From the NCBI GenBank assembly GCA_002368355.1, contig AP018281.1, positions 3,844,001 through 3,908,000 on the forward strand: a DNA stretch of 64,000 nt, read 5' to 3'. Position numbers and translations under genes: made by a program. Positions 1-64,000 of the stretch are shown here, one piece after another. Origin of the DNA: Chondrocystis sp. NIES-4102 (GTDB taxonomy: Bacteria > Cyanobacteriota > Cyanobacteriia > Cyanobacteriales > Xenococcaceae). Under the pieces are notes generated by a model. The model saw only the letters and a program-made list of their open reading frames with translations. It was not told where the DNA came from and did not search any database. How positions within the stretch are numbered: the stretch's first letter is position 1; every line of letters starts with the position of its first letter.

Positions 1-2601
1 ATGGGTTATACCGTTGTTTATACCCTAGAAGAATTACAAAATCTTTCTGCCGATACCGAAAAAGTTTTAGGAATATTTGCTGCTGAGGATACATATAATG
101 ATCTTCCTGAAGGGGCGTTAAAAGCCGAGGGTTTTGTAGATCAAGAGGGTAATTTAATTACCTATGGACAGCCAGGTAATGAAAATCCGCCAACTGTTGC
201 TCAAATGTTGCAAGCTACCCTAGACTTAGAAGTTTTCAACAATAATGAAAATGGAATGTTTGTTGTCCTAGAAGAAGAAGGAACAGACAATTTTGGTAAT
301 AATAATAATGCTGTGGGGACAATAGATGCAGTATTAAGAGCAGATGAAGCGATAGGCGTTGCCCAAGATTATATTGATCATGTTAATCCTAATACTTTGC
401 TAGTTACTGCTGCTGATAGTGATGGCGGTGGTTTAGAAGTAGATGATGTAGAAGGAGAAACTGTAGGCACAACTGAGATACAACCACCCTTCGATACCCA
501 AATTCCCTACGATGGCACAACTGGGAGTGATACCAAACCTTTTACCACTGGTGCGCCCGATGCCAATGGCGATACTTTTGATTATGGTGTTCTCTGGGCT
601 GGTGTTCCAGATTTTGCTGGCAGTATTGTTTCTAAAACCTATGGTTTAAATGCCGAGGAACTTCCCAGCACTGTAGACAATACAGGTATCTACCGCCTGA
701 TGTATCAAACTCTATTTGATGTTGAGTTAGATCCCCCACAAGGTGTTCCCGATGGCATTGCACCTGCTCCCGAACCTACCGAAGATACAGGTAATGTCAT
801 TTTTATACACCCAGACGGCACAAGTCCCTCACATTACGCTGCTGCACGCTTTGCTTCCCAAGGAACAGATGGCAGATTAAATTGGGATAACATGACTGAT
901 GCAGGGGTTTATTTAGGACACCTAGATGATCAAATAGTTTCCACTTCTAATGCTGGGGCGGTAGTTCATGCTTACGGAATTAAACCTCATGCTGGTAGTT
1001 ACGGTTTGGATGAAGAGGGAAATCCCTATACTTCCCTTTCGGGGCAAACAGGCACAACCATTATGGAAGAAGCGATCGCCCAAGGTAAGCCCACAGCGAT
1101 TATTAATTCTGGTTTTATTGCTGAACCTGGTACTGGTGTATTTCTAGCGGATGCCGAAAATCGTGATGACGTAACAACTATTACCGCCGAAATAGTAGAA
1201 TCTGGGGCTAATGTGATTATGGGTGGTGGTGAAATCCACTATCTACCTAAAGGCACAGTCGGACGTTTTGGTGAAGAGGGTATCCGCGAAGACGGTAGAA
1301 ACCTGATTGCAGAGGCGGAGGCTAATGGTTACACCATTGTTTATAATCGTGAAGAGTTGAATAATTTGCCTGCTGATGCAGATAAGATTTTGGGTATCTT
1401 TGCAGCCGAAGACACCTATAACGATACAGATGAAGCAGCTTTAGCAGAATTCGGCTTAGTTGATGAAAATGGCGAACTTATTCTTTATGGACAACCTGGT
1501 AATGAAAATCCGCCAACTGTCGCCGAAATGTTAGACGTAACTTTAGGGTTGGATAAATTTGCCCATGCTGAAGACGGTTTTATGGTTGTCTTAGAAGAAG
1601 AAGGATCAGATAACTTTGCTAATAATAATAATGGTGCAGGTACAATTGAAGCGACTTTAAGAGCAGATGCAGCTATTGGTGTCGCTCAAGATTTCGTTAA
1701 TAATGTTGATCCTAATACCCTGGTTTTAACTGCTGCTGATAGTGATGCTGGAGGTTTAGAAGTTATTGATGTGGATGCTGATAGTGAAACCGTAGGAGAT
1801 ATTGGCGTACAATCAGAAACTGTTTCCTTTGGTGATGATGCGGATGGTATTTCTGTTCCTCTAGATGGTACTACAGGTAACGATACAGTACCGTTTACTA
1901 CAGGTGCGCCTGATGCAGACGGCGATAGTTTTGATTTTGGTTTATCCTATGTAAGTACTACAGATGTGGCGGGTAGTATTGTTTCTAAAGCTTACGGCTT
2001 AAACTCCGATCTTTTAACTAGCACGGTAGATAATACTGATATGTATCGTATTATGTATCAAACTTTATTTGGGGCTAAACCCGAAGAAGTAGTTGAGGAA
2101 GATGATCAGGGTAATTTTGAAGTTTTATTTGGAACTCAAGATATTGATATCATAGAATTACAAGGTAGCGATCGCCTACTTTTTGCTGGTGATGGCAATG
2201 ATTTAGTAGATACTGCTATTAGTGGTAGTGGTAACAACCGCATTTATCTAGATGGTGGTGATGATCTGGCTATCTTAGGTGCAGGAGATGTTATTGTAGG
2301 TGGCGAAGGTGCGGATCGCTTCTTTATTACTAAAGGTGGTGACAATATCATTACTGGAGGAGAGGGAGCAGATCAGTTTTGGCTGGCTAACGCCCAATTT
2401 CCCGACTCAGCTAATATTATTACTGATTTTGAGTCTGGTACTGATGTTCTTGGAATTGCAGGCTTGGGTATCGGCTACCAGGAATTAAGTATTAGTGATT
2501 TAGAAGGTGATACTTTGATTGCTACTGAGGGTAAGGATTTAGCAATTCTCCAAGGTATTGATGCTGCGAGTTTAACTGCTGATAATTTTGTTTTTGTGTA
2601 A
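1..2601 (+). CDS. Tandem alkaline phosphatase with RTX-like C-terminal tail (5' partial)
   Basis: The frame is open from the first base. The Met at position 1 aligns with an internal Asn-Gly-Tyr of the second repeat, so the true start lies outside the window. Residues 1-235 are the C-terminal half of one alkaline phosphatase domain and residues about 262-690 are a whole second copy. Shared blocks include IFAAEDTYND, YGQPGNENPPTVA and the E-E-E-G-x-D-N-F-x-N-N-N-N segment. The second copy begins with a metal-site-like HPDGTSPSHYAAAR and keeps LTAADSDAGGLE. Residues about 700-866 hold glycine/aspartate-rich nonapeptides (GGEGADRF, GGEGADQF) typical of calcium-binding type I secretion substrates. 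By family it should release phosphate from organic esters outside the cell, and it is probably induced by phosphate starvation, although no Pho box is visible because the promoter is missing. Confidence 0.85.
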   Translation: MGYTVVYTLEELQNLSADTEKVLGIFAAEDTYNDLPEGALKAEGFVDQEGNLITYGQPGNENPPTVAQMLQATLDLEVFNNNENGMFVVLEEEGTDNFGNNNNAVGTIDAVLRADEAIGVAQDYIDHVNPNTLLVTAADSDGGGLEVDDVEGETVGTTEIQPPFDTQIPYDGTTGSDTKPFTTGAPDANGDTFDYGVLWAGVPDFAGSIVSKTYGLNAEELPSTVDNTGIYRLMYQTLFDVELDPPQGVPDGIAPAPEPTEDTGNVIFIHPDGTSPSHYAAARFASQGTDGRLNWDNMTDAGVYLGHLDDQIVSTSNAGAVVHAYGIKPHAGSYGLDEEGNPYTSLSGQTGTTIMEEAIAQGKPTAIINSGFIAEPGTGVFLADAENRDDVTTITAEIVESGANVIMGGGEIHYLPKGTVGRFGEEGIREDGRNLIAEAEANGYTIVYNREELNNLPADADKILGIFAAEDTYNDTDEAALAEFGLVDENGELILYGQPGNENPPTVAEMLDVTLGLDKFAHAEDGFMVVLEEEGSDNFANNNNGAGTIEATLRADAAIGVAQDFVNNVDPNTLVLTAADSDAGGLEVIDVDADSETVGDIGVQSETVSFGDDADGISVPLDGTTGNDTVPFTTGAPDADGDSFDFGLSYVSTTDVAGSIVSKAYGLNSDLLTSTVDNTDMYRIMYQTLFGAKPEEVVEEDDQGNFEVLFGTQDIDIIELQGSDRLLFAGDGNDLVDTAISGSGNNRIYLDGGDDLAILGAGDVIVGGEGADRFFITKGGDNIITGGEGADQFWLANAQFPDSANIITDFESGTDVLGIAGLGIGYQELSISDLEGDTLIATEGKDLAILQGIDAASLTADNFVFV

Positions 2602-3106
2602 TAGGTAATAGTTACAGTAGTTTTCAGTTGAATTAATTAGCTCTTAGCTGTTAGCTTTTTTTGAATCTACTCATTTGCCAACCTTAGTTAATTTAGCTTA
2701 AATGATTTGAAAGGCAATGACAATTATCATTATTTAACCTTCGGGATTGATGATAGTTGTTTTTGCTGTTTTTGGGTTTAGATATAGCAAGCCAATAAAT
2801 TACACGAATTACTTAAATGTTAGCTAAGTTCAAGTGTATTTAAATTGCATACTATTCTTTTAGAAAATCAGGTTGAAACCCTTATCCTTTCTCCTGACTC
2901 CTGACTTCTTGATGCAGTCACTCTTTGATGGAAACCCCCTTTTCTGCGCGCTAATCGCTCCTGACTCATGACTCAACCAGTAACTTAAATGCGTAACAGC
3001 TTATAAAAGGAACGGTTTTTAAATAGAAGATTTTTTCTTATTCATTCTTTTTTGTATTTCCTATTAAGTCATCTGGTGGAATCTTTTTGCGTGAGCTTAA
3101 GATCAA
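2602..3106. other. Intergenic stretch without recognisable gene
   Basis: About 500 bases between convergent genes. It contains AGCT-rich heptamer-like repeats near 2639-2660 and CTCCTGACT-type short repeats near 2890-2970, both common in cyanobacterial intergenic DNA. I see no RNA gene or convincing terminator. Confidence 0.5.
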
Positions 3107-4531
3107 TTATTCAGAATAGGAAGTAGATTGATACTCAACCAATTGCCAATACTGTTCATCCCCGACAAATTTAGCAATTATGATAGTGTTACCAGGTTGA
3201 ATATCAACACTACCAGCAAAATATGTACCATAAGCATTGAGGGGTGTAGCTTGATTAGTAGTAGTATTAACTACTTGAACATCGATCGCCGAGGGAACTA
3301 TCAGATTAAAATAAGTTGACCAATTAGACTGCAAGTCTTTATTTAAAGGTTCAATTAAAGTAGCTTGATATTCTTGAAAATGCCCATAGATCTTAGGAAG
3401 TTGTGTAGCAGCTTGGGTAGTTGTAACTTGATAGGTGATTACCTCGCCATATTTATCTGGATCACTTTGATGTTTGGCGTAGATTTTTAAATCATATGTT
3501 CCTGCAAGGGGAGGAGCTACGGTAATATCTATATTGTCACCTTGGCGATTAACTAAGGTGGTGTTATCCAAAACATTTTTATTACTATCTTGCAGATCAG
3601 CGATCGCTACTACATTTTGAGGAGCTTTAAGAGATATCGTAACTCGATCATTTGTAGGAATAAGATAGTTTTGGTGAGTGAGTAATTCTAAACCTAGATT
3701 ATAAAAACGTGCTGCAATATTAGGTAAATTATCAAATTCCGCTCTAGTATAAGTTTGAGGTAATAATTGCCAACCTGAATCTTGAGGAAAATGATTATTA
3801 ATAAATTCGTTTGGTGGAGTTGCAAAATAATAGGGTTGATAGTTAGCTTCAAACTGCGCATTATTAATTGAGCCTGCACCCCAAGTAGCATCTAATAAAT
3901 ACCATTCGTTATCAATTCTTACAGCATTCCAAGCATGGTTAACATCCTCAAACCTTTCCTGATTTGGAGTTGCGCCTTTAGCATATCCGATAACGATTAC
4001 AGATTGTAAATTCATCGCCTCAGCCAGAGCTTGATAAAGATTACTATATCCAGAACAGATTGTAGTGCGATCGCTCAGTACTTTTTTGGGATTAACATCA
4101 GGATATCGATTATTATTAACTGCATTATAGAAAGCTGCAACATCGTAGGTAATGTGTTGAGTTATCCAAGCATAGATGATTCTAGCTTTTTCTGCTTCTG
4201 TCGTGGCGTTGGCTGCTAGTAGGTTAGCTAATTCTGTAATTGATGCACCCGAATAGTTAAGATTTTTAGCGATCTCATCAATTTTACTAAAATCTTGTTG
4301 GGCTATTTTTTCTTCTGAACCTAATTGTATAGGCTGATATTTACTACTTTGATAAACTTCTGATCGTGGATTGATAAATTGTTGATTTTGCCAATATTTT
4401 AAAACTGTTTGAAAATTGCCTGCAGATAAAAAAAGAGATGCTCCGATAATTGAGCCTAAAACTAAATTATTTGATTTATTACTTTGTGGTTTTCTATTTT
4501 GTTTTAGTTTAAAATTTCGCTTGGCAATCAT
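3107..4531 (-). CDS. Transglutaminase-like (papain-fold) domain protein, membrane-anchored or secreted
   Basis: The 474-residue protein starts with a basic stretch followed by one hydrophobic segment (about residues 22-40), suggesting a signal anchor. The core has the transglutaminase-like triad in order: Cys159 in TTICSGYSNLYQAL, His199 in DVNHAWNAV and Asp214 in WYLLDATWGAG. Residues about 290-370 form a beta-sandwich-like segment of the kind that follows such domains in kyphoscoliosis-peptidase-like proteins. Members with this fold are often proteases or peptide amidases acting outside the cytoplasm; the substrate here is unknown. The ATG at 4531 is the only good start. The next gene upstream on this strand is more than 400 bases away, so it is probably a single-gene unit. 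Confidence 0.8.
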   Translation of the reverse strand: MIAKRNFKLKQNRKPQSNKSNNLVLGSIIGASLFLSAGNFQTVLKYWQNQQFINPRSEVYQSSKYQPIQLGSEEKIAQQDFSKIDEIAKNLNYSGASITELANLLAANATTEAEKARIIYAWITQHITYDVAAFYNAVNNNRYPDVNPKKVLSDRTTICSGYSNLYQALAEAMNLQSVIVIGYAKGATPNQERFEDVNHAWNAVRIDNEWYLLDATWGAGSINNAQFEANYQPYYFATPPNEFINNHFPQDSGWQLLPQTYTRAEFDNLPNIAARFYNLGLELLTHQNYLIPTNDRVTISLKAPQNVVAIADLQDSNKNVLDNTTLVNRQGDNIDITVAPPLAGTYDLKIYAKHQSDPDKYGEVITYQVTTTQAATQLPKIYGHFQEYQATLIEPLNKDLQSNWSTYFNLIVPSAIDVQVVNTTTNQATPLNAYGTYFAGSVDIQPGNTIIIAKFVGDEQYWQLVEYQSTSYSE

Positions 4532-4936
4532 GAAAAGTCATCTAAGTTAGAGGAAAAGGAATTAATCTTTTCAGCATAAATTGAGATGAACTTGTTTATA
4601 GGTGATCTAGATTACTAGTAAAAGTGAGTGTGGATAAGTATCGCTGTTTAAAATTAGATACTTGATGTTAGATAGGAGTCTGGATATAGGTAGTAGGTAG
4701 CCCTAAAGGATAAGCTATGTCTACGACAGCTACGCAACCGCAAAACAGGAGACAGTAGATAGGAGTCAGTAGTTAGTATCTCACTATTATTTAAAAGCCC
4801 AAAGCTAAAAGCTACCCTAAAGGATTAGCTGCGCGTCATAGCTAATAGCTATTTGTCAATAATTATCAGTGAAAAGCTAAAAAACACATTGTAAAAATGC
4901 TTTAATATCTTGCTATTTGCTTTAATCTATTTAAGA
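4532..4936. repeat. Intergenic cluster of short cyanobacterial repeats
   Basis: About 400 bases with no gene. It holds two copies of CCCTAAAGGAT (4701-4711 and 4815-4825), AGGTAGTAGGTAG heptamer-like repeats near 4688-4700, AGGAGTC/AGGAGAC repeats, and AGCTAAAAGCTA runs. A third copy of the 11-mer lies inside the giant coding sequence at 25459-25469. Confidence 0.6.
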
Positions 4937-7669
4937 TTATTTCATGTCTGAATCATCTAACTTAAAAAAATTAACAACATTAGCCAAATCCTGGGCAGTA
5001 ATACTACTCTTTTTCAAGGAAACAAGAGAGCGATCGCCTAGGGTTTCGATAGCATTAGAAGTCTGGTTAATTTTCTTTTGAAAATTAATAATTTTTTTGT
5101 TATTATTAATTTGCAATTTAGTCTGATTAGCAATCTCTAAAATATCCTGCTCAACAGCTTGAATGGTTGCCACAATTTGCTCAAAACTATTGCCAGCATC
5201 ACTAATTATATCTTCATCTTGTGCTAATTTAGTTTCACTTATTTCGTACTCGCGCAAAACTTGGGCAATTTCTCTTTCTAAATCAGTAGCTACATTTTCT
5301 AATTCCTGGGTAGTTTTTATTGCCTGTTGCAGTGATTCGATTTCCCCCTTCAAATCATCAGCCGAATCATTCATTTGTAAAATTCTCTCACTCAATTTAT
5401 TAACCAACAAACTAGCCCGTAAATTGATTTTTTTCATCGAGGAAGTGATACGATTCATTTTCTGAGATACTCGCTGAATATCCTTAACTTTATCAGTATT
5501 AGTTCGCAAAGTTGTCTTTAGATGATTGACTAAATCAATTGCTTGATGATAATTATTTTTCTCATCTACTATTGCTGTTACTAGAGAATCAATATTTGCT
5601 GATGTTGCATTAATTTTAATCCCAGCCTGTTGAATGGAGTTAATTGTCTTCTCCATTAAAGAAAAAACTAATAATAATTGCTTATTCTGCTGTTTAAACT
5701 GTTCTTGTAGCCGTGCAAAATCTTGATTATTTGCTCCTAATTGAAAATTAATCTGTTGAGTTGGATATTTAATTTTAGCCAAAGTTTGACGTAAACTATG
5801 TTTAGCTGCTTCAAAAGCTGCCATTACCTCGCTTTTATCTGTATTACGCTTAAGATTTCGACTAATTAAATTGCCATTAACTATAGCTTGAAAATTGCTA
5901 ATAACTTGAATTAAATCTTGTTCCAAATTGGCTTTATAAAGACTATCCTCTTGATAGTAAATATAACCCCTTAGCACCATAGCCAACTGATAAGCAATTT
6001 GTTGTAGATAGTCAATATCTAATTGTGTCCATACTCTAGTATTAGAGCATTGATGAGCAATTAATAAACCAATTAATTTTTCTGGATCATCAGGATTAGT
6101 ACTCTCAAAAATAACTGGTAAGATTAAACTTGCTTTAACATTATAAGGTGCTAACTGATCTAGATGGCACTGAGTAAAATTAGCCTGTAAAATGTCAGAT
6201 ACCGCCAAAATTCTACCACGTTGATATTTTCTAACATAGTCTTGAGCAAAACAAGGGTCATCAAACTGTACCCCCAAACAACGAGGAAATTCTAGGGCTA
6301 CAGATTCAGCAATCACTGTTCCGCCCCATTGGGAATTAAACTGATAGAATATTAAGCGATCGGCTTTAATTAAATTACGGATTTGGGCTAAAAATAAACT
6401 TAAAGGCATCTGTAAATCCCTAGCACTACGAGCTTGAGACATTCTAGCCATCATTTCCGAAGTTTTAGCAATAGTTTTTTGACGCTGCATAGCAATATTT
6501 AATTGTTGTGCCATATCATTAATTTGATTGCCTAAAACAGTTAATTCATCTTTACCTTGTAATTGAATGCGTGTATCAAATTTACCCTGACTAAGTTTAT
6601 TAACCGCACTAGTAAGCTTTAGTAAAGGTTGAATTAATCGATTAGCCAGAAACCCAGAAATTGCAGCAACAATAAGGGTTGTAAGAATTGTGCCACCCAA
6701 GAAAGTCCATCGTAGAGGTTTTAAAGGTGCAAAAGCAATATTAGTATCTAAAGCGATCGCAGTGCCTAAATTTAGCTGAGGATTGAGAGAATCGACTTCA
6801 ACAGGAGCATAATTAACTAACTGTTGAAAATTGGCTTTATAAGGGCTATCTAGTAAGACAGTAGTTACTTGTCTAGTTTGATGAGCTTTTTGTAATTGAG
6901 GATCATATTTAATTAAAGGTTGATCAGATAAATTTTCAACCCCACTATCCAAAAAGACACTAGCAGTAGCGATCATTTGCCACTGTTCATCTTGGGTAAG
7001 ATAATTTTGAAATAATGGCGTTATTTGTTCTCCTGCAATGGTAAACAGCATAATGCCCAGCACTTCATTTGTCCAATTATTAATAACTGGCACAGCAAAT
7101 TCAATATGTGATTTTGTAGTTAAATTAGATTCTGCAACTTCACCCATTACAGTTTTTTTAGTGGCGATCGCAGTGCGAAAATAGGAAAGGCGATTATAAT
7201 CACTGAATAAAGCTGATGATGATTGGCTTTGATATAGAGGTTGCCCCGCAAGATCTAAATAGACGATCCTCTCATAGTAATTTGTTTGTTGCTTAAAGTC
7301 CTTCAACGCCAGATTTTTTTCCCCAACACTAACCGTATTTATTACATTAGGATTAGTAAAAATTGGATTACTAGCAAAGGCTTCCCCTTCACTTACACGA
7401 GTTTGTAGAAATTGTTTAACCATTTTAGCCAAATGGTGAGTGCGAGCAAACTGCACCTGTGTAATCTGACGTGTAAGATAGGCTTTAGTTACCTGATAAG
7501 AAATTGTACCTAAAATAGCCACAGGAATCGCGCTTAAGGCGATCGCAGCTAAGATTATTTTAGTTTTTAAACCAAATTTGGAAATGTTATAAAACTGTTG
7601 TGGAGGAGGATAAATTGCTTCGGGTTGATCGATAGTTGAGGGTTGAGGCTGGGAATTTTGCTTAGTCAT
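4937..7669 (-). CDS. Membrane sensor: extracellular domain, HAMP, DXCF cyanobacteriochrome-like GAF, coiled coil
   Basis: 910 residues. A proline-rich N-terminus is followed by a transmembrane helix (about 37-59), an extracytoplasmic sensing region of Cache size (about 60-320), a second helix (about 322-342), a HAMP domain (about 343-395) and a GAF domain (about 415-570). The last 330 residues are predicted coiled coil ending in a short NVVNFFKLDD tail like that of cyanobacterial MCPs. I do not see the conserved MCP hairpin tip, a histidine-kinase domain or a cyclase domain. The GAF has Asp471-Pro-Cys473-Phe and Cys501-His502, spaced 28 residues apart as in DXCF-type PixJ-like photoreceptors. 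It lies 132 bases downstream of bvdR on the same strand. Phototaxis or chemotaxis-type signalling through a partner is the likely role. A GAF that does not bind chromophore remains possible. Confidence 0.75.
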   Translation of the reverse strand: MTKQNSQPQPSTIDQPEAIYPPPQQFYNISKFGLKTKIILAAIALSAIPVAILGTISYQVTKAYLTRQITQVQFARTHHLAKMVKQFLQTRVSEGEAFASNPIFTNPNVINTVSVGEKNLALKDFKQQTNYYERIVYLDLAGQPLYQSQSSSALFSDYNRLSYFRTAIATKKTVMGEVAESNLTTKSHIEFAVPVINNWTNEVLGIMLFTIAGEQITPLFQNYLTQDEQWQMIATASVFLDSGVENLSDQPLIKYDPQLQKAHQTRQVTTVLLDSPYKANFQQLVNYAPVEVDSLNPQLNLGTAIALDTNIAFAPLKPLRWTFLGGTILTTLIVAAISGFLANRLIQPLLKLTSAVNKLSQGKFDTRIQLQGKDELTVLGNQINDMAQQLNIAMQRQKTIAKTSEMMARMSQARSARDLQMPLSLFLAQIRNLIKADRLIFYQFNSQWGGTVIAESVALEFPRCLGVQFDDPCFAQDYVRKYQRGRILAVSDILQANFTQCHLDQLAPYNVKASLILPVIFESTNPDDPEKLIGLLIAHQCSNTRVWTQLDIDYLQQIAYQLAMVLRGYIYYQEDSLYKANLEQDLIQVISNFQAIVNGNLISRNLKRNTDKSEVMAAFEAAKHSLRQTLAKIKYPTQQINFQLGANNQDFARLQEQFKQQNKQLLLVFSLMEKTINSIQQAGIKINATSANIDSLVTAIVDEKNNYHQAIDLVNHLKTTLRTNTDKVKDIQRVSQKMNRITSSMKKINLRASLLVNKLSERILQMNDSADDLKGEIESLQQAIKTTQELENVATDLEREIAQVLREYEISETKLAQDEDIISDAGNSFEQIVATIQAVEQDILEIANQTKLQINNNKKIINFQKKINQTSNAIETLGDRSLVSLKKSSITAQDLANVVNFFKLDDSDMK

Positions 7670-7801
7670 TAATCTACACAGCGTCTAACAACAATATGTC
7701 ATATCTCTAGAAAAAATTGTCAGTAATTACTAGCATTGTTAATTGTTTATTATGTTACCTGAAATAGCGTAATACTGATTATTTCTCGATAAAATACAAG
7801 C

Positions 7802-8797
7802 TTAAATAGCAGACATCACCACAAGCTCACCTGATTTAGCAGCATCCTCCGCAGCGTTAGCTATAGCAAGCGCATATAAACTAGCCTTCGGATCAACATA
7901 CAAAGGTTGTTGCTCAAATAAATGATCTAAAACCATAGATGTATCCAGAGCAAATAAACCGCGACGAGGCTTAACAGCAATGGGTGTATGGCTACCACTT
8001 TGAATTAAAGTTCCTTGTTCTCCTTCAAAGATCATACTGCCATGTTCACCATAAATCTCTAATGTACGCTGATTATTAAAAAAAACATCCCCTTTGCCAT
8101 AAGTAACCTGGGCGATCGCGCCACTTTGAAAGTTTAGTTGAGCATGACAAAAACAAGCCCGAAAATAATCCGTATCTGGGATATCCCAGTATCTATTTTT
8201 ACACGTGACTGTATGTACATTCCCAAATAAATCCGTCAAACGCTGAATTCTCGATAATGCTGCTGCTAGAGGGAAACCAAACATTTGCCGATGATATTTC
8301 CAACTACCTAATACAGACTGTTGCGAATTAATAGTTGTATAACGAGCCTGAAATACTTCCCCAATTTCTGGTAAATATTGCTTAACCGCTTGATGTATCC
8401 CCCCAAGCAACTCCATATGCTCTATATGTAATAATTTTTGCTTAACTTGGCTCAGGTTAATTATTTCTTCCGCCTCCGAGGCTTTGAGGGCTAAAGGATA
8501 TTCAACCACCACGTGTTTTTCGGCTTCTATAGCTGCGCGAGCGATCGCTCCACTATCTCGGTTAATAGTGCAAATGAAAATTACATCTAATTCCGACATA
8601 TTAATTAGTTTTGTCCATGAATCAAACCCTTGTATTTCATACTTGCTACAGAATTGCTGTAATCTTGCAGGGGTGTTACCAGAAGCAGCTAATAATTGTG
8701 TGCGTGGCTCGGCTATTAATGCTTCTGCTCTTTTATTTGCAGCATATCCTGTCCCTACTATCCCGACTTGCAAAGGGGCAATTGATCTAATAGACAT
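7802..8797 (-). CDS. bvdR: Biliverdin reductase, cyanobacterial BvdR type (Gfo/Idh/MocA fold)
   Basis: 331 residues, matching the family length. An N-terminal Rossmann motif G-I-V-G-T-G-Y-A-A (residues 12-20) binds NAD(P)H. The KHVVVEYPLAL block (residues 94-104) and HIEHMELLGGIHQAV (about 124-138) are, as I remember them, hallmarks of the Synechocystis-type enzyme, as are FGFPLAAALSRI and the YGKGDVFFNNQR region. The enzyme reduces biliverdin IXalpha to bilirubin in the cytoplasm and has been linked to phycobilisome pigment balance in cyanobacteria. Start ATG at 8797. It is followed on the same strand, 132 bases on, by the bilin-type GAF sensor gene, which may be more than coincidence. The alternative is another Gfo/Idh/MocA oxidoreductase, but the block pattern argues for BvdR. 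Confidence 0.82.
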   Translation of the reverse strand: MSIRSIAPLQVGIVGTGYAANKRAEALIAEPRTQLLAASGNTPARLQQFCSKYEIQGFDSWTKLINMSELDVIFICTINRDSGAIARAAIEAEKHVVVEYPLALKASEAEEIINLSQVKQKLLHIEHMELLGGIHQAVKQYLPEIGEVFQARYTTINSQQSVLGSWKYHRQMFGFPLAAALSRIQRLTDLFGNVHTVTCKNRYWDIPDTDYFRACFCHAQLNFQSGAIAQVTYGKGDVFFNNQRTLEIYGEHGSMIFEGEQGTLIQSGSHTPIAVKPRRGLFALDTSMVLDHLFEQQPLYVDPKASLYALAIANAAEDAAKSGELVVMSAI

Positions 8798-9709
<912 letters not shown>

Positions 9710-9737
9710 GCGTCAAATAAATATTTTTTTAGGGAAG

Positions 9738-9766
9738 AGGCGTTCTAAAAATAAGAGCGTCTTTTT
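9738..9766 (+). terminator. Rho-independent terminator after petF
   Basis: AGGCGTTCT (9738-9746) pairs with AGAGCGTCT (9754-9762) as a 9-base stem with two G-U pairs, followed by a T run to 9766. It lies 28 bases after the petF stop and just before the end of the convergent Nudix gene. Confidence 0.8.
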
Positions 9767-10198
9767 CTATTTAAGGGCGGGTCTTAAGTGATAATTACGA
9801 TATCGCCAGTAATCTTGCAGAATGCGGTCATGATCGAAACAAAGATTATTCGGTAGATCCCACTGATTAAAAATACCTATACTTTTAGCATCATCAGCAG
9901 CCTTGGGTTGACCGTAAGCAGTGGCAATAAAAGCGATCGCTATTGTATGTTGTCGAGCATCCCTGTTTGGATCAGAATAAACATAAAATTGTTCTACAAG
10001 TTCCACCTTTAAACTAACCTCTTCTTCCGCTTCTCGCACTGCTGCACTCTCTAACGATTCTCCATAATCAACAAACCCCCCTGGAATTGCCCACCCATAG
10101 GGTTCATTTTGTCTTTCTATTAAGACAATAGGTCTTCCTGGTTGATCAATAAGCTCGATAATAATATCTACAGTTGGTGCAGGATTACGATAGTTCAC
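9767..10198 (-). CDS. Nudix hydrolase
   Basis: 143 residues with a Nudix box beginning at Gly41: G-x5-E47-x7-R55-E56-A-E-E59-E60-V-S62-L. The usual Gly near the box end is Ser62, a tolerated but less common variant. The catalytic glutamates are present. Family members hydrolyse nucleoside diphosphates linked to another group (NADH, ADP-ribose, oxidised nucleotides); the N-terminal [12 protein letters not shown] resembles the ADP-ribose/NADH-type Nudix group, but the substrate cannot be assigned. It is convergent with petF and divergent from the alpha/beta hydrolase at 10260. Confidence 0.85.
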
Positions 10199-10259
10199 GT
10201 GTTTATTTGATTGAGACGTAATAAGATACTCTTTAAAGATAATTTATAGCAAAATCTAA

Positions 10260-11141
10260 ATGTTTCCTAGTTGTCTACCACCTGAAGCCAATAGTTTAAC
10301 CGAAGCTACTTCTATTGCTTTTGCCCAAAATATTCAACAAATTTCTCTTTCCACTCCTTTAAGTACAGATGGTATTGCAACAACCTATGTTCAGCAGGGA
10401 AAAAGTACTACCCCGATAGTTTTAATTCACGGTTTCGACAGTTCCTTATTAGAATTTCGTCGTCTGCTACCTTTATTGGCAGCCAAACAGTCTACTTGGG
10501 CGGTGGATTTATTAGGATTTGGTTTTACACAGCGAAATTTAACCGTTGCCCTTAATCCTGAGAATATTAAAACTCACTTTTATCACTTTTGGCAGACTTT
10601 AATTAAAACACCAATTATTTTAGTGGGTGCATCTATGGGCGGTGCAGCAGCTATTGATTTTACCCTTACCTATCCTGAAGTCGTAAAAAAACTTGTTTTA
10701 ATAGACAGCGCAGGTTTAACCAAACAGCCAGCCATTGGGAAATTTATGTTTGCCCCCTTAGACATTTGGGCAACGGAATTTCTACGCAATCCAAAGATTC
10801 GTCAAAACATTAGTCGATCCGCTTATTTTGATCCTAGTTTTGCTAGCCTCGACGCTCAAACTTGTGCAGCCCTACATCTTCAATGTTCTGATTGGAATAA
10901 ATCTTTAATTGCTTTTACTAAAAGTGGTGGTTATGGCTCTTTTGCAAGTCAACTTAAGGACATAGAACAACCAACTTTGATTTTATGGGGCAAGCAAGAT
11001 AAAATTTTGGGGATTAAGGATGCTCCTAAGTTTGCTCAGGGTATTAGTAATAGTAAATTAGTTTGGATTGATAATTGTGGTCATGTTCCTCATCTTGAAC
11101 AGCCTCAAGTTACCGCTACAGAGATTTTAGAGTTTATATAA
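10260..11141 (+). CDS. Alpha/beta hydrolase
   Basis: 293 residues with the oxyanion-region HGFD (57-60), nucleophile elbow G-A-S125-M-G-G, an acid in WGKQDKILG and the catalytic His in NCGHVPHLEQP. Short N-terminal extension, no signal peptide. Substrate unknown. The stop (11139-11141) lies five bases before the ATG of a split chorismate mutase-type gene, so the two were a tight operon before the IS element separated them. That context hints at a role next to an aromatic or isochorismate-derived metabolite, which is inference only. Confidence 0.85.
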   Translation: MFPSCLPPEANSLTEATSIAFAQNIQQISLSTPLSTDGIATTYVQQGKSTTPIVLIHGFDSSLLEFRRLLPLLAAKQSTWAVDLLGFGFTQRNLTVALNPENIKTHFYHFWQTLIKTPIILVGASMGGAAAIDFTLTYPEVVKKLVLIDSAGLTKQPAIGKFMFAPLDIWATEFLRNPKIRQNISRSAYFDPSFASLDAQTCAALHLQCSDWNKSLIAFTKSGGYGSFASQLKDIEQPTLILWGKQDKILGIKDAPKFAQGISNSKLVWIDNCGHVPHLEQPQVTATEILEFI

Positions 11142-11172
11142 CGCCAATGAAAACACCAGATGATTGACGCTC

Positions 11173-12483
11173 TCAGCTATAAATAGACTGAGATTCCTTT
11201 ACAGCACTGCTAAGATTAGAGGACTTACACCAAAACCTTAACCGCCTGGGCATCGTCAAAACGCCCCTAGCAAAACCACGAGGATCGAATTGAAACTCGT
11301 ATTGCTTTGCGACTTTTCTGGCTATTCCAATAGCCCCATTAATATCAGCGTTAAACTCAATTCCTTGAGCCGAGCGATACAAACCTCTTTTTACTCTGCG
11401 ACCTGACGGTTTCCATCCTTTGGGTTTTTCACCAAATACAGGGATAAGGTCGAGGTCTAAGCTGGAGGCTTTTGAGGTATAACTTTCTTCAGTCTCAAGA
11501 TATCGAATATTATGCACATTACATAGCTGCTCAATCCTTTTTTTTAGTTTGGCTGTGGGAATTTGAACGAATTTTTGATTGTTCTTTTTTCCCATATTAG
11601 AGTTTTGCTTTTGCCCTTTATTCCAACCAAAAACGACTGTACCAATATTGTTGTCTAGACAGTGTTGAACAACTAATTGCCCAGCTCGGTTTACTGCATC
11701 GCGCATTTGTCGATTGCGTTTACTGGTTATCTTGTCTAGCAGATTACACCAAAAATCTTGGGATTTACCTTCTTTGATTGTCGCTACTCGCTTGTTATAC
11801 CATTGGTTTACCGATTTAAGATGCTTGCCATCAATGATAAAACTAGTATTGACGTTGGAAATACAAGTCAACCAATTATCCAATCCATGATCGATTGACA
11901 GTACGTTATTTTGATTGAGTTTTTGATTATCTTTAAGCTCGCTTTTAGTTACCCAAACAGCATCGAAATAACCAGCACGAGGTACTATCGATAGTTCCTT
12001 GACTGTACTCCAATCTAAGTTGGAAGGAAATGGAACAAAAGTTTCAGATAAATCAAACCAAATCTTACAACTTTTTCCTAGCGGTACTCTGACACCTTTG
12101 TCAGTAAATTTAAGCCATCGTTTAGGATAGCTGATTTGGAATAATCCACGCTTACGATACTTCGGCAACTTTGGTTTGTTTGCCAACTCTCCTTTTCTGT
12201 ATAGTGCCAACAATTCACGATAGCCTTTAAACGCTTCTCCTACAGAAATACAAGTTTGCTGTGCTGCCGAAGTATAGAGAGATTTCATATGCGGATTAGC
12301 TTTCATCTGACTAGCAAGCCAAAATTTATTGGCATACTTCCCCGTTTTAAAGTAAATCTGTCTGGCTAGATAAGTCGTACAGTTATACAGTTTATTTGAC
12401 TCAGAACACAAATACTCTAATACTGCTGACAACTCCCGATTACTGGGTAATCTATTTACTTGAGCATTATATAATTTGACCAT
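11173..12483 (-). CDS. tnpB: TnpB-family RNA-guided nuclease of IS200/IS605
   Basis: 436 residues with the OrfB N-terminal fold and RuvC-like motifs: Asp in SIDHGLDNW, Glu in TEESYTSKAS and Asp in FNADINGAIGIARKV. The cysteine pairs of the usual zinc ribbon between RuvC II and III are absent. TnpB proteins use a transcript from the element's right end as guide to cut target DNA and favour element retention. The 3' end of the gene overlaps a hairpin at 11171-11193, where that RNA would come from. The frame is complete, so the protein may be functional. Confidence 0.88.
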   Translation of the reverse strand: MVKLYNAQVNRLPSNRELSAVLEYLCSESNKLYNCTTYLARQIYFKTGKYANKFWLASQMKANPHMKSLYTSAAQQTCISVGEAFKGYRELLALYRKGELANKPKLPKYRKRGLFQISYPKRWLKFTDKGVRVPLGKSCKIWFDLSETFVPFPSNLDWSTVKELSIVPRAGYFDAVWVTKSELKDNQKLNQNNVLSIDHGLDNWLTCISNVNTSFIIDGKHLKSVNQWYNKRVATIKEGKSQDFWCNLLDKITSKRNRQMRDAVNRAGQLVVQHCLDNNIGTVVFGWNKGQKQNSNMGKKNNQKFVQIPTAKLKKRIEQLCNVHNIRYLETEESYTSKASSLDLDLIPVFGEKPKGWKPSGRRVKRGLYRSAQGIEFNADINGAIGIARKVAKQYEFQFDPRGFARGVLTMPRRLRFWCKSSNLSSAVKESQSIYS

Positions 12484-12527
12484 AAAACAATGATATCATT
12501 GTTGTTGATAAATACAAAGTTATCAAC

Positions 12528-12932
12528 ATGAAAAAAAAATCTTTAGGCTATCGTCATGATAGTCACAGATTAGGTCTTGCTACAGTTCATTTAGTCTGGA
12601 TACCAAAAAGAAGAAAAAAAGTATTGGTCGGAGACATTCGGCTTAGGCTAGCTGAGATATTTAGTTCTGTTGCTAGTGACAAAAAATGGTTCATTCGTTC
12701 GGTAGAAATTGCGCCAGACCATTTGCATCTTTTAGTTGAATATGATGCTACTCACTCAATAGCAGAAGTTGCTAGGGCATTTAAAGGCAGATCTAGTAGA
12801 TTACTCAGACAAGAATTCCCAAGCTTATTAAAGTTACCCTCGTTGTGGAGCAAGTCTTATTTTTATGAGACAACAGGTAAAATAAGCACAGCCAAGATTA
12901 AAGCTTATATTGATGACCCTCACCATTGGTAA
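12528..12932 (+). CDS. tnpA: IS200-like Y1 (HUH) transposase TnpA
   Basis: 134 residues with the HUH motif in APDHLHLLVEY and the catalytic tyrosine in KIKAYIDDPHHW. TnpA cuts and rejoins single-stranded element ends through a phosphotyrosine link. It is divergent from tnpB with 44 bases between start codons. A perfect 11-base stem-loop starts eight bases after the stop (12940-12967). The frame is complete and close to the usual TnpA length. Confidence 0.9.
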   Translation: MKKKSLGYRHDSHRLGLATVHLVWIPKRRKKVLVGDIRLRLAEIFSSVASDKKWFIRSVEIAPDHLHLLVEYDATHSIAEVARAFKGRSSRLLRQEFPSLLKLPSLWSKSYFYETTGKISTAKIKAYIDDPHHW

Positions 12933-12939
12933 GGCGGCT

Positions 12940-12967
12940 TTTCGGTAAGAAGATTCTTACCGAAAAC
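12940..12967 (+). terminator. Hairpin after tnpA (terminator or element end structure)
   Basis: TTTTCGGTAAG (12940-12950) and CTTACCGAAAA (12957-12967) form a perfect 11-base stem with a 6-base loop. It could end tnpA transcription or be part of the transposon-end structure; there is no T run after it. Confidence 0.55.
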
Positions 12968-13442
12968 GCGCCGTAGAGAATATTTCACTCAATGCTAAAG
13001 CATTACTTCGGTTGTTCCGCCCCGCCTTAAAAGGACGGGGTTACCCAACTACGTACCTCATGTGAAAGTATATTAGATATTAGAACTTCCATTGATCAAC
13101 TTGACTATCAGATTATTGCCTTGTTATCTCAACGTTTTGACTATGTTAAGGCTGCTTCTAAGTTTAAGACAAATCAAACCAGTGTAAAAGCACCCGAACG
13201 TTTGGAAGCGATGCTTAAGCAACGTCGTATCTGGGCAAGTGAACAAGGATTAAATGCTGATGTGATTGAAAAAATGTACAGTGATTTGGTTAATTATTTT
13301 ATTAATGAGGAGATGCAACATTGGCAACAATCTAAAATTGAATAGCAACCCAAAATCAAAGCTTAATATTTATAATGGGAAAATTGATCTTGTAATCAGA
13401 CAAAATTATAGTTACTGAAAAAATTAAATTTTAAATTAAAGA

Positions 13443-14147
13443 TTGGTTTATCGTTTAGTTATTAATCCCAAGCAAATACAAAACCAGCAGATTACTTTAG
13501 ATGCTCAACAACAGCACTATCTATTAAGAGTGTTGCGGTTAACAAATGGTGATCGCTTTATCGCTTTAAACGGTATTGGTAATGCCTGGTTGGCAGAAAT
13601 ACAAAGTCCATCCGCTCAAATTATTGAACCTATAGAGATGGCGACGGAATTAGCTGTATCCCTAACCCTGATTACTGCTTTACCTAAAGGTAATGGTTAT
13701 GAACAGATAGTACGTTGCTGTACTGAATTAGGCGTAAGTAATTTTGTTCCCGTAATTAGCGATCGCACGATTATTAACCCTAGTTCTAATAAACTAGATC
13801 GTTGGCGTAAAATTGCCATAGAAGCAGCAGAACAATCAGAAAGACAAATTGTACCAACTATTTTTGACCCTGTTAAGTTTCCCACTGCTATTAAAAATTC
13901 CACTCCCACTCAAGATAAATATATTTGTGTTGCCCGTGGTAATCTGCCTTCTCTTTGGAATTGCCTCTCAAGTTGTAACTGTGAAGAAATAACCATTGCT
14001 ACAGGTTGTGAGGGAGGATGGACAACAACAGAAATAGATAGCGCGATCGCTTATGGTTACAAGCCAGTTTCTTTAGGTGTTCGTATTCTCAGGGCGGTGA
14101 CTGCACCTATTGCAGTAAGTTCCTTAGTAGTGGCGATGCAAAAATAG
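13443..14147 (+). CDS. rsmE: 16S rRNA (uracil1498-N3)-methyltransferase
   Basis: 234 residues, standard RsmE length. It has the N-terminal PUA-like part (HYLLRVLRLTNGD) and the C-terminal SPOUT trefoil-knot signature: ELGVSNFVPVISDRT, AAEQSERQIVP, IATGCEGGWTTTE and SLGVRILRAVTAP. The enzyme methylates U1498 in the decoding region of the small subunit. The start must be TTG at 13443, because an in-frame TAA lies two codons upstream and no ATG or GTG is available near the conserved N-terminus. A weak AAAG precedes it. Confidence 0.9.
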   Translation: MVYRLVINPKQIQNQQITLDAQQQHYLLRVLRLTNGDRFIALNGIGNAWLAEIQSPSAQIIEPIEMATELAVSLTLITALPKGNGYEQIVRCCTELGVSNFVPVISDRTIINPSSNKLDRWRKIAIEAAEQSERQIVPTIFDPVKFPTAIKNSTPTQDKYICVARGNLPSLWNCLSSCNCEEITIATGCEGGWTTTEIDSAIAYGYKPVSLGVRILRAVTAPIAVSSLVVAMQK

Positions 14148-14223
14148 TTTCTTGCTAACTCAAGATAAAATTGATCATAATTATTAGTGGCTTTTGCTGT
14201 TTATCGAAACTAAATTTAAGATT

Positions 14224-14991
14224 ATGTGTCAACTGTTGGGAATGAACTGTAATGTACCAACGGATATCTGTTTTTCCTTTGAAGGATTTTGTGCGCGAGG
14301 TGGCAAAACAGATGAACATCGGGATGGTTGGGGAATTGCCTTTTTTGAAAATTTAGGTTGCCGAGTATTTTTAGATGTTCAACCCTCGATACATTCACCT
14401 ATTGCTGATTTAGTGCGTCGCTATCCAATTCATTCTACCAATGTCATTGCCCATATTCGTAAAGCTACGATAGGCTCAGTATCTTTAGAAAATTGTCACC
14501 CTTTTCAAAGAGAATTATGGGGGCGTTATTGGGTATTTGCTCACAATGGTGATCTGCCCAATTTGCTCCCTGAGAGTGCAGGGTTTTATCATCCAGTTGG
14601 TAATACTGATAGTGAAAGAGCCTTTTGTTTAATTTTAGAAACTTTAAGACAAGCATTTCCCGACGGTAAACCTGCTTTAGTTGATTTCTATCCCTTACTT
14701 AAAGAAATTACTCAACAACTGGCAAGTAGAGGAATTTTTAACTATTTAATGTCGGATGGAGAACATTTATTTGCCCACTGTTCAACCAAACTTAATTACA
14801 TCGTACGTCAAGCACCTTTTGCTGCTGCCCATTTAATTGATGAGGATGTTACTGTTAATTTTCAGGAATTAACCACCCCTAAAGATCGTGTTGCGATCAT
14901 CGCTACTACTCCCCTTACAGATAATGAAGTGTGGACACCTCTTTCATCAGGACAATTATTAGTGTTTGAAGATGGTTTACCAATATATTAG
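14224..14991 (+). CDS. Class II glutamine amidotransferase (YafJ type)
   Basis: The start is the ATG at 14224, giving M-C-Q-L-L-G with the catalytic Cys2 exposed after Met removal; starting further upstream would bury it. 255 residues with HRDGWGIAF, IAHIRKATIG, HPFQRELWG and the glutamine-site FAHNGDL typical of Ntn-type amidotransferase domains. Proteins of this type stand alone, without a fused synthetase, and their acceptor is unknown. The gene follows rsmE by 76 bases on the same strand. Its 3' end abuts the truncated end of the decayed gene on the opposite strand. Confidence 0.88.
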   Translation: MCQLLGMNCNVPTDICFSFEGFCARGGKTDEHRDGWGIAFFENLGCRVFLDVQPSIHSPIADLVRRYPIHSTNVIAHIRKATIGSVSLENCHPFQRELWGRYWVFAHNGDLPNLLPESAGFYHPVGNTDSERAFCLILETLRQAFPDGKPALVDFYPLLKEITQQLASRGIFNYLMSDGEHLFAHCSTKLNYIVRQAPFAAAHLIDEDVTVNFQELTTPKDRVAIIATTPLTDNEVWTPLSSGQLLVFEDGLPIY

Positions 14992-16004
14992 TTACTGCCC
15001 CCATTATCTTATCTGCCCTAGTAGCTTTCCATGCTGTCTGAGCAAATTTTTGTATAGCACCTAGCTCAGAAGCAATATCATTTAAAATGTCATGAGTTAT
15101 TGTGTTTTAGGCAATTGTAACGCCTTGTAGGCTAGCGATTGAAGCATTAATAGGTCAAGCGATCGTAGGTGCTAAACAGGGGCTACCACCTCCATTTGCT
15201 GCTCTCGACGATCTAGCTAAAATTTGTCTAAGTATATCAAGTCCTGCTACCCCCCCTGCAATTTGCCCGACACTTGGAAAATTCAAATTATCAATTTTGT
15301 CAATGATTGTTTGTGTTTGGTTTTCGTTTATAGCCCTATTGTTATCTATTTCTCTGTCAAAGGTATTTTTATCAACCTTTGTATTCACCTGCCTACTAAG
15401 GTCTCCAACATCTTTTTTTAAGGATTGAATTGAGGCATGGTGTGATGACGCTTTATTGAAGGCATCGTTAGCTTTATTGTCTACCTGAGTAAGTCGGTCT
15501 TTGAATTGTGAAACTTGATTACTAGCGTCCGAGGCTATACTTTCGGCTTTAGTCGCTCTAGATATTGCTTTTAATACTTTGTTTTCGATACGTGAAAGAT
15601 AGCTTTGCGTCCTTTGCGCTATGTCTATGGCAGCTTCCCCTAAGCGCATTATCAGACCTGAGAATTGCAACCTCTGAATTAAGTTTAGCTTCTCGTGCTA
15701 CCTTTGCAGCTTCATCTACTCGCTGTTTAAGATTTGCAATTTATATTGTTATAGCTAACAAAGCAGCCCCTGTAACGAGGGTGCTAATAATACTCATTAT
15801 TCCACCGATTAAGCTTAACGCTCTAGTTGCAGCCGACAACGCAGTAGATGCGGTCGATGCCAGACTGGAAGCTTTATTAGCAGCCCCTGCCGAGGACAAC
15901 CCTTTGTTAGCTAACTCCCTAACCGACTCAACCCCACTGGCTGTTACACTCATTACATCTTCGTTTGTATACTGCCAATAAATAATAGAGAGGGAATTTG
16001 TCAC
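14992..16004 (-). pseudogene. Decayed large coiled-coil protein of unknown function
   Basis: Reading the minus strand from 16004, one protein runs through several lesions: M-S-V-T-A-S-G-V-E-S at about 15953, an alanine-rich hydrophobic stretch (GGIMSIISTLVTGAALLAIT), then TAA at 15738-15740, then I-A-N-L-K-Q-R-V-D-E-A-A-K in the same frame, a frameshift near 15670, a long coiled coil to 15155, TGA, fifteen codons, TAA, and finally DILNDIASELGAIQKFAQTA until it stops against the amidotransferase gene. I vaguely recognise the last segment from large uncharacterised cyanobacterial proteins but know no function. It looks like a truncated, multiply broken gene. Confidence 0.6.
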
Positions 16005-16008
16005 TTAC

Positions 16009-16369
16009 TTATACCGCGTCATCTGGGTCAAATGCTATAGCGTCTGCCGTGTATATAGCAAAATTAAACTCGTTTTTTATTTGAGATACGTCTTGTCTTA
16101 CTTTAAAAGTTTTAGGGGCAAAACTGGCTATAGAAACTATCGCGTTTGTCTTGTCTACTACATCAAACCCCAAAGCATCCTTAAGGGGGGCTAGTTTTCT
16201 TATGCAGCCAAGACAGCCAAGCTGCACAGGCTTTAGCAGGGGATGCGTTAATTGGATCGGCTAGCAAATTAGCCCCGTTGGAGTCATCAAAATCCTTCAA
16301 ATTTATAGTGATAGTACTCCCGCTCTTAGTGGCAGTTGCTCTAAATAAATCCGCTAAAGTTTGGGTCAT
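16009..16369 (-). pseudogene. Small unknown gene with one frameshift
   Basis: Two overlapping frames join into one protein of about 120 residues: M-T-Q-T-L-A-D-L-F... to W-L-H-K in one frame, then K-L-A-P-L-K-D-A-L-G-F-D... to F-D-P-D-D-A-V in the next. Removing one A from the AAAA run (or one C from the C6 run) near 16190-16205 restores the frame. It ends five bases before the decayed coiled-coil gene on the same strand, so the two were an operon. Function unknown. Confidence 0.55.
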
Positions 16370-16436
16370 AGTATTTGCCTGATAAGCTCAATCAATTAGT
16401 ATATTTGTAGTGTATTACAAATCAATAACTGGGAAT

Positions 16437-17240
16437 ATGGCAAGTAACTATATAGAACTGTTTCAAAGTTTCTGTAGAAGGTATATAAACAAAGCGGTAA
16501 ACAAGCATTTTAGGGATGTTGAGCAAACTGAACCAGACGATTTAAGCAGGTCAACCCCAAGACCACTAATAAAAAGAATCTGCTTACACAAAGGTAAAGA
16601 CCCCATAGTACTTACTGTAGGTAGATTGCTTGTATGGTGGGTAGAGGCTAAAGGGCTGTTTGATGGGTTTATCTATGGAATACCATCTACCGACTTTGAG
16701 GAAAAATTTACTTATTACCCTCAAGTACAACTTCACTTTAAAGAGGAACGATATGACGCAGCCGACAACGACAGGATACCTATAAGGAGTGCTATTAGCT
16801 TTAGGTGGAGGGAAACGGAATATACAACAAGCAATATAGAAGCTTTAAAAAATAAAATTAAATCTCAATTCGCACGTCCACCTTTTAGCTTTGATAGGGG
16901 ACGGGAATGTTGGACATACTGGGATGACAAAAAAGGATATAGATTCACCCTCTATGTTCAGAATGAAGAGGAAGCAAAAAAAGTTGTTAGTCAAGTGGTT
17001 GATATCCAGGATTCGGAATCTCCCGATTAGGAAAATAACTTAAGAGAACACAAAAGCAATGTAAATTATTCTGCGATCGAGTCAGTAACTGTAATGGGTA
17101 AGGTTAGACGCAAGCCTAGAAAACGCCCGATAGGGAGGGTGAAATTTGCCTATGCTGAATTATTTATCCCTGGAGTGACCAAGCCAATCGTGCTAATAGA
17201 CCGTGTAGGGGCTAAAGTCGGAGCGTTAGAATATGTGTAA
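16437..17240 (+). pseudogene. Unknown cyanobacterial accessory protein interrupted by one amber stop
   Basis: The first part (ATG 16437, M-A-S-N-Y-I-E-L-F) runs to TAG at 17028-17030. The same frame then continues without interruption to TAA at 17238-17240, including the basic KVRRKPRKRPIGRV and AELFIPGVTKPIVLID. The whole is 267 codons. The continuation of frame and of protein-like composition argues that the two are one gene with a single nonsense codon. It is divergent from the broken 120-residue gene. I associate this pair with accessory, possibly plasmid or prophage, modules of filamentous cyanobacteria, but no function is known to me. Sequencing error or readthrough are alternatives. 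Confidence 0.55.
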
Positions 17241-17246
17241 GAAAGT

Positions 17247-17794
17247 TTGCGAGGTATATGTAGCGACCTGACTGCTTCGGAAGTCAAATTATTAATCGAG
17301 GCAGTCAAAAGTAAAGGTGAGTGGTATTCCGTAAGAAATTCTATTCTGATTTTGATAATTTATCGTCATGGACTTAGACGAATTGAAGCTGCTCGCTTGA
17401 GGTGGTCTGACGTAGATTTAAAAGAAGGAACAATTTATATCAGACGCATCAAAGGTTCTCTTTCTGGTCGTCATCCACTTCAGGGTGATGAAATAAGAGC
17501 TTTAAAAAAACTAAAACGAGATAACGAACCTTTACCTTTTGTATTTACTGGCAATCGCCATACTCCTCTAAGTCAGAGAACTATCAGTCATATTCTTCAT
17601 CAAGCTGGGTAAAAGCGCAGGTTTTGATTTTCCTGTTCATGCACATTTACTCCGTCATGCCTGTGGCTATTATCTGGCGAATAAAGGACTAGATACGAGA
17701 ACCATTGAGGATTATCTCGCAAATCGCCAATATTCAGAATACTGTCAGGTATACACAGCTTTCGGCAGCCAGATTTGAAGGATTATGGAATTAA
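17247..17794 (+). pseudogene. Tyrosine recombinase (FimB/XerD-like) with two frameshifts
   Basis: The first frame contains the catalytic Arg in YRHGLRRIEA and HPLQGDEIRALKKL. One extra G near 17608-17610 shifts the frame to KSAGFDFPVHAH-LLRHACGYYLA, carrying the H-x-x-R box. An extra C near 17728 shifts again to NIQNTVRYTQLSAARFEGLW with the catalytic Tyr. The usual Leu-Gly-His box reads Leu-Ala-Asn. Frame is lost twice, so the gene is dead unless the indels are sequencing errors. It abuts the decayed giant-gene segment. A second member of the same family lies inverted at 41831-42482. Confidence 0.8.
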
Positions 17795-18616
17795 TTAGAA
17801 GAAAGTGTTTTTGAAATGCTTATGGGGCAGTGGTTTCAAACTAGATTGCCCCTGGTGATAGCTTCGCTAGTTTTCCCCCAAATAGTATAAATCTGACTGC
17901 TGCTTTATCTGCTCAAAACAATTCAGATAACTCAGATGATACCAATTACGCTTTGGAATTAAATTCTGGCGATAGTATTGTTCATAATCGATTTATCGTG
18001 CCTGATTGAGGAGTGTTGCGCTTCGATCTTCATGTTGAAAACGCAAATGGCGGTACGGTAGATGTTTCCATGCAGTCTGATGTTCTGGGGTTTACTGATT
18101 ACGATCTTGGTACGATTCAATTGATTGATGCAGCACAGACAGTGGAACAATATCTAAATGATAGATATAAAATTGCTTATGGAACAGAAGGTTTTGAAAC
18201 TTTCCATCTCGATATTCTTTACCAGTTAAAAGGTCAAGAGGCTACTCTGACTTTTGAAGTTAATGGTAACACTGTCTACTTAAATGATGTTTTCTTTCAA
18301 AGTAAGCATTTAGCATATGGGTAATCTTAGTAATGCTAGATTTACGCCTGAAAATCCTGATGCTTATGCAGATAATTATTTAATTGAAAAACCTCAGTAT
18401 GCCTTTTCCTACAATGACAACCTGAAAAGTCCTAACTGGGCTAGTTATCAACTAAATCAATCGTGGTTGGGAACAAGTAAAATGCGCCGTTCAAATTGGG
18501 GTGCAGATCCTGAATTTAATATTCCGCTAATAACTTTTCCAGATTTAGCTAATCTGGCGTGACAGCCCCAGCACTCTGCCGATGGAGCGAGTGTCTGGAT
18601 GAATGCCAGTCAAATG

Positions 18617-19027
18617 TTAAGTTGGAGCATCCTGATTTTCGATATATTTCTTCAATACTGATATCGTAACTCCTCCGCAACTAGCAATAAAGTACGACTC
18701 ATTCCAAAAAACCTTTTTCCAGTAAAACTTATTGATTTCATCTGGAAATTCTTGTCGCAACTTCCTGCTTGTAACAGACTTAATATTGCCGATAAACTTG
18801 GGTAATTCTAATTGTGGATAATATTGGAAAAGCAGGTGTATGTGTGTATCCTCGCCGTTAAACTCAATCAGTTTGCAGTTCCATTTTTCACACAATTCGT
18901 TCATAACCTCGCTTAAACGACCAATCATTTGTCCAGTTAAAACTTTTCTCCTGTACTTGGTAGTCAGAACTAAGTGAGCTTTTAAGTCAGATACAGACCT
19001 AGCATTGGAAACAAAATCATTTTTCAT
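18617..19027 (-). CDS. tnpA: IS200-like Y1 (HUH) transposase TnpA (second element)
   Basis: 136 residues with the HUH motif in EDTHIHLLFQ and the catalytic Tyr in LKKYIENQ. It is divergent from the tnpB at 19075 (47-base gap). The sequence is clearly different from the TnpA at 12528, so the two elements are not copies of each other. The stop codon (TTA on the plus strand, 18617-18619) falls at the inferred junction with the host gene's TTAA, so the element may borrow its stop from the target. Confidence 0.9.
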   Translation of the reverse strand: MKNDFVSNARSVSDLKAHLVLTTKYRRKVLTGQMIGRLSEVMNELCEKWNCKLIEFNGEDTHIHLLFQYYPQLELPKFIGNIKSVTSRKLRQEFPDEINKFYWKKVFWNESYFIASCGGVTISVLKKYIENQDAPT

Positions 19028-20458
19028 TAATTTTCTGATACAATCACTGTAGTTATTTTAAACCACGTTGATTTGTGAAACTTAACTATCAATATCGGCT
19101 ATATCCAACTACAGAACAGAAGCTAACTCTTAACCAGTGGCTTCGGATTTGCCGTTATTGGTACAATCGCCAGCTTGGTGAAAGGTTTGACTGGTGGGAG
19201 CAAAATAGATGCTATAGCAATAGCTGTCCTTTGGTCTGCCATTTACCAGAACTCAAAGACAAACCTGAGTTTTACGGACAAAAAAAGCAGCTACCAGAAC
19301 TCAAACAAGATTTGGTAACTGTAGGTTGGAGCAAGGAACTTCTAGACTTCAATACCGTACCGTCACAAACACTTCAAGAGGTTTGTACCAGAGTCAAGCT
19401 AGCCTTTAATCGGTATGTAGCTGGTGACAGAAACGATAAGCGTTCAGGCAAGCCAAGAATAAAGAGTGCTTCTAGATTCCGTTCAATGGTGTTTGAAGGA
19501 GCGAAGCTACATTCTTGCTCGGTCGGTGGTAAATGGTTATATGTTTCCTTGCCGAAGATAGGCATCGTTAAAGCGAGGCATCATCGTTCGTTGCTAGACG
19601 GTGCAATTCTTAAGTCGGTACAAATAATCAAGAAAGCCGATGGTTGGTACATTAATTTGCGCCTAGAAGATATTTCTGTTCCTGATTTTAAAAGCGATAT
19701 TGCTCCTACTTGGGACAACTCTCTAGGAATGGATGCAGTTTTGCATGAAGATGATTATCTAGCCACTTGTGAGGGAGTTAAACTACCAAGTCTCAAGTCT
19801 TTTCGTAAATCTCAACACAAGCTAGCTAAAGTTTCTCAACGTAAAGCTACCAAGCGCATAGGTAGTAAAGCTAGACGTAAACTAGCTCATTGCGAAGCTA
19901 GGGTACATCAACGTGTTGCCAGAGCTAGGAAAGACCACGCTTATAAGACCGCTCACAAGCTAATGGCTACTGGCAAAAAAGTTTTCTTTCACGAAAAACT
20001 TAATCTAGCTGGATTGAGCAAAAGAAACAAACCTAAACAAGACTTCGAAGGTAAATATCTACCCAATGGTCAGTCTGCTAAATCAGGATTAAACAAATCT
20101 TGGCAAGATGCTGCGTTTGCCTCGTTTTTTAACATACTGAAGTACATAGGCGAAAAAACTGGTACTTCAGTCGTCGGAGTAAATCCCCAATATACCTCAA
20201 TGATATTGCCTTACAAAGACGAATTTGTCTTTACCGATGTCAGTATCAGGCGGTATTGGGATGAAGAATTAAAGCTCTGGGTTGACCGTGACATAGCATC
20301 GAGTATCAACCTCAAGAGAGTCGGGCTGGACTTGTTCCCGACTATAATACGGCGTAAAGGGAATCCAGTAGTAAAAGCATCTACTACTAATAGTACCTCA
20401 AAGCTAGCTCTCTCTATCCTTCGGGGTTTGGAGAAGCCAGCGTTGTATGTGTAGCATC
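18620..20458. mobile_element. Second IS200/IS605-family element, inserted in the nuclease remnant
   Basis: About 1.84 kb with divergent tnpA and tnpB. Ends are inferred from the nuclease reading frame: ...N-A-S-Q-M-L before (ending ATGTTAA) and R-L-E-K-S-L-Q-P-G after (from CGTCTGGAG at 20461). The left flank TTAA is a plausible cleavage-site tetranucleotide. No target duplication is seen. The exact right edge is uncertain by a few bases. Confidence 0.8.
19075..20454 (+). CDS. tnpB: TnpB-family RNA-guided nuclease (second element)
   Basis: 459 residues, starting with the usual KLNYQYRLYPTTEQK. RuvC motifs: Asp in LGMDAVLHEDD, Glu in VFFHEKLNLAGL and Asp in WVDRDIASSINLKRVG. The zinc-ribbon cysteines normally found after PQYTS are missing, replaced by MILPYKDEFVF. 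C-terminus VKASTTNSTSK...RGLEKPALYV is typical of a cyanobacterial TnpB subgroup. The frame is complete. The guide RNA would run past 20454 into CGTCTGGAGAAG. Confidence 0.88.
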   Translation: MKLNYQYRLYPTTEQKLTLNQWLRICRYWYNRQLGERFDWWEQNRCYSNSCPLVCHLPELKDKPEFYGQKKQLPELKQDLVTVGWSKELLDFNTVPSQTLQEVCTRVKLAFNRYVAGDRNDKRSGKPRIKSASRFRSMVFEGAKLHSCSVGGKWLYVSLPKIGIVKARHHRSLLDGAILKSVQIIKKADGWYINLRLEDISVPDFKSDIAPTWDNSLGMDAVLHEDDYLATCEGVKLPSLKSFRKSQHKLAKVSQRKATKRIGSKARRKLAHCEARVHQRVARARKDHAYKTAHKLMATGKKVFFHEKLNLAGLSKRNKPKQDFEGKYLPNGQSAKSGLNKSWQDAAFASFFNILKYIGEKTGTSVVGVNPQYTSMILPYKDEFVFTDVSIRRYWDEELKLWVDRDIASSINLKRVGLDLFPTIIRRKGNPVVKASTTNSTSKLALSILRGLEKPALYV

Positions 20459-21111
20459 AACGTCTGGAGAAGTCACTTCAGCCTGGAGATTATAGTAATA
20501 CGTTTTTTACTGCTGGTCATTTAACAGATGCAGCAATTAGAAACAGAAATCAAAAAGATTATTATTCAACTTTTTTACTCTCAAACACAATACCTCAAGC
20601 ACCAAAAATGAACAGTGAGGTTTGGGCAGCCCTTGAAACAGAGTTGAAAAATTTGGTTAAAAATGAAAACAAAGAAATTTATATTATTACTGGGGGAAGA
20701 GGTAGTCTAAATGAAGATCGCGATTGGATAGATTTAATTGGTAATAACAGTGTAGTAAGAGCGGATATTAATGTTCCTTCTCATTTTTGGAAAGTCGCTA
20801 TTGTTCTAGATAAACGAGGTTTAAAAGCTCAAACTCTTAGCGATATATAAGGAGGTGGAATATCAGACTTAATTGCTGTTGATATTTCTAACGATCTTAG
20901 AGATCCAAATCTTAATAATAAAAATTGGAGACAATGGAAACAGCCTGTTGACCTTATTGAATCCTGGACGGGATTAGATTTTCTTTCTAATCTTCCTGAT
21001 GAAATTGAAAATCGTATTGAAGCAAATAAAGATTTTCAACCTCGTAATTATTCTCTGTCTGCATCACTTTTAGCTAATCAAAAAATATTATTTGATGAAT
21101 TACAAAACCAT

Positions 21112-21569
21112 CTATTCTTTCTGAATACTTCCGTCGGGCATAGTAGTATCTTCGAGCATGACTCCTTCAAAATAACGCATGAAGTCGAAGAATCTGGCAT
21201 CTTTGAGATTAGCTCCTCTAAAATTGATGAAATTAACGCTGGCTTCAAACAGATTGGCTGTGAACAATTTGGCGTTATTCAAGTTAGTCCTAGTCAAATT
21301 GGCATCTTCGAGAACAGCACATTTGAGCTTGGCATTAGTCAGATTAGCTCCACTCAGGTTAATACCTCTCAATCTAGCACCAACCAAATTAGCCCTCTCA
21401 AATTAGCCCTTTGGAAACGAGCGCGATTCAAATTGACTCCGATCAAGTCAGCCCCACTCAAATTGATTTCCATGAGAAATGTCTGCTCCAAGACAACTTC
21501 TCTCAAATCGACACCAGTGAAATTGCGATCGCCAGCAGCATATCTTCTGAGCAATTCCTCAGGAGTTAT
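21112..21569 (-). pseudogene. Antisense pentapeptide-repeat gene, frameshifted, overlapping the start of the giant ORF
   Basis: On the minus strand ITPEELLRRYAAGDRNF is followed by A-N/D-L-x-G-type pentapeptides in two frames (to 21369, then from 21387 down to 21112), joined if one base is added near 21398. The C-terminus TTMPDGSIQKE matches the ends of two other pentapeptide ORFs in the window. No ATG is present at the expected place. The same one-base change also repairs the plus-strand frame, so both readings share a single lesion. Confidence 0.45.
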
Positions 21570-24500
21570 AACTCAACCTCCTTTGACTTAGTTAATAATT
21601 TAACCGCTAATTTAAACGCAGATGAGACGGAAATCATTAATCCTTCATCAGTAGAATATAATCCAGAAACTAATACAGCTACATTATATTTCAATGCTTT
21701 TAATCCTAATAAATATGAATTAATCGTCGATGACAATCTTACCAATCTCGATGGTATTACTCTAGAAGCACCATATAAAGTGGACTTTACTGCTGTTTCT
21801 GACTTCAGCCAACTGGTAGATCTAGAATTTACTAATACCAGAAGTGATAGAAAAAACAAAACCATTTCCTTTGATGTTTCATTAACCAATCAAACCGACT
21901 ACAACCTCTCCTTACCCCTAAACTTAGTACTCCAACCAGGAAATAATAGCGAAACAGCCCACCTTACGAAATACACCAGTATTAGCGATGGAGGAGCTTA
22001 CTTTATTGACCTCAGTGACTCCTTACCTGATGGCATTCTCAAGCCAGGACAATCAATTACCGAAGAAACTGTCACCATCTACAATCCCGATGACTTGAGA
22101 TTTGAATTCGAGCCTGGGGTTTATACTTTACCTACTAATAACAATGCTCCTGTCTTTACCTCCGAGCCAGTCACCACGGCTACGGCTGGAGAAAGTTATG
22201 TCTATAACGTTGCAGCATCAGATCCTGATGGCAGTGTGATTGGTTATCTCCTCTATGATGCCCCAGAGGGAATGTCAGTAACCCAAGATGGTCAAATCAC
22301 CTGGAATCCTACAACAGATAGTCCAAGTTCCGCTAAAGTGAGCTTACACGTTTACGATAGCCGTGGTGGCAGGGCAATACAAGAATTTACTATAGCAGTA
22401 GCAGGGGGTAACAATGCGCCAGTCTTTACAGCTATACCTTCATCTATCAAAGGTGTTGAAGGAAAACCAATTAAACTTAATATCAATGCTGCTGATGCTG
22501 ATGGGGATAACCTGCAATATTGGGTAGACAATTTACCCCCTGGAGGGAATTTTGACCGTAATACAAATGTTTTTAGTTGGATACCAGGGTTTGAGCAGGC
22601 GGGTAGCTACGAAAACGTTAGATTTATCGCAAGCGATGGTAATGAAGAAGTAAGTATGACGACTACCTTCCTCGTCGCCCAAGGCAATCAAAAACCAACT
22701 TTACTCCCCGTGAGCGATCGCACTTTTAAAGAAGGGGATAATATCCGCATTCAACTCCAAGCAAGTGATACCGAAAACGATAAGCTAACTTTCAGCAGTA
22801 ACCTACTTCCTGGCGGTTCGTTCCTAGATCCCAACACGGGTATATTTGAATGGACTCCTGGTTTCTTTCAGGCGGGTAACTATGAAATACCCTTTACCGT
22901 CAGTGATGGCAAGTTAAGCACCACAGAAACCTTCAAACTGCAAATTCTCAACGTCAATGCTGCGCCTAAATTCGATGACTTAAGTAATTGGGCAGTAGCC
23001 GAAGGACAGACGATTAACTTTAGAGCCTTTGCCTTTGATGGCGATAATCCTGGCTTTGTCCCTCAAGAACGTACCGCCGATGGTCAGTTAACCCTAATTG
23101 AAGGCAGTGACCCCACCGTTACCTATGCCGTAGAAGGACTGCCTGAAGGAGCTACTTTTGATGCGGATACTGCCATCTTTAACTGGAAACCAAGCTACGA
23201 TAAAGCAGGAGAATATGAAGTTACCTTTACTGCTACCGATAATGGGGACGGGTTAACTCCCAAAACAGCAACGGGGACAGTATCAATAAAAGTGGGAGAT
23301 ACCAATCGTCCGCCAACTATTACAGCAATTTCTAATCCTATAGTACAACGGGGATCTATAGTAGATCTGAAGATCTATACTACTGACCCTGATGGCAATG
23401 TTCTAACTATAAAAGGTACAGGAGCAGGAGGTTTTGAGTTACCAAGTTTTGTCACCCTCGCCGATAATGGGGATGGCACGGCTAATCTCAATATTGCCCC
23501 AGGTGATGGAAACAGAGGCGACCATCCTGTGACTATTATTGCCACCGATGAATTAGGGGTAACGACAGAATATTCTTTTATCATTACTGTTGACGCTTTC
23601 AACGAACGCCCCTTATTGCAACACATCGGTAATAAAGTGGCGGTCGTGGGCGAACCGATTGAGTTTACCGTCTATGTAGCAGATTTAGATGAAGATAACT
23701 TGACCTTCTCTGCTACAGGACTACCTGATGGTGCTAGTTTAACCCCCAGCAATACTTATGGACGAGCTACTTTTAGTTGGACTCCCACTGTGGACGATTT
23801 GGGTAGCTATCCCATTACAATTCAGGTGGAAGATAGTGGTAATGGCGATAATAGTCAGAAATTAAGTCAAGAGCAGGAATTCAATATTGTAGTTCGCAAT
23901 AGTAATACTGCACCTGTTTTTGAAACTGGGGGAGAAAGTACGCGCCAATTGTCTGTTATGGAAGGGGAAACTCTATCTTTCACTTTTATTGGTACTGATG
24001 CAGATGGGGATGACTTAACCTATTCTGCTAATAAATTACCAAAAGGGGCAAAATTAGACCCTGTAACGGGCGAACTTACCTGGCAGCCGAGCTATCGAAG
24101 TGCAGGAATATATGAAGGAATTGAAGTAATCGTTAGCGATGGACATAGTAGTAGTTCTCAAAATATTAAGATAACTGTTACCAATAGCAATTTTGCTCCC
24201 GTTTTAACTTCTATACCTTTACAATCTACAAGAGAAAATACAGAACTTACTTTTAACCTCAAAGGTAACGATATCGATGGAGATGCTCTACTCTACTCTG
24301 CTGTATCTCAATTGCCAAAAGGAGCAAAATTGGATGCTCGCACTGGTGAATTTAAGTGGAAACCCAGTTACGGGCAGGCGGGTAACTATACCCTAGAATT
24401 TGCTATTACTGACAGTAATGGCTCTCAGGATACCAAGCAAGTAGAAATCGTGGTCGCAAATGTCAATCGCGCTCCCAGCATTGAGGTTAAACCGACTATT

Positions 24501-27500
24501 GTCGCTTTGGGTGAAGAGTTAGAGTTTACTTTGATAGGTTCAGATCCTGATGCGGAAACAACTCTTACCTATTTCGTTGAAAATCTCCCAGAGGGAGCGA
24601 CTCTAAATTCCGAAACGGGAGTAGTAACCTGGAAACCCTCCCCAGGACAGGTAGGAGATTATGTAGTTACCTATCAAGTCAACGATGGGGAGGATGTAGC
24701 CCGTAAAAACGCTTTAATTCGCGTCGAAACCACTCCTACACCTCCTAAGGTCAATCTTGAATTTACCCCTAGTTTCCCCGCCATTCCAGGACAGAAAGTA
24801 TTTATTAATGCTTTGGCTGATAGCTTTACCGAGATTGAAGAAATTAAGGTAATGATCAATGGCAAAGAATTAACCTTAGATGAGCGCAATAGAGCAGTAT
24901 ATACTCCTAATACTCCAGGCAGAGTAGAAGTAGAAGTGACTGCTACCGATGCTGCGGGACGTACTGCTACTACTACGGAAATTTTGAAAGTAAGAGATCC
25001 TGAAGATAATGCCAAACCTGTAGTAGCGTTTGGTTTGGGTTTAAATGGTGAGGCTATTGCTAGTGCTACTGACATTAAGGCGACAGTAAGCGATCGCAAT
25101 TTGGATGAGTGGACTCTTTCGCTTCAGGGTAAAGGGGAAGGGGAAAAGGGTAAAGGGAAAGTAATTGCTACTGGTTATGGAGAGGTTAGTAATGATTCTG
25201 TCTTTGAGTTAGATCCTGCTCTGTATGCTAATGGTTTCTATACTTTAGAATTAACCGCTACGGATATTAAGGGGCGGACTTCCACCACTGAGATAATTGT
25301 CGAGGTTGAAGGGAATGATAAAACTGCCCGCTATCAAAGAAGTGACAGCGATTTAACTGTAGACTTTGGCGGTATTAATATTGACCTTATTCGTCGTTAT
25401 GACTCCTTGCAGCGTAACCAGTCTGGTAGCTCTCTTGATGCGCGTTCCCTTGCGCCTGCCCTAAAGGATACCGCTTCGCATAACGGCGGCGCGGGGTCGC
25501 ATCGCTTTGGCAATGGGTGGTCAAGTAGTTGGGACTTTGATTTAGAAACCGATGTCGAAATTCGCGGTAGTGGCAATGAAGGGATTAAACCCTTGGAAAC
25601 TGGTACGAGATTGTACTTGACTGCTCCCGATGGAGAAAGAGTTGGCTTTACCTTCCAACCCGTAGCCGAAGAGATTACGGGCTTGACTTACTATCGTCCC
25701 GCTTGGGTAGCAGATGAAGAAGTTGACTTTACTTTAGAATCTGCTGATGTACTGTTAAGTAAAGCAGGCGATCGCTTTTATGACCTTGAGACTGCGAAAC
25801 CATATAATTTAGAAGGCAGAAGTCAAGAGGCTTATACCCTGACTGCTAGTGATGGTACTCGTTATGAAGTAGATAGTGAAGGTAAATTACAGGAACAGAT
25901 TACTAGTAATGGTACTCGTCTGATTTACAGCGATAGCGGTATCTTGAATCCCGATACGGGTGAAATGGTGCGGTTTGAAACCGATGGTGATGGTCGTCTG
26001 ACGACTATTACTGCACCTAATGGAGAGAGCGTTATCTACACCTACGATGAATTGGGTAATTTGGTTGGGGCGCGTAATCTCGCCCTCGGTGAGTCGGTTC
26101 GTTACAGTTATGGCGATCACGGTTTAAATCTAATTGCTGGGGATACGGGTGAGGCGATTGAATACTTCGATACTCCTGTTATTAAACCGATTACGACCGA
26201 TTTGGGTACTGCTAGCAGCTTTACTGGAAAGACTGTTACAGGTAATGGCGACAATCTCTATAGCTTTGGCATTAGGGAGTCGGAAATTAAATCTACCAAT
26301 ACTGGTTTTGTCTTGTTGAGCATAGATTTAAGCGGTACTAACGAATTACCTACTATTGAAGGCTTAACTCCTCTGGGTACCGAAACAACCGCCGATAGTA
26401 GCTTTGCTATGTATGCAATAGACAAAGAAGGTTTAAATCTGCTTTCTGTTACTGGCGACTACGAACTACAACTTGGTATTGCTGGAGATGTCAACAACGA
26501 TAATGCCGTTGATGGAGTTGATAGTCAGTTAGTTGAAGCTGCTTTGGGTAAGACCGTTGGGGATACTGGTTATGATATGGCATTGGATGTGAATCGCGAT
26601 CGCATTATTGATGCGGAAGACTTACAAATCCTCGGTAGTAACTACGGTTTCCGTTACAACCAAGCTCCTGTAGTAACTGATGGTGAGGCTTTAACTCACG
26701 AAGATCTTAGCGTTGAAATTCCCTTAGCAGATCTGGCATCCGATCCTGAAGGCGAGCGCGTGTTCTTTAAGACCAAGGATGTAGAAAATGGTACTGTTTC
26801 CTTTAGTGCCGACGGACAGACTATTATCTTTAAACCCGATGTAGGTTATACGGGTACTGCATCCTTTAAGCTGTTTGCCGATGATGGTTATGCGGTTAGT
26901 AAGGCATCGATAGTGGAGATTAACGTCAGTGATGCACCTTTGACTAGTCTTGATTTTGTGGAACGCAATCTGGGGTTAGAGGTAGGCGAACAGTTTGAGT
27001 TACAGGTAATTGCGGACTTTGCCGACCAAGAGGATGTCATCGTTCCTGGGGATTATTTGACTTGGAGTAGTGAGAATCAAGGGGTTGCCAGTATTAGCGC
27101 TCGTGGTGTGGTGATTGGGGTGAGTAATGGTGATAGCATTATTAACGCTCAAAGAGATAAATTTACTGCTGTTACTGCTACAAATGTTGGCAAAAGTATC
27201 ACGCCTACTACTGAAGCAGAACTTTATGAAAATATAGCGGAAGAATATGGTTTAGAAGTCTTCCCCAAAGCAGCTAGTATTGCTCCAGGCGAAGTTATAC
27301 CTCTTGATGTTACTGCTGGACAAAGTGCCGATAGACCAGACTTGAGCAGTTATGAATCTGGTACTCGCTATTTTGTCAGCAACCCTGAAATTGCCGTAAT
27401 GAGTTCTAATGGAATGTTACTAGCCCTGAAAGAAGGGGTTGTTGATGTTACGGTTATTCACGGTGGTTCGGAATTTGTTATTCCTGTCAAGGTAGAAGAT

Positions 27501-30500
27501 CCACACTTAGGGAATACTGCTACTTTAGATGCAGCAGGGGGAATGCTGAAAAATGAAGATGACTATCAAGTGATGGTTGCTCCTGAAGCTTTAGCAGAAG
27601 AAACTACCGTTACCATCAATTCGCTAGCAGAATCAGAATTAGAATTACCCGTTCCTGATTATGTATCTTTGATTGGTGCATTTAGTTTAGATATTGGTTC
27701 ACAAGCAGCCAAAACTCCTCTGCAATTTGCACTGTCAGCACCAGAAAATTATTCAGAAAACGATCTTTTCCTTGTTCTCCGACAGGGACAGTTACCCAAC
27801 GCCGAAACAGGAGGTTGGAGTCCTAGTTGGCTAATTGAAGATTTTGCCACAGTAGAAGCCGATGGAATGCTACGCACTGGCAGTGAAACTAGCAAAATGC
27901 CTGGTATCTTTGCTGGAAATGGTGTTAATAACTTTATAGTGGTTTCGATGACCGTTCCAGACGAGCTACTCAATTCCTTTACTCCAGATACTCCTGAAAC
28001 AGCAGCAAATTTAAGTGCATCTTTACTAACAGAAAACAATGAAACAAGTTCTAACTCCTCAATTCTTAGTGCTGCTTTAGAAGCCGAAAATTCTAACTTT
28101 AATCCCACAGGTATTAATGATACATATACAGTTAACGAAGATGATTACTTAGTTGTTAGTGCTGCCGAAGGAGTTCTTGCTAATGATTCAGATCTTGAAG
28201 GCAATCGCTTAACTGCGAGTCTAAATTTACCACCAAGTCACGGTGAAATATCTTTGGGTGCAGATGGGGCATTTACATATATTCCAGAAGCTAACTTCAA
28301 CGGCAGCGATAGTTTTGAATACAAAGTAACAGATGGTTTGGGTGGAGAAAATATTGGTGTAGTAACAATAACGGTTAATCCCGTTAACGATCCTCCAGTA
28401 GCTTCCAATAACTTCTTCTTTGCCGAGATGAATCAAGTATTAGAAGCCGATTTAACACGAAATTTACTAGGCAATGATTTTGATGTTGATGGAGATCCTC
28501 TAACTATTACTCATCTGCAACCAGAACATGGTTCGGTAACAGTCAATTCCAATGGCACGTTTATTTACACACCTGATGATAATTATGTAGGTCCAGACAA
28601 ATTCAAATACAAAATTACTGATGGAGTTAGCGAAAGTACTGCTAACGTAAATTTACAAGTTCAAATTCCTCGCGCTCAGGATTCAATTTTGGCACCATTT
28701 TTGCAAGGCGGTTACTCAACGGCTATGTTTGCTTTGAGTACAGTTAGTGCGATCGCTTTCCCTGGTTCGGGATTAGGAATGATGATGACTGGTTTTAATG
28801 TGGCGATGGGTATAGCAGCTTCGACTGCTGTTCCTTTAATGGTTTTAGCTGATTTTCTAGCTCGTAGAAATCAGATACTTAATACCTATGCCATAGATGA
28901 AACTGGTAATTTTGTTACTACTCCCCTCAATATTGAATACAATACCGATAATCTTCCTTCAAAGATTGGTCGTCCTGTAAATCAGCCTGTTTCTCCCCAG
29001 ATTTCTCCTGCCAAAGTTGCTCCCAGTCTCGATAAAGTAGAAGTAACTTTTGATGAATCAACCTTAAATCAATATGGTCCTGTCATTTATGTTGAAGGAA
29101 GTAATATTCTGGCTAGCACTAATATTTCTAACTTAGGAGATAATTTTGCCGACCTCAAAATTGAAATTGCTGATGGCAAAGTAAATGAAGGTAAACCTAT
29201 AGTCCAGCAAGCAACAGTAATTCCCAGTCTCAGTCAAGAACTTGCTAATAACCGTCAAAGAGTAGCAATTCAAATTCCCAAAGATGTTTCCATTGGCGAT
29301 GCCTCAATCAAGATTATTCGTCCCAATGAAGTTTTGGATCTCCCTGGTACTTCAACAAAAACCATTGAAGTTCCCAGTTTGCCAATTCAATTCCCTAGAA
29401 CAGAATTAAACTATGAATTTACAGTTGCCAGAGATTCTGACGATGTAATTGTTACCAGTCGTGATAATGGTGCAATCGTTGCCAGAATTAAGCTTCCTGA
29501 AAATGGCAGTCCTGTGGCTGCTGCTCTCAATCCAGATTCTACTCGTTATTATGTACCCCTAAGAAATATAGGAGAAGTAGCAGTAGTAAGTACCCTGACT
29601 CTCAACCCCATTGATTTCGCTCCTGATACTCCAGAGGTCGATTCAATTAAACTGCCTACTGGTGCTGCACCAGAGCAAATTGCGATCGCTCCTAATGGAC
29701 AATATGCCTATGTCAGCGATATGGACAATCAGTCTATTTATATTCTGGATATTACACCAGGTTCGGAAGACTACAATCACTTAGTAGATACAATTGCTGT
29801 AGGTGGTGCATCTGGTTCTAGACTGCGTAAGGTAGCTATTAGTGCCGACGGGAAAGTTTTATTTGCCACTCAATCGACTAACTTTACCGCTTCTAATTCT
29901 CAAAGCAGGATTGTGGCAATTAACATCAATCCAGAGGATGCAGGAACAGATCAATATCACCAGGTTATCGGTACATTAGCAGATATTCCTGAAAAAGTTT
30001 TTGGTATTAGATCGGTTCCCAATACTAATCAGATGGGAGTCACCTTCCGTAGAACAAGAGAAAATCAAGGTGGATTTGCCTTCTTAAATTATCAATATAA
30101 TACACCTGGAGAACCAGCAAGTGGTATTCAGCTTTCATTAGGTAAAGTGGAATCTGTAGCTATGGGTAGCAACTTGGTGGGTGCTTGGGACCCCTATGAT
30201 ATAGTAGTCGATACTTTTGAATATGAAGACCCCAGTTATCCTACAGGTAAAAAAACTAAAACACTTGCTTTTGTTGGTGGTTTTAACGGTGGAGCATTAC
30301 CTAGTATTGCTTTTAATGGACCTAGAGAATTAAACGATGTAACTTCTGCCACAGTTTTAGTTTTGACCGTAGATGAAGCTCCTAATGGTAATTATACATT
30401 TAAAGAAAAAGCATCATTCCTAACCCCTAAATTAATGGGTCATATCACGGATTTAGAGGTTGTGGAGCGAGAAGTATTAACTGCTCCTGATGCAGGATTA

Positions 30501-33500
30501 CCACTTGTCAAAGACAAACAAAAAGAACTGATTGTTACTTATCCTGGTAAACAGCAAACAATTACTTTCGATCCAGGAGAAATTGCCAAGAAATTAGATG
30601 AGGCAGAATTAAACCCAGAGTTAAAAGAAAAACTCAAAAAGACACCGATCGATCTTGAAGAACCGAAGGTTAGGAAGCGTACTCGAAGACTGGAGGATCT
30701 AGCCGATGGTGCTAGCGGTCTAGAAACGATTATCGATGAAACTTTAGAAATAGCTAAGGAATATTGGGACAGAAGAGCCAAAGAACAGGCAGAAGAAGCC
30801 CTACAGGAGATAGAAGATAAAGTACCAGGTAGAGCTTGGGATATTGTCTTGCCTCTACCCAATCCTGTTAAACCTATTCCTTCTTTTGTAGATCTCAAAC
30901 CAATTGGCGATCGCATAATTAATAGTGATGATTTAATCGCAGAATTACAGCCAGTAGAAGAGACAGAAACCTTTATTCAACCAGGAGTATTAGATTTAAT
31001 TGAATGGGAGTATGAAGAATCACTAGATGAAGAACAGGAAGTACAAAAAATTGTTCTATTTATAAGTACCAGTCCTGATGGAGAAGGCTTGACTCCTGAA
31101 GATGGAGAGTTTGTAGATTGGGATAATGTTGATGAAAATTCTTCTATTTTCACTAAGAGAAATATTCTAGGTAAACAAGTAACTGACTTTAACCCCAATC
31201 GAGTTCTAACTGCTGAAGGAACTTTAATAGAAAATGGAATTATTTGGGAATCATTAGGTGGTCGAGACTTCAATAATTTTGAAGTAGAAGGCATGGATAA
31301 TGCTTTTCCTGTCGGAGATTACCTAAACCTAACTCCTGGTAGGTATTACTACAAGATATGGACTAAACAAGGAAATGGACAAATTATCGAACACGATCCA
31401 TCTTCTTTTGAGTGGTATCCTACAGTCGAGCGCAAAATTATTAAACCTGATGATGATACCGCACTACAACCCGCGCCACCTTTCCCTAGCATCACCGTCA
31501 TTACTCCTGATGCTTACAAAAACGATCCTAATTCCTTCATAAAAGCACATAATTTGGGCTTGAATATTGCCAACAAAATCGACCGTTCCACTGCCGAAGA
31601 TGGTTATGTGTTGCGTTACGAACCGTTGACTGGCGATTGGATTTCGGTAGATGGCGAGGAAATCGCACTTGAAGATCTAGACCGTAATAAACCTCTAGTT
31701 TTGATTACAGATTGGAGCGAAGATTCCCAAGACGACAAATACAACTCTGGTACAGCCGAAGCAGCAGCAGATAGTTTCTTTAGTTCCTTAATTCAACTCG
31801 ACCAAGAGTATCTCGGTGGTTCGATTGGCTTATCGGGTAATATTTACGATCCAAATGGAGATTTAATTTATAATCCAGGTGGTTTATTAAATTCACCTTT
31901 CCATTTTGTTAGCTTTGGTGCTGGTGCGGTAGTCAACACCGAAATTATTCAGCGCATCGGTGCTGCTTTCCCCAAACAGGATGAGAATAACAACGATACT
32001 CGGTTTGTAAATACCTTCCCCGATCTACAGATGACTACTATCGAGCCGAATCAGGGAGATGAGTTTGAGCCTGAAATAACCGTTTGGGATAACGTTACCT
32101 TTGCCGATAATTACTATCAAAATGCGACCGAACCATTTAGCGAAGTTTTAGATAAAGCAGATATTAACATTCCTTTGGGTGCAAATGACTTTAGCCTAAC
32201 CCGTGCTGGCTTTACTGGTAGTCCTTTGGAAAATGGAAATATTAGTAAGAACTCTAACATTAGAGCAGTAGCTTGGTACAAAGGTACGGCTAATATTAAC
32301 GAACACGAAACCTTTATTGACTATCCTATACTTCGCCGACTCGGAGACTTTAGCCAACCTGATTTTTCTGCTCCTGATACTGCGCCTTGGTATGTAGCAG
32401 AACACGAACTAGGAGGACAAATAATTGAAGATGAATTTAGAAATGGACAGTGGGAAGGTAACGGTACTGGTTGGTTCTATTCGATGCTGGGTAATGGTTA
32501 TTTCAAACGTCCCGAACCGATTGAAGGAAAGCGTTCTGTAGCCGAAGATAATACTGCATTAGATAAGCAAAGAGGTGATTTTGCCGTTCCTACCTTGTTT
32601 AACGGTAATTTTGATGTGATCGCTCAACAATTAGATACTCAGCCTATTCCTGGTTGGAGTTTGCATAGTAATGATGAGAATCAAAATTCAACCTTATTGC
32701 AAGGGGCTTTGAAAAAATGGGATGAGATTAGTTCTTTGGCAAATCATCGGACAAAATTAGGCTACAACCCTGCAAATCCAGACTATACACTTGAATTATC
32801 AGGAGGAGAAAGTATTGTTCACAATCGCTTTGTTGTTCCTGATTGGGGTACTCTACGTTTTGATTTGCATACCCCCTCTCTGTTAGGTGGCGATTTAGAT
32901 GTTTTTATCAAAGGTGATGCAGTAGGCTACGAGTCATTTAATGAACTTCAGAGCATTGATTTATCGCCAGCTACGGGAAGAGGCAGACAATATGAGAATG
33001 ACCTTTACAAAATCGGTTATGGAACATCTGGTTTTGAGACATTCCATATTAACTTACCTAGTTCTTTAAGAGGTAAAAGTGTAGAACTAAAATTCGAGCT
33101 TCAAGGGTTTAAAACTGTCTATTTAGATAACGTCTTTTTCCAAAGTGAGCACCTTAGATTTGGTAATCCTACTGAAGCAAGAAGTGCAGAGCCAATAGTT
33201 CCTGATGCTAATAATTTATTGCTTGAAAAGCCTCAATACTCCCTTTCTTACAACGAGACAGCTAAAACTCCAAACTGGGTGAGCTGGCAACTCAATAAAG
33301 CATGGTTAGGAAACACTAGGCGATACAATTATTTCTTGATCGATCCTATTTTGCCTAATGGATTAACCCGAATCAGAACTCAAGATTATGATAATAGTGG
33401 CTACGATAGAGGACACATGTTGCCTTCTAGCCAACGTAATAGAAATAAGAAAGACAATATTGCCACTTTCTTAATGACTAACATTTTGCCTCAAACGGTA

Positions 33501-36500
33501 GATAACAATCAGTTTTTCACTACGTTTCCATCTCCAAATCCTGACCTCAGATCTGCTTGGTACAATTTTGAAAAATACACAAAAGATTTGGCAAATGATG
33601 GTAGAGAACTTTATTTGGTTGCAGGTGGATACGATTTTAATTTCAATGTACAGCCACAAGTAATAAGTAACGCAGATCCAGCCCAAAGTACACGGAGAGG
33701 AGGGCTAACAACGCCATCTATCCTAGATAGTAGAGGAATCCAGATTCCTTCATGGACATGGAAAACAGCAGTTGTTCTCGACCGTCCTGGTCTCGGTATA
33801 GAAGATGTTTCGGCTACTACACCAACTCATGCAATTATTACACCCAATACACCAGAACCAACTTTAACAGAGTTTAATAATGGAGGTGTTCAGCATCCAC
33901 TTGATACTATAATCCCGCTTGATTCTCCTCGTTCCAATATTACTAGTCAAGCTCAGTGGAGAAATTGGGAAACATGGAGGGTCACAGTCGATCAATTAGA
34001 AGATTTATTGAGAACTACACCAGGTTTATCAACCTTCGACTTAATGCCCGAAGTACGTCAAAATATTCAAAATTCTATTGAGGCATCTTTAAGTCCAGTA
34101 GTTTCAGTACCAAACTTTCCACCAGAAGAAGATGATAGTGACTCTTCTGTAGAAGGAGAAGATAATGGTGATGAACCTCTTTCCTCTTTACTTCTTGGTA
34201 CAGAGAATCAACCCCTGACAGGTTTAATCTTCAACGGGGTGAGGTCCTTCCAGGAAAGTTCCATCGGGCAGAGTGGTGTCACAGAAGAAAGCACTTTCGT
34301 ACCAAGCACCTTCGTCTTTAGCTCCAGTCATATTAGCCCCAGTCAAATCAACTCCAGTCATGTTAGCCCCGCGAAGGTCGGCATTCCTGAGATCGGCTCG
34401 AATCAACTTGGCACCTTCAAAGATAGAACCACTCAAATCAGCATCACTGAAACAAACTTTGGTCAAGTTGGTAAGCCTAAAACAAGATCGAATAAGTTTA
34501 GTGCCACTGAAAGCACAAGCACGCATATCATTGGCACTGAAGTTAGTCCCACTAAGATCTCCTTCGGAAAAGTTGACTCCGTTGATAGCTTGTCCGACAG
34601 GATTGTTCTCTTCCCATCCAGTAGCCCTGCTCAAGTCAGCATTAGTGAGTTCAATTCCAAAGAACTCTTTATCCCCAGCAGCATAGCGAGCGAAGAATTC
34701 ATCAGCAGTAATTTTCATGATTTGACACCTCAAATAATTAATGTACTAAATAATACCGCAACCAACATCTGGTCAGATTTACTGCAAACCGAAACCCAAC
34801 TAGACATCGATTTCCAAATTACCGACCTACCCACAGGACAACTGGCAGAAGCAACTATCACTGGTTTCGATGACTCTGGAGTACCCAATGCAGGAACAAT
34901 CCTCATCGACCATGATGCCAATGGTGTCGGTTGGTTCATTGACTCTACTCCGCTTGAGAGTTCGGAGTTCGGAGTTCAGAATTCGGAAACTTATCTACTT
35001 GCTGCTGCCGATTCCGAAGCCAATGGTAAATACGATTTACTAACTGCCGTTCTTCACGAACTAGCTCACCTTTATGGTTTTATCGACGGTTATGCAGGCT
35101 ACAGCGATCGCCTAGAAACCAAAAACGGCACTACTAAATTCATTGGTGATGACTTCACCACCACTCTTAATGGGGAACATCTAGATAAAGAAGCTCATCC
35201 TCACGATTTGATGAATACTCATCTTGCTCCTGGAGTACGGAAGTTACCTTCGGAGTTGAATGTTCAGATACTACAGGCTATCCTTGCTGATGAAGACGGG
35301 GGGACTCGGAGACTAGGGGACGGGGAGAAACTAGATGCAGCTTTAACTTCAGATCCTCTCTTGGCGATCGCTAATGGTGACTTTAGCATCTCCGACACTA
35401 CTACCGATAGCTTTGCTTGGGATACTCGTGGGAAGAGCGGTATCGAATCTGGTCAGGCGATACTGACGGAAGACTCACCTTTCTTGAGCAATTTCACTCA
35501 AACCTTTACCGTACCTGAAGATGCCAAGACCATTCAGTTCAAGTTAATCGGCGCAGAATTAGGGGCGAGCGAACTGGCACCACCAGATGCCTTTGAAGTT
35601 GCTCTCCTCGATGCCAACACTAATCAACCCCTAACCACTACCTCCAATGGTTTAACCGAAACTGATTCCCTACTCAACATTCAAAACGATGGTACGGCAT
35701 ACTTCAGTAACAACGTCAGAATAAACGGTACGACATCAGGAGAGATGATTGATTTAGATAAATCCCGCACCATTACCATCGATATCTCCCATTTAACCCC
35801 AGGTCGTGATGCAACCCTCTACTTCGATCTTCTAGGCTTCGGTGCAGCAGATTCTCGCGTTGTAATTGATGACGTAATTCTTTCCGACCAAAACCTCTTA
35901 CCACCAGTAACTACAGATGATACCGCTACTACTACTCAAAGACAACCTGTAGTTATAGATATCCTCAATAACGATAGGGACGAAGACGGAACTCTTGCAG
36001 TCAATTCAGTCCAAATCCAAACCGAACCCCACTACGGTACAGTAACAGTCAACAACGACGGCACAGTATCCTATACAAGTGAAGATCGCACTATTGGAGA
36101 CGATACTTTTACATACGTAGTTCAGGATTCGGACGGGCAAATATCAGAACCTGCTACTGTAAATGTCACAGTTGAAAACGCCATTCCTGAAATTACTGAA
36201 ATACAAATTCCTAATACTATTACTGAAGGGGACACTACTACATTTACTGCGCTCGCATCCGACCCTGGAAACGATGAACTTACCTATAGTTGGAACTTCG
36301 GTGATGGAAAGACTGCTACTTCCTTAGACACTACTCATACCTATGTCCAGGACGGCGAATATATATTAACTGTTACCGTTGATGATGGCAAAGGTGGAAT
36401 CACAACTTCATCGCTTACTGTTACAGTTAATAATGTTGCTCCTATGATTGAGCGCATAGACAATAAAATTAGTAATGAAGGACAAGAAGTTCAATTTGAT

Positions 36501-39500
36501 TTTAGCTTTAAAGACCCTGGAGTACTCGATACCCATACTGTTACTTGGGACTTTGGAGATGGTAGTAAGATATTAGAAGTAAATAGTGATACTTTATCTA
36601 TAAGTCACATTTATACTAATAATGGCATTTATACCGCTACCATTACTGTTACTGATAGCAATGGAGCGATTGCTACCCAAGACATTACCGTTACAGTAGA
36701 AAATCTCGCTCCTATAATTGAATCAGTTACTGGCGACACTGAAATTAGTGAGGGCGATACCGCGAACTTTAAGGCTGTTGCGTCAGATCCTGGAAACGAT
36801 ACTTTAACTTATACTTGGGACTTTGGTGACGGGGAAACTGATACAGGTATGAATGTTTCTCACACATTTATTAGCAATGGAAACTATACAGTAACCCTAA
36901 CAGTACAAGACTCCGATGGAGCGAGTACTAGTCAAACATTGGATGTTACGGTAAATAATGTTGCCCCTGTAATCGAAAGTATTACGGCAGATTCAGAAAT
37001 TAATGAAGGAGATACTGCGAGCTTTAATGCGCTTACAAGAGATGCGGGTAATGATGAACTGACTCTAACTTGGGACTTTGCCGATGGTTCGGAACAATTA
37101 ACTGTTAATGAATCCGATTTACCTGTCAGCCATCAGTATGCAGATAACGGGAACTACACCGTCACCTTAACCGTTACCGATACTAGTGGGGATAATACCA
37201 GCAGCACCCATCAAATAACAGTTAATAATACTGCTCCTGTTATTACCAGTCTGACTGACGACTTGCTAATTAACGAAGGATCTCGGGTTAATCTAAGTGC
37301 TTTCGCCACTGATGCTGGAGATGATGAACTGACTTATGCTTGGGATTTCGGTGATGGTACGAATACCGTCATGGGTGAAAATGTTGAACACATCTTTGTT
37401 GATAATGGTCTTTATGAGGCGACTGTAACAGTTACCGATGATGATGGTGCATCTACTAGCTCTAGTTTGACTATTACCGTTAACAATGTCGCCCCCATAA
37501 TAGATCCTTGGTTAGATGAAACCGCAACGGAAGGGGATACTGTAGAATTCAATCTCAGCTTTAAAGATCCTGGTAGCTTAGATACTCATACTTTAACTTG
37601 GGACTTTGGCGACGGCAATAAACTATTGACTACCAATGGCGATGAAACTTCTGTTAGCCATATCTATACAGATAATGGTGTTTATACTGCTAGGGTTATT
37701 GTTACTGACAGTAACGGAGCGAGTTCTACTAATACCATGACGGTAACAGTTAATAACGCTGCCCCTGCGCTCGCATCTTTAACGGGAGATACTAATATTG
37801 ATGAGGGTAGTACTGCTAACTTCTCTATAACCGCAAAAGATCCAGGAGACGATACCTTAACTTATACTTGGGACTTCGGTGATGGAGAAACTGCCACAGG
37901 AAAAGATGTTTCTCATATCTTTAGCCAAAATGGAACTTATACCGTTACTGCTACCGTAACTGATGATGATGGTGCATCTACTTCTTCTACAATGGAGGTG
38001 GCAGTTAATAATCTTGCTCCAGTAATTGAATCAATTACAGGTGATACCGAGATCCAGGAAGGAGATACCGCGAGCTTTAATGCACTCGCAATAGATTCAG
38101 GAAAAGATACTCTAACCTATGCTTGGAACTTTGGAGACGGTAGTGAAACCGTAACTGGTAATGAAGTTACTCATGTTTTTGCAGATAATGGTAACTATAC
38201 TGTTGAATTAACTGTTACTGACAGTGATGGATCTTCTACTTCTCAGACTTTAGATGTCAAAGTGAATAATGTTGCACCTATCATTACTGAAGCTAATGGC
38301 AATACTCAAATCAACGAAGGTGATACAGCGAACTTTAATGCACTTGCAATAGATCCAGGAAAAGATACTCTAACTTACACTTGGACGTTAGAAGATGGCA
38401 CTGAATTAAGGGATCAAAATGTTAATTACACCTTTGCTGAAGATGGAGAATACAATGTCAACCTTACCGTCAGTGACTCCGATGGGGCGAGTACCAGTCA
38501 AACTTTGGTTATTACCGTATCTAACGTCGCTCCTATTATTAGCGAACTTGAAGACCAAACCAGTGATGAAGGTCAAACCGTTGAGTTTGAAGGAAACTTC
38601 CAAGATCCTGGTATTTTGGATACTCATACTGTTGAATGGCATTTTGGTGATGGAAATAATGCGGAAAACACTTTAAATCCCACTCATGTTTATACTGATA
38701 ATGGCGAATATGATGCCAGCTTAACTATTACCGATGACGAAGGAGCAGGTACTACAATTGGTTTTAAAGTCATAGTTAACAATGTTGCTCCCACAATTAC
38801 TGAAATTGTCGGTAATAATTCGGTAGATGAAGGTAGTCTAACCACTTTCTTGGCAGTTACAACAGATCCTGGATCTGACGAACTCATCTACACTTGGAAT
38901 TTTGGTGATGGTAGTGAACTTTTAGTTTCCCCAGATCCTTTAACTCCCATTCCCCACATCTATCAAGACAACGGTAACTATACTGTTGATGTAATGGTAA
39001 CAGATGATGATGGTGCTACAGATAGTCAGACCTTTGAAATTACCGTAAATAATGTTAATCCCACCATTGAATCAGTTACAGGGGATACAGAGATTAATGA
39101 GGGAGACACTGCCACATTTGAAGCTTTTGCCAAAGATCCTGGAGACGATACTCTAAGCTATACTTGGAACTTCGGAGATAATAGCGAATCTGTAACGGGT
39201 GAAAATAGTTCTCACCTCTATCAAGATAACGGGGAGTACACTGTAACCCTGACAGTACAAGATGATGATGGCGGAGTTACAATTCAAACTTTAACTGTCA
39301 CAGTTAATAATGTTGCTCCCATTATCGAATACTTAACTGGGGATACTCAAATTCAGGAAGGAAGCACTGCTAACTTTAACGCTGGTGTTATAGATCCAGG
39401 TAATGACGAACTTACTTATATATGGAACTTTGGTGACGGTTCTGAATCTGTGACTGATAGTATAGGTATAATATCCCATACTTATACTAATAATGGGGAA

Positions 39501-41291
39501 TATACAGTCAATTTCACTGTAAAAGATGATGATGGCGGACAGACATCTAGTTCTATTGTCGTCACTGTGGATAATGTTGCACCTACAATTACAGATATAG
39601 CTTATAGTCCCGTTCATGAAGGAAAATCAACTAAATTTACTGCCACTGCCAAAGATCCTGGAAATGATACTCTAACCTACACCTGGAACTTTGGTGACGG
39701 TTCTGAAACTGTTGAGGGAGCTATAGTTAATCATTTATATACTGATGATGGATTCTATACTGCTACCTTGACGGTAAGAGACTCCGATGGAGGTGTTACT
39801 ACTTCTAATTTTATGATTGCCGTCAGGCAGGTATTCAACCTGAAAGCAGAAGGCAAAGTTAGGATTAATGGTAGCAGCGATTTAGAACGAGAGATTTTAA
39901 ATCCCAACGATGATACCAGAATTTATGCTGGTGCTGGATTTACTATTAACGGTAACCAAACTTTACCAGTACAAAGAGACCAAGCTGGTAATCCAATTCT
40001 TCAACGAAGCCACGGCGGACAGCTTGAGGTCACCTCAAGAGAACGTGCGCTTCAAAATAATAAACCTGTTTTAATTGAACGGGCTATTACTGTAGGGCCT
40101 AATTATACTGAAAGTAATGCTAACGCTATTAGAGATAAATATGTGGGTGTGATTCCTCCTCAAGTAATTGAAAAGTTAGTTGTTAATGTTCCCTCACATC
40201 AATCACTAATTGAGCAAGAATTAATTACCTCTAAAGTTAATTTTAATCCTCAGTCCTATAGATTAAATAACGCTAATCAATGGGCAAGTGTGTTCCCAAA
40301 TTCTGGTACAACTGATAATCCAACTGTTGTACGTGTAAAGCTTGGTAGTTTGAATATTCCTACTGGAGTTTCTTTAAATAATACTGTAATTATTGTAGAG
40401 CGAGGAGATATTAATTTTAATGGTAATGGACACAATTTAGATTCTGTTGTCTTAATTGCGAGCAAGGGTTCGATTAATCTTGCTGCTATTTATTCTAATA
40501 ATTCAGCTATTTTTGCTGCTAATGCTATTAATATTAATCGTCATGCCAAATTTAGTGGCAATACTACAATAGCTACAGGTGATAATAATAGTAATCTAAA
40601 TTTTGATGGCGCAACTTCTACTTTGGATGCCTATAGCCATCTGAAAGTTATTTCTCAAGGTAATATTATTTATAATTCTTCTAATGCTACTTATGGAGAA
40701 TTCACCGCAGCTAAAAACTTTACTGCCAATGGTCGCACTGATTTAATAGGTTCGATTCAAGCTAAGGGAGATATTATTATTAATGGTGGTATTAGTATGG
40801 CTAGTACATTTAATAGCGGTATTTTAACTTATTATAATCATACTGGTAACATTATTTATCATTTCCTTAAAAAGGAAAATAATGGTTTTAATAGTAATTT
40901 TTATACTTCCAGTGCATTAGAAAAGGACGTTGTGATTAGTAGTTTTAATAATTATCAATATCAAGGAGAGTCTTTTATTTCCTCTGGTTCAATCATTGAA
41001 GGCGGTGCTGATGTTTATCGTTTCTTTAACACTCAAACAGCGACTCATTTTTACACTACTAATGAAACTGAGCGAGACTTTATTTTAAGTTCCTTATCTC
41101 ACTTTTCTTATGAAGGAATCGCTTTTACTGCCTATTCTACTCGACTCGAAAATTCTCTTCCTGTTTATCGCTTTTATGACAGTAATAAGGGTATTCATTT
41201 CTTCACAAATGATGAAGCCTCTATGATTTCTTTGCGTCGTAATGCTCAGTATAATTATGAAGGTATTGCTTACTATGTTATCCCTGTGTAA
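21411..41291 (+). CDS. Giant mosaic secreted-type protein (6626 codons), probably 5'-truncated
   Basis: 19.9 kb without a stop. In order (residues, approximate): 1-50 pentapeptide-antisense linker; 245-1105 nine He_PIG-type Ig repeats; 1306-1595 RHS/YD-like; 1689-1747 dockerin-like (AGDVNNDNAVDGVD, DVNRDRIIDAEDL); 1842-2030 BIG2-like; 2233-2424 cadherin-like; 2427-2484 hydrophobic; 2664-3030 YVTN-like propeller; 3057-3137 charged helix; 3360-3567 hydrolase-like, with Gly in S-F-G-A-G where a Ser nucleophile is expected; 3723-3920 beta-sandwich; 3937-4163 non-specific nuclease with D-R-G-H4002-M and metal Asn4024; 4272-4436 second antisense linker; 4457-4627 zincin-like H4549-E-L-A-H-L-Y-G-F-I-D4559; 4840-4922 cadherin-like; 4924-6143 fourteen PKD-like repeats; 6477-6626 DUF5648-like. 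The only start is a TTG without a ribosome-binding site; the first in-frame ATG is codon 288. Confidence 0.75.
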   Translation: METSAIQIDSDQVSPTQIDFHEKCLLQDNFSQIDTSEIAIASSISSEQFLRSYNSTSFDLVNNLTANLNADETEIINPSSVEYNPETNTATLYFNAFNPNKYELIVDDNLTNLDGITLEAPYKVDFTAVSDFSQLVDLEFTNTRSDRKNKTISFDVSLTNQTDYNLSLPLNLVLQPGNNSETAHLTKYTSISDGGAYFIDLSDSLPDGILKPGQSITEETVTIYNPDDLRFEFEPGVYTLPTNNNAPVFTSEPVTTATAGESYVYNVAASDPDGSVIGYLLYDAPEGMSVTQDGQITWNPTTDSPSSAKVSLHVYDSRGGRAIQEFTIAVAGGNNAPVFTAIPSSIKGVEGKPIKLNINAADADGDNLQYWVDNLPPGGNFDRNTNVFSWIPGFEQAGSYENVRFIASDGNEEVSMTTTFLVAQGNQKPTLLPVSDRTFKEGDNIRIQLQASDTENDKLTFSSNLLPGGSFLDPNTGIFEWTPGFFQAGNYEIPFTVSDGKLSTTETFKLQILNVNAAPKFDDLSNWAVAEGQTINFRAFAFDGDNPGFVPQERTADGQLTLIEGSDPTVTYAVEGLPEGATFDADTAIFNWKPSYDKAGEYEVTFTATDNGDGLTPKTATGTVSIKVGDTNRPPTITAISNPIVQRGSIVDLKIYTTDPDGNVLTIKGTGAGGFELPSFVTLADNGDGTANLNIAPGDGNRGDHPVTIIATDELGVTTEYSFIITVDAFNERPLLQHIGNKVAVVGEPIEFTVYVADLDEDNLTFSATGLPDGASLTPSNTYGRATFSWTPTVDDLGSYPITIQVEDSGNGDNSQKLSQEQEFNIVVRNSNTAPVFETGGESTRQLSVMEGETLSFTFIGTDADGDDLTYSANKLPKGAKLDPVTGELTWQPSYRSAGIYEGIEVIVSDGHSSSSQNIKITVTNSNFAPVLTSIPLQSTRENTELTFNLKGNDIDGDALLYSAVSQLPKGAKLDARTGEFKWKPSYGQAGNYTLEFAITDSNGSQDTKQVEIVVANVNRAPSIEVKPTIVALGEELEFTLIGSDPDAETTLTYFVENLPEGATLNSETGVVTWKPSPGQVGDYVVTYQVNDGEDVARKNALIRVETTPTPPKVNLEFTPSFPAIPGQKVFINALADSFTEIEEIKVMINGKELTLDERNRAVYTPNTPGRVEVEVTATDAAGRTATTTEILKVRDPEDNAKPVVAFGLGLNGEAIASATDIKATVSDRNLDEWTLSLQGKGEGEKGKGKVIATGYGEVSNDSVFELDPALYANGFYTLELTATDIKGRTSTTEIIVEVEGNDKTARYQRSDSDLTVDFGGINIDLIRRYDSLQRNQSGSSLDARSLAPALKDTASHNGGAGSHRFGNGWSSSWDFDLETDVEIRGSGNEGIKPLETGTRLYLTAPDGERVGFTFQPVAEEITGLTYYRPAWVADEEVDFTLESADVLLSKAGDRFYDLETAKPYNLEGRSQEAYTLTASDGTRYEVDSEGKLQEQITSNGTRLIYSDSGILNPDTGEMVRFETDGDGRLTTITAPNGESVIYTYDELGNLVGARNLALGESVRYSYGDHGLNLIAGDTGEAIEYFDTPVIKPITTDLGTASSFTGKTVTGNGDNLYSFGIRESEIKSTNTGFVLLSIDLSGTNELPTIEGLTPLGTETTADSSFAMYAIDKEGLNLLSVTGDYELQLGIAGDVNNDNAVDGVDSQLVEAALGKTVGDTGYDMALDVNRDRIIDAEDLQILGSNYGFRYNQAPVVTDGEALTHEDLSVEIPLADLASDPEGERVFFKTKDVENGTVSFSADGQTIIFKPDVGYTGTASFKLFADDGYAVSKASIVEINVSDAPLTSLDFVERNLGLEVGEQFELQVIADFADQEDVIVPGDYLTWSSENQGVASISARGVVIGVSNGDSIINAQRDKFTAVTATNVGKSITPTTEAELYENIAEEYGLEVFPKAASIAPGEVIPLDVTAGQSADRPDLSSYESGTRYFVSNPEIAVMSSNGMLLALKEGVVDVTVIHGGSEFVIPVKVEDPHLGNTATLDAAGGMLKNEDDYQVMVAPEALAEETTVTINSLAESELELPVPDYVSLIGAFSLDIGSQAAKTPLQFALSAPENYSENDLFLVLRQGQLPNAETGGWSPSWLIEDFATVEADGMLRTGSETSKMPGIFAGNGVNNFIVVSMTVPDELLNSFTPDTPETAANLSASLLTENNETSSNSSILSAALEAENSNFNPTGINDTYTVNEDDYLVVSAAEGVLANDSDLEGNRLTASLNLPPSHGEISLGADGAFTYIPEANFNGSDSFEYKVTDGLGGENIGVVTITVNPVNDPPVASNNFFFAEMNQVLEADLTRNLLGNDFDVDGDPLTITHLQPEHGSVTVNSNGTFIYTPDDNYVGPDKFKYKITDGVSESTANVNLQVQIPRAQDSILAPFLQGGYSTAMFALSTVSAIAFPGSGLGMMMTGFNVAMGIAASTAVPLMVLADFLARRNQILNTYAIDETGNFVTTPLNIEYNTDNLPSKIGRPVNQPVSPQISPAKVAPSLDKVEVTFDESTLNQYGPVIYVEGSNILASTNISNLGDNFADLKIEIADGKVNEGKPIVQQATVIPSLSQELANNRQRVAIQIPKDVSIGDASIKIIRPNEVLDLPGTSTKTIEVPSLPIQFPRTELNYEFTVARDSDDVIVTSRDNGAIVARIKLPENGSPVAAALNPDSTRYYVPLRNIGEVAVVSTLTLNPIDFAPDTPEVDSIKLPTGAAPEQIAIAPNGQYAYVSDMDNQSIYILDITPGSEDYNHLVDTIAVGGASGSRLRKVAISADGKVLFATQSTNFTASNSQSRIVAININPEDAGTDQYHQVIGTLADIPEKVFGIRSVPNTNQMGVTFRRTRENQGGFAFLNYQYNTPGEPASGIQLSLGKVESVAMGSNLVGAWDPYDIVVDTFEYEDPSYPTGKKTKTLAFVGGFNGGALPSIAFNGPRELNDVTSATVLVLTVDEAPNGNYTFKEKASFLTPKLMGHITDLEVVEREVLTAPDAGLPLVKDKQKELIVTYPGKQQTITFDPGEIAKKLDEAELNPELKEKLKKTPIDLEEPKVRKRTRRLEDLADGASGLETIIDETLEIAKEYWDRRAKEQAEEALQEIEDKVPGRAWDIVLPLPNPVKPIPSFVDLKPIGDRIINSDDLIAELQPVEETETFIQPGVLDLIEWEYEESLDEEQEVQKIVLFISTSPDGEGLTPEDGEFVDWDNVDENSSIFTKRNILGKQVTDFNPNRVLTAEGTLIENGIIWESLGGRDFNNFEVEGMDNAFPVGDYLNLTPGRYYYKIWTKQGNGQIIEHDPSSFEWYPTVERKIIKPDDDTALQPAPPFPSITVITPDAYKNDPNSFIKAHNLGLNIANKIDRSTAEDGYVLRYEPLTGDWISVDGEEIALEDLDRNKPLVLITDWSEDSQDDKYNSGTAEAAADSFFSSLIQLDQEYLGGSIGLSGNIYDPNGDLIYNPGGLLNSPFHFVSFGAGAVVNTEIIQRIGAAFPKQDENNNDTRFVNTFPDLQMTTIEPNQGDEFEPEITVWDNVTFADNYYQNATEPFSEVLDKADINIPLGANDFSLTRAGFTGSPLENGNISKNSNIRAVAWYKGTANINEHETFIDYPILRRLGDFSQPDFSAPDTAPWYVAEHELGGQIIEDEFRNGQWEGNGTGWFYSMLGNGYFKRPEPIEGKRSVAEDNTALDKQRGDFAVPTLFNGNFDVIAQQLDTQPIPGWSLHSNDENQNSTLLQGALKKWDEISSLANHRTKLGYNPANPDYTLELSGGESIVHNRFVVPDWGTLRFDLHTPSLLGGDLDVFIKGDAVGYESFNELQSIDLSPATGRGRQYENDLYKIGYGTSGFETFHINLPSSLRGKSVELKFELQGFKTVYLDNVFFQSEHLRFGNPTEARSAEPIVPDANNLLLEKPQYSLSYNETAKTPNWVSWQLNKAWLGNTRRYNYFLIDPILPNGLTRIRTQDYDNSGYDRGHMLPSSQRNRNKKDNIATFLMTNILPQTVDNNQFFTTFPSPNPDLRSAWYNFEKYTKDLANDGRELYLVAGGYDFNFNVQPQVISNADPAQSTRRGGLTTPSILDSRGIQIPSWTWKTAVVLDRPGLGIEDVSATTPTHAIITPNTPEPTLTEFNNGGVQHPLDTIIPLDSPRSNITSQAQWRNWETWRVTVDQLEDLLRTTPGLSTFDLMPEVRQNIQNSIEASLSPVVSVPNFPPEEDDSDSSVEGEDNGDEPLSSLLLGTENQPLTGLIFNGVRSFQESSIGQSGVTEESTFVPSTFVFSSSHISPSQINSSHVSPAKVGIPEIGSNQLGTFKDRTTQISITETNFGQVGKPKTRSNKFSATESTSTHIIGTEVSPTKISFGKVDSVDSLSDRIVLFPSSSPAQVSISEFNSKELFIPSSIASEEFISSNFHDLTPQIINVLNNTATNIWSDLLQTETQLDIDFQITDLPTGQLAEATITGFDDSGVPNAGTILIDHDANGVGWFIDSTPLESSEFGVQNSETYLLAAADSEANGKYDLLTAVLHELAHLYGFIDGYAGYSDRLETKNGTTKFIGDDFTTTLNGEHLDKEAHPHDLMNTHLAPGVRKLPSELNVQILQAILADEDGGTRRLGDGEKLDAALTSDPLLAIANGDFSISDTTTDSFAWDTRGKSGIESGQAILTEDSPFLSNFTQTFTVPEDAKTIQFKLIGAELGASELAPPDAFEVALLDANTNQPLTTTSNGLTETDSLLNIQNDGTAYFSNNVRINGTTSGEMIDLDKSRTITIDISHLTPGRDATLYFDLLGFGAADSRVVIDDVILSDQNLLPPVTTDDTATTTQRQPVVIDILNNDRDEDGTLAVNSVQIQTEPHYGTVTVNNDGTVSYTSEDRTIGDDTFTYVVQDSDGQISEPATVNVTVENAIPEITEIQIPNTITEGDTTTFTALASDPGNDELTYSWNFGDGKTATSLDTTHTYVQDGEYILTVTVDDGKGGITTSSLTVTVNNVAPMIERIDNKISNEGQEVQFDFSFKDPGVLDTHTVTWDFGDGSKILEVNSDTLSISHIYTNNGIYTATITVTDSNGAIATQDITVTVENLAPIIESVTGDTEISEGDTANFKAVASDPGNDTLTYTWDFGDGETDTGMNVSHTFISNGNYTVTLTVQDSDGASTSQTLDVTVNNVAPVIESITADSEINEGDTASFNALTRDAGNDELTLTWDFADGSEQLTVNESDLPVSHQYADNGNYTVTLTVTDTSGDNTSSTHQITVNNTAPVITSLTDDLLINEGSRVNLSAFATDAGDDELTYAWDFGDGTNTVMGENVEHIFVDNGLYEATVTVTDDDGASTSSSLTITVNNVAPIIDPWLDETATEGDTVEFNLSFKDPGSLDTHTLTWDFGDGNKLLTTNGDETSVSHIYTDNGVYTARVIVTDSNGASSTNTMTVTVNNAAPALASLTGDTNIDEGSTANFSITAKDPGDDTLTYTWDFGDGETATGKDVSHIFSQNGTYTVTATVTDDDGASTSSTMEVAVNNLAPVIESITGDTEIQEGDTASFNALAIDSGKDTLTYAWNFGDGSETVTGNEVTHVFADNGNYTVELTVTDSDGSSTSQTLDVKVNNVAPIITEANGNTQINEGDTANFNALAIDPGKDTLTYTWTLEDGTELRDQNVNYTFAEDGEYNVNLTVSDSDGASTSQTLVITVSNVAPIISELEDQTSDEGQTVEFEGNFQDPGILDTHTVEWHFGDGNNAENTLNPTHVYTDNGEYDASLTITDDEGAGTTIGFKVIVNNVAPTITEIVGNNSVDEGSLTTFLAVTTDPGSDELIYTWNFGDGSELLVSPDPLTPIPHIYQDNGNYTVDVMVTDDDGATDSQTFEITVNNVNPTIESVTGDTEINEGDTATFEAFAKDPGDDTLSYTWNFGDNSESVTGENSSHLYQDNGEYTVTLTVQDDDGGVTIQTLTVTVNNVAPIIEYLTGDTQIQEGSTANFNAGVIDPGNDELTYIWNFGDGSESVTDSIGIISHTYTNNGEYTVNFTVKDDDGGQTSSSIVVTVDNVAPTITDIAYSPVHEGKSTKFTATAKDPGNDTLTYTWNFGDGSETVEGAIVNHLYTDDGFYTATLTVRDSDGGVTTSNFMIAVRQVFNLKAEGKVRINGSSDLEREILNPNDDTRIYAGAGFTINGNQTLPVQRDQAGNPILQRSHGGQLEVTSRERALQNNKPVLIERAITVGPNYTESNANAIRDKYVGVIPPQVIEKLVVNVPSHQSLIEQELITSKVNFNPQSYRLNNANQWASVFPNSGTTDNPTVVRVKLGSLNIPTGVSLNNTVIIVERGDINFNGNGHNLDSVVLIASKGSINLAAIYSNNSAIFAANAININRHAKFSGNTTIATGDNNSNLNFDGATSTLDAYSHLKVISQGNIIYNSSNATYGEFTAAKNFTANGRTDLIGSIQAKGDIIINGGISMASTFNSGILTYYNHTGNIIYHFLKKENNGFNSNFYTSSALEKDVVISSFNNYQYQGESFISSGSIIEGGADVYRFFNTQTATHFYTTNETERDFILSSLSHFSYEGIAFTAYSTRLENSLPVYRFYDSNKGIHFFTNDEASMISLRRNAQYNYEGIAYYVIPV
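25437..25505. repeat. GC-rich repeat inserted in frame in the giant gene
   Basis: A GC-rich stretch with CCCTAAAGGAT at 25459-25469 interrupts the RHS-like region between RYDSLQRNQSGSS and HRFGNGWSSSW. The same 11-mer occurs twice in intergenic DNA at 4701 and 4815. The insertion keeps the reading frame. Confidence 0.5.
34224..34718 (-). CDS. Intact pentapeptide-repeat ORF, antisense within the giant gene
   Basis: 164 codons from ATG at 34718: MKITADEFFARYAAGDKEFFG, then repeats such as NADLS, ADLSG, ADLRNADLRGANMTG, ending CDTTLPDGTFLEG. This is the normal layout of a cyanobacterial pentapeptide-repeat protein, which folds as a right-handed quadrilateral beta-helix. GAGGTG lies seven bases before the ATG, a good ribosome-binding site. 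Minus and plus codons are in exact register, so each five-residue repeat becomes a five-residue (S/P)-x-(Q/H/K)-(I/V)-(S/G) unit of the giant protein. Openness on both strands is partly expected from composition. The start, the ribosome-binding site and the canonical ends are what argue for a real or formerly real gene. Confidence 0.4.
   Translation of the reverse strand: MKITADEFFARYAAGDKEFFGIELTNADLSRATGWEENNPVGQAINGVNFSEGDLSGTNFSANDMRACAFSGTKLIRSCFRLTNLTKVCFSDADLSGSIFEGAKLIRADLRNADLRGANMTGVDLTGANMTGAKDEGAWYESAFFCDTTLPDGTFLEGPHPVED
40006..40053. repeat. Nested palindromic repeat inside the giant coding sequence
   Basis: Arms CTTGAGGT (40023-40030) and ACCTCAAG (40032-40039) form a near-perfect hairpin, enclosed by GAAGC (40006-40010) and GCTTC (40049-40053). 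The core shares CTTGAGGTC-x-CC followed by GAACGTG with the repeat upstream of petF. It is translated as part of R-S-H-G-G-Q-L-E-V-T-S-R-E-R-A. Confidence 0.6.
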
Positions 41292-41584
41292 TATTTTTCT
41301 GCTGTTACTGATGAAGCAGAGATCAATAGTTGCCTAGCGAGCATCGCTGTCCGCTTACGGCTTCGGCTTGCGTCAGTAGTTGGCACGAGTCTGAGATTAT
41401 TGTATTACGGAATTTTAAGTAGCAATAATAATTTCAGAGTAACTCTATATAGGGAAAGATGAAACAAAAATTTTAAAGCATATGGGGTTTAAGTAGCAAT
41501 TGTACAGAAACTTACGCACTTGGCTGCGAGATACGCAGCGTAATAGTTTTAGCTATCAAAACTCACTTTCAAATACATTTTTAC
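41292..41584. other. Intergenic stretch after the giant gene with repeats and a candidate Tn3 end
   Basis: No gene. It contains a GC-rich HIP-like repeat near 41331-41381, a 13-base direct repeat TTTAAGTAGCAAT (41414-41426 and 41488-41500), and GGGG...CTTACGCA at 41484-41519, placed and oriented like the terminal inverted repeat of a Tn3-type element just beyond its transposase gene. I could not find the opposing copy. Confidence 0.4.
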
Positions 41585-41815
41585 TTACCACAAATCCAAA
41601 TCCGCTAGTTCATCAATAACATCAACATCTCTCAATGGTCGCAATGCTCCATTTTTCAATTCAGGCAAATTAAACTGATAGCGACCGAGCATATTGATAT
41701 GAGAATGAGGCAGAGGAGACAAACGAGCCTTATCTTCTTCTTTAATTTCCCAGCCCTTTGAGATTGGCGTACAGCCGACATAAGTACAAAATAGGACATG
41801 ATGTAAAGTATTGTT
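41585..41815 (-). pseudogene. C-terminal fragment of a Tn3-family transposase
   Basis: The minus strand reads FCTYVGCTPISKGWEIKEED, then ARLSPLPHSHINMLGRYQF, then GALRPLRDVDVIDELADLDLW and a stop at 41585. The ARLSPL-x-H-x-HIN-x-LGRY-x-F...LRPLRD block is the conserved end of Tn3-family TnpA. Only this tail remains; upstream sequence is replaced by the tyrosine recombinase remnant. Confidence 0.75.
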
Positions 41816-41830
41816 TACAATACCTTTCGT

Positions 41831-42482
41831 TCAATCCATCCAAAACTCCTCAAAACGCTTTGGTGACAACTCTGCATTCACTAACAGTATGCTGAATATT
41901 CTTATGACCCAGGTAATGCCTGAATTGCTCTAGTGTCATGTCCTAGACTCGCCAAATAAAAGCCACAAGCATGGCGAAGCATATGAAGATGAACGGCTTA
42001 AAGGTAATCCTGCCATTTTCCCTGCACGTTCGATAATCCTTCTGGCTGTAGCAGCAGCTATCATAGTAGCCCTTTTTGTTTCAAACAGATAATTCGAGTT
42101 AGGATACTCTTTCTGTAATTGTCGCAAAGCTCTAAATTCAACACCACGCAGAGGATAAGTTGAACTGACACGATGTTTGAGCGGATTGATGTAAATTGTA
42201 CCATCAGCAAAATCAATCTGTTCCCACTTTAAAGAAACTAACTCGGATACTCTCAACCCATGACGATAAGCCATTAAAATCAAAGTAGAATCTCTTAAAG
42301 GGTGTCTGCCCACTCTCTTGGCAGCAGAAACCATTGCAGCCACTTCAGGAGGACGAGACAGGCGAGGAAACCTGGTCTGCTCGATACGTCCGTTGGGAAA
42401 AAGATGTTCGCTTCGGACGTTTATCAAAGTTGGGAATTTTCGGAGGAGGAACAGTGCGTGGCATTTTTACCAACTTGCTCAT
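41831..42482 (-). pseudogene. Tyrosine recombinase (FimB/XerD-like) with several frameshifts
   Basis: Reading from ATG at 42482 (M-S-K-L-V-K-M-P-R-T-V-P-P-P-K-I-P-N), a frame change near 42395 leads to KRVGRHPLRDSTLILMAYRH-GLRVSELVSLKWEQIDF with the catalytic Arg, then HRVSSTYPLRGVEFRALRQL. Another shift near 42000 gives LHMLRHACGFYLASLGHDT with H-x-x-R, then YLGHKNIQHTV. The end ELSPKRFEEFWMD is in yet another frame, and the segment that should hold the catalytic Tyr is damaged. It belongs to the same subfamily as the recombinase at 17247, in opposite orientation. Confidence 0.8.
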
Positions 42483-42773
42483 AAATAATAGTTGGGCATA
42501 AGAATGTAGAGTACGAAAAATCAACTCCTCAAACCTCTAATCATAAAGAACATCCCCATAAATGGTTGTTAGGCGTGATGTTTGGCAATGTTATTCTGAG
42601 TAACCTTAAAAATTTCAGGATTTTACTTGATTGGAATCACTTTGAAGAGATAATTTGTTCCTGTAAACTTTTAAAAGTGTTTTCTGCCTTGTGGCTTCTA
42701 TTGAAAGAACGGCTTATCCCCGTTTTAAGGGTTACTATACTCTTGCCCTACTTCAAAAACCAGCGTTGCTGAA

Positions 42774-43112
42774 TCAACACATGAATCGATAAGGAACAGG
42801 AAGATCTGAAAATCTCAGATAATGAATCAGTAATCGAATGTTTGAGCATTTCGACAGATTTTGAATAACAGAGGGTTTTACGGTGCAATCGAGCTAAGTA
42901 GTGTCTTAATGTGGTATTTTCTCCTTCGACTCTCCTCATATAAGTTTTGCACACGATTTGGTCGCCATCTAGTATAAAACCAGGATAGACTTTACATCCA
43001 TCGGTGATGTAGAAATAACATTGCCATTTTTTGACAATTTCCCATAACGTTTCAAAAGTCTTGGCACTGCGATCGCCTAAAACCCATTCTAAGATGCCAG
43101 GTTTAAAGTGGT
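42774..43112 (-). pseudogene. IS1-family transposase remnant
   Basis: The minus strand reads PGILEWVLGDRSAKTFETLW, CYFYITDGCKVYPGFI, then TYMRRVEGENTTLRHYLARL, HRKTLCYSKSVEML and, after a frameshift, LLIHYLRFSDLPVPYRF to a stop at 42774. This is the C-terminal DDE half of the IS1 InsB-type transposase. The N-terminal zinc-binding half is missing. The 3' flank TTCAGCAACGCTGG may be part of the element end. Confidence 0.7.
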
Positions 43113-43415
43113 CTAAATTAAAGTTATTTATTAGTAATTTTTGAATTGGAATTTGAATTAGGCATATCTTTTTTTAAAGACCAAAGTAGTTTTCGTCCAA
43201 TGCTTTATCTAAAGATATAAAATTATCATTTCCAATTTTAAATTCTACTTGAGCAGACTTGACTACATCTTGAAATATTTCTGGGTATATTTCTTGCATA
43301 TATTTTTTAAAACTCGGATTGCGTTTTAGTAAACGAGCGATTCGACTACGAAAAGTAATTACTTCAGCTTTCCAATGTTTATAGTTACGTTCTTTCTCAG
43401 ATTCCCAATAATTAA

Positions 43416-43457
43416 GTGACGCGACCACGGGATGTGAAATCCCGTAGCTGCCGTCAC
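43416..43457. repeat. Nested palindrome inserted in DUF29
   Basis: Outer arms GTGACG (43416-43421) and CGTCAC (43452-43457) enclose inner arms ACGGGAT (43427-43433) and ATCCCGT (43439-43445). The insertion lies between the HLLK and NYWESE blocks of the DUF29 family. Confidence 0.7.
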
Positions 43458-43516
43458 CCTCTACGGGTTTAAGCAGATGAAAAATTAATTGCTCAAGATA
43501 ACTTTCAAGCGATCGC

Positions 43517-43542
43517 GTAGCATAGCCCTTCGGGCTTATCGC
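43517..43542. repeat. 26-bp small dispersed repeat inserted in a HIP1 site
   Basis: GCGATCGC at 43509-43516 is followed by a 26-base unit that ends in a second ATCGC (43538-43542). The unit holds a hairpin AGCCC-TTC-GGGCT. Excising 43517-43542 leaves AAGCGATCGCTT on the minus strand and repairs the DUF29 frame. A degenerate copy is at 55688-55721. Confidence 0.75.
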
Positions 43543-43915
43543 TTTTCTGATTTACCCATGTCGTCAATTTCATCGAGCAAGTTGTCCCAGTCCATGTTTT
43601 CAAAGTCTCGGTTCTGAATTGCTTTTTTAATTTCTTCTATCCAAAGATTAAAGTCGCGATTATGTAATTCTTTGATAGCTGACATTTTTTATATGTATAG
43701 GGCTTTTTGCTTTGTTATACTATTTCCTGATTATATGATTTATATAAGTATATAAATTACAAATATTCTCGATTAGTGCCTTATCATCAACGTTACATCG
43801 ACGGAACAAACGAGCCTTTACGAATCATAATTGTTTTTAATCGTTATGACCTGCTGCTGCGAGGGGTTCTGTTGTAAAAACTTGAGGCAAGCTTGTAGTA
43901 TACTCAATTTGCAAG

Positions 43916-44720
43916 TTGTTATTAGAATTAATCAACTCAAATCAGCCTTTTCAATGGAAACATTTTGAAGGGGAAATTATTTTACTCTGCGTTCGCTGGT
44001 ATCTTAAATATGCTTTAAGTTACAGAAACCTGGAAGAAATGATGATGGAAAGGGGGCTAAAAGTAGACCACACTACTATTTATAAATGGGTAATTATTGA
44101 TGATCCTCAAATAGAAAAAAGAAGTCGCAAATATCTTAAGTCTATTAATGACTCTTGGCGAGTTGACAAGAGATATATTAAGGTTAAAGAGAAGTGGAAA
44201 TATTTGTATCGTGCAGTAGATAGTAATGGCGAAACTTTCGACTTTATGTTCAGTGCTAAGAGAGACAGTCTAGCAGCTAAAAGATTTTTAACTAAAGTCC
44301 CAAAAGCTAAACATAACAAGCAAATAGGAGTAATAAATGTAGATAAAAATGCAGCTTACTCTATAGCATTTGAAAAATTAAAACAAGCAAGACTTTTATC
44401 TAATGAGTGTGAGTTGAGACAGAGTAAATATCCGAATAATATAATCAAACAAGACTGTTTCGGTCGCTTGCGAAACAGTGCCTTCCACACTATAGATTTC
44501 CCAAAAAGGTAACTAAATATAAATCATATTTTCAAGATTTTCATACAGCGTGGCGAACATTAAAAGGATATGAAATTGAGAACGTGATGTCGGAGGCAAT
44601 TGTGACATTTTAGCTGTCCGTATGAATGCCATTCGTAAAGGTTAAATTAAAAATATAGCGAAAGGGGATATTTTAGGGCAAAGAGATTTTATTCATTCTC
44701 TCTTTGGGATTACTGTTTAA
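43916..44720 (+). pseudogene. IS6-family transposase remnant
   Basis: FQWKHFEGEIILLCVRWYL, SYRNLEEMMMERGLKVDHTT and YIKVKEKWKYLYRAVDSNGE identify IS6/IS240-type TnpA. The first Asp (WRVD) and second Asp (NVDKN) of the DDE triad are present; the position of the catalytic Glu reads Lys (IIKQD). After 44460 the frame changes: FHTAWRTLKGYEIENVM, then broken pieces RMNAIRKG and NIAKGDILGQRDFIHSLFGI to 44720. The usual start ATG is absent. Confidence 0.8.
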
Positions 44721-44861
44721 AAACTTAGTGAATAACTAATTTTTTCTGTATAATTTATTTTTGGCAACAGAACCATATTGAAAGCTTTTCTTTTCTCATC
44801 TACCGCTATCAAGTGCAATGTATTTTGAAAATAATAATGATGCTACATTGGAAGAGCTAAC

Positions 44862-45080
44862 ATGGATGACGTTGTCATCATGGAGTGTACTTTCCACGGA
44901 GTCAATTTCACTAAAGCTACTTTGCAAAGAGCCAGAATAGAGATGACTTGTTTGACTAATGGCATTTTCATCAAGACCGACTTGACTAATGTTGATTGGA
45001 GAGGCATCGATACTGACCGTGCTATTTTCTACAAAACGATTATGCCCGACGGTAATATTAGGAATCTCAATTGCGGATAG
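44862..45080 (+). pseudogene. C-terminal fragment of a pentapeptide-repeat protein
   Basis: 72 codons of pentapeptides: VNFTKATLQRARIEM, LTNGIFIKTDLTNVD, ending FYKTIMPDGNIRN. Four more in-frame codons upstream (G-R-A-N) also fit the repeat, then a stop. The T-x-M-P-D-G end matches the two antisense pentapeptide ORFs at 21112 and 34224, so the three belong to one family. The N-terminal KITADEL-type part is missing. Confidence 0.6.
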
Positions 45081-45265
45081 TATTGGTTCGGTTAGCTAAC
45101 AATAAAAAATAGCCCAAAAAGCTTTTACCAAGATATCTTTAGCCTATTAGTTAAGCCATAGCCCTTTACCCTTTATGATTTTAGCTAATATTACTACTAT
45201 AGCTTCTAGCTTTTATTTCCTCCTGACTCCTGACTCCCTACCCAAACCCCAAGTTGAAACTACTT

Positions 45266-45299
45266 AAAAACCGTAAGATGAGTAACTCCCACCTTACGG
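45266..45299 (-). terminator. Rho-independent terminator of the RTX gene
   Basis: On the minus strand CCGTAAG and CTTACGG form a perfect 7-base stem with a 15-base loop, followed by five T residues. It begins 32 bases after the stop of the gene at 45331. Confidence 0.85.
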
Positions 45300-45330
45300 C
45301 ATTAATGCAAAATTTAATTAAGACAAAATA

Positions 45331-46002
45331 CTACATTAATTCGTAGTCGCCATTGCTGCTTTTTTCTACATCTAGACTACTCATATTGCCGATGTTGTTT
45401 AAATCAACAACCGCCATATTGTTGTAATATAAAATACCATTTTGGGAGTTGAAAGATAATTGGTCATTATCGCTTACCCCTTCAACGACTAAACTATCTT
45501 CACCAACAGTAAAGTCTCCAATTCTACTAATAGCGTTAGAAGCAAAATGGCTAACATCAAAAGCAAAGACATCTGCGCCACTGTTGCCAAACAAAATATC
45601 GTTACCAGTACCGCCAATAATGGTGTCATTGCCATCACCGCCATTAATGGTATCATCACCAAATCCACCCATCAGGGAGTCATTGCCAAAGCCACCAAAA
45701 ATAACGTCATTGCCATCACCGCTATCAATGGAATCGTTACCATCTGCACCAAAAATAACATCTCTACCTCCTTCGCCGAAGATAAAGTCATCACCTTTGC
45801 CACCGTTAATAAAGTCGCCTCCGAGACCTGCTTGAATCAAGTCATTGCCTGCGCCACCGTCGATTAAATCAGGACCAGCTTTAGCATCGATAAAATCTCC
45901 CAGCTCTTTACCAAATAGGGAATTAAAGCCATCCGTGCCGATTAAATCTAAACCGTCTCCAACAAATCCAGAGGTATCTATTGGGCTAATAATTGAGGAC
46001 AT
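45331..46002 (-). CDS. RTX-type calcium-binding protein
   Basis: 223 residues. Residues about 45-150 are tandem G-G-x-G-N/D-D-x nonapeptides ([36 protein letters not shown]) that fold as a calcium-filled parallel beta-roll. The C-terminus (about 155-223) is the usual non-repeat tail that carries the type I secretion signal. There is no catalytic domain, so it may be a small surface or matrix protein. The N-terminal [12 protein letters not shown] lacks a Sec signal, as expected. Its own terminator follows. Confidence 0.88.
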
Positions 46003-46076
46003 AATATTTGAGATAATGCGTAGTTAATTTAACTACTTCATTTATATTTTCTTTTTTATTTTTTGCCAATAATTCA

Positions 46077-46766
46077 TTATGAAATTGGTTTAATTATTAT
46101 TTTTCCTGCACACAATATTTGTTGAGGGTCGAAAATCAATTGTTCTATCAGAACATCAGAGCCTAAATTAATTGGCAATGGGTGTTCAAGCCTCTGTAAT
46201 CCTACAGAAATATCCGTAATCTCCACAGTATTTAAATTGAGTGTGTGAGGATTATCTAAAGCAAATTGAGTAAATAATTTAATTGGCTGAATCTTACCTT
46301 GAGCATCTCGGTATATTCCCGTAAAATCAAAGCCTTGGGGTGCGATCGCGATATTTTCCCAGGTAATTGTCGAGTTAATCAATTTATTATTTATAGTCTC
46401 TATATTTAAAATTATTTGCCAAAGGTCATTTAAAGCACTTTGTAAGAGTGGAGAAGCTAAAGAAGCTTGAAGATCATCGCTATTTAAACTTAATTTAACC
46501 TCTACTATAATTGGTTCTAATAATTGCCAAGGTTTTTGTTTCAAAACTTCAGATAAATTAAATTTAATGTCTGCGCCTTTGATTGCTACACTCTCTAAAA
46601 AAAGTCCCTGATAAACAGTATTGGTACAGGATAATAATAGTCCAGGGATATTACCTTGAAGAATTTGGCTATTCTTACCTAAAATTGAAATTTGCAAATC
46701 TTCTGTATGGGTAAGTTGCGATCGCAGATAAAGTTTAAAGGCGGTAGATAATAATTTATTAATCAC
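46077..46766 (-). CDS. DUF2993 (LmeA-like) protein
   Basis: 229 residues with the cyanobacterial DUF2993 pattern: KLYLRSQLTHTEDLQISILG near the start, GNIPGLLLSCTNTVYQGL, and NLSEVLKQKPWQLLEPIIVE. The family resembles the lipid-binding mycobacterial LmeA, and members are thought to act at membranes; the role in cyanobacteria is not established. Start ATG 46766. It is divergent from the pseudouridine synthase at 46957. Confidence 0.75.
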   Translation of the reverse strand: MINKLLSTAFKLYLRSQLTHTEDLQISILGKNSQILQGNIPGLLLSCTNTVYQGLFLESVAIKGADIKFNLSEVLKQKPWQLLEPIIVEVKLSLNSDDLQASLASPLLQSALNDLWQIILNIETINNKLINSTITWENIAIAPQGFDFTGIYRDAQGKIQPIKLFTQFALDNPHTLNLNTVEITDISVGLQRLEHPLPINLGSDVLIEQLIFDPQQILCAGKIIIKPIS

Positions 46767-46956
46767 TAGATAGATGCTAAAAAATCAACAATCAGACAAT
46801 AATAAAAGTTAGAAATAGATAACAATTTCTACAATTGCCTGATACTTTATCACTTTTTTTTGGGAAGTATATAAATAGCTCACATAAGTCGGGAGATTGG
46901 TACAAGCATTTATGTAAAATAAAAATTTACATGGCTTATATAATATCTCTTTATTA

Positions 46957-47718
46957 ATGACTCAACGAGTGCAAAAAGTTTTGTCCCAGTGGGGTATAGC
47001 CTCACGACGCAAAGCAGAAACCATGATTTTAGCAGGTAGAATTAAGATTAACGGTCAAACAGCTAAATTAGGAGACAAAGTAGATTTATCAACTGATGTT
47101 TTATGCGTAGATGATCAAGTAATCGGCAATAAACAGCGTCCGCAATTACTTTATATATTACTAAATAAACCTCCAGGTGTAGTTTCTACTTGTGCCGATC
47201 CTCAAAATCGTTCTACCGTGATTGATTTATTACCTGCAAACCTATCTCAAGGTACAGGAATTCATCCAGTTGGTAGACTAGATTTTGCCTCTAGTGGAGC
47301 TTTAATTCTTACTAATGATGGTGATCTTACCCTAGGATTAACTCATCCTCGCTACCATCTGCCTAAAACCTATCTTGTAGATTTAGATCGTCCTCTGACA
47401 CAAGCAGACTTAAAACTATGGAGTTTAGGCGTTAAATTGGACGGCAGAAAAACTCTACCCGCTAAAATTAAATTAATTAAGTCTGATCAATATAAGACAA
47501 GAATTGAAATAATTTTAACTGAGGGGAGAAATAGACAAATACGTCGTGTAGCAGAACAACTTGGTTATCAAGTTTTGAGGTTACATCGTCTAGCAATTGG
47601 CTCAATTACCTTAAAGACTTGTGATCATCTTGAATTGTCTTCAGGTCAATATAGACCTCTAGAGACAAAAGAGATTAACTTGCTTAAAAAATCTTTTAAT
47701 TTAAACCTTTTAAATTAG
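46957..47718 (+). CDS. RsuA/RluB-family pseudouridine synthase
   Basis: 253 residues. An N-terminal S4 RNA-binding domain (about 1-60, VQKVLSQWGIASRRKAE) precedes the catalytic domain with GRLDFASSG, in which Asp109 is the nucleophile-type residue, and the EGRNRQIRRVAEQLGY block. The enzyme isomerises uridine in ribosomal RNA, probably 23S as for RluB, though the exact site cannot be read from sequence. It is followed 24 bases later by the RodZ-like gene, suggesting co-transcription. Confidence 0.9.
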   Translation: MTQRVQKVLSQWGIASRRKAETMILAGRIKINGQTAKLGDKVDLSTDVLCVDDQVIGNKQRPQLLYILLNKPPGVVSTCADPQNRSTVIDLLPANLSQGTGIHPVGRLDFASSGALILTNDGDLTLGLTHPRYHLPKTYLVDLDRPLTQADLKLWSLGVKLDGRKTLPAKIKLIKSDQYKTRIEIILTEGRNRQIRRVAEQLGYQVLRLHRLAIGSITLKTCDHLELSSGQYRPLETKEINLLKKSFNLNLLN

Positions 47719-47742
47719 CTGCACAACTAAGGAGCGCAGTGT

Positions 47743-48519
47743 ATGACTAACAATAATTTAAATGCAGATTATCAACAACAACTTGCAGAAATAGGTCTTA
47801 AATTACAGCAGATTCGTACTGCTAAAAATATCTCATTGGAGACAATAGCAGCTAATACTAAAATTACTAAACGTCTTTTATCGGCGATTGAGACAGGGAA
47901 TATTCAAGAACTACCAGAGCCATTTTATATTAAAGCTTTAGTTAACAAGTTCGCCCAGGCAATAGGCGCAGAAGATGTTGAATTTGTTATCTTGTCGAAT
48001 TTAGAAACTGAAGAATCTCATCCTCAAGTAAATAGTCTAAATAAACGCCCCTATTTATTTAATTTTCAGTTGCGATCGCTGCATCTATATTGGCTTTATA
48101 TTATCTTGATTATTTTATCGGTGACAGGGATCACTATGTTGATTGAACGTCCGATTATTATTAATCAAATCCCAGAACAAGAGCCAGTTTTAGATCCCAG
48201 CGTTGCTACTTCTACATCTTCACCTGTAGCTAGTCAGCCTAAGTCTGCCCCACAATTTGTATCTAGTGCCAATAATTCTGAGTCGGTGACAGTGGGGATC
48301 AATTTACAAGAACGCTGTTGGCTGAAAGTTATGGTAGATGGTCAAGTGGCTTTTGAAGGTACTTTATCTCAAGGTACACAGCGTCAGTGGACAGGTAAAA
48401 AAGAAGTAACTATTCGGGCTGGTAATGCTGGAGGAGTAGTAATTAGTTTTAATAATGAACAACAAAAGGTTTTGGGCGCACCAGGACAGGTAGAGGAGAT
48501 TACTTACACGGTCAATTAG
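47743..48519 (+). CDS. RodZ-like protein: HTH, membrane helix, DUF4115
   Basis: 258 residues. An N-terminal Cro-type helix-turn-helix (about 14-75, LQQIRTAKNISLETIAANTK) is followed by a single membrane helix (about 114-134) and a C-terminal beta-rich DUF4115-type domain (CWLKVMVDGQVAFEGTLSQG). This is the layout of RodZ, which links MreB filaments to the envelope and shapes the cell. AAGGAG ten bases upstream of the ATG is a clear ribosome-binding site. Confidence 0.85.
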   Translation: MTNNNLNADYQQQLAEIGLKLQQIRTAKNISLETIAANTKITKRLLSAIETGNIQELPEPFYIKALVNKFAQAIGAEDVEFVILSNLETEESHPQVNSLNKRPYLFNFQLRSLHLYWLYIILIILSVTGITMLIERPIIINQIPEQEPVLDPSVATSTSSPVASQPKSAPQFVSSANNSESVTVGINLQERCWLKVMVDGQVAFEGTLSQGTQRQWTGKKEVTIRAGNAGGVVISFNNEQQKVLGAPGQVEEITYTVN

Positions 48520-48651
48520 AGAAATTGCTTTAGTGATCATTGAGAAGTACCGTAGATCAAATATGAAATCGCCCACTTTCATACTGATTATCTTGCATAA
48601 CTGATTATCATTTATTTATTCGGGAGAATATAGATAAATAAATGATTGATT

Positions 48652-50580
48652 ATGAAAACAGTATCTAAAGCCATTGATTTTGAGTCTGTTGCTATAGAAT
48701 CATTGCCTCAAGTGTGGGCATTAGTTGGGGAAAAGTATAGTAATATTATTGCTTTACAAGATCCTCATGCTAAACCTGAAGTCATTATTACTTATCGTGA
48801 TTTGGCTATTAAAATCAAACAATTTGCTGCGGGGTTACAATCTTTAGGCATTCAACCTCAAGCTAAAATTGCCTTATTTGCCGATAATAGCCCTCGTTGG
48901 TTTATTGCTGATCAAGGAATTATGACCGCAGGTGGGGTAGATGTGGTTCGTTCTTCAGGAGCAGAACAACAAGAATTAGCTTATATTTTAGAAAATAGTG
49001 ATAGTAGCGGTTTGGTGGTGGAAAATGCCAAAATTTTAGCCAAATTAGCCCCACATTTAGCTAATTTACCGATTCAACTGATTGTGCTGCTAAGTGATGA
49101 AACCCCAACTGAAGAACTATCGATCCCCATTTATAATTTTTCCCAGTTAATGCAGCTTGGGTCGGAATATACCCTCCAGCCTGTTACGCAGGATCTAGAT
49201 ACTTTAGCCACCCTGCTTTATACTTCTGGAACAACAGGTAAACCTAAAGGAGTGATGTTAACTCATGGTAATCTGTTGCATCAGGTTAAATATGTTAGAA
49301 CTGTCTTTCAACCTCAGCCTGGGGACATTTTATTATCAATTTTGCCTAGTTGGCACGCCTACGAGCGAGCAGCAGAATACTTTTTTTTGGCTCATGGCGC
49401 AACCCAAATTTATACCAATATTCGCTACTTTAAAGAGGATTTAAAACAGTTTCAACCTACTTATATGGTCGGTGTACCCCGTCTGTGGGAATCTTTATAT
49501 GATGGGGTGCAAAAACTTTTAGCTCAACAATCACAATCTCAACAAAAGTTAGTAAAGTTTTTTCTCAAACAATCTGAAAAATATATCATGGCTAAACGGA
49601 TTGCTGAGAATACCAGTTTAGAACACTTTCAGGCTTCGAGTACAGAGCGATCGCGAATGAGTTTAAAAGCCAAAACTCTCTATCCTTTTCATCTTCTAGC
49701 AGATAAATTGGTTTACCGCAAAATTCGGGCTGGCGTAGGTAATATTAAAGCTGTTTGTAGTGGTGGAGGATCGCTTGCTAAATATCTTGATGATTTCTAT
49801 CAAACCGTCGGTATTGATGTTTTTGTGGGGTATGGACTAACTGAAACTTCCCCCATTACTAATGCTCGAACTCCCCAGCATAATGTCCGTGGTTCAGCAG
49901 GAAAACCTTTACCAGAAACCGAAATTAAAATTGTTGATCCCCAAACTCGTCAACCCCTACCTCAAGGTGAACGAGGCTTAGTTTTAATTCGTGGTACTCA
50001 AGTAATGCAAGGGTATTATAAAAATCCTGAAGCAACCGCCAAAGCGATCGATGCCGAAAAGTGGTTTGATAGTGGAGATATCGGGTGGGTAACTCCTGAT
50101 AATGATTTAGTGTTAACAGGGCGTGCTAAAGATACCATTGTCCTAACTAATGGTGAAAACATCGAACCACAGCCAATTGAAGATGCTTGTGTCAGAAGTA
50201 AATATATAGACCAAATTATCTTACTCGGTCAAGATCAACGCGCTTTAGGAGCTTTAATTGTTCCTAATTTAGATAATCTACAGCAATGGGTAACAGAACA
50301 GAAGTTGGATCTAAAATTACCAACTCAAGATAGTTCGATGGCAGAAATTACCCAAAGTGATCTCGCTGATCAAAAGATTATTAATTTATATCGTCAAGAA
50401 TTAAATCGTGAAGTCCAAAATCGCCCTGGCTATCGCGCTGATGACCGTATCGCCACATTCCGTTTAATTGTTGAACCTTTTTCCCAAGCAAATGGCACTA
50501 TGACTCAAACTTTCAAAATCAAGCGTCCTGTTATTGCAGATAAATATCAAGATCTGATTAGTCAAATGTTTTCTAGTTAA
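48652..50580 (+). CDS. Long-chain acyl-CoA/acyl-ACP synthetase (AMP-forming)
   Basis: 642 residues from the ATG at 48652; an upstream TTG is unlikely. Contains the adenylation P-loop LYTSGTTGKPKGVMLTHGN, GYGLTETSP, and WFDSGDIGWVTPDNDLVLTGR with the usual adenylation-domain Asp. It has the lineage pattern of cyanobacterial acyl-ACP synthetase (Aas), which recycles free fatty acids by activating them with ATP. CoA versus ACP as acceptor cannot be told by eye. It stands alone between the RodZ-like gene and ylqD. Confidence 0.9.
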   Translation: MKTVSKAIDFESVAIESLPQVWALVGEKYSNIIALQDPHAKPEVIITYRDLAIKIKQFAAGLQSLGIQPQAKIALFADNSPRWFIADQGIMTAGGVDVVRSSGAEQQELAYILENSDSSGLVVENAKILAKLAPHLANLPIQLIVLLSDETPTEELSIPIYNFSQLMQLGSEYTLQPVTQDLDTLATLLYTSGTTGKPKGVMLTHGNLLHQVKYVRTVFQPQPGDILLSILPSWHAYERAAEYFFLAHGATQIYTNIRYFKEDLKQFQPTYMVGVPRLWESLYDGVQKLLAQQSQSQQKLVKFFLKQSEKYIMAKRIAENTSLEHFQASSTERSRMSLKAKTLYPFHLLADKLVYRKIRAGVGNIKAVCSGGGSLAKYLDDFYQTVGIDVFVGYGLTETSPITNARTPQHNVRGSAGKPLPETEIKIVDPQTRQPLPQGERGLVLIRGTQVMQGYYKNPEATAKAIDAEKWFDSGDIGWVTPDNDLVLTGRAKDTIVLTNGENIEPQPIEDACVRSKYIDQIILLGQDQRALGALIVPNLDNLQQWVTEQKLDLKLPTQDSSMAEITQSDLADQKIINLYRQELNREVQNRPGYRADDRIATFRLIVEPFSQANGTMTQTFKIKRPVIADKYQDLISQMFSS

Positions 50581-50701
50581 TCAGCGATTTTTAAGGTACA
50601 ACTAAAAAGATTAAAAATTCAGGCAATTACCCCATTAAACTACTAAAAGCCTGTAATCTTTAAGCTGCCATATCAAGAATATATAGCCAGGAAGCAAAAT
50701 T

Positions 50702-51151
50702 ATGGATTACACTAACGCCAGTTTATTATTAAAACGCCCAGTAACAGTAAAAGCTATTGTTACAGTTCAATGGAAAGAAGAAGTTACCCAACAACTACAA
50801 AAACAAATTGCTCAAATAGACCAACAAATGCAGCAATTAGAAATGCAGGGGAAAAGAACTATTGAAGAAATTTCTAAACAGGTACAAGATCCTACTGGCA
50901 TTCAGATTAAAAAGCAGATAGAAAATATTCAAGGGCAAATAAACCAAAAAAGAGCAGAAATGCTAGACAAAAAAAATCAATTTTTACAACAACTACAGCA
51001 AATCCAACTTTTAGAATTAGATCAAGAAGTAGTTCAAGCACAAATGGAAAGCTTCTTTCGCTTAGAAAAAGGTGACAACTTAGTCAAAAAACTCAATGTT
51101 GAAGTGGTAATAAGAGATGGAGTGGTTGAAGAAATTAGAGGGGAACTTTAA
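50702..51151 (+). CDS. YlqD-like coiled-coil protein
   Basis: 149 residues. A short N-terminal strand region (ASLLLKRPVTVKAIVTVQWK) is followed by a long Gln-rich coiled coil (about 25-115) and a C-terminal GDNLVKKLNVEVVIRDGVVE, the pattern of the YlqD family. Function unknown in cyanobacteria. No signal peptide or membrane segment. Confidence 0.8.
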   Translation: MDYTNASLLLKRPVTVKAIVTVQWKEEVTQQLQKQIAQIDQQMQQLEMQGKRTIEEISKQVQDPTGIQIKKQIENIQGQINQKRAEMLDKKNQFLQQLQQIQLLELDQEVVQAQMESFFRLEKGDNLVKKLNVEVVIRDGVVEEIRGEL

Positions 51152-51293
51152 AATCCGCAGCAAAATGTTGCTTTGTTCAATAATTATGATAGTGAGGGCA
51201 GCCAAAAACTTAAACCTTTTTAAAGACTATTGTCTTGAGAAAACGATACCCTGAGAATTAATAAAGAAAGTTGCTATGTATTGAGGAAGCAAG

Positions 51294-52316
51294 TTGAATA
51301 CGAAAGCGATCGCTGAACGTACCCCAAGGGTAATCGCCCAAAATCCTGCTAGGGTTATTTGTTTAGGGGAAATATTGTTGGATTGTCTTGCTGATGAATT
51401 GGGAAAATCTGTATTAGAAGTTAAATCTTGGACTCCCTATCCAGGAGGCGCACCTGCAAATGTGGCTTGCGCTTTAGCTAAATTAGGAACTCCCTCGGCA
51501 TTTATTGGTTGTGTTGGTAAAGATGCGGAGGGTCAAGAATTAGTTCAATTGCTACAAACGATAGGGGTTAATACTTCGGGAATACAATATAGTGATCAGT
51601 TCCCCACAAGACAAATATATGTTACTCGAACAGATAATGGCGATCGCTCTTTTGCAGGCTTTGGTGATCGATCACCCGATCAGTTTGCTGATGCCTATTT
51701 GCAAGCTAAATATTTACCACCAGAATTATTTTTAGAAGCTGAATTTTTGGTGTTGGGTACTTTAGAACTTGCTTACCCTCAAGCTAGAGAAGCTGTTTTT
51801 CGGGCTTTGGATTTGGCTGAAACCTATCATCTCAAGATAATTTTAGATATTAATTGGCGACCAATGTTTTGGCTTAATGAGTCTGAAGCTTTACCCCTAA
51901 TTCAAAAGCTTTTACATTATGTTGATTTTTTAAAATTATCCGCCCAAGAAGCTAAATGGTTATTTAATACTGCTGATGCTGGGGTTATTTCTCATCGTAT
52001 CGGCTCTGTCGAAGGGGTACTAGTTACTGACGGCGATGCTCAAGTAAGTTATTGTCTTAGCGACAATGAAGGCACAATTAAACCTATACAAATAGTTTCT
52101 AAAGATACAACAGGTGCAGGGGATGCTTTTTTGGCAGGTTTTATTCATAAGTTAGCCAGAGAAACTACTCGAAAGCTAAATGATCCCCAAATAGCAGCTA
52201 ATATTGTAAGTTATGCTTGTGCTGTTGGAGGATTGACGACTACTAAATCTGGCGCGATCGCTGCTCAACCCACTGATCAAGAAGTTGCCGAATTTATGGC
52301 TGGGCATAAGGTTTGA
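51294..52316 (+). CDS. PfkB-family carbohydrate kinase (fructokinase type)
   Basis: 340 residues. Signature 1 is seen as GGAPANVACALAKLG with the downstream GCVGKD, and signature 2 as DTTGAGDAFLAGF, whose Asp is the catalytic base. The order and YPGGAPANV wording match bacterial fructokinases, which phosphorylate fructose with ATP. The start is TTG at 51294 with GAGGA six bases upstream; no ATG is available in frame. A hairpin lies just after the stop. Confidence 0.85.
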   Translation: MNTKAIAERTPRVIAQNPARVICLGEILLDCLADELGKSVLEVKSWTPYPGGAPANVACALAKLGTPSAFIGCVGKDAEGQELVQLLQTIGVNTSGIQYSDQFPTRQIYVTRTDNGDRSFAGFGDRSPDQFADAYLQAKYLPPELFLEAEFLVLGTLELAYPQAREAVFRALDLAETYHLKIILDINWRPMFWLNESEALPLIQKLLHYVDFLKLSAQEAKWLFNTADAGVISHRIGSVEGVLVTDGDAQVSYCLSDNEGTIKPIQIVSKDTTGAGDAFLAGFIHKLARETTRKLNDPQIAANIVSYACAVGGLTTTKSGAIAAQPTDQEVAEFMAGHKV

Positions 52317-52331
52317 AACCAGTTGATATAA

Positions 52332-52368
52332 GAGAGCCGAAAACTTGCCGTGTTTCCTTTCGACTCTC
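52332..52368 (+). terminator. Probable terminator after the PfkB kinase gene
   Basis: GAGAG-C-CGAAA (52332-52342) pairs with TTTCG-A-CTCTC (52358-52368) with one mismatch, followed by AATTTTG. The T run is short. It lies between convergent genes. Confidence 0.5.
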
Positions 52369-52443
52369 GAATTTTGTTCCCTCCTCACACGCCAGCGATC
52401 ATAATCAAGGGGATTAGGTTTGTCAAGATTATTTTTAAATAGC

Positions 52444-53466
52444 TTATAAACTCCTCGGCGCAATTACCTTGAGTTTTTCTTGCAAGATTTTTTCTAGCCA
52501 ATATCTTACTAGAGCAATTAAACCTAAACGGGCGATCGCTATATTGGGGGTAGTTATGGCTACTTCACCTAAAAATCTACACTCAGCCTGAAATATTTCA
52601 CTGGCTACACTTAAATTCATACCTAATTTTACCCAGTTATCCGACTTATTGGCATTGGCAAAGGCATCTATCACTATTGATAACTGTTGTAGTAAATAGT
52701 ATTCTGATGCTCCCTCTAGGCAGAAGTTTTGTTGTTGATCTAGCCAAGAAATCGATAAAGGATCTTGGATTTGCCAAGTATGATCATTTGAGTCTTTTTT
52801 AAAAGCAATTAATTTGGCTTGCTCCCCTAGGCGCAGTAATGAGCAACAACGGGCGTGGGCATATTGTATTGGTAAGATGTTTGCCTTCTTGGCTGCATTA
52901 GATATGCTTTGATCTGTCGCATCGATGAGATTTACGTTAGAAACCGATGCTTGAATTGCATAAGTGTTTAAACCAATCATTAATTGTTGTAACCAAGTAG
53001 ATAGAGCTTGAGGAGTTAAGTAAAAATTTAGCCAACCATCAGCAGCTATTTCAATTCCTAATTTTAAATTGGGTTCAATGGTATTGTGATCATGGTTTAG
53101 AGTTAATAATTCAAGCAAATTTTTGGCAATTGTGATTGAAAAAAGTGATGAGTAACGAGTTAAAGTAAAACTAATTGGTGAACTATAGACAATTGCTGTT
53201 ATTGACGGTTTAAATAAAATTTGATTACCTTGATTTTTTAAGGGTAATATTTGTCCAACAGAACATGAAAGTATCCCGTTAGCGTCGATGATAGTCGGAA
53301 AAAACCTAGAATCAAGTGGGAGATTCCAGCGTTGCTGATACAAATTAAGAGTTTGTAATAACCTTTCTGCTAATAAACTTCTAAGAGAAATAACAGCCTG
53401 TTCCTGAGTCAATCTAACTTTAAAAAAGTTATGTGAAAAAGTATTTTTTGATACATTGCTATCCAT
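52444..53466 (-). CDS. DALR anticodon-binding domain protein without synthetase core
   Basis: 340 residues. The C-terminal third contains QYAHARCCSLLRLGEQ, the characteristic helix of the DALR anticodon-binding domain of arginyl-tRNA synthetase. The HIGH and KMSKS catalytic motifs are absent, and the N-terminal 200 residues show no recognisable fold. Cyanobacterial genomes carry such orphan DALR proteins; the role is unknown, perhaps tRNA binding. It is divergent from the Crp/Fnr regulator with only 44 bases between start codons, so the two share a promoter region. Confidence 0.75.
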   Translation of the reverse strand: MDSNVSKNTFSHNFFKVRLTQEQAVISLRSLLAERLLQTLNLYQQRWNLPLDSRFFPTIIDANGILSCSVGQILPLKNQGNQILFKPSITAIVYSSPISFTLTRYSSLFSITIAKNLLELLTLNHDHNTIEPNLKLGIEIAADGWLNFYLTPQALSTWLQQLMIGLNTYAIQASVSNVNLIDATDQSISNAAKKANILPIQYAHARCCSLLRLGEQAKLIAFKKDSNDHTWQIQDPLSISWLDQQQNFCLEGASEYYLLQQLSIVIDAFANANKSDNWVKLGMNLSVASEIFQAECRFLGEVAITTPNIAIARLGLIALVRYWLEKILQEKLKVIAPRSL

Positions 53467-53510
53467 GTAGAATCAAATATGCATTGCTATATTATTTTGC
53501 CTCCTAACCT

Positions 53511-54212
53511 ATGGAATTTTCTGCACACTCGTCCGAGGAATCTTGCCTATCTTTAACCTGGCAAAATATTATTGACTGGGCGCAAACTCACTATCGCGAG
53601 CGCGTTTTTCGCAAAGACGAACAAATCCCTGCTCGTCCAGAGCTTATTTACCTTGTTAATCAAGGTGCAGTTCGTTTAGTTAGTCAAACTCAAAACCCGC
53701 ACCAGAAAACTTCCTCGATCGAATCTAACGAGCCAGAAATTGAGGAATTGGAAGAGGCATTTCTTGGCTTTATAGGTGCAGGTAAACCTTTTGAGATTGT
53801 TAACCAGTCTTGTTTTAGTCTTCGTGCTTACGCCCACGTGGATCACACCCAGGTAATATGGCTTTATTGGCAAGATTTGGATCATTGGCTTGATTTTCGT
53901 CAAGAAATATATGAGGCTTTTCGTTATCAGCATCAGCGTAAGTTATTATGGCTCAGTGCTTTAGGTCAAAGACGAACTATAGATCGCTTGATCAGTTTTT
54001 TGACCCTACTAGTAGAGGAATATGGGGAAATGCAAGAACAAGGTTGCTGTTTACCTTATACTTTAACCCATGCTCAAATCGGTAGCGCGATTGGATCTAC
54101 TAGAGTTACGGTAACTAGGCTAATGGGTAAGTTACGCCGTCAAGGCATTATCTCCGTTAGAAGCGATAATTCAATTTGTCTTAACAATCTGGAAATGATA
54201 AAAGATGACTAA
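53511..54212 (+). CDS. Crp/Fnr-family transcription regulator
   Basis: 233 residues with a C-terminal winged helix containing THAQIGSAIGSTRVTVTRLM, very like the recognition helix of NtcA and Crp. The N-terminal cyclic-nucleotide-type barrel is weak and the long helix before the HTH is present. It lacks NtcA-specific wording elsewhere, so I do not call it NtcA. Probably a global regulator of unknown signal. Divergent from the DALR gene. Confidence 0.82.
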   Translation: MEFSAHSSEESCLSLTWQNIIDWAQTHYRERVFRKDEQIPARPELIYLVNQGAVRLVSQTQNPHQKTSSIESNEPEIEELEEAFLGFIGAGKPFEIVNQSCFSLRAYAHVDHTQVIWLYWQDLDHWLDFRQEIYEAFRYQHQRKLLWLSALGQRRTIDRLISFLTLLVEEYGEMQEQGCCLPYTLTHAQIGSAIGSTRVTVTRLMGKLRRQGIISVRSDNSICLNNLEMIKDD

Positions 54213-54453
54213 TTATACTTAGTTAGTTAATCTAAAGGTAGTTATCTAAATACATGTTGATTTTTTTGTCAACTAATGAGAAAATATAAATATCATTTTT
54301 AAGACAATGGCAATTATTGCCCAAGATTAAGAAAAGCTGTTAGTTAGACTCTAAGATAGTTAATCAGGCTCAAGATAAAGTGTATAGGGCAAAATAACTT
54401 TCTTTTTGGTCACTTTTACAACATTTATTTTCACTCTATTTATTGAGGCATTC

Positions 54454-55557
54454 ATGGCAAGTCGCGCAAATACCACAAATACCGCAAATACCACTGGTAA
54501 TTCAGATAAAGAAAAGGCTCTAGGCTTGGTTTTAAAACAAATCGAGCGTAACTTCGGTAAAGGAGCAATTATGCGCCTAGGGGATGCTACTCAAATGAAG
54601 GTAGAAACCATTCCTAGTGGAGCATTGACCCTAGATGTTGCCTTGGGTGGAGGATTGCCCAAAGGTAGAATTATAGAGATATATGGACCTGAAAGTTCGG
54701 GTAAAACAACCTTAGCTCTTCATGCGATCGCGGAGACTCAAAAAACAGGCGGAGTGGCAGCTTTTGTAGATGCGGAACACGCTTTAGATCCTACCTATGC
54801 TGCTGCATTGGGCGTGGATATTGAAAATTTGTTAGTTGCTCAACCAGACAATGGAGAATCTGGGTTAGAAATTGTCGATCAATTAGTGCGCTCGGCAGCC
54901 GTTGATTTGGTAGTAGTAGACTCTGTTGCAGCCCTAACTCCTAAAGCCGAAATTGAAGGAGAAATGGGGGATAATCAGGTTGGTTTACAGGCTCGTTTAA
55001 TGAGTAAGGCTTTAAGAAAAATTGCGGGTAATATTGGTAAATCTGGGGCAACCGTTATATTTCTTAACCAATTGCGTCAAAAAATAGGCATTAGCTACGG
55101 AAATCCTGAAGTTACTACAGGTGGTAATGCTTTAAAATTTTATTGTTCAGTTCGTTTAGACATCCGTCGTGTTCAAACTTTGAAAAAAGGTAACGAGGGG
55201 ATGTATGGTATTCGGGCTAAGGTAAAAGTGGCAAAAAACAAAGTAGCTCCTCCTTTCCGTGTTGCTGAATTTGATATCATTTTTGGTAAAGGAATTTCTA
55301 ATATTGGCTGTTTATTAGATTTAGCGGAAGATGCTGATATTGTCAGCCGTAAGGGTGCATGGTATAGCTACAATGGCGATAATATCGGTCAGGGTAGAGA
55401 TAATACTCTTAACTATCTGTTAGAAAAGCCAGAAGTGGCAGATGAAATTGAGAAATTAGTTAAAGAAAAGTTAAGTGAAGGTATTACCGTTTCGGCTAAC
55501 TCTCTTTCTGCCGATAGTTCAGATTACGACGAAGATAGTGATGATTCTGAGGAATAA
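54454..55557 (+). CDS. recA: Recombinase A
   Basis: 367 residues from the ATG at 54454, which has GAGG seven bases upstream; a longer upstream frame begins with an unrelated hydrophobic stretch. Walker [10 protein letters not shown] (78-86), [32 protein letters not shown], and the [18 protein letters not shown]2 loop region are canonical. RecA forms filaments on single-stranded DNA for strand exchange and repair. The acidic C-terminal tail is present. I see no clear LexA box upstream. Confidence 0.97.
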
Positions 55558-56510
55558 AAGTTTTACAACTGGATGAATGAGATTTTTAGGGATTATTAAG
55601 CTGGATTTATAATCTTGAAGTACAGTAAAATTTTAAACTGCTACTCAATGGCGATCGCCTTGTAGGTCATAATTTGGTTGGCAAGTGGCGATCGCATAGC
55701 GCAATTCTTCGGGTTTATCTCTTGCATTATTTTGTTATTATCTAGACTGCTAAATTGTTTGCCAAGTTGCAGGCTTTTTTTTATTGGGCAATTATAGTTA
55801 CAGGAGTTGGGATCACTGATTTACTGATATAGTGTTCGGCTTATGTTACCCCGAGTTATAAATATTGTTAGATTGTCTTTAGTTTAAATTAGATAACCTT
55901 AAGGTAATTCAATTTTAAAATATGATTGTTTATCCTAATTTTTAGATATGTTTTAGCTCTAATTGCAACAGTATAAAATATTAGTAATATAGTTAAGAGA
56001 TTAGATATTTTCGTCTGAGCAGTTATAATCGATAAATTATGCTATTTGACGCAAAATAGTATATTAATGTGGATAAATGTTTTTCAATGGGACTTATTTG
56101 ATATTAATAGACAAAATACTTGTTTTTATTGTTCGATCTAATCCAGCCTTTCAAGACATACAACTAAAATTTATTTATGTCTTAGTTAATTGCTTTGAAT
56201 TGGGTTTATAAAATAAGAAAAAGGTTAATATATTGATATTAAGACTACGGACAACTTCACAAAATGTCTGTATCTACGATGCTTGTTGCAATTAAAGCTA
56301 ATTTATTTTTATTTTTGACTGAAGTCTATATAGTTTTAGGTGAAGACAGAGAGCTTTGTAAATTATCAATATATTAAAACGTTTGAGTAAGATCATCAGA
56401 TAATTACTTTAAATAACAATAATTTGGCTAAATCTGGATTAAGATCTTGGATAAACTTATTATAAGATATAAGCTGACGTTTATCTAATTACTGCAAGAA
56501 TAAAAAGAAA
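55558..56510. other. Long AT-rich intergenic region after recA
   Basis: About 950 bases without a convincing gene. It includes two HIP1 sites near 55653 and 55688; the second starts a degenerate copy (55688-55721) of the 26-bp repeat found in DUF29. A T run at about 55767-55774 may end recA transcription. No tRNA or known RNA was recognised; a small RNA cannot be excluded. Confidence 0.5.
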
Positions 56511-57485
56511 ATGAAAACAATACTTTTAGGCTGGGAAATAATCTTAGCTTTGTTATCTTTCGTCTTTTATAAAGTGATGAAATTTATTATTGGTAATATA
56601 TATACTATTTATCTAATTATCAATAAAAAACAAGCTTCCCAGTGGCGAGTATTGTCTCAAAAAATGATTAATTCACCCTTAATTTTAGCAGTTTTAATGA
56701 CTAAAGGGCCGAGGTGGAATACCCACGCTACTATAGGAACATTAGGGCCTTTTTCTGTTAAAGAGTCGATAGAAATAGATATTGTATCAGCGAGTAAATC
56801 TGCCCTTTCTTGGATCGCTGTGGTTTATAGCTTTCCAGGTTATCGGACTATTACTAGTTTAGAATCAGAGAAAATAAATCGCAATCAAGACAATAATGTT
56901 AGTAATTCTTGGGAAACAATTAAATTAGCCCCAGGTAAATATTCTTTAGGAGTACGCTTTTATAATCGTCTTGATAATATTACCTATCCTGCCATCAAAG
57001 TAGATAAAGAATTGTTTGCAGAATCTTATTCTGTACCCAATAATATTAATGATTACTACTACGATTTAATTAAAGCAAAAAATTGGTTTTACTCAAGTTT
57101 ACATTATTATATTTTTACTATTCTTAAGCTACGTAATTATTTACCAGAATCTTTTGTGCGTCGAGAATTTCTCCCAGTAGGCGCACCAGCTACTCACTTT
57201 GCCTACAATTATTTAGACTCCCAACAGGCTTTAATAATTAATATTATTCCTGAAGTTATTGCAGAATTTGATATTTATTTTACCCTGTATGATCGCTCTA
57301 GCTTACCATTAACTTGGTGTGCGATCGAGAATCTAGAATATCAATTACCACCTCAAGCTAATAAAGGATATTTTCTCTTGAGAGTGCGCCCAAAACCTCA
57401 ATATGCAGATACTAAAATAAAAGTAATCTCTCAATTAACAGCTATTGAAGATACAATTCAGCGTTGGCAAATAAGCAAGTGTTAA
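56511..57485 (+). CDS. DUF6208-like cyanobacterial protein
   Basis: 324 residues with N-terminal hydrophobic segments (about 5-22 and 26-37), then conserved-looking blocks WRVLSQKMINSPLILAVLMT, KGPRWNTHATIGTLGPFSVK, NWFYSSLHYYIFTILKLRNY and REFLPVGAPAT. I recognise the pattern as a cyanobacterial family of unknown function, probably DUF6208. Likely membrane-associated. The long leader upstream is unusual. Confidence 0.6.
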   Translation: MKTILLGWEIILALLSFVFYKVMKFIIGNIYTIYLIINKKQASQWRVLSQKMINSPLILAVLMTKGPRWNTHATIGTLGPFSVKESIEIDIVSASKSALSWIAVVYSFPGYRTITSLESEKINRNQDNNVSNSWETIKLAPGKYSLGVRFYNRLDNITYPAIKVDKELFAESYSVPNNINDYYYDLIKAKNWFYSSLHYYIFTILKLRNYLPESFVRREFLPVGAPATHFAYNYLDSQQALIINIIPEVIAEFDIYFTLYDRSSLPLTWCAIENLEYQLPPQANKGYFLLRVRPKPQYADTKIKVISQLTAIEDTIQRWQISKC

Positions 57486-57712
57486 TTATTATAAGTTAGC
57501 TATATATTTTAATAATTCAAGTTAGCAAGAGGGAAAAGATTTTAACTAGACAGTTAATTGATAAAGATCTCTAAACTAATTATTTTAATATAGCAATAAT
57601 CATGATAGATATAGACATCTGGTAAAATGTCTTTGTGTCTTGGCGTTAGATAAATAGTTTTAACTATTACTTCGACTGCAAGACTAGCAAACATTCCTGA
57701 GATAAATAAACA

Positions 57713-57802
57713 ATGATTACAAGTAGTCAACTAGATTGGTTAGCAGTATTTACTTATTTAGGTATTACTTTAGTGGTGATGTGGCGCATATTTAAAAGCT
57801 AA
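57713..57802 (+). CDS. 29-residue single-helix membrane protein
   Basis: ATG at 57713 to TAA at 57800-57802: M-I-T-S-S-Q-L-D-W-L-A-V-F-T-Y-L-G-I-T-L then V-V-M-W-R-I-F-K-S. A polar N-terminus, one hydrophobic helix and a basic end are the design of the tiny subunits of photosynthetic and respiratory complexes (PetL, PetN and NdhP size class). I cannot match it to a named one. The ribosome-binding site is weak (GAG at -11). Confidence 0.45.
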   Translation: MITSSQLDWLAVFTYLGITLVVMWRIFKS

Positions 57803-57878
57803 TAAATAAGTGAGTAAAAAGCAGTAGCTGTAACTGCAAATACAAAAAAAATAAATTTTAACAATTACATTACTAAGA

Positions 57879-58637
57879 TCAAAAAGAATTCTCAGAACCT
57901 TCCCTATTTACCTGGCTAACAGTTTGACGAATAACCTTTCTGACTTTTGTTTGATATTGAGTTAAATAAGCTTGTCTGCACTGATTATACTCCCTAGCAT
58001 TAGTAACATAGAAAGCAGGAACATTTTCATGATTTAAAACCAAAGCGCAAACATCCGAAAGACTAATGCGATCGCAATTTGCCTGATAATCTGTATAAAT
58101 ATGACTATGGGCATCAATTATTACTTCATTTTCAATTAAATTAGTTAGACTAAGATTAGCCAAAACATCAAAAATATCAGCATATCCAGTTCGAGAACAG
58201 TCAAACTCCCCAGTTTCTATTACTTCTCCAGATTGTAGCGATCGCCATGATCTAGACCTAATTTTCTTTAATACTGTGCTATTAGCAATTACCACGTCTT
58301 GATGCAGAGTTCGAGGAATATTTCTTTGATAAACATCTTCGATAGCATTAGATAAAAGCCGTTGACAGATATTTTCCCTATATTGTTTGAGATAAGTTGA
58401 TTGCTGCTTAAAATATCCTCTGGTAGAAGTGGCATAAAAACCAGGAATGTCAGGATCATTAAGTATTAAGGCGCAAACAGCAGCAGGTTCGATCATCCGT
58501 TTAGCCGATAAATACTGAGTATCAATTACAAATAAAACTTCTTTTAAAATCTCAATCTCAGCCACATTAATTAAGTGTAATTGTCGAACAATATCAGCTT
58601 GTGCTTGAAGGTTTTTATCTGTAACAAAGTCCTGCAT
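57879..58637 (-). CDS. Unknown protein with an internal duplication
   Basis: 252 residues, no recognised family. Two halves share a motif: VCALILNDPDIPGFYATSTR (about 53-72) and VCALVLNHENVPAFYVTNAR (about 189-208), each followed by a Y-x(n)-Q-Y-x-x-x-V/I segment. No signal peptide or membrane helix. Monocistronic, divergent from the epimerase at 58796. Confidence 0.65.
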   Translation of the reverse strand: MQDFVTDKNLQAQADIVRQLHLINVAEIEILKEVLFVIDTQYLSAKRMIEPAAVCALILNDPDIPGFYATSTRGYFKQQSTYLKQYRENICQRLLSNAIEDVYQRNIPRTLHQDVVIANSTVLKKIRSRSWRSLQSGEVIETGEFDCSRTGYADIFDVLANLSLTNLIENEVIIDAHSHIYTDYQANCDRISLSDVCALVLNHENVPAFYVTNAREYNQCRQAYLTQYQTKVRKVIRQTVSQVNREGSENSF

Positions 58638-58795
58638 GACCTTAAACTATAGAAATAATTGTTTCGATTTTAACCTTGATTTTTTATATTCACCAAATTG
58701 ATCACTGATGACTACTAGCTTTTAATTGCTTGCTGATCATGTTGGATGAAATATGATTATTAAACAGCTAATTATTTGAAATCTTGATTTTTTAT

Positions 58796-59758
58796 ATGAA
58801 ACGGATTTTTATAACTGGTGCTAGTGGTTGCATTGGTCATTATCTAACAGAAGCACTAATTGAAAATACTAACCACGAATTATACTTGCTAGTAAGAAAT
58901 CCTAATAAGCTTCAATTGGAATATCAAAATTCTCCTAGGATTCATCTTATAGTTGGGGATATGTTGGAGATAGAGAAGCATCAGGAATTGCTACAAAACA
59001 TTCATGTGGCGATTTTAGCAGCAACAGCTTGGGGAGGAGCAAAAGAGAGTTATGATCTTAACGTGACCAAAACTATAGCTTTAATCAACCTATTAAATCC
59101 AGAAGTATGCGAAAGAGTGATTTATTTTTCTACTGCTAGTATATTAGATCGCCAAAATCAATTACTCAAAGCTGCACAAGAATATGGTCATGATTATATT
59201 CGCACCAAATACGAATGTTTTACTCAACTTCAGCAACAACCTCTAGCTGACAAAATCATTACTGTTTTCCCTACTCTAGTTTTTGGTGGCGATCGCAATA
59301 AACCCTATTCTCATCTAAGCTCTGGTATAGGTGATGTAACTAAATGGATCAATTTAATTCGCTGGTTTAAAATTGACGGTAGTTTCCATTTTATTCATGC
59401 TCAAGATATTGCTGGGGTAATAAACTATCTAGTCGAACATCCTGAGTATTCAGTAAACGCTGAAACTGTAGACAAATCCTCAGCCAAACTAGTATTAGGT
59501 AATCCTGCTATCACAGCCAATACTGCGATCGCCGAAATGAGCAATTATTTTGGTAAAAAAATCTATTGGCGTATTCCTCTCTATATTTGGTTAGCCAATA
59601 TTTTCATTAAAGTATTTCAAATACAGATGGATTCTTGGAGTCGCTTTTCCCTCGATTATCGTCATTTTACCCACACCAACCCTGTTACTCCTGCAAGCTT
59701 TGGACTAAAAAACCATTGCTCTACAGTGGCGGAATTAATGGCAATTTCCCAAGTTTAA
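58796..59758 (+). CDS. NAD-dependent epimerase/dehydratase (extended SDR)
   Basis: 320 residues from the ATG at 58796; the upstream TTG adds only four unlikely residues. The N-terminal nucleotide-binding motif is ITGASGCIGHYL. STASILD and Y-I-R-T-K-Y supply the Ser and Tyr-x-x-x-Lys-type catalytic residues. Substrate unknown; similar cyanobacterial proteins act on sugar nucleotides or isoprenoid-type ketones. The C-terminal helix-rich part is longer than in classical SDRs. Confidence 0.8.
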   Translation: MKRIFITGASGCIGHYLTEALIENTNHELYLLVRNPNKLQLEYQNSPRIHLIVGDMLEIEKHQELLQNIHVAILAATAWGGAKESYDLNVTKTIALINLLNPEVCERVIYFSTASILDRQNQLLKAAQEYGHDYIRTKYECFTQLQQQPLADKIITVFPTLVFGGDRNKPYSHLSSGIGDVTKWINLIRWFKIDGSFHFIHAQDIAGVINYLVEHPEYSVNAETVDKSSAKLVLGNPAITANTAIAEMSNYFGKKIYWRIPLYIWLANIFIKVFQIQMDSWSRFSLDYRHFTHTNPVTPASFGLKNHCSTVAELMAISQV

Positions 59759-59812
59759 TAACGTAAAGGGGTAAAGTTTAAGGAGATTAAAAATTAGTTT
59801 ATCCAAACTTAA

Positions 59813-59846
59813 GAGTGATCCGACTCAATAAGCTAAAAGATCACTC
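59813..59846. terminator. Inverted repeat between convergent genes
   Basis: Perfect 8-base arms GAGTGATC (59813-59820) and GATCACTC (59839-59846), with an 18-base loop, lie between the ends of the epimerase and nitrilase genes. It may serve as a terminator, although no long T run follows. Confidence 0.4.
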
Positions 59847-59900
59847 GTTTGAGGGAAAAAGATTAATTAACTATTTACATACCCTTGAACCTTTAACCTC

Positions 59901-60719
59901 TTACACAAATACTCGATGCTGCAAAGAAGGCATTTGTTGTCTAACCTGCTGTAAACGCAAAGGATTAATCTCAGCTATAGCTACCCCTGGCGCACTACCT
60001 GCATCTGCTAAAATCACTCCCCAGGGGTCAATAATCATTGCATGACCATGAGTATAACGACGTTCATAATGATTACCAGTTTGAGCAGGAGCAATTACAT
60101 AACAAGTATTTTCGATCGCCCTTGCTTGTAACAAAACTTTCCAATGATCTTTACCTGTAAAAGCAGTAAAAGCAGCAGGAATAAACAAAACATCTGCCCC
60201 TTGACTGGATAAATAACGGTAAAATTCAGGAAAGCGGACATCATAACAGATAGATAGTCCCAACTTACCCAAATGTTCGGAATTATAAATTGCAGGAATT
60301 TCTGTACCTGCCATCACAGTACTTGATTCCTGGTAAGTATTACCATCAGGAACATCCACATCAAATAAATGTACCTTTTGATAATGAGCTACTTCCTGAC
60401 CGTCAGGAGTGACTAAAATTGCTGTGTTATAGGCTTTGGTGGGGTTATCCGTAACTGGGACAGGAAAGCCACCACCTAAGATTGTTATTTGAAATCTCTG
60501 TGCCATTTTCTTAAGAAACTGTGGAGTTTTATCCGCAATTTCTTGTGCTTGGGCTACTTTCTCACTCTCTTTGCCTAAAAAAGCGAAATTCTCAGGTAAG
60601 CTAACTAATTCTGCACCTTTACGTACTGCTAATTCGATTAATTCTTCTGCCTCGACCAAATTTTTGGCAAGTTCAGGCTTACTGGTCATTTGAATAGCGG
60701 CGGCGAGATATGACTTCAT
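59901..60719 (-). CDS. Nitrilase-family amidohydrolase (Nit1/deaminated-glutathione-amidase-like)
   Basis: 272 residues from the ATG at 60719; an ATG further upstream adds a non-conserved basic stretch. The catalytic triad is Glu43 (LPENF), Lys115 (YQKVHLFD) and Cys158 (ICYDVRFPE). KVHLFDVDVPDG and the ARAIENTCYVIAPAQTG block are like the Nit1 branch, whose members hydrolyse deaminated glutathione in metabolite repair. It lies 69 bases downstream of cdd on the same strand and may be co-transcribed. Confidence 0.85.
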   Translation of the reverse strand: MKSYLAAAIQMTSKPELAKNLVEAEELIELAVRKGAELVSLPENFAFLGKESEKVAQAQEIADKTPQFLKKMAQRFQITILGGGFPVPVTDNPTKAYNTAILVTPDGQEVAHYQKVHLFDVDVPDGNTYQESSTVMAGTEIPAIYNSEHLGKLGLSICYDVRFPEFYRYLSSQGADVLFIPAAFTAFTGKDHWKVLLQARAIENTCYVIAPAQTGNHYERRYTHGHAMIIDPWGVILADAGSAPGVAIAEINPLRLQQVRQQMPSLQHRVFV

Positions 60720-60788
60720 TACAGACTTAAATTTTTTAAGGTTAGATTTTCTAGGATATAGCCAAGAGAACAAATTTAGAAGTCGTAT

Positions 60789-61199
60789 TTAGAGAGAAAA
60801 TCCGTGAGGTAACAAATCCTTAATAGTTAGATGTTGCCACCCGTCGTTTCCTGTAAAAATAACTTCCGTTTCTTGCCCAAATTCCCAAATCACCTGCCGA
60901 CAAGCACCACAAGGAGAACAGGGAAGATGTTGAGCATTAACGACGGCGATCGCTTTGAGTTTCATTTTATCGCTTCCTTCCCCTATTATGGCATTGGCGA
61001 TCGCATTTCTTTCGGCACACATACTCAGACCATAAGCAGCATTTTCCACATTACAACCTGCAAAAATCTTACCAGTAGTTGTGAGGACGGCTGCCCCCAC
61101 TCGAAACTGAGAATAGGGCGCGTAAGCACCCTCTAGGGCAATTGTTGCCACTTCTATCAGTTGCTGCTTTTGTGCTGGAGTTATCACAGATTGATTCAT
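60789..61199 (-). CDS. cdd: Cytidine deaminase
   Basis: 136 residues, the homotetrameric length. Zinc ligands Cys61 and Glu63 region in CAERNAIANA, and Cys97 and Cys100 in SPCGACRQ; the N-terminal APYSQFRVGAAV is the substrate-binding wording. It converts cytidine to uridine in pyrimidine salvage. Starts 11 bases after the stop of the DAHP synthase gene and continues on the same strand, suggesting an operon with it and the nitrilase. Confidence 0.92.
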   Translation of the reverse strand: MNQSVITPAQKQQLIEVATIALEGAYAPYSQFRVGAAVLTTTGKIFAGCNVENAAYGLSMCAERNAIANAIIGEGSDKMKLKAIAVVNAQHLPCSPCGACRQVIWEFGQETEVIFTGNDGWQHLTIKDLLPHGFSL

Positions 61200-61210
61200 A
61201 CAATCAGTTT

Positions 61211-62302
61211 TTATTTACTGGCGAGAGAAGCTAGATTTTGCTTAACTTCGGGTCTACCTTGAGCAACCGCATCTGCTAAATCATAGAGCATCTTCTCTGT
61301 TGTTTCCCAGTCAACACAAGCATCAGTAATACTCTGACCATACACCAAAGGCTGACCATTTTTAGCAATTTCTTGATTACCTGCCACTATATGACTTTCA
61401 ATCATTACGCCCATAATTTCCGAGCAACCATCAATAATCTGTTGATTAATGTTATCTAGAACTAAAGTTTGTTTTTTATAGTCCTTACTACTATTACCGT
61501 GGCTACAATCAATCATCAAGCGAGAATTCATAGCTTGTTGTTTAAGAGCTTTGGTTGCTTCTGTAATATCGGCTGCTTCATAATTAGGTTTAACCGCTCC
61601 CCCTCTTAGTACTAAATGTCCATCGGGGTTACCAGTAGTTCTAACAATACTTGCCAACCCATCTTGGTTAATACCTAAGAAATGATGGGAAATTTTAGCT
61701 GTCAACATAGCATTGATCGCAGCTTTAAAACTGCCATCTGTACCATTTTTATACCCTACTGGCATCGATAAACCAGAAGCCATTTGGCGATGAATTTGAC
61801 TTTCAGTTGTTCTTGCACCGATCGCTGTCCAACAAATTAAATCAGCAATATACTGTGGTGTTATCGGGTCGAGTAATTCGGTTGCTGCTGGTAGTCCAGT
61901 ATTAGCTAAATCTAATAAAAGTTTTCTTGCAGTTCTTAAACCTGTATTTATATCATAGCTATCGTCCAAGTGAGGATCATTGATTAAGCCTTTCCAACCA
62001 ACAGTTGTACGAGGTTTCTCAAAATAGACACGCATCACAATTTCTAGCCTATCTTGCAACTGCTCACGCAATTTAATCAATCTGCTACCATATTCCTTGG
62101 CTGCTTCCACATCATGTATCGAACAAGGGCCGACTACAACCAAAATTCTACGGTCAGAACCTTCCAATATATTACGGATACGGTTACGAGTCTTAATCAC
62201 TAATTCTATTACCTTAGACGACAAAGGTAATTCACTTTTAACAAAGGCAGGGCTTAACAAAGGTCGGGTTTCTATAACGTGTAAGTCGTTAGTAATATCC
62301 AT
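61211..62302 (-). CDS. aroF: 3-Deoxy-7-phosphoheptulonate (DAHP) synthase, type I
   Basis: 363 residues, typical of the AroF/G/H class. VVVGPCSIHDVEAAKEYG, YFEKPRTTVGWKGLINDP and SRLMIDCSHGNSSKDYKKQ are canonical phosphoenolpyruvate, erythrose-4-phosphate and metal-binding segments. It commits carbon to the shikimate pathway and chorismate. The split chorismate mutase-type gene in this window would act downstream of it. The choice among aroF/G/H names is arbitrary. Confidence 0.9.
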   Translation of the reverse strand: MDITNDLHVIETRPLLSPAFVKSELPLSSKVIELVIKTRNRIRNILEGSDRRILVVVGPCSIHDVEAAKEYGSRLIKLREQLQDRLEIVMRVYFEKPRTTVGWKGLINDPHLDDSYDINTGLRTARKLLLDLANTGLPAATELLDPITPQYIADLICWTAIGARTTESQIHRQMASGLSMPVGYKNGTDGSFKAAINAMLTAKISHHFLGINQDGLASIVRTTGNPDGHLVLRGGAVKPNYEAADITEATKALKQQAMNSRLMIDCSHGNSSKDYKKQTLVLDNINQQIIDGCSEIMGVMIESHIVAGNQEIAKNGQPLVYGQSITDACVDWETTEKMLYDLADAVAQGRPEVKQNLASLASK

Positions 62303-62691
62303 ATTTTCTATATTTCTTTACTTATAATTAATTTCTACTATTGGCAGATATATTGGCAAGAAGTAAAGCCGAACAAATACTGCTAAATTATTATTTTATT
62401 TTGAGCAGGGAAAATTTAATAATACTTCTAATATAACCTCACTTCGGGTCTTACACAGTAAGTGGCTTAAATGGTTGTATGCTACACTCCATAATCCACA
62501 AGTCTTAAAGCTATTTTGACAAAAAGTATTACCCAAAAATTTACTAAAAAAATATATTTGCCAAGATAGAGTATTTATAAAGTTTTAATAACAAATACTG
62601 CAAAACCCAGAGCAACTTAGACTCTAAAATCAATAAATTACGGTTATTGTGTTAAAAATATCAATTAATTATTTATTACAGACTAATTCTT
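62303..62691. other. Intergenic region between divergent genes
   Basis: About 390 bases between aroF (minus) and the epimerase gene (plus). AT-rich; I recognise no RNA gene. It presumably carries both promoters. Confidence 0.5.
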
Positions 62692-63672
62692 ATGGGTATC
62701 CATATTGTTACTGGTGTGGCGGGATTTATAGGCTCTCACTTGGCGGAAGCTCTGATTAACCAAGGAGAAGAAGTAATTGGCATCGATCAATTTAATAATT
62801 ACTATGATCCTCAACTAAAACAGAACAATATAGTTAATCTTAAGCAAAATTCTAGTTTTACATTAATCCAGGCGGACATTCAAGATCTAGACTGGCAACA
62901 ACTATTACAGTCTGTAGATGTTGTTTATCATCAAGCTGCACAAGCAGGAGTGAGAGCTAGTTGGGGGCAGGGATTTCAAGACTATACTAGTCGCAATATT
63001 AATGCTACTCAAGTAATTTTAGAAGCAGCTAAACGAGTTAAATCCCTCAAGAGAATTATTTATGCTTCTAGTTCCTCAATTTATGGTGATGCTGTCACTA
63101 TGCCGACTCCTGAAACTTTGTGTCCGCTACCCGTCTCTCCCTATGGTATTACAAAATTAGCTGGAGAACGCCTATGTAGGTTATATCAGCAAAATTTTGG
63201 TGTCCCAACTACTGCTTTACGTTACTTTACAGTTTATGGCCCTCGTCAACGTCCTGATATGGCTTTTCATAAATTTTTTAAAGCAGCAATTAATCAGGAA
63301 AGTATCCCTATTTTTGGCGATGGACAACAGACTAGAGATTACACTTATGTCAGTGATATTGTCGCAGCTAATTTAGCAGCAGCCAGAAACCCAAAGGCAG
63401 TAGGGGAAGTATTTAATATAGGTGGTGGTAGTCGCATTACTTTAATTGAATTGTTGAAGATGATCGAGACAGTTATTGATCAACCAATTAAGCGTAATTA
63501 TCTATCCCAAGCCGTAGGTGATGCACGTCATACTAGTGCTGATATTACTAAAGCCCAGCAAATTTTAGGTTATAACCCCCAAGTTTCTCTGCAAGCAGGT
63601 TTAACTATGGAATGGGAATGGATTCAACCTTTATATCAAAAAATTGTATCTGGTAGTAAAGTTAGGGGCTAA
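62692..63672 (+). CDS. NAD-dependent sugar-nucleotide epimerase (UDP-glucuronate 4-epimerase-like)
   Basis: 326 residues. Rossmann motif G8-x-x-G11-x-x-G14 (TGVAGFIGSHL), catalytic Tyr151-x-x-x-Lys155 (SPYGITKLAGE), Ser-rich YASSSSIYGD, and RYFTVYGPRQRPDMA typical of UDP-glucuronate 4-epimerases. It should interconvert UDP-hexose stereoisomers for cell-envelope or extracellular polysaccharide. Confidence 0.85.
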   Translation: MGIHIVTGVAGFIGSHLAEALINQGEEVIGIDQFNNYYDPQLKQNNIVNLKQNSSFTLIQADIQDLDWQQLLQSVDVVYHQAAQAGVRASWGQGFQDYTSRNINATQVILEAAKRVKSLKRIIYASSSSIYGDAVTMPTPETLCPLPVSPYGITKLAGERLCRLYQQNFGVPTTALRYFTVYGPRQRPDMAFHKFFKAAINQESIPIFGDGQQTRDYTYVSDIVAANLAAARNPKAVGEVFNIGGGSRITLIELLKMIETVIDQPIKRNYLSQAVGDARHTSADITKAQQILGYNPQVSLQAGLTMEWEWIQPLYQKIVSGSKVRG

Positions 63673-64000
63673 GTACAATTACTTATAATAGAGGGACGAT
63701 AAATAATGTTTTTTATTGGGTATTAGCTATTAGCTATTAGCTTTGATCTTCTTAGTTTTTAGATACTCTAGACTCCTGACTTGTTACTTGTCACTTGTTA
63801 CTCCCCCGAACTGTCTACCCACTACTATTCCCTCTCTCCCCCGAACTGTCTACCCACTACCTACTACCTACTACCTACTGTCTATCTACTAACTATTACC
63901 CACTACCTACTACCTAACCCTATACTCCTAACTTTATAGAAAATATATCTATAATTTATCCTGAATAAAAGCTTAGATAAAAATTTAGTAAATAAAAGAA
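63673..64000. repeat. Intergenic tract of heptameric and longer tandem repeats
   Basis: TTAGCTA-type heptamers at about 63722-63742, a 25-base direct repeat (63801-63825 and 63836-63860, beginning CTCCCCCGAACTG), and three CTACCTA heptamers at 63857-63877. This is the short tandemly repeated repetitive class known from cyanobacteria. No gene seen. Confidence 0.75.

What the first reader, a model, noticed from the sequence alone, without database searches (positions are those of the whole stretch)
34224..34718. Intact pentapeptide-repeat ORF lies antisense, codon-in-register, inside a 19.9-kb ORF
Seen: both strands are open across about 165 codons, with minus codons exactly opposite plus codons. 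The minus strand has ATG, GAGGTG seven bases before it, the KITADEFFARYAAGD head and the TTLPDG tail of ordinary pentapeptide proteins. The plus strand is continuous with a nuclease domain before and a zincin-like domain after. The 15-base period makes both products five-residue repeats. Inference: a pentapeptide gene was captured in reverse and became a linker of the giant protein, or the region encodes two proteins.
Basis: partly seen in the sequence, partly recalled or inferred. Interest (0 to 1): 0.82.

Follow-up and report, generated by a model that had tools for sequence, protein, structure and literature searches.

The report
Gene nested backwards inside giant gene
In several groups of cyanobacteria one stretch of about 500 DNA letters appears to encode two proteins at once, a compact repeat protein on one strand and a loose linker of a giant nuclease-bearing protein on the other, and the repeat protein may be the antidote to that nuclease.

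Summary
The 164-aa pentapeptide-repeat (PPR) gene (34224-34718, minus) lies codon-opposite-codon inside the plus frame joining a nuclease (PF01223) to a zincin-like domain. A reversed PPR opposite the zincin start recurs in 12 unnamed cyanobacterial families, with the nuclease also detected in 7, and in 10 of 10 plasmid loci examined.

Both strands look selected. Control PPR genes carry about 4 stops per 100 codons in the opposite in-register frame; 27 embedded ones carry 4 in 4578, and stop-making Leu codons drop from 21-31% to 0.5%. Substitutions favour PPR third positions. So the PPR is conserved by residue, the giant frame only as open. AlphaFold2: beta-helix for the PPR, disorder for the linker.

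A PPR gene adjoins 18 of 20 large-protein nucleases, against 1 of 20 stand-alone ones within the stretch. PPR divergence follows the nuclease (partial Mantel 0.43) more than the zincin (0.12). Best reading: an immunity-type gene nested in reverse inside its toxin gene. Expression and inhibition are untested.

The parts
34224..34718 (-). Pentapeptide-repeat gene, 164 aa, nested antisense and in codon register inside the giant ORF
   Evidence: AlphaFold2 mean pLDDT 85.8 (first ~40 residues lower, block means 51-75) with a bridge every five residues; PDB matches by sequence and fold
34726..34731 (-). GAGGTG, Shine-Dalgarno-like, 7 bases before the ATG
   Evidence: such motifs precede 18 of 26 embedded starts vs 169 of 1555 ATGs on the reverse-complement strand of the same loci
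21411..41291 (+). Giant ORF, 6626 codons from TTG; its start lies inside the linker of an older broken unit
33219..34034 (+). DNA/RNA non-specific endonuclease domain (PF01223)
   Evidence: 5.6e-35
34224..34718 (+). Linker of the giant protein: five-residue-period reading of the PPR gene's opposite strand, predicted disordered
   Evidence: stop depletion
34719..35280 (+). Zincin-like domain with HELAH (35055-35069); 'zincin' is recalled from the HExxH motif
   Evidence: weak NF038122 metalloprotease match below its cut-off; beside the PPR start in 25 other PPR genes and 10 plasmid loci
17845..21588 (+). Older, broken nuclease-linker unit with its own reversed PPR remnant (about 21115-21572, minus), interrupted by an IS605 OrfB/TnpB-type ORF at 19075-20454 and a frame change near 21400

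Best explanation
The 500-bp segment is a true sense/antisense overlapping gene pair. On the minus strand is a stand-alone PPR gene, the usual, mostly convergent neighbour of nuclease domains carried by large cyanobacterial proteins. On the plus strand the giant gene, instead of stopping after its nuclease domain, reads through the PPR gene in exact codon register into a zincin-like module, so the PPR gene's reverse complement serves as a flexible linker. Shown by sequence: both frames open, conserved layout, stop depletion in only the relevant frame, protein-type substitution on the PPR strand, start signals, predicted beta-helix. Inferred: both frames are translated; the PPR protein is the immunity protein of the nuclease, made in the producer's cytoplasm and blocking the nuclease, perhaps by DNA mimicry, so the gene is an antidote nested backwards in its toxin gene.
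For: Layout: 26 PPR genes (window included) sit opposite a zincin start within 250 bp, from 11 unnamed families plus Cyanothece BG0011; L048 adds a twelfth. In 14 of these 26 the nuclease is also found and no opposite stop occurs (7 families); in all 14, nuclease, PPR-opposite frame and zincin share one phase. Plasmids: 10 of 10 examined, of 19 with a match (two repeat earlier loci). Plus strand kept open: embedded 4 stops/4578 codons vs 135/3066 and 331/8418 in controls; the other two antisense frames are not depleted (2.18 and 10.75 per 100 vs 3.10/9.30 and 2.41/6.50); TTA+CTA 3/561 Leu vs 125/409 and 297/1386 (Fisher below 1e-42). Minus strand selected as protein: window vs L041 differences at PPR positions 1/2/3 are 22/18/66, rates NN 0.13, NS 0.48, SN 0.15. 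SD-like motifs 18/26 vs 10.9% background. PPR fold pLDDT 85.8. Nuclease link: PPR beside 18 of 20 large-protein nucleases vs 1 of 20 stand-alone ones (p=6e-8), in the same direction in two (L112, L113); tandem PPR arrays resemble polyimmunity loci. Mantel PPR~nuclease 0.45; 0.43 given zincin, p=0.0002 (22 loci).
Against: No expression data on either strand and no inhibition data. The closest PPR relatives of P0001 (L041-L044) show no nuclease hit in their 12-20 kb loci, so this subfamily also lives without one. Two of 20 large-protein nucleases lack a neighbouring PPR (L119, followed by a DDE transposase; L123). Residue constraint on the plus reading is not detectable beyond controls. PPR~zincin distance is also correlated before correction (0.19, p=0.014), and co-divergence may reflect exchange as a linked block rather than binding. 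Loci are related and several come from one genome, so the p-values overstate independence. P0001 is only moderately acidic (14 K+R, 25 D+E). SD-like motifs are also found at 6 of 13 and 11 of 29 control PPR starts, so they mark PPR genes generally. In many genomes the giant is broken while the PPR remains, and the window's own giant has a broken upstream part.
Confidence: 0.65

Rival explanations
1. Two-gene rival: the giant ORF is really a nuclease gene and a separate zincin gene with a convergent PPR gene between; the plus frame is open only because PPR repeats happen to read open on the other strand.
For: In several loci the plus frame is broken upstream while the PPR is intact (L048, L049, L057, L059, L060); in L060 the open frame opposite the PPR is not continuous with the zincin frame (25 stops in 200 codons upstream); L030 has one plus stop in the linker. 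Aliterella L042 is free-standing yet has no opposite in-register stop.
Against: Control PPR genes are not open on the other strand: about 4 stops per 100 codons; 1 of 32 (L042) and 1 of 14 (a 22-codon fragment) have none, against 24 of 27 embedded. Depletion is confined to the frame shared with nuclease and zincin.
Confidence: 0.07
2. The PPR partner is not an immunity protein but serves the giant protein otherwise (chaperone, regulator, or antisense regulation of the giant's mRNA).
For: The functions of cyanobacterial PPRs are almost completely unknown (abstract passage of PMC8145042); a PPR in Pantoea vgrG islands is predicted to be a secreted effector, not an antidote (passage of PMC3942780). 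The nearest relatives of P0001 live without a nuclease.
Against: Association is with the nuclease, mostly convergent but twice in the same direction, and nearly absent beside stand-alone nucleases; co-divergence is stronger with the nuclease than with the zincin. An RNA-only role would not need a conserved protein.
Confidence: 0.25
3. The plus linker is a selected domain in its own right and the PPR reading on the minus strand is a by-product of its QI(S) repeats.
For: A QI pair always reads [N/D/Y]L on the other strand, so synonymous resampling of the plus protein still scores as PPR-like (mean 23.8, maximum 34.1 of 1000; observed 37.6).
Against: Substitutions protect minus, not plus, residues; zero minus stops against 6.0 expected; head and tail match free-standing PPR genes; SD-like motifs.
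Confidence: 0.03

Closest known systems
Pentapeptide-repeat proteins (PF00805; HetL, NP275/NP276, Qnr, MfpA, AlbG)
   Same: Repeat pattern and predicted five-residue beta-helix
   Different: P0001 misses the NCBIfam cut-offs for HetL, Qnr and MfpA. I know of none encoded inside another gene (recalled). Gyrase protection is not suggested here.
Polymorphic toxin-immunity systems, Tox-NucA with Imm36, Imm-SUKH or Imm-NTF2 (Zhang 2012, PMC3482391; passages read)
   Same: NucA-type nuclease at the end of a long multidomain protein with a small neighbouring gene; tandem neighbours resemble homogeneous polyimmunity loci
   Different: 'Pentapeptide' does not occur in the held text (first 300,000 of 357,715 characters) and the Tox-NucA row lists no cyanobacteria. 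Here the partner lies on the opposite strand and, in embedded cases, inside the toxin ORF.
Long antisense overlapping genes of enterobacteria, such as pop/ompA (PMC7103648, abstract start) and those discussed in PMC7457138 (passages)
   Same: A gene wholly embedded on the antisense strand of another gene
   Different: A passage calls individual prokaryotic overlapping genes typically young compared with their hosts, though it adds that many embedded ORFs are conserved beyond the genus; here the embedded gene belongs to a long-recognised family with a predicted fold and recurs in 12 families
set1AB antisense within the pic gene (recalled; no call)
   Same: Small genes reversed inside a large secreted-protein gene
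   Different: No antidote relation, and restricted distribution, as recalled

Membership tests
Pentapeptide-repeat protein superfamily | At least eight contiguous A(D/N)LXX-type repeats | tested here: met
   PF00805 (an 8-copy model) 8.8e-24, three stretches
Pentapeptide-repeat protein superfamily | Right-handed quadrilateral beta-helix | tested here: met
   AF2 pLDDT 85.8 with a strand bridge every five residues; Foldseek list led by designed solenoids, NP275-NP276, HetL and MfpA, though TM-scores are modest, best 0.59 by query length
Qnr / MfpA / HetL subfamilies | Score above the NCBIfam curated cut-off | tested here: not met
   59.9 bits vs 260 for HetL; 38.4 vs 240 for Qnr; 32.5 vs 360 for MfpA
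Polymorphic toxin immunity protein | Gene adjacent to the toxin gene | tested here: met
   18 of 20 and 10 of 10 earlier loci, with gaps up to about 700 bp
Polymorphic toxin immunity protein | Cognate toxin is the C-terminal domain of a long exported protein | tested here: inconclusive
   C-terminal nuclease in L145, L146, L148; in the window the nuclease is internal; export was not tested
Polymorphic toxin immunity protein | Neutralises the toxin | not testable with these tools
   Needs a bench assay
Known Tox-NucA immunity families | Member of Imm36, SUKH or NTF2 | tested here: not met
   Only pentapeptide-type and weak unrelated models matched in Pfam and NCBIfam
Antisense overlapping gene pair | Selection on both reading frames | tested here: met
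   on the plus strand the constraint seen is only absence of stops
Antisense overlapping gene pair | Both strands transcribed and translated | not testable with these tools

The most novel reading that the evidence does not exclude
Cyanobacterial giant toxins carry their own antidotes written backwards inside them: the antidote gene's complement is also the linker that lets the toxin chain continue, so neither gene can easily be lost or recombined away without the other. The antidote is a DNA-mimicking pentapeptide-repeat protein, giving a function to part of a large cyanobacterial protein class that has almost none. Where one frame holds two nuclease units, each carries its own nested antidote (G019: L111 and L012, both in an 8564-codon frame).
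Probability: 0.5. Interest if true: 0.88.

Novelty: new variant of a known kind. Interest (0 to 1): 0.82.

Why it matters
How many long antisense overlapping genes in bacteria are functional is an open argument (PMC7457138, passages). This family offers two frames with strong, separable selection signatures in 12 families, one with a predicted fold. It also gives a concrete, testable function for some cyanobacterial PPR proteins. It may expose an annotation blind spot: of 9 plasmid loci with gene tables, 8 list the giant and no PPR, and the ninth lists the PPR and no giant across that stretch although its frame is open; PLSDB's tables are incomplete, so the original records should be checked.

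Tried and rejected
A recent one-off insertion of a PPR gene into the giant was rejected: the linker and its reversed PPR are shared by homologues in many families. Chance antisense openness of repeats was rejected by control PPR genes and codon resampling. Plus-strand residue conservation was looked for and not found beyond controls. Family comparisons did not place P0001 in any named PPR subfamily. A promoter scan gave no minus-strand site upstream of the PPR start and no terminator; it covers only sigma-70-like motifs. Literature: the listings showed no paper on a PPR gene as nuclease immunity or nested in a toxin gene; this covers only the open library held here, and I read passages of seven papers (PMC3482391, PMC11481896, PMC3942780, PMC7159879, PMC12419801, PMC8145042, PMC7457138), no whole text.

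Rows dropped and biases. One search found 128 PPR-like ORFs; one search kept 74 with an RY..G-type head, because the rest included wrong-frame decoys and headless fragments (this also dropped L019, an embedded gene with zero stops) and set one more (L025, second PPR, zero stops) aside. One control row (WIN, 22 codons) is a fragment; the 32 'other' controls include PPRs lying further from, or in the same direction as, a nuclease (such as L112, L113, L121) and L042. L048 and L111 were added to the embedded class by hand. Loci were fetched with a query that included the linker, which favours open plus frames, and L041 with the PPR itself. The subset numbered L047 and above (zincin-only query, plus L111) gives 17 genes, 3 stops in 2953 codons, and the plasmid set 10 genes, 0 in 1836 codons. 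In nine of those ten the PPR starts with ATG; in L153 the script found none. Of the 30 loci, seven (L061, L062, L064-L067, L074) show no PPR, L058, L068 and L072 show decayed or partial ones, and L053 is cut short. The 20 large-protein nucleases (open frames of 505-8564 codons, several from one genome, one with a stop inside) were chosen by me from the list, and the 20 stand-alone ones from its short frames, so the choice was not random. The output (99 pairs) was cut; only the pairs shown were used.

Full report
What is there. On the minus strand, 34718 to 34224 is a complete PPR gene: ATG, 164 codons, TAA, with GAGGTG seven bases before the start and a Pfam Pentapeptide match of 8.8e-24. On the plus strand the same bases are codons 4272-4436 of a 6626-codon ORF, between an Endonuclease_NS domain (5.6e-35) and a zincin-like domain with HELAH. 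The two codon registers coincide.

Not a one-off. Searches of 148 genomes of the order (99 matched some part of the query) and 388 of the class with the zincin part alone (23 matched) brought homologues of the flanking domains. Their linkers look alike on the plus strand (SPTQIS-like five-residue repeats). On the minus strand in register most read as intact PPR proteins with a common head (M..T.EELLxRYAAGERDFxG) and often an LPDG-like tail. Of the 30 loci kept, seven have no PPR and three have decayed or partial ones. PPR genes opposite a zincin start come from unnamed families f1, f15, f31, f33, f36, f43, f45, f48, f56-f59; a nuclease in the same phase with no intervening stop is shown for 14 loci in seven of these (f1, f31, f33, f36, f45, f48, f59). 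Plasmid records found through the zincin alone gave nuclease, reversed PPR and zincin in 10 of 10 examined (the best-ranked 10 of 19): Stanieria, Calothrix (3), Aulosira, Anabaena, Gloeothece (2) and Nostoc (2). Two repeat earlier loci (L149=L011, L158=L047).

Selection on the giant's strand. Control PPR genes carry 4.40 (14 genes next to nucleases) and 3.93 (32 others) stops per 100 codons in the opposite in-register frame. The 27 embedded ones carry 0.09, and 24 of 27 have none. The other two opposite frames are not depleted. The route is visible in codon choice: Leu TTA+CTA, which read as stops on the other strand, are 3 of 561 against 125 of 409 and 297 of 1386; Ser TCA is 1 of 343 against 10 of 212 and 34 of 630. 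About 150 plus stops would be expected over the embedded set and 4 are seen. The simplest reading is that ribosomes travel through the reverse side of the PPR gene in exactly the frame that joins nuclease and zincin.

Selection on the PPR strand. Between relatives, differences concentrate at PPR third positions, which are first positions of the giant. Window/L041 shows 22/18/66 at positions 1/2/3 and L010/L111 21/16/55; the pair L055/L069 is weaker, 45/25/51. Changes silent for the PPR but not the giant (NS) run at 0.48, 0.32 and 0.30 per site in these three, against 0.13, 0.08 and 0.16 for changes altering both and 0.15, 0.09 and 0.23 for changes silent only for the giant. NN/SN is about 0.7-0.9 in the embedded pairs shown and 0.7 or more in most control pairs shown, so no residue-level constraint on the linker is detectable. 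SD-like motifs precede 18 of 26 embedded starts, 6 of 13 and 11 of 29 control starts, and 169 of 1555 background ATGs (binomial p=3e-12 against background, ignoring relatedness), although those bases also encode the start of the zincin module. AlphaFold2 predicts a beta-helix for P0001 (mean pLDDT 85.8, lower over the first 40 residues; designed and natural PPR structures lead the Foldseek list, with modest TM-scores) and no structure for the linker (38.2, two-row alignment, so weak).

Why the gene is there. Large proteins that carry this nuclease domain usually have a PPR gene next door even without read-through: 10 of 10 (opposite strand) and 18 of 20 (16 on the opposite strand, two of them, L110 and L111, inside giant frames; two, L112 and L113, in the same direction). 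Stand-alone nucleases do not: 0 of 7 and 1 of 20, that one about 950 bp away. Several have two or three PPR genes in a row (L107, L109, L114, L117). Across 22 embedded loci PPR distances follow nuclease distances (Mantel 0.45; 0.43 given zincin, p=0.0002); they follow zincin distances weakly (0.19, p=0.014; 0.12 given nuclease, p=0.08). This is the pattern of a toxin-immunity pair. [quoted passage not shown] The nuclease-bearing proteins L145 and L146 have a DUF4114 domain near the start of the frame and the nuclease at the end, a layout that recalls polymorphic toxins.

Origin (inference). The unembedded nuclease-PPR pair looks like the commoner state. The embedded state would arise when the giant frame continues through the PPR gene into another module. 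Embedded PPRs are not one clade by identity: L041 (opposite a zincin remnant) and L042 (free-standing) are 82% identical, and L013 is 64% identical to a PPR of G001 outside any giant. L042, with no opposite stop although free-standing, may be an escapee from an embedded ancestor.

Against. There are no expression data. P0001's nearest relatives L041-L044 have no nuclease hit nearby. Two large-protein nucleases lack the PPR. The window's giant ORF starts in the wreck of an older unit, and in some genomes the giant is broken while the PPR remains (for example L048, L049, L050, L057, L059, L060). The last point fits an independently useful PPR gene but also warns that many giants are decaying.

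Verdict. The overlap itself I hold at about 0.92; the nuclease-immunity role at about 0.6; DNA mimicry as its mode at about 0.4.

Noticed in passing
17845-21588: An older nuclease-linker-PPR unit of the same giant gene lies upstream, interrupted by an IS605 OrfB/TnpB-type ORF (19075-20454; Pfam HTH_OrfB_IS605 6.7e-14 and Cas12f1-like TNB) and a frame change near 21400 that disturbs both strands at once.
   Followed up: partly
L068 (own genome, G000:C1 about 2938946-2940374): A second, decaying copy of the PPR-zincin segment elsewhere in the same genome, with stops on both strands.
   Followed up: partly
L111 and L012 (G019:C83): One 8564-codon frame holds two nuclease matches, each followed by its own reversed PPR gene.
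   Followed up: partly
L149-L157: Eight plasmid giants are listed without the PPR gene; in Nostoc TCL26-01 (L157) the PPR is listed and the open giant frame is not. PLSDB gene tables are incomplete, so this needs checking in the original records.
   Followed up: partly
L025/L063: Two tandem reversed PPR genes beside a broken zincin segment; both have no in-register stop on the opposite strand.
   Followed up: no
L041: An IS200-transposase-like ORF (Y1_Tnp 0.00079, below cut-off) lies next to a remnant of the giant in Cyanothece BG0011, with the PPR intact.
   Followed up: partly
L119: One nuclease without a neighbouring PPR is followed by a DDE transposase ORF (DDE_3 2.1e-20); the PPR may have been displaced.
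   Followed up: partly
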